A stretch of DNA of 32,183 nt from Sulfuricurvum sp. (GCA_022729795.1 DZBD01000012.1:1-32183), one strand, 5' to 3'; numbered from the stretch's first letter, positions 1-32,183 are shown. The notes: generated from the letters alone by a model not told the origin. Made by a program: numbers and translations.

Positions 1-189
1 GTGTTTCCAAGTGGAGAAGCAGGGATTATCAAGAGGATAAAAGCTCCAAACCAAACACAATTCACTATGTATAAAAATGAAAGAAGCAAAAACGAGAGTT
101 TTGAATCTTATTACGAGAGAGAACTTTCTCTATTATCAACTGAGGAATTGGTTCAAAAAATAGATTTCCACATGCCGACATTGAAGTAA
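1..189 (+). CDS. C-terminal end of an unknown protein (cut by window edge)
   Basis: The frame is open from the first base, so the true start probably lies outside the window; the GTG at position 1 need not be the start. The 62 visible residues are charged and contain no motif I recognise. The last residues (FHMPTLK) are encoded by a copy of the CCACATGCC repeat that recurs in this window, so the C-terminus may have been changed by that repeat. The gene converges on the c553 gene, with a hairpin between them. No function is assigned. Confidence 0.4.
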   Translation: MFPSGEAGIIKRIKAPNQTQFTMYKNERSKNESFESYYERELSLLSTEELVQKIDFHMPTLK

Positions 190-215
190 AATTGGTATTT
201 TAAAGGAGATGAATG

Positions 216-268
216 GAGCAGTATAGCGCTTTGAATCGCACATCAGGAGGGCTTATACTATACTGCTC
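216..268. repeat. Inverted repeat / stem-loop between convergent genes
   Basis: Perfect 11-bp arms GAGCAGTATAG (216-226) and CTATACTGCTC (258-268) enclose a 31-nt loop. It lies between the convergent gene ends at 189(+) and 304(-). No T-tract follows on either strand, so it is not a textbook intrinsic terminator, but it could end or protect transcripts. The rest of 190-303 shows no gene. Confidence 0.5.
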
Positions 269-303
269 AAGTCATCCACCCCAAAGAGGCAGTGGAGGAG
301 AAA

Positions 304-600
304 CTATTTTGCTATATGTTTTGCGATAGCTTCGATTTGACCTGCATTGAAAGCAGCAACTTGACCCTTCATTAAACCTTTTTGAGGACCGCCGTACGAA
401 CCGTCTTGGTAACCTTTAAGAGCAGCAATAATCTCTTGCTCTGACATATCTTTAATTATTTTACTTTTCCCTAAAGCAACTTTTTCACCCGTTTGACCAT
501 GACAAGACGCACATTTTTTGTAAAGTGCCGCACCGTCATTTGCGTAGACATTTGTAAATAAACCAAGTGTAACTACTGCCGTAAGTAAAACTTTTTTCAT
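304..600 (-). CDS. Small periplasmic monohaem cytochrome c (c553-like)
   Basis: The 98-residue precursor has a Sec signal peptide ending near VYA-ND, one haem motif CASCH in the first third of the mature protein, and a Met-containing stretch (GPQKGLMKG) that could supply the sixth ligand. Size and motif fit the class I c553/c8-type electron carriers that deliver electrons to periplasmic terminal reductases. The start at 600 is chosen because GGAG lies just upstream of this ATG, whereas the longer reading adds residues before the signal peptide. A good FNR-type promoter precedes it (628-669), so it is probably made during denitrification and may feed NirS or NosZ; that role is inferred. Confidence 0.88.
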   Translation of the reverse strand: MKKVLLTAVVTLGLFTNVYANDGAALYKKCASCHGQTGEKVALGKSKIIKDMSEQEIIAALKGYQDGSYGGPQKGLMKGQVAAFNAGQIEAIAKHIAK

Positions 601-627
601 TATTTTCTCCATAAATTGAATACACAA

Positions 628-669
628 ATTGTATACCTTTTAGAAATTGAATCCTTTGACTTATATCAA
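628..669 (-). promoter_or_regulatory. FNR/DNR-type class II promoter of the c553 gene
   Basis: On the minus strand the box TTGATATAAGTCAA (656-669) is followed by a -10 hexamer TACAAT (633-628). The box centre is 29.5 bp from the start of the -10, which puts it at about -41.5 from a start near 621, the usual class II activator position. The spacing matches the other boxes in this window. Confidence 0.8.
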
Positions 670-701
670 CTTTTATAACTAATTTTTTAAAATAAGCTAA
701 C

Positions 702-1055
702 TTATTTAAGTTCATTTGCGAAGTTAAAAAAATCTTTTACTTGCTGAAATTTCATTTTTGTACCGCTATATCTCATGACGGCAGCTACCATTTTCCACTC
801 TTTTTTAGCATAACAAGGGCTTGCGCAAGTTCTACATTTTGGTTTTTCATCGTGAGGACAAGCTTGAAGACGTTCGAAAGAGTAGCGTATAAGTAGTTCA
901 CATTCCGGACAAAGTTCCAGTATAAAGCTATAATCCTGCCCTTTGTAATGCAAACTAAAAGGTATCTTCTTTTGCCCGCTATGCTTATCTTTGCAAAAAA
1001 GCGGGAAAAACTTTTTGAGAGTAGTTAACTCAGTTTCAAATTTTTCGAATTTCAC
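702..1055 (-). CDS. ygbA: YgbA family protein (nitrosative-stress associated)
   Basis: This 117-residue cytoplasmic protein has the conserved cysteines and closing motif of the YgbA_NO family ('nitrous oxide-stimulated promoter' proteins): CPEC, a CPHDEKPKC..C..PCY stretch and VMRYSGTKM. The family is induced by NO in enteric bacteria under NsrR; the biochemical role is not settled, and the cysteines suggest a metal or Fe-S site. The start is GTG at 1055, and GTGA overlaps the stop of the upstream cytochrome gene, so the two are translationally coupled. Position in a denitrification cluster agrees with an NO-related role. Confidence 0.8.
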   Translation of the reverse strand: MKFEKFETELTTLKKFFPLFCKDKHSGQKKIPFSLHYKGQDYSFILELCPECELLIRYSFERLQACPHDEKPKCRTCASPCYAKKEWKMVAAVMRYSGTKMKFQQVKDFFNFANELK

Positions 1056-1474
1056 TTGAAGCGCACACCCTCATATCTCTCATAAATCCACTCAGCAACA
1101 GCTTCTTTTTCATCTGCGCTCAGTTTACCTTTTTGCGAGGGCATAACACCAAACCTCTCTAAAGCCATTGGATTGCACATACTTTTATCTAAGAACGGGT
1201 TATCTATATAATCTTTGATAAAAAGTTTGACCACATGGCGATGCACATCTTCATCATCGTCTGCTATGATGATATTTCCCTTTACTTGATTAGCAACTTC
1301 AACCATTGGCGGGGCTTTCATTGTAGCAAAATTTTTAACGACATCTGCCTTAGAAATATTTTCAATATGGCACTGCGAACATTTCGATTTGTAAACCTCA
1401 TACCCATCCACGCCGTAGAGTTGCGTAAACATCAAAAAACTCATAAAAGAAGTGAGAAGATATTTTTTTTTCAT
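1052..1474 (-). CDS. Periplasmic monohaem cytochrome c
   Basis: The 140-residue precursor has an N-terminal signal peptide (MKKKYLLTSFMSF...) and one haem motif CSQCH soon after the cleavage region. A distal GVMPSQKGKLSADEK segment is typical of small class I cytochromes, with Met as likely sixth ligand. ATG 1474 is preferred over ATG 1516 because it starts directly at the signal peptide and has AAAGG upstream. It is the first gene of a two-gene operon with ygbA and is driven by the shared divergent FNR box at 1556-1569. Its redox partner is unknown; an electron shuttle to NO or N2O reduction is inferred. Confidence 0.82.
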   Translation of the reverse strand: MKKKYLLTSFMSFLMFTQLYGVDGYEVYKSKCSQCHIENISKADVVKNFATMKAPPMVEVANQVKGNIIIADDDEDVHRHVVKLFIKDYIDNPFLDKSMCNPMALERFGVMPSQKGKLSADEKEAVAEWIYERYEGVRFK

Positions 1475-1527
1475 TTGGAACCTTTTATTAAATTTTTGTT
1501 GAAATTTAAAAGACATTTCTTATATGA

Positions 1528-1597
1528 ATCGTAGCAGGATTTAAGAAAATTATAATTGATATAAATCAAATATTTATAGAAAATTCTTTTGTACAAT
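1528..1597. promoter_or_regulatory. Bidirectional FNR-box promoter pair
   Basis: A canonical FNR box TTGATATAAATCAA (1556-1569) serves both directions. On the plus strand a -10 TACAAT lies at 1592-1597, and on the minus strand a -10 TACGAT lies at 1533-1528. Both -10 elements begin exactly 29.5 bp from the box centre, the class II (-41.5) arrangement. The predicted plus start near 1604 rules out an upstream start codon at 1589 for the following gene. Confidence 0.8.
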
Positions 1598-1618
1598 TTT
1601 CAAAAAAAGAGAGACAGA

Positions 1619-2053
1619 ATGAAAAATATCTATTTAACGCTTTTACTATTAACACAATTTTCTTGGGCTGCTGATACACATAATCGCATCGAAGACCTTC
1701 CACAAAAAGAGATGATTTCTCAAAATAAGCTTATTATTAATTTATTTGTTGCAGAAATATCAAAAACTCTCCCTAAAGAAATTGACAAATATACACAACT
1801 CTCAAGTGTTACAAGTAAAGATGTAACACTTATTTATACTTTTGTAATTAATGCAGAAACAAAAAGTGATGAGGCTATACGAAAAGAAGATCATTCTCGT
1901 ATGAAAAGCTCAGTAACACAGGGCGTGTGTCAATCTTCAAAACGCTTCTTAGATGCACAAATAAATATCTCTTACCTCTACATAAGTGCAAAAACAAAGG
2001 CCGAACTTTTCAGATTTGACATTACTCAAGCAGAATGTTTGCATTTAAAATAG
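1619..2053 (+). CDS. Secreted periplasmic protein of unknown function
   Basis: The 144-residue product starts with a clear Sec signal peptide (MKNIYLTLLLLTQFSWA-AD). The mature part is hydrophilic, mixed alpha/beta in appearance, with two cysteines near the C-terminus (GVCQSS and QAECLH) that could form a disulfide. I recognise no family. The start at 1619 follows a GAGAGA ribosome site and lies 15 nt after the predicted transcription start. It is the first gene of an operon with a Crp/Fnr regulator (1 base after the stop) and a sensor-like membrane protein. A periplasmic ligand-binding or accessory role for that signalling unit is a guess. Confidence 0.7.
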   Translation: MKNIYLTLLLLTQFSWAADTHNRIEDLPQKEMISQNKLIINLFVAEISKTLPKEIDKYTQLSSVTSKDVTLIYTFVINAETKSDEAIRKEDHSRMKSSVTQGVCQSSKRFLDAQINISYLYISAKTKAELFRFDITQAECLHLK

Positions 2054-2054
2054 A

Positions 2055-2705
2055 ATGAAGAAGATTATAAAATCTTTAAAATCTTTTACTACTTTTGACG
2101 ATAAACAAGTAGAGCTTCTCTCTTCTATCTCTTCTATTTATTCTTATAACAAGAAATATGTTTTACATTATGAAAAAAGAGAGAGCGGTCACCTGCTTTT
2201 TTTAATAGAGGGCTTAGCAAAAGCATATAAAATAGATAAACACGATAATGAAATTTTCTTATATTATATATATGAAAATACTCTTTTATCTGAAGTATCT
2301 GATATCTTTAATGACACTATTCATTCTTTTTCCAATATTGAACTTCTTGAAAATTCCAAAATTTTAAGTATAAATTATAAACTTTTTAAAGAATATTTTC
2401 TCAGCAACAATATTATATGTCTTCACTTTATCAATGAAATAATATTCAAGTCCAGACAACTACAATCTTTAATCAACAGAGAATTTTTGTTTGATTCAAT
2501 ACAAAAAGTTGCAATGACATTGCATACCGACATTCACATGTTTAACACACTCAAAAGACATGACATTTCACTGATATTACACATTCAGCCAGCCACTCTT
2601 TCGAGAGTTCTCAATAAGCTAAAACGCAATAAAATAATCGATATAATTCACGGAGAAGTAACTATAATCGATCATTCAGCGCTAGAAGATATTTTTAAGG
2701 AATGA
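2055..2705 (+). CDS. Crp/Fnr-family transcription regulator (DNR/NssR-like)
   Basis: The 216-residue protein has an N-terminal cyclic-nucleotide-binding-type beta roll (about 20-115), a long dimerisation helix and a C-terminal winged HTH (about 160-210) with recognition helix QPATLSRVLNKLK. It has only one cysteine (NNIICLHF), so it cannot bind an FNR-type [4Fe-4S] cluster; regulators of this kind in denitrifiers (DNR, NnrR, NssR) answer to NO or nitrite. The usual recognition-helix Glu is replaced by Ala, so its site may differ from TTGAT. The gene sits in an FNR-box-controlled operon, suggesting autoregulation or control by the paralogue at 28975. Confidence 0.85.
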   Translation: MKKIIKSLKSFTTFDDKQVELLSSISSIYSYNKKYVLHYEKRESGHLLFLIEGLAKAYKIDKHDNEIFLYYIYENTLLSEVSDIFNDTIHSFSNIELLENSKILSINYKLFKEYFLSNNIICLHFINEIIFKSRQLQSLINREFLFDSIQKVAMTLHTDIHMFNTLKRHDISLILHIQPATLSRVLNKLKRNKIIDIIHGEVTIIDHSALEDIFKE

Positions 2706-2709
2706 AACC

Positions 2710-3687
2710 ATGACAAAAATAAAGATACTCGGTTTGCTAATTTTTGCACTCTCTATTGCATTAGCTTTTCTTTCATATTCCATTAATCAAGAAAATAAAA
2801 TAAATACTCATATTTTAAATACTATTAATGAGCAAAAAGCATTTACCCAAGAAATATCAAAAAATATTTTTTATATTTATAACAATAAAAATACCTCTTC
2901 AGAGCAGCTCAACACTTCTATCAAAATGTTTTTATCTAATCTCAGCAATAAACATGAAATACTCGAACAAATAGATTCTAATGAAATAAAAAAACAAAGC
3001 GATAATATTGTTCTATTGTGGAATTCATTTTACCGTTATGTCCAAGAGTTTAAAAATCAGACTAAGATAAATACGCCGTATTCAAATATCATTTTAGAAA
3101 AGACAATAAAAAATATTTATAACACCAACTTAAAACTCATAGTGCAATTTGAAAAAATGATTCAAATACATAAAAATTATTTTACCCAAACGCAGGAAAT
3201 GTATAAAAACATACAGTTGATACTCTTTTTCATTTTAGTCACTCTTCTTGTTTATTTATTTATGCAAGTCAAAAATCTTTTACTTTTTATACAAAGATTT
3301 CTCGATACTTCGAAAAAAATACTCATCAGTGCCAGTGTAAAAGAATTGAAACCTATTCCATTAATACAGAGCGATAATCAAGAACTCCTAGAAGCAAACA
3401 ATAATTTTAATTATCTTGTTGAACAAATCAATAGTTCCGTAAAATATTCAGGTGAAGCTTTAGAACACTCTTATCAATCCCTAGAATTAGTAGAAAAAAA
3501 TATAGAAGATTTGTTGAAATTTTTAAGTCTCATGAATGAAGATAAAGATATTGATGACACAATAAACAAACAAGAAAATGCTGTAATCGACTCCTTAGAA
3601 GAGATAACGGATGCAATTATAAATTTAAAAAATTTAAAAAAAGATTTAGAAAATTTAATTTCCTACTCCTCCATAAATAAATCTTAA
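2710..3687 (+). CDS. Two-TM sensor-like membrane protein without an output domain
   Basis: The 325-residue protein has a TM helix at about 5-24, a helical periplasmic region to about 165, a second TM at about 168-188, and a cytoplasmic helical/coiled-coil tail. This is the layout of NarX/PilJ-type receptors, and the periplasmic start (INEQKAFTQEISK) faintly resembles the nitrate-binding P-box helix of that group. There is no histidine-kinase, HAMP or methyl-accepting signalling motif that I can identify. It starts 4 bases after the Crp/Fnr stop, so the two are probably made together and may act together. Function is not assigned. Confidence 0.7.
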   Translation: MTKIKILGLLIFALSIALAFLSYSINQENKINTHILNTINEQKAFTQEISKNIFYIYNNKNTSSEQLNTSIKMFLSNLSNKHEILEQIDSNEIKKQSDNIVLLWNSFYRYVQEFKNQTKINTPYSNIILEKTIKNIYNTNLKLIVQFEKMIQIHKNYFTQTQEMYKNIQLILFFILVTLLVYLFMQVKNLLLFIQRFLDTSKKILISASVKELKPIPLIQSDNQELLEANNNFNYLVEQINSSVKYSGEALEHSYQSLELVEKNIEDLLKFLSLMNEDKDIDDTINKQENAVIDSLEEITDAIINLKNLKKDLENLISYSSINKS

Positions 3688-3701
3688 TTATTACTATTAG
3701 T

Positions 3702-3751
3702 ATGATAATTTGACCATAGTCAAATTATCATCTTTACAAATCTATTATCAT
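3702..3751 (+). promoter_or_regulatory. nosZ promoter with extended FNR-type palindrome
   Basis: A perfect 13-bp inverted repeat (ATGATAATTTGAC at 3702-3714 and its complement at 3719-3731, 4-bp spacer CATA) contains the DNR-type core TTGAC-CATA-GTCAA. A -10 hexamer TATCAT at 3746-3751 begins 29.5 bp from its centre, so the box is at about -41.5 from a start near 3758, leaving a leader of about 70 nt before nosZ. The arms are far longer than an FNR site needs. The same palindrome could form a hairpin at the 3' end of the upstream transcript. Confidence 0.8.
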
Positions 3752-3826
3752 TCACTATCAATTGAGTATAAAGCAGAAAAATTTTAATTGTTTTATATTT
3801 GAAAGAATACTAAAGAGGAGAAGAAA

Positions 3827-6424
3827 ATGAATAAGCGCTTTAATAAGCTTTCATCACTTATTTTGAGTACTACTTTGGCTGCTACGGTTGTGTCTGCAAC
3901 AGGTGGTGATTTAGAAAAAGTAATGAAAGACAGAGGCTTGACGGAAAATGATATTATTCGTGCCGCAAAAACCTATAACCCTACAGGTGGCAGGGATGAG
4001 TTTATTGTATTTAGTTCCGGTGGACAAAGTGGACAAATGATTGTTTATGGTGTTCCATCTATGAGAATACTCAAATATATTGCTGTTTTTACGCCTGAAC
4101 CATGGCAGGGCTATGGCTTTGATGAAGAGTCATTAGCCGTACTTAGACAAGGAAATATCAGAGGTAGAGAAATTAACTGGGGAGACACTCACCACCCTGC
4201 TCTTTCTGAAAAAGACGGGAAATATGACGGAAAATGGTTAGCTATCAATGATAAAGCAAACCCACGTATCGCTATTATTGACTTAGAAGATTTTGAAACA
4301 AAGCAAATTGTTGTAAATCCGGTTTTTAAATCGGCTCACGGTGGTGCGTTTTATACACAAAATTCTGAGTATATCATCGAAGCTGCACAGTATGCTGCTC
4401 CATTTGATAATGACTACCATCCAATTGATGACTACAAAGAAACATACCGCGGCGGTGTGACACTTTGGAAATTTGACACTGCAAAAGGTCGCATTAGCGA
4501 AAAAGACTCTTTTACACTTGAATTACCTCCTTACATGCAAGACTTAAGTGATGCAGGTAAAGGGGTATCCGATGGCTGGGGATTCACAAACTCTTTCAAT
4601 ACAGAAATGTACACAGGGGGAATCGAAGTCGGTATGCCGCCAAATGAAGCGGGTATGAGTAGAAATGATACCGACTACTTGCATGTATATGATTGGAAAA
4701 CATTAGCAAAACTTGCTGAAGATAAGAAAAACGTAAAAGTTGTTAATGGACATAGAGTTATTCCTATGGACATTGCAGTTAAAAATGACGCTTTATTCTT
4801 GATTCCTGAACCAAAATCACCTCACGGTGTTGACGTTTCTCCTGATGGTGAGTACATCACTGTTTGCGGCAAGCTTGATACACACGCTTCTGTTTATAGA
4901 TGGAGTAAAATCAAAGCACTTATCAAAAGTAAAACATATGTCGGAAAAGATCCGTACGGTATTCCTATCTTAGATATGAAATCAAGTTTACATGGGCAAG
5001 TAGAGTTAGGACTTGGGCCATTACATAATCAATACTCAAATGTTGACGGTGAAATTTATACTTCTTTATATGTAGATAGTCAAATCGTAAAATGGAACTA
5101 TAAAGATTTGAAAGTTCTGGATAAAGAAAATGTGCACTATAACGTTGGACATTTATGTGGAATGGAAGGAAAATCTGCTGATCCTCAAGGCAAATATATT
5201 ATTTCTTTAAACAAATTAGCTATTGACAGATTTCAAAATGTTGGACCATTGCACCCGCAAAATCACCAACTTATCGATATCAGCGGTAAAACTATGGATA
5301 TGCTTGTAGATATGCCTTTACCTTTAGGTGAACCACACCAAGCAGTTGCTATTAGAGCGGAAAAACTGCACTCACAAGTTCGTTATACCATGGGTACAAA
5401 TACAAGAACGGGTGAACAACACGTTGGTAAAACTCTAGCCGGTCAAGAAAAAATTGTAAGAGACGGCAATAAAGTCACTGTTTATGCAACCATGGTCAGA
5501 TCTCATATTAACCCTGAGAGAATCACGGTAAACAAGGGTGATGAAGTAACTATGTACCTCACTAACCTTGAAAGAGCACAAGATGAAACGCATGGTTTTA
5601 CGGTTGATCATTACAATGTTCATGCTTCATTAGAGCCGGGAGAAACTTCAACTATCAAATTTAAGGCAGATATAGAGGGAGTATTTCCTTACTACTGTAC
5701 AGAATTTTGTTCTGCTCTACATTTAGAGATGATGGGCTACTTAATGGTAAAAGACCCAAGCAAAAAATATGAGTCGGCACAAAAAATAAAAATGCAGACA
5801 ATGACTCCGGAACAACTTAAGGCTGAATACGATAAAACCGTTGCGGTAAATGCTGCTACTGACACTGTTATTCAAAGTGTTGTTAAATTCTTGAAAGAGA
5901 ATAAATATGAAAAACACAAAGTTGTAGCCGACCTTGTAACTGATGCGTTTGACCAATACGGACAAATTCCTGCACAGAAAAAACTCTCAGATGAAGCTGT
6001 CAAAGCGGGCGATTTAGAAAAGGCAGTTCTTTTTGAAAATATGATTTGGCAACTAATGGTTAAAACTGCAGATGTTGGCATTAGAGCAAAAGATGCATTA
6101 GTACGATTAGTTGCAACGAAACAATCAACAGCCGCAAGCGCAGGAGAAAGAGCCTTCAGTGAAGGTGGATGTAGCGGATGCCATGTTATCGGTAAAGTAT
6201 CCTCAGGACCAGACCTAACAGGTGTACTACAAAGACATGAAAATGGAGAAACATGGGTTAAAAACTTTGTTATGAATCCAGAGAAAATGTATGAAGATCC
6301 ATATGTAAAAAGTATGATTGACTACTTTAACTTAAAAATGCCTAATCAGCATATGAATGAAAAAGAAACCAAAGAGATTATCGAATACCTGAAATGGGTA
6401 GATGAAAATGCGAATTTATTTTAG
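3827..6424 (+). CDS. nosZ: Nitrous-oxide reductase, clade II (NosZ)
   Basis: NosZ reduces N2O to N2 in the periplasm. The 865-residue precursor carries a Sec signal peptide without twin arginines, as in clade II enzymes. A beta-propeller domain follows with the CuZ histidine motif DTHHPALS (His122/123) and further His motifs (SAHGG, SPHGV, GPLHNQ, EPHQA). A cupredoxin CuA domain has C624-x3-C628-x3-H632-x2-M635. A C-terminal cytochrome c domain with CSGCH at 782-786 is the Campylobacterota signature and lets haem c pass electrons straight to CuA. Length (about 860) is right for this subtype. It has its own FNR-type promoter and a strong terminator, so it is transcribed apart from nosB onward. 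Confidence 0.98.
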   Translation: MNKRFNKLSSLILSTTLAATVVSATGGDLEKVMKDRGLTENDIIRAAKTYNPTGGRDEFIVFSSGGQSGQMIVYGVPSMRILKYIAVFTPEPWQGYGFDEESLAVLRQGNIRGREINWGDTHHPALSEKDGKYDGKWLAINDKANPRIAIIDLEDFETKQIVVNPVFKSAHGGAFYTQNSEYIIEAAQYAAPFDNDYHPIDDYKETYRGGVTLWKFDTAKGRISEKDSFTLELPPYMQDLSDAGKGVSDGWGFTNSFNTEMYTGGIEVGMPPNEAGMSRNDTDYLHVYDWKTLAKLAEDKKNVKVVNGHRVIPMDIAVKNDALFLIPEPKSPHGVDVSPDGEYITVCGKLDTHASVYRWSKIKALIKSKTYVGKDPYGIPILDMKSSLHGQVELGLGPLHNQYSNVDGEIYTSLYVDSQIVKWNYKDLKVLDKENVHYNVGHLCGMEGKSADPQGKYIISLNKLAIDRFQNVGPLHPQNHQLIDISGKTMDMLVDMPLPLGEPHQAVAIRAEKLHSQVRYTMGTNTRTGEQHVGKTLAGQEKIVRDGNKVTVYATMVRSHINPERITVNKGDEVTMYLTNLERAQDETHGFTVDHYNVHASLEPGETSTIKFKADIEGVFPYYCTEFCSALHLEMMGYLMVKDPSKKYESAQKIKMQTMTPEQLKAEYDKTVAVNAATDTVIQSVVKFLKENKYEKHKVVADLVTDAFDQYGQIPAQKKLSDEAVKAGDLEKAVLFENMIWQLMVKTADVGIRAKDALVRLVATKQSTAASAGERAFSEGGCSGCHVIGKVSSGPDLTGVLQRHENGETWVKNFVMNPEKMYEDPYVKSMIDYFNLKMPNQHMNEKETKEIIEYLKWVDENANLF

Positions 6425-6447
6425 TCACTAAAATAAATTTTGTATGC

Positions 6448-6487
6448 AAAAAAGGAAGAAATACTTCTGTACTTTCTTCCTTTTTTT
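6448..6487 (+). terminator. Intrinsic terminator after nosZ
   Basis: A 14-bp perfect stem (AAAAAAGGAAGAAA at 6448-6461 with its complement at 6473-6486) ends in a T-run, 24 bases after the nosZ stop. The A/T symmetry would also let it act on the minus strand, but no minus-strand gene ends here. It should give abundant monocistronic nosZ mRNA. Confidence 0.85.
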
Positions 6488-6504
6488 GTTATTTATGTTA
6501 TTCC

Positions 6505-6546
6505 TTGATATGTGTCAAGTTTTTTAAAAAAGCACTCTATTATAAT
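6505..6546 (+). promoter_or_regulatory. FNR-type class II promoter of the nosB operon
   Basis: The box TTGATATGTGTCAA (6505-6518) is followed by a consensus -10 TATAAT (6541-6546), again 29.5 bp from box centre to -10 start. The predicted transcript starts near 6553, 69 nt before nosB. Confidence 0.85.
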
Positions 6547-6562
6547 GTTCAAAACGCAACTA

Positions 6563-6606
6563 AAGTTAAAAATTAAATGTTATTAAAAACGTTTAATTTT
6601 TAACTT
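6563..6606 (+). promoter_or_regulatory. Long hairpin in the nosB 5' leader
   Basis: Perfect 15-bp arms (AAGTTAAAAATTAAA at 6563-6577 and its complement at 6592-6606) can be extended inward by one G-U and three Watson-Crick pairs, giving a stem of about 19 bp with a 6-nt loop. It lies wholly between the predicted transcription start and the ribosome site (AAAAGG at about 6609-6614). It could block or protect the mRNA start, or be a protein operator in DNA. No known riboswitch class is recognised. Confidence 0.6.
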
Positions 6607-6621
6607 ACAAAAGGATTATAT

Positions 6622-7401
6622 ATGCACCCTAGTTTAATAAAAGCAAAGATTTTTGCTACATTGGCCCTGATTATTTTAACATTTTCTTTTACATTTCCAA
6701 TGCTTGCGTTTCATGGAACACTCAACAAAGTTCATGATGGAAAAGGTGAAGAAGTATCTTCTTTGAGCAAAACTGTTTGGAATCTCTACAACCAAGGTAG
6801 ATATAAAAGTGTCACAACTGACAAAGAAGCTCATAACGATTTAGAAAAGATGATTGAAACACAGGCAGAATTTGGACCTTCTTCCCTACCAATCTGGGCA
6901 GTTTCTCTTGAAGCACCCAATTATCCAAAAGAAGCTTTTCCCGAGGGTATACCCGTATATTTTCACTTTGACGGATATAGTGGAGAAGTTCATGAAATGA
7001 ACACCATTAATCACTATGTCGGCATGGATCCTATGTGGGTCGGGGGAACGATAGAGAGAGAAATAGGCATTTATGCTTTACTGGCACTTTCTTTGGGCAT
7101 TGTTTACTTTATTGCTTACAATAACAAAATTTTAAGTTTTTTAATGCTCATTCCTTCTTCATTACCTTTACTTTTTATTGCAGACTATTCTTACTGGCTC
7201 TACTGGTTTGGGCACAACCTCCATGACTGGGGCGCATTTAAAATAAAACCTTTTATGCCTACCGTTTTTGGAGATGGAAAAATTGCTCAGTTTACTACGC
7301 ATTCCTACCCTGCAATTGGTTTTTATATGATATTGGCAATTGGTGTCTTTAGTTTACTTGCTTTTTTTGCAAAACAAAAAGCAACTAAGCAAATACAATA
7401 A
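6622..7401 (+). CDS. nosB: NosB membrane protein
   Basis: This 259-residue protein has one N-terminal TM helix (about 9-31), a periplasmic domain of about 110 residues, and three or four C-terminal TM helices (about 145-250). The long loop with HFDGYSGEVHEMNTINHYVGM is typical of NosB, which follows nosZ in clade II clusters such as that of Wolinella. NosB is needed for N2O respiration in some of these organisms, but its molecular task is not established; quinol oxidation or NosZ maturation have been considered. Its place directly after nosZ and before nosD supports the call. Confidence 0.9.
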   Translation: MHPSLIKAKIFATLALIILTFSFTFPMLAFHGTLNKVHDGKGEEVSSLSKTVWNLYNQGRYKSVTTDKEAHNDLEKMIETQAEFGPSSLPIWAVSLEAPNYPKEAFPEGIPVYFHFDGYSGEVHEMNTINHYVGMDPMWVGGTIEREIGIYALLALSLGIVYFIAYNNKILSFLMLIPSSLPLLFIADYSYWLYWFGHNLHDWGAFKIKPFMPTVFGDGKIAQFTTHSYPAIGFYMILAIGVFSLLAFFAKQKATKQIQ

Positions 7402-7422
7402 TAAATAATTAAAAAACTTTAA

Positions 7423-8640
7423 ATGTTACAAAATTTATTTTTACTTTATTTACTACTGTTTACAACTTTAAGCGCCAATACGCTGCAAGAAGCAATTGAT
7501 AGCGCTCCTGAGGGCTCTATTTTAAAGCTTTCTGCCGGTATTTACAAAGGAGGCATAACCATAAACAAGCCTCTTACGATTCTTGGAATTCAAGAGGGTG
7601 TTGTTATTGATGGGGAAAATAATGGAACCGTTATTGCGATCAAAAGCTCTTATGTCACTTTAAAAAATTTAAAAATTATCGGCAGCGGGGACAGACATGA
7701 AAGTCTTGATTCAGGGATTACTCTTAAAGAAAGTAAAAATTGCGAGATAAGTTACTGCATAATAGATGATTGTCTTTTTGGCATTGATCTTCAAATGGTC
7801 AGTAACTCCATAATTTCTCACAATACGATTACTTCAAAAGATTTTGATTTAGGTCTTCGCGGTGATGGACTGAGACTTTGGTACAGTAACGACAATATCA
7901 TAAAAAAGAACTCCTTAATAAAATCCAGAGACATGGTCGTTTGGTATTCTCATGGCAATGAAATCGTAGAAAACGAGGGCATATACGGTCGTTACTCTTT
8001 GCACTTCATGTATGCCGGTAAAAATTTAGTCAAAAACAATCATTACCGATACAATAGTGTAGGAATATTTTTTATGTATTCTAAAGATACTATCGCTATC
8101 GGCAACACTGTAAAAAGCTCTTTAGGAGCTACAGGAATGGGTATAGGTCTCAAAGAGGTTACAAATTTTAGACTTGAGAATAATACTGTTCTTTACTGTG
8201 CGCAGGGACTTTATATAGACAGATCTCCCTTTGAACCTGACACGCACAACTGGATGATAGGCAATAAAATTCTTTACAATGCAGAAGCCCTTCATTTTCA
8301 TTCACTCAGTGAAAACAATGTGATTAAAGAAAATACGATTATGGGGAATATAGAAGATATTGTCAATGACAGCAGAGGTAGTAAAACAGATGAAAATGAA
8401 ATAGTCGGAAATTACTGGGACAACTATGTAGGATTTGACAGAGACGGCGACAATGTCGGTGACACAACACATAAAGTCTACCAATATGCCGACCAACTCT
8501 GGGTATATAATCCGGATGTAAAATTTTTTTACGGTTCACCGGTAATTTCTTTGCTCAACTTTTTGGCAAAATTAGCTCCTTTTACAAAACCGCTCTTTTT
8601 GCTTGAAGACGAGAAACCAAAAGTCAGGATTGAAGGATAA
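7423..8640 (+). CDS. nosD: NosD, periplasmic beta-helix protein for CuZ assembly
   Basis: The 405-residue product has a signal peptide (MLQNLFLLYLLLFTTLSA) followed by regular short repeats rich in N, I and G (for example GIDLQMVSNSIISHNTI), the CASH/carbohydrate-binding right-handed beta-helix. The NYWDNYVGFDRDGDNVGD motif near residue 330 is highly characteristic of NosD. NosD works with the NosFY ABC transporter to supply the CuZ centre of NosZ in the periplasm. The ribosome site before this ATG is weak, so translation may depend on coupling to nosB, which ends 21 bases upstream. Confidence 0.95.
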   Translation: MLQNLFLLYLLLFTTLSANTLQEAIDSAPEGSILKLSAGIYKGGITINKPLTILGIQEGVVIDGENNGTVIAIKSSYVTLKNLKIIGSGDRHESLDSGITLKESKNCEISYCIIDDCLFGIDLQMVSNSIISHNTITSKDFDLGLRGDGLRLWYSNDNIIKKNSLIKSRDMVVWYSHGNEIVENEGIYGRYSLHFMYAGKNLVKNNHYRYNSVGIFFMYSKDTIAIGNTVKSSLGATGMGIGLKEVTNFRLENNTVLYCAQGLYIDRSPFEPDTHNWMIGNKILYNAEALHFHSLSENNVIKENTIMGNIEDIVNDSRGSKTDENEIVGNYWDNYVGFDRDGDNVGDTTHKVYQYADQLWVYNPDVKFFYGSPVISLLNFLAKLAPFTKPLFLLEDEKPKVRIEG

Positions 8641-8642
8641 AC

Positions 8643-9383
8643 ATGGAAAAAGTACAAACAGATAGAAGAAAATTTGTAGCATATTCTACGCTTGCTATGC
8701 TAGGCTTAGTTCTTGGTGGCGGGATGGTATTGTCTCCCTATACACTTCGAGCTGAAAATAGATTACGCCCTCCCGGTGCAGTCCCTGAGAAACAATTTTT
8801 AGCTTTATGTATAAAATGTGGACAGTGCTTACAGGTTTGCCCTTATCACTCTATTAAATTGGCAGATTTTGTTAGCGGTCACGGTGTTGGAACGCCTTAC
8901 ATAGACGCAAATGAAAGGGGCTGTTATGCATGTAGCGCTGTTCCTTGCGTTTTGGCTTGTCCTAGCGGTGCACTTGATCACCATTGTGAAAAACCTGCAG
9001 ATATTCATATGGGTATAGCAGTTTTGGAATTTCCCGACACCTGTCTAGCCATGAACAACACCCCAATTCATAAGGGCTATAACGCGAAGATGCATGACTT
9101 TACCGACTCCGTGCGAAATGTCACAGAGTTGGAAGAAAAACTTCTCACCAAATTGGACTCTTTTGAGGGCAAACAGTGCACTTTATGTGCAGATATGTGT
9201 CCGCTTGAAAATCCTCTAAGTGCCATTGCTATGGTTCCAAGTGCAAATGGCGGCAACAAACCTGAAGTTTATGATGGATGTATCGGATGCGGTGTTTGCC
9301 AAGAAGTTTGTCCTACAAACACTCCATCTATCGTTGTTAAACCAAGAGTTACATATGCTGCGTTTTACGCAAATCAAAATTAG
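8643..9383 (+). CDS. nosG: NosG, NapG/MauM-type periplasmic ferredoxin
   Basis: The 246-residue protein starts with a twin-arginine-type signal (TDRRKFVAYSTLAML), so it is probably exported folded with its clusters. Four cysteine groups can be seen: CIKCGQCLQVCP, CYACSAVPCVLACP, CTLCADMCP and CIGCGVCQEVCP, each suited to one [4Fe-4S] cluster. NapG-like proteins work with membrane NapH-like partners to move electrons from menaquinol to periplasmic reductases. Here the partner is NosH (10611) and the acceptors are probably the NosC cytochromes and then NosZ. It lies 2 bases after nosD. Confidence 0.94.
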   Translation: MEKVQTDRRKFVAYSTLAMLGLVLGGGMVLSPYTLRAENRLRPPGAVPEKQFLALCIKCGQCLQVCPYHSIKLADFVSGHGVGTPYIDANERGCYACSAVPCVLACPSGALDHHCEKPADIHMGIAVLEFPDTCLAMNNTPIHKGYNAKMHDFTDSVRNVTELEEKLLTKLDSFEGKQCTLCADMCPLENPLSAIAMVPSANGGNKPEVYDGCIGCGVCQEVCPTNTPSIVVKPRVTYAAFYANQN

Positions 9384-9391
9384 GAAATGAA

Positions 9392-10015
9392 ATGAAACCT
9401 TATATTTTAAAATCACACTTTAAGAGTTTAGCAGTGGCTTCCGGTCTTTTACTTTGTATATCCTTCATAGGATGTAGTGACAAACCTGAGGAAAAAAACT
9501 TAACGCAGAACACGTCAGAGAGTGTTCCAAAAATTGAGGTTTCACACAATGAAAACGCAAGAGAGATTAAAGTTCAAACTAAAGCACAAGATGCAAACCA
9601 GAGTAAATCATACTACTATGACTACAATATTAAAAGTGAATACGATGTAAACGCTCAACCGGCAAATGAAGACGCTTCCGTTAGAACCAAGCCAAGAACT
9701 GTTGTTGAGGCGAATATTAATGTACGAAGTCCCTATGAAAATGTGCAAGTATCTATGCTCGTAAATAAACTAAGTAAAAAATTCATACTCAAATGTTCCG
9801 CATGCCATAACGATTATGCTAACGGTATTATCGGTCCATCTCTTCTTACAAAAGATGCTGATTATATTGTGAATAAAATAACGCAATATAAAAGCGGTGA
9901 AAAAACCAACGTCCTCATGAATGACCTCATAAAAATGATGAGTGATGAAGAAATTAAAACATTAGCTGAAGAAATATCGAACTTCAATAAACAAATAAAC
10001 GAAATGAGGAACTAA
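9392..10015 (+). CDS. nosC1: NosC1, lipoprotein cytochrome c
   Basis: The 207-residue precursor has a lipobox (SFIGC) after its hydrophobic N-terminus, so it is probably anchored to a membrane by lipid. A low-complexity linker of about 110 residues leads to a monohaem domain with CSACH at about residue 136, and a later Met-rich stretch (VLMNDLIKMMSDEE) that may hold the axial Met. In Wolinella-type clusters NosC1 and NosC2 carry electrons from the NosGH menaquinol pathway to NosZ. It is followed after 1 base by nosC2, whose haem domain is similar. Confidence 0.88.
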   Translation: MKPYILKSHFKSLAVASGLLLCISFIGCSDKPEEKNLTQNTSESVPKIEVSHNENAREIKVQTKAQDANQSKSYYYDYNIKSEYDVNAQPANEDASVRTKPRTVVEANINVRSPYENVQVSMLVNKLSKKFILKCSACHNDYANGIIGPSLLTKDADYIVNKITQYKSGEKTNVLMNDLIKMMSDEEIKTLAEEISNFNKQINEMRN

Positions 10016-10016
10016 A

Positions 10017-10532
10017 ATGAAAAACATAATTGTAGGATTTGCAACTTTACTAGTTATCGCACTCATGGCTTGGACAGCATCAGGCGGGCGAGCATATCAC
10101 GGCGGTGAAGCGGCAAAAATCATTGCGGATTTTGGAAATGACATGACACAAAATGCTAAAGTAGAACCGGCCGCGACTACCCAAGAAAAAGATGACAGAG
10201 AAAAAGAATCGGACAAACTCGGTGCTCTTCGTGATCAAGCAGGAAATGCAGGGGCATTTAAGGTCTCTCAAGAATATAAAAGTAAATGTTCTTCCTGCCA
10301 CGGAGTGAACGGTTCAGGAGAACAAAATGGCAAAGCGCTTATGGGACCTAAACTATTTGGACAAAGCAGTGAAAAAATTTACCAAAGTTTACTAGATTTT
10401 AAAGACGGCAGAAAAGAGAATATGATTATGAAAGGTCTTTTACTTCAACTTGATGAAGGTGAATTAAAAAGATTTGCGGATGAAATCGGAGAGTTTCCGG
10501 CAAGAGCTAAAGAGATGCAAGAGAGCAACTAA
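10017..10532 (+). CDS. nosC2: NosC2, membrane-anchored cytochrome c
   Basis: The 171-residue protein has an uncleaved-looking N-terminal TM helix (about 3-20), a charged linker (about 40-75) and a C-terminal cytochrome domain with CSSCH near residue 94. The distal MIMKGLLLQLDEGE segment matches the NosC1 and c553 pattern (MKGLMxxMxxxE). It is the second of the paired NosC cytochromes, and its membrane anchor keeps it close to NosH. The tail (10532) and the next gene are separated by 78 bases that hold a palindrome (10564-10581). Confidence 0.88.
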   Translation: MKNIIVGFATLLVIALMAWTASGGRAYHGGEAAKIIADFGNDMTQNAKVEPAATTQEKDDREKESDKLGALRDQAGNAGAFKVSQEYKSKCSSCHGVNGSGEQNGKALMGPKLFGQSSEKIYQSLLDFKDGRKENMIMKGLLLQLDEGELKRFADEIGEFPARAKEMQESN

Positions 10533-10563
10533 AACTCAAGTAAAGCTTTAGTGACTGAATATG

Positions 10564-10581
10564 ATTTGAACTTGTTCAAAT
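10564..10581. promoter_or_regulatory. Perfect 18-bp palindrome upstream of nosH
   Basis: ATTTGAAC-TT-GTTCAAAT has an FNR-like form (TTGAA-N4-TTCAA). No -10 sits at the spacing seen at the other boxes, since the expected place overlaps the nosH start. It may be a weak internal regulator site or a small processing hairpin. I do not call a promoter here. Confidence 0.4.
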
Positions 10582-10610
10582 TATATGAGATTTATGAGTA
10601 GGAGATGGAC

Positions 10611-11516
10611 ATGGATAAATATAACAGCAGAGCAACTATAGGAAAAACAACTTTTTGGTCCACATTTTTTGACACCACAAAAGAGGGAAAATCAAAATTT
10701 AGCTATAGAATGAAAAGATGGATTTTAGTTATAACTATTCATCTTTTATTTTTCTTATCTTTTTTTATTGATTTGCAGATGCTTGAAGGCACTCTTAACG
10801 GTTCAAGATTTTTAGGATTTCACTTAATCGACCCTTTTACTACTTTGGAAGTTTTTTTATCAACCTTCCACATGCCTATAAACATAGTCATAGGTACCAT
10901 TACAATCCTTATAGTCTATCTGCTAGTCGGTGGAAGAACCTACTGTTCTTGGGTCTGTCCGTATGGTTTGCTCAGTGAAATAGGTGAAAAAATTCACAAC
11001 ACTTTAGTGGCAAAAAAAATCATTAAAAGCAGAAAATTTGACCATAGAGTAAGACATATATTTTGGGCAATATTTCTCATTTTATCTTTTACGAGCGGTT
11101 ATTTAGTTTTTGAAACTTTGAACGTCGTCGGTATTTTGAGCAGAGCCATTGCATATGGTTGGAGTCTTGCGCTTATCTGGGTTCTTACCGTGTTTTTGAT
11201 TGAAGTATTTTACTCACGCCGTGCATGGTGTACGTATATATGCCCCATCGGAACGACGTATGGTTATCTAGGCAAAGTCAGTGCACTAAGAGTTGAGTGG
11301 AATGACAACTGCGACCACTGCATGGTGTGTCATGATGTCTGTTTTGAAAACCAAGTACTTGAGATTGTCAAAGCAAAATACGATAAACAAAGAGAAGAAA
11401 AAGGGATTACGAAAGAGTACATCACCGGAAACGACTGTACGCTTTGCGGCAGATGTATAGATGTCTGCCATACAGATGCTCTCAACTTCGACTTTAGACT
11501 TAAAAATTTGGTGTAA
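10611..11516 (+). CDS. nosH: NosH, NapH-type quinol-oxidising membrane ferredoxin
   Basis: The 301-residue protein has about four TM helices (about 35-55, 85-105, 150-170 and 180-200), two CxxxCP motifs (CSWVCP and CTYICP) and two C-terminal ferredoxin motifs (CDHCMVCHDVC and CTLCGRCIDVC), the NapH/NosR-C pattern. NapH-type proteins take electrons from menaquinol and pass them to a NapG-like partner, here NosG. The start at 10611 is preferred to 10605 because GGAG touches the first ATG but lies 6 bases before the second. No full-length NosR flavoprotein is present, as expected for clade II. Confidence 0.93.
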   Translation: MDKYNSRATIGKTTFWSTFFDTTKEGKSKFSYRMKRWILVITIHLLFFLSFFIDLQMLEGTLNGSRFLGFHLIDPFTTLEVFLSTFHMPINIVIGTITILIVYLLVGGRTYCSWVCPYGLLSEIGEKIHNTLVAKKIIKSRKFDHRVRHIFWAIFLILSFTSGYLVFETLNVVGILSRAIAYGWSLALIWVLTVFLIEVFYSRRAWCTYICPIGTTYGYLGKVSALRVEWNDNCDHCMVCHDVCFENQVLEIVKAKYDKQREEKGITKEYITGNDCTLCGRCIDVCHTDALNFDFRLKNLV

Positions 11517-11519
11517 CAG

Positions 11520-12158
11520 ATGATAAAAATTTCTAATCTAACTAAAAAATTCGGTTCCCATATCTCTTTGGATAACCTTAGTTGTGAGTTTCACAAAAAT
11601 GAGTCCATTGCGCTTATGGGAGCAAATGGAGCAGGAAAGACGACGCTTATTCGCAGCATACTCGGCTACTATCATCCAGATATTGGAGAGATTTTAGTCA
11701 ATGGAACAAACCCGATACAAGACAGAGTCAAGGTGCTTCAAGACATTAGCTTTGTCCCGCAATTGCCGCCACCGATTAAACTCAGTTTACATGAGCTGAT
11801 GCAGTACGTAAGCATCAGTGCTCATGTAGAAAAAGAGTTGATTGTGCATTATGCCAATGAGATGAAACTTGACATTAAAGCCAATATGCATAAATCATTT
11901 TTCAAACTAAGCGGTGGAATGAAACAAAAAATGTTGATTGCCATAAGCTTGGCAAAAAACAGCACTATCATTATTTATGATGAGCCTACGGCAAATCTCG
12001 ATCCAAAAGCAAGAGATGATTTTTACAGACTGTTGCAACAAAATGAAGAAGAAAAAGTTCTTTTATTTGTTACGCATAGATTGGAAGAAGTAAAAGATTT
12101 GGTTAACAGACAAATTTATATGGATTTGGGAAGAGTGGTTTGGGATGAAAAAGCTTAA
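11520..12158 (+). CDS. nosF: NosF, ABC transporter ATPase
   Basis: The 212-residue ATP-binding subunit has Walker A GANGAGKTT (about 34-42), signature LSGGMKQKM, Walker B IIIYDEPTANLD and a switch histidine (FVTHR). It is shorter than the roughly 300-residue proteobacterial NosF, lacking a C-terminal extension. With NosY and NosD it forms the ABC system needed for CuZ assembly. It starts 3 bases after nosH and overlaps nosL by 14 bases, so translation is coupled. Confidence 0.93.
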   Translation: MIKISNLTKKFGSHISLDNLSCEFHKNESIALMGANGAGKTTLIRSILGYYHPDIGEILVNGTNPIQDRVKVLQDISFVPQLPPPIKLSLHELMQYVSISAHVEKELIVHYANEMKLDIKANMHKSFFKLSGGMKQKMLIAISLAKNSTIIIYDEPTANLDPKARDDFYRLLQQNEEEKVLLFVTHRLEEVKDLVNRQIYMDLGRVVWDEKA

Positions 12159-12609
12159 ATTTTTATTTTATCTGGGAATATTGTTTATTTTTCTTGGCGG
12201 ATGTAATACCGTAAAGAAAGATTCTGATAATAAATTTAAAGAAAAATCAAGAATTTGTCCACAATGCAATATGGAACTTCCCCCTTCCAATATCCACACC
12301 ACCGTGCTACATGAGGGAAATGAAGAGGAACATTTTGATGATATAGGATGTATGATTTTGTGGTTGGCTAAAAAAAATACCGACATCAACGCAGTCTTGG
12401 CGGAAGTGTTTACCAACGACACGCACAAGTACATAAACGCAGGTGCTGCTCACTACAAAATCAATGAGAAAACTCCTATGCTTTATGGATTTTCTGCCTA
12501 TGAAAATATGCAAGAAGGTTCTATCTCTTATGAAGAGGTTTTTATAAGAATGCGACGCGGTGAACATATGGCAAATCCAAAAATTAGAAAACAGATATTA
12601 GGATACTAG
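12145..12609 (+). CDS. nosL: NosL, copper-chaperone lipoprotein
   Basis: The 154-residue precursor has a lipobox ending at Cys20 (LGGC) and the NosL copper motif C38-PQ-C41-N-M43, followed by the family's HFDDIGCMILWL segment. NosL is a periplasmic lipoprotein that binds Cu(I) and hands it to NosD or apo-NosZ. It overlaps nosF and precedes nosY. It is closest in form to the NosL encoded at 14518-14964, with the metal motif at identical positions and FDDIGCM in both. This is the NosL belonging to the canonical NosDFY system. Confidence 0.94.
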   Translation: MKKLKFLFYLGILFIFLGGCNTVKKDSDNKFKEKSRICPQCNMELPPSNIHTTVLHEGNEEEHFDDIGCMILWLAKKNTDINAVLAEVFTNDTHKYINAGAAHYKINEKTPMLYGFSAYENMQEGSISYEEVFIRMRRGEHMANPKIRKQILGY

Positions 12610-12617
12610 GAAACATT

Positions 12618-13445
12618 ATGAATAATTTACTTTTAATCGCATACTTAGATTTGAAAGAGTCCATCAGAGCAAAATGGTTTGTGGTTTATTCGCTCGTTTT
12701 TGGCGGGATGATCGCCCTCTTTTTTATAGCAGGAGTTACAGAGTCCCAGGTGATGGGTTTTAGCGGTTTGAGCAGACTTCTTTTGATGTATATTCAAATT
12801 ACCATCGTTATTTTACCTATTTTTATACTCATCACAACCGTCAGGTCTATCTCAGGAGACAGAGACAATCACATTTTAGAGTATATGTTATGCTTTCCCA
12901 TCTCTCTTAGACAGTACTACTGGGGAAAAATTATCGGTAGATTTATCACCGTTTATCTGCCTGTACTCTTTGCTATGGTTGTTGCGATTTTTTTTGGTGC
13001 GTTTAAAGGAGCCTCAATTCCATGGAGTATCTTCTTTTTATACACCGGTCTTTTGTTTGCTCTCTCAAGCGCATTTTTAGGCATCGCTTTTTTCATCTCC
13101 TCTTTTGTAAAATCCTCTGAAGTAGCCCTTGGTATTGCGTTTTTTATATGGATATTTTTGCTTGCGTTTATAGATATTGCGCTTATCTCTTTGATGATGC
13201 AACAGAGATTTAACGAAGAGCTTATTATTGTCATAGCTATGCTCAATCCTATGGAAATTTTCAGAGTTGCAGCCATCTCACTTTTTGACCCCGAACTTAC
13301 AGTTATGGGACCGGTTGCGTTTTATATCCTAGACTTTATGAGTCAGACAATTTTTGTTTTGGTTTCTATAGTATACCCCTTCGCAATAGGAGGAGCTTTT
13401 GCCTTTGCAGGTTTTAAAATTTTTGAGAAAAAAGATTTAGTTTAA
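12618..13445 (+). CDS. nosY: NosY, ABC transporter permease
   Basis: The 275-residue membrane protein has six predicted TM helices (about 18-40, 55-80, 105-130, 138-165, 170-190 and 240-265) and a cytosolic GDRDNHILEYMLCFPISLRQYYWGKI segment typical of NosY/ABC2-type permeases. It pairs with NosF. The usual order F-Y-L is changed to F-L-Y. A ribosome site AGGAAAC precedes ATG 12618. Confidence 0.93.
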   Translation: MNNLLLIAYLDLKESIRAKWFVVYSLVFGGMIALFFIAGVTESQVMGFSGLSRLLLMYIQITIVILPIFILITTVRSISGDRDNHILEYMLCFPISLRQYYWGKIIGRFITVYLPVLFAMVVAIFFGAFKGASIPWSIFFLYTGLLFALSSAFLGIAFFISSFVKSSEVALGIAFFIWIFLLAFIDIALISLMMQQRFNEELIIVIAMLNPMEIFRVAAISLFDPELTVMGPVAFYILDFMSQTIFVLVSIVYPFAIGGAFAFAGFKIFEKKDLV

Positions 13446-13456
13446 AAGGAGTTATT

Positions 13457-13927
13457 ATGAGAAAAATTGTTTTAGGAATAGTTATAGCATCGAGTCTTGT
13501 TTTTGGTTTTAGTATGGACTACACAAAAGAGACAAACTGCTTAGTTCGAAATTTAAAGGTTTACGAAGAACCTAAATGGGTAGCAAAAATAGAACTCTCC
13601 AACGCGAAAGAGGTCTTTTTTTCAAGTCCTAAAGCGATGTTTGAGTTTTATTTTCTTCCCGGAAAATGGTACGACCTCGGTGTAAAAAGCGAAAAAGATA
13701 TAAAAGAAATTTTAGTCACGGATTTTTCAAATATGCAAATCGTAAAAGCTAAAAGTTCTTTTTTTGTGTATGGAAGCAATGTAACTTCACCGGGCGGAGA
13801 TGACCTTGTTCCTTTTGCCTCCTACAAAGAAGCCAAAAAATTCGCCAAAGAACATAACGGAAAAAGAGTTTTGAGCTTTCAAGAAGTAAGTGATGCACTT
13901 ATCAGATTATTAAACGGGAGGATATAA
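13457..13927 (+). CDS. NosL-like periplasmic protein lacking the metal motif
   Basis: The 156-residue protein has a Sec signal peptide and a NosL-type fold. It lines up along its length with the NosL domain of the 18152-18883 protein (shared: YxEPKW/YKYPRW, IxEILVTDFxNMQIVKAKSSFFVYGS, LVPFASYKEAKKFAKEH). The CxxCxM site is gone: C28-LV-R31-N-L33 stands where C-x2-C-x-M should be. Copper binding in the usual way is therefore unlikely, and a structural or regulatory partner of the other NosL proteins is possible. GGAG precedes the ATG and the gene follows nosY by 11 bases, so it belongs to the nos operon. Confidence 0.8.
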   Translation: MRKIVLGIVIASSLVFGFSMDYTKETNCLVRNLKVYEEPKWVAKIELSNAKEVFFSSPKAMFEFYFLPGKWYDLGVKSEKDIKEILVTDFSNMQIVKAKSSFFVYGSNVTSPGGDDLVPFASYKEAKKFAKEHNGKRVLSFQEVSDALIRLLNGRI

Positions 13928-13931
13928 AACC

Positions 13932-14456
13932 ATGAGTAAGCCGATTCCACGCGATGAAGAGATAGTTTTAGACCCTAAAAGATATATAGTAAGTGAAACT
14001 GACGACAAAGGGAAGATTACTTTTTGCAATGATTATTTTATAGAAATTTGTGGATACACACAAGAAGAGTTAATCGGGCATCCACACAGCATCATCCGTC
14101 ATCCCGATATGCCGAAGGTTGTCTTTAAACTTTTGTGGCAGACCATATCTCAGGGTAAAAATATCAATGCAGTTGTCAAAAATTTAGCAAAAGACGGTAG
14201 ATATTACTGGATATTTACAGAGTTTGAATCAAGAAAAGACGCAGACAGCCAAAAAATCATAGGCTATACCGCCTCAAGAAAAGCTATCTCCAAACATGTT
14301 ATAGAAGTTATTTCCGACTTATACGCAAAGCTTTTAGAGATAGAGAAAAACACAGGCGTACAAGAGAGTGAAAAATTTCTTATTGCGTTTTTAAAATCCA
14401 AAGGTGAAGAGATAGAGTTCAAAGATATTATGGAAGAGATTCATAAATTTTACTAA
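13932..14456 (+). CDS. Lone PAS-domain protein (Aer-like PAS)
   Basis: The 174-residue soluble protein has one PAS domain at about 15-115, with the Aer-type sequence ETDDKGKITFCNDYFIEICG and the IIRHPDMPK motif typical of FAD-binding PAS domains of energy-taxis receptors. The C-terminal 60 residues are helical and show no kinase, GGDEF or methyl-accepting domain. It starts 4 bases after the NosL-like gene, so it is likely co-made with nos. It might sense redox state and dock on a receptor or kinase elsewhere. Confidence 0.85.
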   Translation: MSKPIPRDEEIVLDPKRYIVSETDDKGKITFCNDYFIEICGYTQEELIGHPHSIIRHPDMPKVVFKLLWQTISQGKNINAVVKNLAKDGRYYWIFTEFESRKDADSQKIIGYTASRKAISKHVIEVISDLYAKLLEIEKNTGVQESEKFLIAFLKSKGEEIEFKDIMEEIHKFY

Positions 14457-14476
14457 AAGAGGCTCTCGCGATGACG

Positions 14477-14507
14477 GTCATTGCGAGGAGGAACGACGAA
14501 GCAATCT
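14477..14507. repeat. Dispersed 'CATTGCGAG' palindromic repeat
   Basis: This 31-bp stretch begins GTCATTGCGAGGAG and ends CGACGAAGCAATCT. ATTGC and GCAAT form its outer arms. It is distinctly richer in G+C than its surroundings and fills the gap between two convergent genes. Very similar sequences (TCATTGCGAGGAG...CGAAGCAATC) are common as intergenic repeats in many unrelated bacteria; this comparison is from memory. It may act as a weak bidirectional terminator. Confidence 0.65.
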
Positions 14508-14517
14508 AGCTTATCCT

Positions 14518-14964
14518 TTACTTACCTATTTTAACAACTCTTTTGACTACTTCGTTGAAATCGACAATTTCTTCACCTTCTTTGATGCTCTCCTTTGTTT
14601 TATGCGCACTAAAACCATAGGCCATTGGAGTGATGTTTTGCGTGTCATAAAACGCAGTTCTTGCGTTTATCCATTCGCCGGTGCTCAGATCCGTAATCCA
14701 GATAATTGCGCCATCCTTCCACGCAATCTTTTCATCTTCAAACCAAAGCGCCATACAACCTATATCATCAAACATATATATTTTACCGCTCTGAGGTTCT
14801 CTTACCTGCACGGTGTTTTTTCTGTCACTTACAACCATCACACAGCGAGCACACATATCTCTATCCCAATGAACCTCTGCAACATCAGAGACAGATTTAC
14901 GCTCACAGCCGCTAAAAAGCGAACCCAAAACTAAAAAAGAAAGTAAAAATTTATACGATATCAT
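14518..14964 (-). CDS. NosL-type copper lipoprotein (second copy)
   Basis: The 148-residue precursor has a lipobox at Cys20 (LFSGC) and C38-AR-C41-V-M43, then MFDDIGCMALWF, the NosL core. The start at 14964 is chosen over 14976 because GGAG sits 6 bases before this ATG and nothing suitable precedes the other. It is the last gene of the minus-strand operon that holds the LolD/FtsX transporter, 34 bases after the 319-residue membrane protein. It probably handles copper for that second system; whether NosZ is the recipient is unknown. Confidence 0.9.
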   Translation of the reverse strand: MISYKFLLSFLVLGSLFSGCERKSVSDVAEVHWDRDMCARCVMVVSDRKNTVQVREPQSGKIYMFDDIGCMALWFEDEKIAWKDGAIIWITDLSTGEWINARTAFYDTQNITPMAYGFSAHKTKESIKEGEEIVDFNEVVKRVVKIGK

Positions 14965-14998
14965 CGAAAACTCCATTGTGTTAAAATAAAAATTTTTT

Positions 14999-15958
14999 TC
15001 ATAGCCACACTCCGTTTTTGATATAAAAAAACAGCGGGTACAAACTCAGCAGTAAAACATAAAGCCCATTAAACAAAAGTGAGATTTTATAACCTATGTT
15101 CCGACTTGTGTTTGATGCAGGTAAAAGACCTGCGCCAATACCGCTAAAAGTGCCTATAAAAAGTAGGAAATATATCAGATAACCGACATAATAGTAATCA
15201 TTTTGCAAAAAACAAAAAGGACAGTGATGTGTCGGAAGCTGATAAATATACATACCAAAAAATGCTATGAGCGTTATAACGCCGCTAACAATAAAAGAAA
15301 GGTTACTCAGAGCAAAAAGATACTTATTTTTTAAAAGATAAAAGAGCCCTATAAGTACAAAGTTTCCATAAAACACAAATAACAAAACCTCAGTATCTAT
15401 GCGAAAAATATTTGAAACATAAGAGGTCGCCGAACTTGAGTACAAACTTCCGCAACAGCTTACCATTTTGTCCACATCTATGGCACTAAACATGATACCT
15501 TCAAGTACTACTTCGGCTATAAAAAGAAAAAATGCAGCTATAAACAAACCGAATTTTCTTTTCGTATAGGGCTGGTTTTCATCTTGCATATCTGCACGAT
15601 GAAGCATGAGCCAGTAAGCAAATATATAAAGATTTATCACTTTAAGAATGAGAAGATAGGTTCCGTACTGCGTCGCATCAACAACTCCGGCGGCACACAT
15701 TGCACCCGTGAGAACATGAGATATTTTGTCAAGCGTAAAAATAAAAAAGAGAAAAAGCGGCACTTTGATGGCAAAAATATATTTGATAATCGTAGCCGCT
15801 AAAAAGCTCTGCTTTTCTAAGAGATACTGTTTTTGTGTCGTTGCGTTTAAATCCCATTGTAAAAATATTTTCACGCTCAAAACAAAGGCGATTATCGCAA
15901 AAAAAGCAAAAAGTATGTTCAGAATGCAGAGCGTTAAAACTTCAGGAGTCAAAATCAT
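14999..15958 (-). CDS. Polytopic membrane protein with Cys/His motifs, unknown
   Basis: The 319-residue protein has about eight TM helices. Visible cysteines are MCAAG (about 102), VSCCGS (about 172) and HHCPFC (about 251). The last resembles a thiol-redox or metal site at a membrane face, a little like the CPFC motif of DsbB/VKOR proteins, but the overall pattern is not one I can name. It overlaps the ATPase gene by 4 bases and so belongs tightly to the ABC operon. Copper reduction, thiol redox or metal passage would fit the context; none is shown. Confidence 0.75.
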   Translation of the reverse strand: MILTPEVLTLCILNILFAFFAIIAFVLSVKIFLQWDLNATTQKQYLLEKQSFLAATIIKYIFAIKVPLFLFFIFTLDKISHVLTGAMCAAGVVDATQYGTYLLILKVINLYIFAYWLMLHRADMQDENQPYTKRKFGLFIAAFFLFIAEVVLEGIMFSAIDVDKMVSCCGSLYSSSATSYVSNIFRIDTEVLLFVFYGNFVLIGLFYLLKNKYLFALSNLSFIVSGVITLIAFFGMYIYQLPTHHCPFCFLQNDYYYVGYLIYFLLFIGTFSGIGAGLLPASNTSRNIGYKISLLFNGLYVLLLSLYPLFFYIKNGVWL

Positions 15959-16626
15959 AAAACTAAACTTCCATTATGCACTTGTATCTCACGGTCGACA
16001 AAATCAAGACCAAAAAAAAGCGGGTCATGCGTAGCTATGACAATAGTTTTATTGCTAGCTTTCAGCTCTCTGAGCATCTCTATAAAATGAAGGGAAAGCT
16101 TTTCATCGAGATTTGCCGTCGGCTCATCCGCTAAAATTATTTTAGGATTGTTGATGTTTGCGCGGGCTATTGCGGCGCGTTGCTGCTCTCCGCCTGAGAG
16201 GTTACGAACGAGGACATCTTGTTTGTGTTCTATATGAAAGCGCTGCATCACCGACTCTGACATTTGGTGCATACTTTGCGCATCAAGATTTAAAGGCACC
16301 AAAGGAAGTAAAATATTTTCTTTGACACTGAGATTGGGTATGAGATTGTATTTTTGAAATACAAAACCGATGTTATCCCTTCTGTACTCTGAGGAAAAAT
16401 TATCGGGGAGTTTAGATATTTTTTTTGTATCTACCAAAACTTCACCGCTTGTAGGTTTGCTCAGAGCGGCTATGAGTGAGAGTATCGTGCTCTTCCCGCT
16501 TCCGCTTGAGCCTTTTAAAATGACGAGTTCACCCTCTTTGATTTTCAAATTTATGTGAGAGAGCGCTCTCACACTCTCCTTTTTATTAACTTCATATATT
16601 TTTGTTACGTCTATTAGCTCTATCAT
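15955..16626 (-). CDS. LolD/MacB-class ABC ATPase
   Basis: The 223-residue ATP-binding subunit has Walker A GSSGSGKST, signature LSGGEQQRAAIARA, Walker B IILADEPTANLD and a switch histidine (VIATHD). The Q-loop region FVFQKYNLIPNLSVKENI is typical of the LolD/MacB/FtsE class, which drive mechanotransmission rather than transport through the membrane. The gene touches the FtsX-type permease gene by one base. It is not a NosF, which belongs to a different ABC class. Confidence 0.9.
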   Translation of the reverse strand: MIELIDVTKIYEVNKKESVRALSHINLKIKEGELVILKGSSGSGKSTILSLIAALSKPTSGEVLVDTKKISKLPDNFSSEYRRDNIGFVFQKYNLIPNLSVKENILLPLVPLNLDAQSMHQMSESVMQRFHIEHKQDVLVRNLSGGEQQRAAIARANINNPKIILADEPTANLDEKLSLHFIEMLRELKASNKTIVIATHDPLFFGLDFVDREIQVHNGSLVL

Positions 16627-17831
16627 TATCGTATTACCTCGTCTGCTTCAAGTGTAGCTACCTTCCATGATGGCAAAATAGTTGCCGCCACATAAATAGG
16701 AACACTTAAAAAGAAGACCAAAAAGAGCGTCTGCGTGTCAAAAACAAAGGGAAGTTCAAAACTTGTTTTAAGCTCAGAATAGCCGATAAAGACATTTCTT
16801 AAAAGCGGTGCCTGGAAAATATAGACAAAGGCAAACGCAAACCCTATTCCTAGCACATAGGCAAAAAATGAAAGGATAAAAGATTCATAAAATTTTTCTT
16901 TAAGCACATCATCAACCCGCCAACCTATGGCTTTTAAAATACCTATTTCTCTTTTTTCTTCGCTGCTTAATCCGCTTGCTTTGTCATACACAATCATAAA
17001 AAAAGTGAAGAGGCAAACAATAAAAAGCGCCAAAAATATCCCGCTTTTATAATCAAAAATATTTTGATAACTTACCTGTAAGTCTTGGTTTGTAATCACT
17101 CTGCACTCAGGATACATGAGCCTTATTTTTGAAGCAATAGTGTTTATCTCCTCAGGGTTTACAACTTTAACAACTATATCCGTTGCTTTTGTCTGCTGTA
17201 TATCAAATATTTCTCTTACCTCGTCTTTTGACATAACTATCATATCGTTGGATTCGAGCTGGGTATCTGCATCAAATACTCCGGCAATATTAACTTTTTT
17301 GAGAGTTCCCTCAGACTTGATAAAATTAAAATACTGCTTATAATAATTACGCGACATATTCTCTTTTACCCCCTGCCCGACTATCATGGAAGGAATATTC
17401 TCTTCATTGTTAAAATCGAATTTTTGCACTATTTTCTCAAGAGAGTTTTTATATTGATTTTCATATTCATCGACTCCCACAAGAGTAAAATTTACCCCTG
17501 CGTTTTGAAAATAGTAATAACCCCACACTCTCGCAACTGCGTCGCTTACGCCTGCTATGGAGAGTATCTCATCCACGGCACTTACGTCCATGTCGTCTTG
17601 TCTTCCTGCTTTGATTTTTTGAACTATGATTTGAGGAAGTGCTTCAAGAGTGCTCTCTAGTTCATATTTTATGGAGTTGGTTATAAAAAATACCGATGCC
17701 AAAAGAAAGGTCAAAAAGGTAAAAATACTCAAAATAAAAAAGTTTTTGTATTTTTGTCGCAAAATCGCACTGAGTGCATACTCTATCAAGTAGATATTTA
17801 AAACACTCTGCAACCATGTTTTATTTTTCAT
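16626..17831 (-). CDS. FtsX/MacB-type ABC permease
   Basis: The 401-residue protein has the type VII ABC layout: one N-terminal TM (about 30-52), a large periplasmic domain of about 210 residues, and three C-terminal TM helices (about 265-285, 310-335 and 365-385) with the conserved cytosolic SSEEKREIGILKAIGWR segment. Such permeases transmit ATP hydrolysis to periplasmic partners, extracting lipoproteins or activating envelope proteins. Its neighbours are NosL-type proteins, so a lipoprotein copper chaperone is a plausible client; this is inference. Confidence 0.9.
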   Translation of the reverse strand: MKNKTWLQSVLNIYLIEYALSAILRQKYKNFFILSIFTFLTFLLASVFFITNSIKYELESTLEALPQIIVQKIKAGRQDDMDVSAVDEILSIAGVSDAVARVWGYYYFQNAGVNFTLVGVDEYENQYKNSLEKIVQKFDFNNEENIPSMIVGQGVKENMSRNYYKQYFNFIKSEGTLKKVNIAGVFDADTQLESNDMIVMSKDEVREIFDIQQTKATDIVVKVVNPEEINTIASKIRLMYPECRVITNQDLQVSYQNIFDYKSGIFLALFIVCLFTFFMIVYDKASGLSSEEKREIGILKAIGWRVDDVLKEKFYESFILSFFAYVLGIGFAFAFVYIFQAPLLRNVFIGYSELKTSFELPFVFDTQTLFLVFFLSVPIYVAATILPSWKVATLEADEVIR

Positions 17832-18162
17832 TTTTTTCCCCTGCTGCGTTTACTTGTAAAATATGTGAATGTGAAATAGTATAAGTAGAGGGAAAATACT
17901 CCAATAAACCTCCATCATCTTTGTAAATAGAAAAAATCGTACTCAAACTTCTATGTCTGACATACGAAGCCTCTGTAGAAATGGCAAGGTCGGGGAGTCC
18001 TGAGAGTTTTACAAAAGCAAGCTTTTTGTCGAGTAGCTGCTCATGATGGATTTGCATACTATATATATAGCCCAACTCTGTGGCAATCAGCACAAAAAGT
18101 GCACAAAAAAGATAAAAAGCACTCCGTACTTTTTTTGTGTAATTCCCAAATTTATTCATCAA
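17821..18162 (-). CDS. Single-TM small protein, unknown
   Basis: The 113-residue protein has a charged N-terminus, one TM helix (about 14-36) and an outward-facing domain with several His residues (IHHEQ, RHRS, ISHSH). It overlaps both the upstream NosL-domain gene and the FtsX permease gene by 11 bases each, so it is surely part of the operon. I recognise no family. The histidines would allow metal contact, but no defined motif is seen. The C-terminus after ILQVN is short and polar. Confidence 0.7.
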   Translation of the reverse strand: MMNKFGNYTKKVRSAFYLFCALFVLIATELGYIYSMQIHHEQLLDKKLAFVKLSGLPDLAISTEASYVRHRSLSTIFSIYKDDGGLLEYFPSTYTISHSHILQVNAAGEKNEK

Positions 18163-18883
18163 GTTTATATACTTCTTCTTGGGTTATATTTTCAAATTGC
18201 TTAATTTTACTGCCTTTGTGATCTTTAAAAAATATTTTAGCATCTGCTTCATTTTCAAAAGGAATAAGCTCATTTCCCATAGGCCCATATGCATCGCTAC
18301 CTAGCACATAGTAAGCTTTTTTGGCATCAATCGCTCTTTGGGAATAATAATCGGTCACTAAAATTTTTGCTATATCACTTTTATCTTTGATGGCGTAGTT
18401 TCCCCAGCCTTGAGGATTAAAATAAAACTTGAGTAAATCTTTTACACCGTCAAAAGAGTAGTGTTTTTCCTGAGTATTCTCCACATAAAAAATCTGTGCC
18501 GCCCATCTTGGGTATTTGTACGTAAACATACCGCACACGGGACATTTTTCATCTTGAGTTACGGTGATATGAGAGTGAGAGACTTCTTTATTTGAACTTT
18601 TTTTAAGATTCCAAACATAAAGACAAAGCGCTTCAAAATGCTGCGTTTTTAGGGGTTGGCACTTTTCCTTCAAAGCAATTTGCAACTCTTGCATTGAAGT
18701 ATAAGTATCTAGCGCTATATCCTGCGGACAATTTTTTTCAAACACTTTTTTACCCATGGTATAAAGTTTTTTGTCTTTAAGAACTTGATGCGTAGAGTCC
18801 GAATTTTCCAAGCTCTCTGCATTTGCACTATAAACGCAACAAGCTACAATGACAAAAAAAGTCAATATAAATCTTTGAATCAT
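18152..18883 (-). CDS. NosL-domain protein with N-terminal haem-less cytochrome-like domain
   Basis: The 243-residue precursor has a signal peptide (about 1-22), then a helical domain (about 38-95) with GKKVFEKNC52 and C75 and the ending FEALCLYVWNLKK. This looks like a small cytochrome c fold but has no CxxCH. A NosL domain follows from about 110 with C114-PV-C117-G-M119. The family function is periplasmic Cu(I) binding. The N-terminal domain is related to the C-terminal end of the next-upstream protein (18954). It is in the ABC operon, 70 bases downstream of that gene. Confidence 0.82.
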   Translation of the reverse strand: MIQRFILTFFVIVACCVYSANAESLENSDSTHQVLKDKKLYTMGKKVFEKNCPQDIALDTYTSMQELQIALKEKCQPLKTQHFEALCLYVWNLKKSSNKEVSHSHITVTQDEKCPVCGMFTYKYPRWAAQIFYVENTQEKHYSFDGVKDLLKFYFNPQGWGNYAIKDKSDIAKILVTDYYSQRAIDAKKAYYVLGSDAYGPMGNELIPFENEADAKIFFKDHKGSKIKQFENITQEEVYKLDE

Positions 18884-18953
18884 TCTTTTTCTCGCTTTTT
18901 TATGTTTTTAGATTGTAGTCTCTATGATTTTAAACCTACGGGGCATAGTGCAT

Positions 18954-19682
18954 TTATCTTTTATATAGATAAAGACCCACTGCCTGAAGTTGTTTTTCAT
19001 CAAGTTTCTCGCACAATTTTTGCTCTTTAATAAATGTTTTCGCCTCAGCCGTTGAAGCAAAGAGAATATCTGTTTTTTGACACATTTTGTTGTATATCAT
19101 CTCACCTTTTTGCCCTGCCGTCGCCTGATTTTCACTAACCATCATCATCTCTTTTTCAAACCCTTGAGAAGCCCTTATATAAGCTTCTTCAAAGCCCATC
19201 ATCTCACCGCCAAACTCTTTGACAAAGACCTCTGCATCGGCTTTTTTAGCAAAAGCATATTTACTCACCATACTCATAGTTCCTTTTTTGGAGCTTCCCA
19301 CAACATAAGTAGCGCTTTGGGCATCTATAAACTTTAGCGACGTAACATCTACGACCTGAATATCTTTCAAATCTGCTTTGTTTTGAATCTTATCTTCTAC
19401 TAAGCAGTGAAGAGAACAGTATTGTTTTGTGTGCCCTTCATGGAGAGCGGCATGATTCGTTTTGTAAAACATCGGTAAATTCATACCGCACAAAGGGCAG
19501 TAGAGCTTGTTCTTGGAATCTTGTAAAATTGTTGCCTCATCCATAGCAACACTTTGAAACATTTTGGCATTTTTCATCTTTTGAGGTGCTTCTTCTTTTA
19601 CCTCTGCATAAGCCGTGCCACCAAGCAAAGACAAACAAACAAATATTTTACAAACAAACTTTCCTAAACCTTCTCTTTTCAT
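18954..19682 (-). CDS. NosL-domain protein with C-terminal haem-less cytochrome-like domain
   Basis: The 242-residue precursor starts with a signal peptide, then a NosL domain with C62-PL-C65-G-M67 and further His/Cys residues (HAALHEGHTKQYCSLHC) that may extend the metal site. After the NosL domain ends (about 170) there is a short helical region (about 195-242): GEMIYNKMC, a second Cys (KLCEKL) and QLQAVGLYLYKR. The same pattern heads the 18152 protein. It is the first gene of the NosL/ABC operon. Copper delivery in the periplasm is inferred. Confidence 0.85.
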   Translation of the reverse strand: MKREGLGKFVCKIFVCLSLLGGTAYAEVKEEAPQKMKNAKMFQSVAMDEATILQDSKNKLYCPLCGMNLPMFYKTNHAALHEGHTKQYCSLHCLVEDKIQNKADLKDIQVVDVTSLKFIDAQSATYVVGSSKKGTMSMVSKYAFAKKADAEVFVKEFGGEMMGFEEAYIRASQGFEKEMMMVSENQATAGQKGEMIYNKMCQKTDILFASTAEAKTFIKEQKLCEKLDEKQLQAVGLYLYKR

Positions 19683-19749
19683 AGCTATATTCCTCTTTAA
19701 TTATTGTCAAATGGTACTATTAAACTGTTACATTAACGTTAAGAAGCTT

Positions 19750-20163
19750 TTACAACTTATATTCAAGCTTACTGCTATCGACTAAGTTGGTATTTTTAAG
19801 CATTTCATATATCGCTTTTTTAGGCACCTTCCATTTATCATGAAGGCAGCATTTTTTGTTTTCACTGCATGCGCCAATTCCTAAAAGACAATTCTCCTTG
19901 TGTAGCAACTCATGGACAGCTTCTAAAATATCTACTATAGCGATGGTAGAAGGCTCTTTTTGCAAAAAATATCCCCCTTCTCTTCCTTGAACCGATGTTA
20001 TAAGTTTTGCAATTACTAGTTGCGTCATGATTTTTGTGAGATATTTATAGGGAATGTCTAAGGCTTCAGAAATTTCTTTTGCCCTGTAAAATTTTTGCTC
20101 ATCTTCTTTGGCAATATAATTCATAATACGAATAGCATGTTGCGATGTTGTGTTCAACTTCAT
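19750..20163 (-). CDS. Rrf2-family Fe-S transcription regulator (NsrR-like)
   Basis: The 137-residue protein has an N-terminal winged HTH with the family wing motif GREGGY (about 60-65) and a cysteine set C92-x6-C99-x5-C105 (plus C106), suited to an Fe-S cluster. Rrf2 regulators of this form include NsrR (NO) and IscR (Fe-S status). The gene follows the norE/F-like genes by 9 bases and lies next to the divergent norCB operon, so an NO-responsive repressor acting at the 21039-21066 palindrome is the natural reading. The cysteine spacing is not exactly that of E. coli NsrR. Confidence 0.85.
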   Translation of the reverse strand: MKLNTTSQHAIRIMNYIAKEDEQKFYRAKEISEALDIPYKYLTKIMTQLVIAKLITSVQGREGGYFLQKEPSTIAIVDILEAVHELLHKENCLLGIGACSENKKCCLHDKWKVPKKAIYEMLKNTNLVDSSKLEYKL

Positions 20164-20172
20164 AAAAATCCT

Positions 20173-20430
20173 TTATGGATGCAAGGGAAAATAATAAGCC
20201 ACTCCGATTAAACTGAGGACAATCATGAGCCACAGTGTGGGAATGAGTCTGTATTTTAGCGAAACTTCGCGTAAATCCATAAAATAATCAATCACCAACT
20301 GCCCTTTTATAAAGGTAGTTAGAAGCAAAAGTGCTATAAAAAAAGAACTCGTAATTTTGAACCAACCTACAAGAAAAGCAAACATACTTAACAAAACCAA
20401 CACCATCCATATACTTGTAATCGTACGCAT
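20173..20430 (-). CDS. NorF-like / cytochrome oxidase subunit IV-type protein
   Basis: The 85-residue protein has three TM helices (about 6-25, 28-45 and 62-82), with KGQLVIDYFMDLR between the second and third, the pattern of prokaryotic COX4/NorF small subunits. NorF accompanies NorE in some denitrifiers and supports NO reductase activity; its precise role is not settled. It starts 3 bases after the NorE-like gene, so the two are one unit. The assignment rests on size, topology and neighbours. Confidence 0.8.
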   Translation of the reverse strand: MRTITSIWMVLVLLSMFAFLVGWFKITSSFFIALLLLTTFIKGQLVIDYFMDLREVSLKYRLIPTLWLMIVLSLIGVAYYFPLHP

Positions 20431-20433
20431 TTG

Positions 20434-21015
20434 CTACCTTATAATGTAGATGAGGACAAACAGCACTATCCACAATAAATCTACCATGTGCCAATAAGAT
20501 GCCCCGCTCTCAAGCCCTGTATGCTCTTGTTGCGTGTAGCCGCCCTGCTTTGTTTTTTCGTACAAATTATACAAGATGATGACACCTAAAAGCACATGCA
20601 AAAAATGAAAAATAGTCAAAACAAAGTAAAACATAAAAAAAGTATTAGTACTTAAGTTAAGTCCTTGTGCGTATTTTCCTGAGAATTCAACCATTTTAAT
20701 CACTAAAAAAACACTACCTAAGCTCATAGCTCCTAAAAGGTAAAAAGATGCCTCTTTAATGGCTTCTTTTTCTTTCATGCGTTTGATTGTCTGCACGGCT
20801 CTCACCACGAGCCAACTGCTTGTTATCAAAAGAAGCGTATTTATAAAGCCTGCTCTTTGGTCTAATAATAACTGAGACTCATTAAACAGAACAACATCTA
20901 AGCGCCTTGAATAGGCGTAGCCCAAGAAGAAAGCTCCGAAGGTAACAAGTTCTATGTAAATTATAATCCAAATGCCAAAATCACCCGGCGGATACGGTTT
21001 TTTTAAAGTTTTCAT
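20434..21015 (-). CDS. norE: NorE-like haem-copper oxidase subunit III family protein
   Basis: The 193-residue protein has five TM helices and the subunit III family signatures: PPGDFGIWIIIYIELVTFGAFF at the N-terminus, FHFLHVLLG in the fourth TM and SGASYWHMVDLLWIVLF at the end. At about 190 residues it is the NorE size rather than the seven-TM CoxC. NorE is associated with cNOR and proposed to aid its assembly or stability. It is transcribed away from norC across a palindrome that is a candidate Rrf2 operator. Confidence 0.88.
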   Translation of the reverse strand: MKTLKKPYPPGDFGIWIIIYIELVTFGAFFLGYAYSRRLDVVLFNESQLLLDQRAGFINTLLLITSSWLVVRAVQTIKRMKEKEAIKEASFYLLGAMSLGSVFLVIKMVEFSGKYAQGLNLSTNTFFMFYFVLTIFHFLHVLLGVIILYNLYEKTKQGGYTQQEHTGLESGASYWHMVDLLWIVLFVLIYIIR

Positions 21016-21026
21016 TTTAGAAGTGT

Positions 21027-21083
21027 AATATACTTTTATTTAATTCTACTTTAATATAGAATTAAAATCAAAGTGACTATACT
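21027..21083. promoter_or_regulatory. Divergent norE/norC promoter region with Rrf2-type operator
   Basis: A perfect inverted repeat has arms TTTAATTCTA (21039-21048) and TAGAATTAAA (21057-21066) with an 8-bp spacer. Candidate -10 elements flank it: TATACT (21078-21083) for norC and TATATT (21032-21027, minus strand) for norE. The palindrome therefore covers both -35 regions and could repress both promoters. A third half-site, TAGAATT (21103-21109), lies near the norC ribosome site. Its size and form resemble NsrR sites. No TTGAT-N4-ATCAA box is present here. Confidence 0.65.
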
Positions 21084-21124
21084 TTCAAATACTATAAAAA
21101 AGTAGAATTTAAAAAGGAGTATTT

Positions 21125-21571
21125 ATGATTGAACGTATCACGAAAAGTATGGCAAAAAATATTTATTTGGGTGGTGGCTTGTTTGCTCTCCTAATATTTA
21201 CCGGACTTACTTTTGACACTGTACAACAAATTCCAAAGCGTTCCAACGATGACAAGATTACACCTTCTGTCGCCGCAGGAAAAAATCTTTGGGAAGTTAA
21301 CAACTGCGTTGGTTGTCACACTATTTTAGGCGAAGGTGCCTACTATGCGCCTGAACTTGGAAATGTATTTCAAAGAAGAGGCGGTTCTGATGAAGCCGGA
21401 TTTAAAGAATATATGAAAGGCTGGATGGCAGCACAGCCAATGAGTGAGCCAAACAGAAGAAAAATGCCGCAATTTAACTTGAGTGACAAAGAGGTAGACA
21501 GCATCTCTGATTTTTTAATTTGGACATCCAAAGTAAATGCCAATCAATGGCCACCAAATATTGAAGGATAG
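21125..21571 (+). CDS. norC: NorC, cytochrome c subunit of NO reductase
   Basis: The 148-residue protein has one N-terminal TM anchor (about 15-35) and a periplasmic haem domain with CVGCHTILGEGAYYAPELG (from about residue 61), the NorC/NirM-type signature. It receives periplasmic electrons and passes them to NorB for 2 NO + 2 H+ + 2 e- -> N2O + H2O. AAAGGAG precedes the ATG. norB follows after 9 bases. Confidence 0.97.
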   Translation: MIERITKSMAKNIYLGGGLFALLIFTGLTFDTVQQIPKRSNDDKITPSVAAGKNLWEVNNCVGCHTILGEGAYYAPELGNVFQRRGGSDEAGFKEYMKGWMAAQPMSEPNRRKMPQFNLSDKEVDSISDFLIWTSKVNANQWPPNIEG

Positions 21572-22954
<1,383 letters not shown>

Positions 22955-24694
22955 GTGGAAGAGTTTATCGGTAAAGTTTGGGCGAAATTCGTCACTAAAA
23001 AAACAAGCAAGGTTTATGAAAGTGAGCGTGTTTACTTTACCGATATTCGCAAATCACTCAAAATTTTTCACCGTCTTATGGGTGGTGAAAAAGCAAAAGA
23101 TTTACAAGTAACAGACAAGCGCGCACTCAACACCTCTCGAACATTTTTACAAAAAATCTCATTTTTGGGAAAAGAATTTTACCTTCCTTGGCAGGACGAA
23201 AAAGCACTTTATCTGCCCGCTTCAATCGCTCTTTTTGCACACAAAGAAGAGAACAAAATGTTATATTTTTGGCTCGTTGCTATGGCTACAAAAGTAAAAG
23301 TCACTAGCTCTAATCTCGTAGAACAAAACACGGAGGCAACGCATTATTTAGTCGACAGATACAGCGGATTTAAAATATTTTACGAGCAAATGAGTGCACT
23401 ACTCTTTAGCAAATCTTTGCAAGACAAAGACGTGTTAAGCAGTCAACCATTTGGCATGTGGATTTATCCAGCACTCAACTCCAAAAACAAGGCAAATGAC
23501 ACCTCAGAGGAAGAAGAACTTCAAAAAGAGCAAGCAAAAGAAAAAACCGACACTCTTGAGATGAAAAAACAGTCTCGCCAAATAGATGACAAAAAAGAGA
23601 CCGACGGGTTTTTGTCATTTCTACCGGAGTCGCTCATGAACATCATGGAACAAGTCAACGTTGACAGAAGCGAGGATGATAGATTTGATGAAAATGCTCT
23701 TTACCATGCGGAGGATTTAGATGAAATAACCCTTGGGCAAAAGAGTGCAAATCTCGCTTCAAGAATAAAAATGGATCTTGATTTACAGCCTGATATGAGT
23801 GAAATTTATCCTCTAGGCAAGGGGCATTTTTTGGACGAATGGGACTACAGAACTCTCTCTTATCTCAAAAATTATGTTTGCATAAAACCTCAAATTACTC
23901 TGCATGTTATCCCTACTCCGCTGCCGAAAAAACTCAAAAAAATGATCAGCAAAATTCAAGGTGCACTCGATTTACTCGTTCTTGAGCGGGTTAAAAATGA
24001 TGCTCTGCCTTATGGAGATGAAATCAACATGGACACATGGATAGACTACTGCGGGCATCAAAATAAATCGACACACCATCAAAAATTTTATGAGTCTTAC
24101 GAGAAACAAACACGAGACATAGCGACACTCATTTTGGCAGATGTTTCACTCTCCACAGAAGCCGCCATCACGCAAGATATTCGGGTCATTGATGTCATAA
24201 AAGAAGGGCTTATGGTCATTTGTGAATCGTTGCAAAAACTCAAAGATGATTTTGCCATTTATACTTTTTCTTCTTACAAAAACACAAAAGTCTATTTTCA
24301 TATTGTCAAAAATTTTAAAGAACCCTATACAGACCTTATCCGTGGAAGAATAGATATTATTAAGCCAGGGTATTACACAAGGCTGGGTGCTGCCGTGCGA
24401 GAGGGAGCAAACATTTTAGACAAACAAAAAAATGCCAAGAAACTCCTGCTCATTATAAGCGACGGCAAACCGAATGATTTGGACAGATACGACGGACGTT
24501 ACGGCATAGAAGACACCAAAAAAGCCATTCAAGAGGTGAGAAAAAAAGGGATCACTCCCTTTTGCATCACCGTAGATGTCCAAGCCAAAGAGTATCTTTC
24601 GTATCTGTTTGGCAAAAATGGTTATGTTGTACTCAAAGACAGCAAAAAATTGCCAAAAGTGTTACCGGAAATCTATTTAAATTTAACCACCTAA
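22955..24694 (+). CDS. norD: NorD, VWA-domain cNOR activation protein
   Basis: The 579-residue cytoplasmic protein begins at GTG directly after the norB stop. The C-terminal von Willebrand A domain (about 385-575) has the MIDAS residues DVSLS and later SDGKPND. A charged, low-complexity stretch lies at about 180-215. NorD pairs with the MoxR ATPase NorQ and is needed for active NO reductase, probably for insertion of FeB. A copy of CCACATGCC (reverse strand, 23453-23461) lies inside the gene in codons for GMW. Confidence 0.93.
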   Translation: MEEFIGKVWAKFVTKKTSKVYESERVYFTDIRKSLKIFHRLMGGEKAKDLQVTDKRALNTSRTFLQKISFLGKEFYLPWQDEKALYLPASIALFAHKEENKMLYFWLVAMATKVKVTSSNLVEQNTEATHYLVDRYSGFKIFYEQMSALLFSKSLQDKDVLSSQPFGMWIYPALNSKNKANDTSEEEELQKEQAKEKTDTLEMKKQSRQIDDKKETDGFLSFLPESLMNIMEQVNVDRSEDDRFDENALYHAEDLDEITLGQKSANLASRIKMDLDLQPDMSEIYPLGKGHFLDEWDYRTLSYLKNYVCIKPQITLHVIPTPLPKKLKKMISKIQGALDLLVLERVKNDALPYGDEINMDTWIDYCGHQNKSTHHQKFYESYEKQTRDIATLILADVSLSTEAAITQDIRVIDVIKEGLMVICESLQKLKDDFAIYTFSSYKNTKVYFHIVKNFKEPYTDLIRGRIDIIKPGYYTRLGAAVREGANILDKQKNAKKLLLIISDGKPNDLDRYDGRYGIEDTKKAIQEVRKKGITPFCITVDVQAKEYLSYLFGKNGYVVLKDSKKLPKVLPEIYLNLTT

Positions 24695-24703
24695 GGAAAT
24701 AAC

Positions 24704-25486
24704 ATGTCAGAAATTTTTTATGTACCGCAAACAAATGAGGTGGAACTTTTTGAAGCCGCCGCGGCTATGCATTTGCCCATTCTTCTCAAAGGTCCTACGG
24801 GGTGTGGAAAAACAAGGTTTATAGAGTTTATGGGCGAAAAGCTCTCTCGAAAAGTGTACACGGTTATCTGTCATGATGACCTCAGTGCCGCAGACCTCAT
24901 CGGCAGGCATCTCATAGATGAGAGTGGAACGTATTGGCAAGACGGACCACTCACAAAAGCCGTGAGAGAGGGAGCTATTTGTTATCTTGATGAGATTATT
25001 GAAGCCAGAAAAGACACAACGGTTGTTCTGCACTCTTTGGCGGATTATCGTAGAATTTTACCCATCGACAGAACGGGAGAACTTATAAGCGCACACCCGG
25101 ATTTTATGCTCGTAGTTTCGTACAATCCGGGCTATCAAAACATCCTTAAGGGCATGAAACCAAGCACAAAACAGCGTTTTATCTCTTTAGATTTTAACTA
25201 TCCGACACCTGAAATAGAAGAACAAATAGTTATAACAGAGAGCGGCATCGAGAGTGAGCGCGCCAAAAAACTAGTCTCCATCGCCACTGAAATACGCCAA
25301 CTCTCAGACACCGACATTCAAGAAGCCGTCTCAACAAGACTGCTTGTATATGCCGCAAAACTTATGCTTAAGGGTTTTAACCCTTATGAGGCCTGTGTTC
25401 ACACCATCGTGCAATCACTAAGCGACGAACAAGACGTCATAGAAGTTCTTGAGACGCTTATTAGTTTACATTTTTTAAAGCGTTAG
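24704..25486 (+). CDS. norQ: NorQ, MoxR-type AAA+ ATPase
   Basis: The 260-residue ATPase has Walker A GPTGCGKTRF (about 29-38), Walker B AICYLDEIIEA (about 91-101), sensor 1 VVSYNPGYQ and an arginine-finger-type segment KPSTKQRFIS. MoxR proteins of this form work with VWA partners such as NorD on a metal-enzyme client, here cNOR. It starts 9 bases after norD. Confidence 0.95.
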   Translation: MSEIFYVPQTNEVELFEAAAAMHLPILLKGPTGCGKTRFIEFMGEKLSRKVYTVICHDDLSAADLIGRHLIDESGTYWQDGPLTKAVREGAICYLDEIIEARKDTTVVLHSLADYRRILPIDRTGELISAHPDFMLVVSYNPGYQNILKGMKPSTKQRFISLDFNYPTPEIEEQIVITESGIESERAKKLVSIATEIRQLSDTDIQEAVSTRLLVYAAKLMLKGFNPYEACVHTIVQSLSDEQDVIEVLETLISLHFLKR

Positions 25487-25493
25487 GGAGAAA

Positions 25494-25524
25494 TTTCCAC
25501 ATGCCAAGTTTCCACATGCCAAAG
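25494..25524 (+). repeat. Tandem pair of the CCACATGCC repeat at the nnrS start
   Basis: TTTCCACATGCCAAG and TTTCCACATGCCAAAG follow one another (core 9-mers at 25497-25505 and 25512-25520). Each carries an in-frame ATG, so the first residues of NnrS (MPSFHMPKF) are encoded by the repeat. The period is 15 bp, which keeps the reading frame. Confidence 0.75.
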
Positions 25525-26688
25525 TTTTCTACTCAATTTTCCTACTTTCTTTTTCAAGTGCATCAGCCGTTTTTTATGCTAGGCATTGTGAATGCACTTA
25601 TCTCGATGCTCCTTTTTTTGCTTGCTTATAAAGGGATTATAGTGCTTCATGTTACCCCCTTAGATATGCACTCTTTTTCTCTTTTTTATCTTGTTTTTAC
25701 ACAGTTTTTTATTGGGTTTATCTTTACCACGTACCCGCGTTTTACGGGACAACCTCCTATTTCTAAGGGTTACTATCTTGCACTTTTGAGCTTTTGTTTG
25801 AGCGGTTCACTCCTTTTTTATATGGGCATTACTTTTTTGAAACTCTATTTGGCACTTTCTCTTTTGCTCTTTTTAGCTTCATTTTTTATGATACTCCTCA
25901 AACTTCATACACTCTACGCAGCTTCAAAAGCATCTAAAAGAGATGATCCTTTTTATATTTTGCTTGGATTTTATTTTGGCGGAATGGGCTTGATTTGGTA
26001 TGCACTTTACTTTTATGGTTTTGTGCCATCGGGAGCTACGTTTGTTTTTTACCTCTACTTTGTTTATGTTACGCTCAGCGTTGCACAGCGGATGGTCCCT
26101 TTTTTTAGCCATTCACACGCATCCAAAAATGAGCTTTTTACTCCTATAGTGCTTGGCGGATTATTTCTAAAAGTGTTCGCGCTCACCTTTGCACCTTCTC
26201 TTAATGCTCCTGTAGACATTCTTCTTGGCGGCTATATCTTCTATGAATTTTGGAGATGGCATGTGGATTTTAAAAGTGCGCCTGCTATTTTAAAGATTTT
26301 ACATATTGCTCTTGCTTGGTTTGTTTTTGCATTTTTGTTTGGAGGTTTGTTTGAGCTTATTGCGCTTTTGATGCATCACACAACTATGCAACTCCAACTG
26401 CATCTCTTTGCTCTTGGGTTTGTCACCGTAATGCTTGTGGGCTTTGGAACGAGGGTCGCACTTGGGCACTCAGGGCAACCTCCACATGCCAACAGTTTTA
26501 TCGTAAAACTTTTTTATCTCCTTAATATCGTAGTTGTTATGCGAATAGTTTTTTCTCTTTTCTTTACGTTTGATATGAACCTTTTTTGGCTCTTTGACCT
26601 CTCTGTGACTCTTTTTATACTGCTGTTTTTGAGCTGGGCATGGAAGTTTGCTCCTGTTTTACTATGGGGAGAAAAAATTTCTCAATAA
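25501..26688 (+). CDS. nnrS: NnrS family haem/copper membrane protein
   Basis: The 395-residue polytopic protein (about 11-12 TM helices) begins its conserved part with VHQPFFMLGIVNAL, the NnrS family N-terminal signature, and continues with YPRFTGQPP and HLFALGFVTVMLVGFGTRVALGHSGQPP. NnrS proteins bind haem and copper and protect cells against nitrosative stress. The start is ambiguous: ATG 25501 lies in the first copy of a tandem repeat and ATG 25516 in the second, with AGGGAG at 25485-25490 closer to the first. It is the last gene of the nor operon. Confidence 0.92.
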   Translation: MPSFHMPKFSTQFSYFLFQVHQPFFMLGIVNALISMLLFLLAYKGIIVLHVTPLDMHSFSLFYLVFTQFFIGFIFTTYPRFTGQPPISKGYYLALLSFCLSGSLLFYMGITFLKLYLALSLLLFLASFFMILLKLHTLYAASKASKRDDPFYILLGFYFGGMGLIWYALYFYGFVPSGATFVFYLYFVYVTLSVAQRMVPFFSHSHASKNELFTPIVLGGLFLKVFALTFAPSLNAPVDILLGGYIFYEFWRWHVDFKSAPAILKILHIALAWFVFAFLFGGLFELIALLMHHTTMQLQLHLFALGFVTVMLVGFGTRVALGHSGQPPHANSFIVKLFYLLNIVVVMRIVFSLFFTFDMNLFWLFDLSVTLFILLFLSWAWKFAPVLLWGEKISQ

Positions 26689-26729
26689 GTGAGTCAAGCT
26701 TCTTGCACACTCTTTTTTTGTTGCAATTA

Positions 26730-26743
26730 CTGACTTATATCAA
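26730..26743. promoter_or_regulatory. FNR-like box upstream of the TonB-dependent receptor
   Basis: CTGACTTATATCAA is one base off the TTGAY-N4-RTCAA pattern. The class II geometry of the other promoters would place transcription inside the coding region, so it does not work as they do. It may be a repressing site, a different activator position, or chance. Confidence 0.3.
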
Positions 26744-26762
26744 TTTTACACAAAGGTATAAG

Positions 26763-28952
26763 ATGCGTAAATCGACACTTTTTTTTAGTATGGCTATGAC
26801 GCTCTTAAATGCTCAAGTCATTGTTTTAGATTCCGTAGTAGTGAGTGCAACAAGAACAGATGCAACACTTGATGAAACGCAGGGAAATGTCTCTCTACTC
26901 AAGCAAGAAGATTTGCAAATGCTTCCAAACTCCTATCTTCAAGAGGCACTTCGCACGCAAGAAGGGGTGAATTCGACTCTCAATCGAGGTGAAGCCGACA
27001 CAAAGCCTGCTGTCACTTTAAGAGGAATTCCTAATCAAGCACGGACACTCATACTACTTGACGGTGTTCCTATGAATCTAAGTTACAGCGGCGAAGTCTC
27101 TTTGGCGTTTTTACTAGCAAGTCAAGAGATAGAACAGATTGAGATTCTAAGAGGTCCTTTTTCAAGTCTCTATGGTTCCAATGCCATAGGCGGTGTCATA
27201 AATTTCACAACCCACATGCCAAAAAAAGCTGAGTATCATGCCAGCATAGGATATGGCGATGCTTTTACTGAAGGTGAGGCACCAGAAGGTCTTGTTAAAG
27301 GTTATTTTAGTGCGGCAGATGCTTTGACACCCGAGCTGAGACTCAAAGCACACTACAGTTTTACCACGACTAAGGGCTATCGCTCAGATTATGTCACGAC
27401 CGCTAGCACGGCAACGGGATATAGTGGATTTATAGAGCAGAGCTCCTTAACGGACTCTGCAAAAAGTCAATACATCGTAGGAAATGCCGGAAAACGGGAA
27501 CTATATAAATATGATATGGGATTAAGAGCAGAATATGAACCTCGCTCTGAAGATATTTTTACATTTTCTTATCGACAGTCGCATGCACACACACAATACA
27601 ATGATGCTGAATCTTTTTTAAAAGAAGATGCCACAGGCGATACCGTATACTCTATAAGTACTATCAAACTTAAAGAATATAAATTTCTACAAGGGCAAAC
27701 TGATACGCTCTCACATCTTTTAGCTTTGGGATATACTCACAAATTTGACGACTCTTCACTTAAGATTGATGCTTCATCCCTTTTTATTGACGAGTGGTAC
27801 ACAGCTGCCGATTCTACAGCTTTACGCAGTGGTGGCACAGGCGTTATTACTCCTTCATTTGCACAAAACAAGCTTATAAGTGCCACTTGGAAAAAACCGT
27901 TTGAAGAGTCTCTTCTGCTCCTTGGAACCGAATTCAAGCGAACCGATACGGCATCACAAACATATACTATGTTCAACTGGCTCGATAGCGATTCTCAAAA
28001 TACACTCACTACGGATGCCGGAGGAAAAGAGGAGATACTCGCTGCCTTTGGAGAGTTTCGTTATGATTTGGATGAGAATCTTTTTACTACCGCAGGAGGA
28101 CGTTTTGAGTCTTGGAAAGGGTATGACGGTTATAGCCAAAATATTGCAAATCCAGCACTTGATGCCGATTATGACACGAGCTATCAAAATAATTTTTCGC
28201 CAAAAATCTCAATAAACTACCTTCCAACGCAAGAGGTAACACTTAAAGCCTCTTGGGGAGAAGGGTTTAGAACACCCGATATTCGAAGTCTCTACAGAAC
28301 GTATGAAATACCTCTTTTAAAAAGAGTTTATCAAGCCAACCCGAATCTTGAGCCCGAACACAGCACCTCTTATGACTTTGGTGTTGAATACATCACCCCT
28401 TTAAACGGGCTCCTTAAAGCCTATGTTTTTCATACGCAACTTCGAGATATGATTAGCTCAAAAGCTGCCGATGTCGTCGATGGAACAACCACCTACGAGA
28501 GAATCAATGTCGCAAAAGCCTCGAGTGACGGCTACGAACTCTCTTTAGTCCAGCCTCTGCCAAATGATTTTATGCTTCAAATGAACTATACAAAAACATA
28601 TACCGAAATTTTAGAAAATGATGCTGATTTGAGTTCGGTCGGTAAAGAGTTCGAGGGAATTCCGGAGGACAATCTCTATCTTGGAGTAAAATATAAAAAT
28701 AAGAGCTTTTACTCACTTCTCTCCTATTCATACGAAAGTAAAGCATACAATACGGCTGATAATTCAGACACGGTCTCAGATGTTTACGGCTCACTTGATG
28801 AAACCGGTGTCTTTGATGCAAAAGTAGGCTATTACTTTACCAAGCGTGTTGATTTATCTTTAGCAATTACAAACCTTTTTGACAAAGAGTACTACAGCTA
28901 TGAAAAAGCACAAGGAGCTGCATGGTTTACACAGCTTACTATCAAGCTCTAG
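26763..28952 (+). CDS. TonB-dependent outer-membrane receptor
   Basis: The 729-residue precursor has a signal peptide, a TonB box-like start (LDSVVVSATRTD), a plug domain (about 35-145) with LRGIPNQARTLILLDGVPMN and IEILRGPFSSLYGSNAIGGVINF, and a 22-strand barrel ending in WFTQLTIKL. The plug is of the siderophore/CirA type by sequence style. Placed among denitrification genes between nnrS and nirS, it could bring in iron, haem or copper for these enzymes, as OprC/NosA does for copper in Pseudomonas; I see no decisive copper motif. The start at 26763 is set by the signal peptide. Confidence 0.88.
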   Translation: MRKSTLFFSMAMTLLNAQVIVLDSVVVSATRTDATLDETQGNVSLLKQEDLQMLPNSYLQEALRTQEGVNSTLNRGEADTKPAVTLRGIPNQARTLILLDGVPMNLSYSGEVSLAFLLASQEIEQIEILRGPFSSLYGSNAIGGVINFTTHMPKKAEYHASIGYGDAFTEGEAPEGLVKGYFSAADALTPELRLKAHYSFTTTKGYRSDYVTTASTATGYSGFIEQSSLTDSAKSQYIVGNAGKRELYKYDMGLRAEYEPRSEDIFTFSYRQSHAHTQYNDAESFLKEDATGDTVYSISTIKLKEYKFLQGQTDTLSHLLALGYTHKFDDSSLKIDASSLFIDEWYTAADSTALRSGGTGVITPSFAQNKLISATWKKPFEESLLLLGTEFKRTDTASQTYTMFNWLDSDSQNTLTTDAGGKEEILAAFGEFRYDLDENLFTTAGGRFESWKGYDGYSQNIANPALDADYDTSYQNNFSPKISINYLPTQEVTLKASWGEGFRTPDIRSLYRTYEIPLLKRVYQANPNLEPEHSTSYDFGVEYITPLNGLLKAYVFHTQLRDMISSKAADVVDGTTTYERINVAKASSDGYELSLVQPLPNDFMLQMNYTKTYTEILENDADLSSVGKEFEGIPEDNLYLGVKYKNKSFYSLLSYSYESKAYNTADNSDTVSDVYGSLDETGVFDAKVGYYFTKRVDLSLAITNLFDKEYYSYEKAQGAAWFTQLTIKL

Positions 28953-28974
28953 TTATGGTAGCAAAAGGGCAAAA

Positions 28975-29613
28975 ATGACAAGTGAACTCAAAGAGATTTT
29001 TTTGTTTCAAGAGCTAAGCAGTGAAGATTTAGACAAACTTAAAACTATTGTAAAATTTAAGTCATACACAAAAGGAGAGACTCTCTTTTATGAGGGAACT
29101 CCAGCTAAAAAGCTCTATATACTTATGGACGGAATTCTCAAAGCATATAAAACGGACATGAAAGAAAACGAGATAGTTTTACACTATTTTTATCCCACCT
29201 CTTTGATAGCTGAAGTAGCTAATTTTCAACACATTGACTTTCCTGCAACGACTGAGTTTCAAACACCGGGTCGAGTTCTTGAGATTGAATATGATAAATT
29301 TGAAGAAAAGTTTCTAAAAAATCCTCTTATTTCATTTGAAATTATTAAATCTCTTACGCTAAAAATCAAATATATTGAAGATATTATCACGACAAGACTC
29401 TCTTTAGATGCGACGGCTAGAGTGGCTCGTTTTATATACTATAACGACTTACAACAAAAAATAAAACAATATGAAGTGGCAAATATCTTAGGACTTACTC
29501 CTGAGACACTCTCACGTTCTCTTAGAAAAATCAAAAATCTTGGTCTTATCAGTGCCGAGGGAACAACATTTACAATTTTAAATAAAAGTGCTCTGAAAGA
29601 ACTATTTTCATAA
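28975..29613 (+). CDS. Crp/Fnr-family transcription regulator (DNR-like)
   Basis: The 212-residue regulator has a cyclic-nucleotide-type beta roll (about 15-110), a long helix and a winged HTH with recognition helix TPETLSRSLRKIK, which keeps the Glu and Arg that read TTGAT-type half-sites. No cysteine cluster is present, so it is not an oxygen-labile FNR; an NO-binding haem like DNR is likely but unproven. The start at 28975 is chosen because AAAAGGG precedes it and earlier starts lie inside the TonB receptor gene. It is the best candidate for the factor acting at the FNR-type boxes in this window, including that of nirS just downstream. Confidence 0.88.
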   Translation: MTSELKEIFLFQELSSEDLDKLKTIVKFKSYTKGETLFYEGTPAKKLYILMDGILKAYKTDMKENEIVLHYFYPTSLIAEVANFQHIDFPATTEFQTPGRVLEIEYDKFEEKFLKNPLISFEIIKSLTLKIKYIEDIITTRLSLDATARVARFIYYNDLQQKIKQYEVANILGLTPETLSRSLRKIKNLGLISAEGTTFTILNKSALKELFS

Positions 29614-29622
29614 AATTTTTTA

Positions 29623-29665
29623 TTGATTTATATCAATGAAATGAATAAATCTTAATAGGTATAAT
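29623..29665 (+). promoter_or_regulatory. FNR-type class II promoter of nirS
   Basis: The box TTGATTTATATCAA (29623-29636) is followed by a perfect -10 TATAAT (29660-29665). The centre-to--10 distance is 30.5 bp, one more than at the other promoters. The expected leader is about 68 nt. Confidence 0.8.
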
Positions 29666-29739
29666 CTTTTTAAATTGAATTTAAAAATTTACATTCAGTA
29701 TAATTTTTATCTTTGATTAAACTAAACAAAGGGTTAAAG

Positions 29740-31380
29740 ATGAAAAAAAATTTTACTACGCTTGTAGCAGCTCTCCTTTTTGCTTCACTTCCGCTCATGG
29801 CGGGTGAGTCAAAGCTAGATGTTGCAAAATTTTTCGAAAATGAGTGTCAAGGATGTCATGGTCCAAATCATGAGGGCGGCGTTGGAAGTAGCCTAGAACC
29901 CGCGAGTATCGGCAAAAAAAATGCCTATATGCTCTCTGATGTTATTTTAAACGGTCGAGCAGGAACGGCTATGGTATCGTTTAAAGGGAAACTCAACAAA
30001 GACGACGCAGATAAAATGGTTGAATATCTTCTAAAATACGAAGGGCGACAAATTAAAAACTTAACGCTTGAAGATGTAAAATCTACTCACCAAATCCTCC
30101 TAAATCGCGAAGATCTTTATAAAAAATATTTGCAACCCACAGATGTGAAAAACGTTCAAAATATTGTTGTTTTCACTGAAAGAGATGCTTCAAAAGTTGG
30201 CTTTATCGACGGAACAACAAATAAAGTGCTCTCAAAACACGAATCTGGTTTCGCAACACATGTGACTGTGGTCAATAAACGTATTCCCCGCTATGTCTAT
30301 AATATTAGCCGTGATGGTTGGGTTAACATGTTTGACCTCAATGCTCCGGGACAGCCAATTATTGCAAAAATTCGTGTAGGAACAGACAGTCGCGGTCTTG
30401 CTTGTACACCGGACGGTAAATATTTGATGGCCGGAAACTACGTTCCGGGCGGCGCTGTGCTATTGGATGCTATGACACTTGAACCACTCAAAGTGTATCC
30501 GACAAGCAGCGTTATCGATATGGATGGTAATATCGGCTCTTCTCGTGTGGCATCCATTGCCGACACGCCTTATGGACCTTATATAGCATTTGCACTCAAA
30601 GATGCAGGACATGTTTATATTGTGGATTACTCAAAACCAAACTTCCCAATTGTTGGCGATATTCCAAATATCGGTAAAATTCTTCATGATGCATTTTTGA
30701 ATGAAGGTGAAGAGGTAGGTCGTTATTATATGGTAGCTTCTCAAGGAAGTGACGTTATGGGTATTATTGATTTCAAAACAAAAACGCTTACTTCAAAAGT
30801 CTACACAGGACCCGGTTCAAAACCGCATCCGGGGCAAGGCTCAAGTTGGACACAAGAAAAAACCGGAAAACAGCTCCATGCAACCGTCAATATGAATTTA
30901 GGACTAGCGACCATTTGGGATAATAACTGGAATGTTGTTAAGGGTGTAAAAACTGCCGGCGGCGGATTATTCATCGGTACGAATGAGCACACACCTTATG
31001 TTTGGGCAGACAATGTTATCGGCGGCGAAACAAATTACAATAAAGTTTTTCTTATCGGTAAAGAGAGCCTCATGGTTGAACGTATTATTGTTGCAGAAAT
31101 AGACGGTACAGTAAAACTTGTTGATGCTAAAACGCTAAAAGTTATCAAAGAATACAAAACATCAAAACCTAAAGATGAAAAAGGCAATGCTGTAGTGCCT
31201 AGACTTTTACATGCTGAACCTGCTATGCACGGAGAACATATGTACATCTCCGACTGGACAGGTGGACGTATCTTAGTCGTAGATGCAAAAACAGGTGAAT
31301 TTATTACCGTAATTGATGGTTTAACTACACCGACTTTCACCTATTCCATAGAACATCGTATGGATTTACCGGGCGCATAA
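29740..31380 (+). CDS. nirS: Cytochrome cd1 nitrite reductase (NirS)
   Basis: NirS reduces nitrite to NO in the periplasm. The 546-residue precursor (Sec signal about 1-21) has a cytochrome c domain with C36-QG-C39-H40, then an eight-bladed d1-haem propeller. Landmarks match Pseudomonas NirS: THVT (proximal d1 His), TPDGKYLMAGNYVPG, LHDAFL and KPHPG (the two active-site histidines). Length is as expected (about 545). ATG 29740, with AAAGGG upstream, is chosen over the TTG at 29713. The haem d1 synthesis genes (nirE, nirJ, nirF, nirDLGH, nirN) do not follow and must lie elsewhere. Confidence 0.95.
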   Translation: MKKNFTTLVAALLFASLPLMAGESKLDVAKFFENECQGCHGPNHEGGVGSSLEPASIGKKNAYMLSDVILNGRAGTAMVSFKGKLNKDDADKMVEYLLKYEGRQIKNLTLEDVKSTHQILLNREDLYKKYLQPTDVKNVQNIVVFTERDASKVGFIDGTTNKVLSKHESGFATHVTVVNKRIPRYVYNISRDGWVNMFDLNAPGQPIIAKIRVGTDSRGLACTPDGKYLMAGNYVPGGAVLLDAMTLEPLKVYPTSSVIDMDGNIGSSRVASIADTPYGPYIAFALKDAGHVYIVDYSKPNFPIVGDIPNIGKILHDAFLNEGEEVGRYYMVASQGSDVMGIIDFKTKTLTSKVYTGPGSKPHPGQGSSWTQEKTGKQLHATVNMNLGLATIWDNNWNVVKGVKTAGGGLFIGTNEHTPYVWADNVIGGETNYNKVFLIGKESLMVERIIVAEIDGTVKLVDAKTLKVIKEYKTSKPKDEKGNAVVPRLLHAEPAMHGEHMYISDWTGGRILVVDAKTGEFITVIDGLTTPTFTYSIEHRMDLPGA

Positions 31381-31402
31381 TTTTTTTATTTTCATTTCAG
31401 TC

Positions 31403-31429
31403 TTGGCATGTGGAACTTCCACATGCCAA
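31403..31429. repeat. Inverted pair of the CCACATGCC repeat after nirS
   Basis: TTGGCATGTGGAA (31403-31415) and TTCCACATGCCAA (31417-31429) form perfect 13-bp arms around a single C. It lies 22 bases after the nirS stop, after a T-rich stretch, and could form a strong hairpin at the end of the nirS mRNA. It also marks the left edge of the DUF4143 remnant. Confidence 0.8.
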
Positions 31430-31961
31430 ACTATGCGAGGTAGATATTCCATCCATCTTCCCCATAGAGTACGACAAAATCATAAACTTAAAAAAACTTG
31501 TCCGTTTAGTGTGCCAATCAAAGCCTTTTAAAGTCAACATAAAAGAGTTATCTACAAAAATAGGCATAAGCGACTACCAAACGCTTTATAAATACCTAGA
31601 GTATCTCAAAAGAGGAAAGATTTTAAATCTCCTAAGAGCTCAAACCAAAGGGGACTCCATCTTTGTAAAGCCCGATAAAATTTATCTTGCCAACACAAAT
31701 CTACACTACAGCTACTGCGATCAAGTGGAAATCGGCACTATTAGAGAGGTCTTTTTTATGAGCATGTTTGATGAAAAAGATATAACACTATCATCAAAAG
31801 GCGACTTTAGTGTAAAAGATACTTATATAGTAGAAATTGGCGGTAAAACCAAAAGCTATAAGCAGATAAAAGACTTGCCAAATAGCTTCATAGTATCTAA
31901 TGACATAACAATAGGTAGCGGCAACAAGATACCGCTTTGGCTGTTTGGATTTTTATATTGA
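31410..31961 (+). pseudogene. C-terminal remnant of a DUF4143-type AAA ATPase
   Basis: The 183-codon frame matches only the C-terminal half of the common 'AAA ATPase + DUF4143' proteins (usually about 380-450 residues): a winged-helix part (VNIKELSTKIGISDYQTLYKYLEYLKRGKILNLL), then KIYLANTNL and the nuclease-like end DTYIVEIGGKTKSYKQIKDL. The N-terminal P-loop ATPase is missing. The recognisable homology begins right after the inverted CCACATGCC pair, so the first residues are encoded by that repeat. No good ribosome site is seen. Confidence 0.72.
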
Positions 31962-31979
31962 AAAAAGAATTTAAAGGTT

Positions 31980-32010
31980 TACACAATTAGCCTTGCAAGC
32001 TAACTGTGTA
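31980..32010. terminator. Hairpin between convergent genes
   Basis: TACACAATTAGC (31980-31991) and GCTAACTGTGTA (31999-32010) pair with a single mismatch around a 7-nt loop (CTTGCAA). The hairpin sits between the ends of the 31961(+) and 32016(-) frames. On the minus strand it is followed by A/T-rich sequence ending in a T-run, so it is more convincing as the terminator of the esterase gene. Confidence 0.5.
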
Positions 32011-32015
32011 CGGCA

Positions 32016-32183
32016 TCACTTGTAAAAAAAACTGATTATATCTTGAAAATAACTTTGTATATTTTCAAAGCTATGATTGCCGCCCTCTTGCACAATAAGA
32101 TTTGCATCTGCAAATTTATCAGCGGCTTGCCTGTAGTCTAAAACTTCGTCCTCTTTTTGAAGCAATACCATAAAATTATTTTT
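32016..32183 (-). CDS. C-terminal end of a YqiA/UPF0227-type esterase (cut by window edge)
   Basis: Reading the minus strand from the window end gives 55 codons open to the edge and a TGA at 32018-32016. The translation includes MVLLQKEDEVLDYRQAADK and LIVQEGGNHSFENIQ, which fit the C-terminus of YqiA-type alpha/beta hydrolases: Asp of the catalytic triad in EVLDY and the catalytic His in GGNHSF. Such proteins are small cytoplasmic esterases. The gene is unrelated to denitrification, so it probably marks the right boundary of that island. The start lies outside the window. Confidence 0.75.
   Translation of the reverse strand, partial: KNNFMVLLQKEDEVLDYRQAADKFADANLIVQEGGNHSFENIQSYFQDIISFFYK

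Follow-up and report, generated by a model that had tools for sequence, protein, structure and literature searches.

Judged by analogy, the closest described counterpart of the gene module analysed here is FetABCDEF, which belongs to the FetMP-FetABCDEF system of C. jejuni and comprises a DUF2318 protein (FetA), FtsX-type permeases (FetBC), an ATPase (FetD) and thioredoxins (FetEF) (PMC10783030). Deletions of fetA-D impair growth, chiefly at low iron, and FetA-D support iron uptake by a mechanism that is unsolved (PMC10783030). Both sets combine a metal-binding periplasmic protein with a cysteine-rich 8-TM protein and an FtsX-type ABC transporter. However, FetABCDEF has two permeases plus thioredoxins whereas the module has one permease and no thioredoxins, and the iron proteins FetM/P19 of the former contrast with the NosL proteins of the latter. 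Furthermore, the module's 8-TM protein, MP319, has no match to the FetA domain (DUF2318/FtrD-like, PF10080) in Pfam at E 0.1, and FetB and FetC fall in other clades than the module permease in the permease tree.

LolCDE resembles the module in the fold class of its permease and ATPase (VIA Z about 21 to LolE chains), but the module has a single permease gene, adds MP319 and a small membrane protein, has NosL partners that in most loci appear not to be lipoproteins, and scores far below the LolD and LolCE cut-offs. MacAB-TolC shares the type VII permease fold (the MacB-type structures 5gko_A and 5nik_J are among the fold matches), whereas the ATPase and permease of the module are encoded by separate, unfused genes, with no MacA-like gene in the operon or adjoining it; a separate MacAB-like set is present in this genome. 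NosDFY-NosL is likewise an ABC machine that acts with NosL on the copper sites of NosZ, but NosY and NosD belong to other families, and the module comes on top of a nos cluster that is already complete and occurs in mcc contexts as well.

In Sulfurospirillum cavolei, a five-gene insertion with an ABC permease and an ATPase lies between nosL and nosY (PMC4794192). This is very probably the same gene set, mentioned there in passing and given no function. It is also the only earlier mention that a literature search returned, and a search on NosL combined with FtsX or with MccL found no paper on the module. Induction of the NosL protein SMUL_3232 in pyruvate-grown S. multivorans (PMC6242987) was set aside because a link between SMUL_3232 and the module is not established. 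The module itself is otherwise undescribed in the literature searched, and its MP319 partner belongs to no assigned family.

The operon and its proteins

The window, that is, the whole 32,183-nucleotide stretch of Sulfuricurvum sp. DNA that was analysed (GCA_022729795.1 DZBD01000012.1:1-32183), carries the module at 14518-19682. ORF calling with Pfam and NCBIfam confirmed seven minus-strand ORFs there, mostly overlapping as a sequence-only reading of the window had described them: four of the six junctions overlap (by 4, 1, 11 and 11 bp) and the remaining gaps are 22 and 70 bp. The operon and its neighbours are as follows.

3827..13927, plus strand: clade II nos cluster (nosZ-B-D-G-C1-C2-H-F-L-Y, plus one more NosL) that converges on the operon
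14518..14976, minus strand: NosL-type lipoprotein, 152 aa, with lipobox LFSGC and CARCVM; Pfam NosL 20.4 bits (cut-off 24)
14999..15958, minus strand: MP319, 8-TM membrane protein without known family (alignments, predicted model)
15955..16626, minus strand: LolD-like ABC ATPase, 223 aa; ABC_tran 125 bits, best NCBIfam model LolD
16626..17831, minus strand: FtsX/LolCE-type ABC permease, 401 aa, with a large periplasmic domain; FtsX 53.7 bits, predicted model
17821..18162, minus strand: small membrane protein with one N-terminal TM and the motif GLPDLAISTEAxYVRHRS; likely ATG start at 18159
18152..18883, minus strand: NosL243, with signal peptide, haem-less cytochrome c-like segment and NosL domain (CPVCGM); NosL 121 bits
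18954..19682, minus strand: NosL242, with signal peptide, NosL domain (CPLCGM) and a C-terminal linker segment as in NosL243; NosL 66.6 bits
19750..20163, minus strand: Rrf2-family (Fe-S type) regulator (Pfam, NCBIfam), 67-bp gap to the operon
20173..21015, minus strand: cox4_pro and cox3 (norF/norE-like), nor accessory genes outside the core (Pfam)

The canonical NosDFY/NosL set had been reported as complete besides this operon, and nosD-G-C1-C2-H-F-L-Y were indeed all found at 7.4-13.9 kb; the nos cluster is the probable client of the module. The minus-strand run extends upstream of the operon through the Rrf2 regulator and then cox4/cox3 to 21015. The regulator is likely co-transcribed with the operon here and is not part of the conserved core. 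A functional tie to the M48 protease/prmC/ftsZ neighbours seen in the genus was considered and rejected, their place being judged a fixed position beside housekeeping genes.

All three proposed NosL-type proteins are present, with one correction: NosL242 corresponds to the N-terminal half, and NosL243 to the C-terminal half, of a double-domain NosL found in many relatives, the two halves overlapping. Both exceed the Pfam PF05573 cut-off (67 and 121 bits, respectively). The lipoprotein encoded at 14518 contains CARCVM yet falls short of that cut-off, and genes of its type adjoin MP319 in many relatives. In 104 of 124 loci a NosL gene is among the three genes next upstream of the permease, and it encodes a double-domain protein in 59 of these. 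The module copies L066, L070, L084 and L091 have no adjoining NosL, but NosL is encoded elsewhere in those genomes; in another genome (G177), where MP319-LolD and FtsX lie on separate contigs, NosL stays beside the permease. A lipobox was found in 41 of 70 NosL genes downstream of MP319, as in the 14518 gene, and a lipobox-like signal in only 4 of 116 NosL genes upstream of the permease. Paracoccus NosL binds Cu(I), passes it on to a cuproenzyme and is required for NosZ at low copper (PMC6530538).

The small membrane protein has no match in Pfam or NCBIfam. Its TTG start is followed immediately by ATG, making 18159 the likelier start. A scan for its motif upstream of FtsX gave matches in 84 of 126 loci, as against 17 of 1060 random windows.

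The permease (PF02687) is modelled with pLDDT 83.3 as four TM helices, the first of which is followed by a large periplasmic domain (region about 65-257). The model aligns with 5xu1_M at VIA Z 21.8 (rmsd 5.4, 360 aligned) and with LolE chains at Z 21.6. By predicted fold, the permease is thus a type VII ABC protein (LolCDE/MacB fold), yet one of a separate clade: module permeases form a single group (100/99) apart from FetB, FetC, and the MacB and LolCE of the same genome. This bears out the earlier description of an additional MacB/Lol-class system distinct from NosDFY. The ATPase has intact Walker A (GSSGSGKST), signature (LSGGEQQR) and Walker B (IILADEP) motifs. Neither protein reaches the NCBIfam cut-off for its Lol model (ATPase against LolD, 194 versus 307.75 bits; permease against LolCE, 42.5 versus 362.45 bits).

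MP319 has no Pfam or NCBIfam match (Pfam at E 0.1). Across 34 diverse and 72 closer sequences, Met87, Cys88, Cys168, Cys169, His244, Cys246 and Cys249 are invariant, as are the motifs HxCPFC and CC, except that F248 is sometimes Y. The model (pLDDT 82.7) has eight long helices, with the HxCPFC loop at low confidence. By helix count in this model the three cysteine loops share one face. With four flanking residues included this face is the poorer in K/R in 32 of 34 sequences, and without them in 21 of 34; this points to a face that is probably periplasmic, as judged from sequence and model. Foldseek returned no PDB fold match with E < 0.5 and VIA only generic helical bundles, and therefore no fold was assigned to MP319. 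A comparison of its two halves with hhalign found no sequence repeat.

Distribution and links to copper enzymes

I surveyed 347 Campylobacterota genomes, evenly drawn across the phylum. MP319 was found in 136 of them and the permease in precisely these 136, all of which also encode NosL, in keeping with the tie to copper chaperones proposed from the window. NosL is absent from 187 of the 211 genomes without the module, and 20 of the 24 that have NosL but not the module contain nosZ. The order MP319-LolD-FtsX-small gene-NosL repeats among the first 60 loci fetched. Most of another 80, drawn from named records that are chiefly Sulfurimonas, Sulfurovum, Sulfurospirillum and Arcobacter-type genomes, show it too; it is far beyond chance and found in dozens of genomes. 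The best 80 of 568 relatives in a scan of genome contigs all bear Campylobacterota or generic MAG titles, and a search of plasmids gave no MP319 match. DsbD_2-family genes adjoin some module copies and Crp/Fnr-type regulators adjoin many.

The expectation that the module would track clade II nosZ across Campylobacterota holds in part. It is present in 86 of the 109 nosZ genomes, the other 23 having nosZ only, and it also occurs in 50 genomes without nosZ. Where a genome has both, the module lies within 21 kb of nosZ in at least 21 of the 86 (p ~1e-17 versus random placement, a figure that serves only as a guide because the sampled genomes are related and p-values overstate their independence). 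A role for nosZ alone is excluded.

A link to MccA was unforeseen by the sequence-only reading. MccA is an octaheme sulfite reductase. The name is used here on the basis of the gene content of one operon (L064), not of a match to a named MccA sequence: that operon encodes a multihaem cytochrome together with FKBP-type isomerase, ferredoxin-like, NrfD-like and ccsBA-type proteins, which I take to be the content expected for mcc. The title of Hermann et al. (2015; cited in PMC6682613) describes MccA as a haem c-copper enzyme. Close relatives of the L064 protein occur in 51 genomes, and all 51 contain the module. Wherever both are on one contig (46 of 46 cases), 9.3-13.3 kb separate it from mccA; in four more close-MccA genomes the permease lies about 8.5 kb from mccA. 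A more distant MccA type was found in 40 genomes, of which seven contain the module and 33 do not. Because these 33 and the 23 nosZ genomes lack it, the module is not essential to MccA or NosZ.

MccA accounts for 12 of the 50 module genomes without nosZ. Another 32 lack nosZ as well as any mccA match. All 32 have NosL, and all give a match to the model of cbb3 oxidase subunit I (one by fragments below cut-off only), which does not discriminate, as cbb3 was scored only in genomes that contain the module. The outcome that was to speak against the sequence-only reading, a module common in genomes with no nosZ and no other cuproenzyme link, was thus not observed.

In the MP319 tree, mcc-linked copies form one clade (98/94). 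Linkage to nos requires about nine changes, so this association has been gained or lost repeatedly, and in one genome (G206) a nos-linked copy and an unlinked copy are near-identical. The firmest results are that MP319 and the permease share one and the same set of 136 genomes, that NosL is universal in these, and that the module is linked to MccA.

Proposed copper loading and its alternatives

What might such a module do? Its constant NosL partner, together with its siting beside two copper enzymes in relatives, suggests that it is probably a copper-loading device. I favour, with a probability of about 0.55, a machine that uses ATP to load NosL chaperones with copper, or to free copper from them, on behalf of NosZ, MccA and probably further cuproenzymes. 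On this model, a type VII (MacB/LolCDE-class) ABC machine of the inner membrane would serve periplasmic copper chaperones. The permease, probably as a dimer, and the LolD-like ATPase would turn ATP hydrolysis into movement of the periplasmic domain, and the putative periplasmic cluster of MP319 (five Cys, Met and His) would hold Cu(I), or keep Cu(I) and the chaperones reduced. Copper would be exchanged between the complex and two kinds of NosL, the soluble double-domain protein and the lipoprotein, which would hand it to apo-enzymes, namely NosZ here, MccA where the module sits in mcc operons, and other cuproenzymes where a genome has neither of these. The dimer, complex formation, copper on MP319, the direction of transfer and the use of force are what I infer, as are the delivery of copper to NosZ or MccA and the exchange with NosL; copper binding by the operon proteins is predicted from their sequences and by analogy.

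The cysteines of MP319 could, however, perform thiol redox in place of copper binding. The whole module might then be a periplasmic thiol-redox machine, in which MP319 (CPFC, CC) swaps disulfides and works with the ABC part to maintain NosL or client cysteines in the reduced state, helping copper handling only indirectly. The invariance of HxCPFC and CC is consistent with this, as are the DsbD_2-family neighbours of some copies and the pairing, in FetABCDEF, of an 8-TM cysteine-rich protein and an FtsX-type ABC transporter with thioredoxins, for which the authors' model is a reductant relay (PMC10783030). Nevertheless, I regard it as rather unlikely, for no thioredoxin gene recurs in the conserved neighbourhood, and the invariant Met87 and His244, like the universal NosL partner, suggest copper ligands.

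A copper stress machine that senses or expels excess periplasmic copper, as BceAB-like transporters do with antibiotics, would fit a fold class that includes BceAB and HrtBA and the Crp/Fnr-type regulators beside many copies; but siting in nos and mcc operons suits supply over detoxification, and neither an efflux partner nor a copper regulator adjoins the operon here, so that this appears improbable. Slimmer still is the case for a Lol-like device that extracts NosL lipoproteins or shifts them between membranes, despite the LolE-like predicted permease fold, the LolD best model of the ATPase and the lipoprotein encoded at 14518. The release of NosL lipoproteins was among the ideas of the sequence-only reading, and it sits poorly with the scarcity of lipobox-like signals upstream of the permease, the single permease gene and the low LolD and LolCE scores; moreover, a LolCE-type gene adjoins lolA and secA elsewhere in the genome, so lipoprotein release has its own gene, and MP319 would have no role. 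Finally, a haem- or cytochrome-related device seems very improbable: Campylobacterota NosZ has a c-type haem domain (here with a C-terminal CXXCH), MccA is multihaem, HrtBA of the same class exports haem and mcc copies lie near ccsBA-type genes, but the constant partner, NosL, is a copper chaperone family and not a haem protein.

To return to copper loading, a bolder and more tentative extension, which I consider doubtful, is that MP319 is the first known member of a new membrane copper-protein family and would form, with its type VII ABC transporter, the first ATP-driven Cu(I) loader of soluble periplasmic chaperones, shared by the unrelated cuproenzymes NosZ and MccA. N2O reduction suffers when copper is scarce, and a conserved module tied to NosL would be a defined and deletable candidate for the step that brings copper to NosZ and MccA in Campylobacterota, including N2O consumers with clade II NosZ. 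If the proposed role is true, type VII ABC transporters would gain copper handling as a further function, and the module would be a copper counterpart of the iron-linked FetABCDEF.

NosL genes and the 5' flank of the operon

The CxxC(x)M motif is missing from 72 of the 363 NosL domains counted in the loci, so there is, judging by this motif, a subtype of NosL in which the usual copper site is absent. The NosL genes discussed here and the genes 5' of the operon are as follows.

13457-13927, plus strand: NosL-family gene 3' of nosY, its CxxCGM motif lost and TNCLVRN in its place
18152-18883, minus strand: NosL243
18954-19682, minus strand: NosL242
19750-21015, minus strand, 5' of the operon: Rrf2-type regulator and norE/norF-like cox3/cox4

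Judged by sequence, NosL242 and NosL243 appear to be the two halves, overlapping in part, of the double NosL that relatives carry. Both (18152-19682) contain a linker segment that resembles cytochrome c but has no haem, and each has its own signal peptide. The placement of the Rrf2-type regulator and cox3/cox4 could tie the operon to NO signalling in this genome.

Permease and nosZ genes elsewhere

The nearest own-genome paralogue of the permease is a further FtsX-type permease (L191, G000 C75:639-2522), which adjoins an apparently truncated gene resembling those for outer-membrane lipoprotein sorting. Among relatives, six loci (L038, L110, L120, L123, L126 and L132) have at least one unrelated ORF, possibly an insertion, between the LolD and FtsX genes, and in four genomes (G186, G010, G291 and G315) the permease frame contains one internal stop, marking either decaying copies or sequence errors. 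In two genomes nosZ is in two pieces (G167, C1:870527-874421; G238, C15); the gap in the former would fit an insertion like the one known in the Wolinella type strain.

A second MccA-like type

A second octaheme type resembling the sulfite reductase MccA (47-53% identical) occurs in 40 genomes, G038 and G192 for example, and the set (MP319, LolD-like ATPase, FtsX-type permease and small membrane protein, with NosL genes nearby) is present in only 7 of these. Since this second type is thus mostly found without the set, its copper supply, if it has one, must be a different one.
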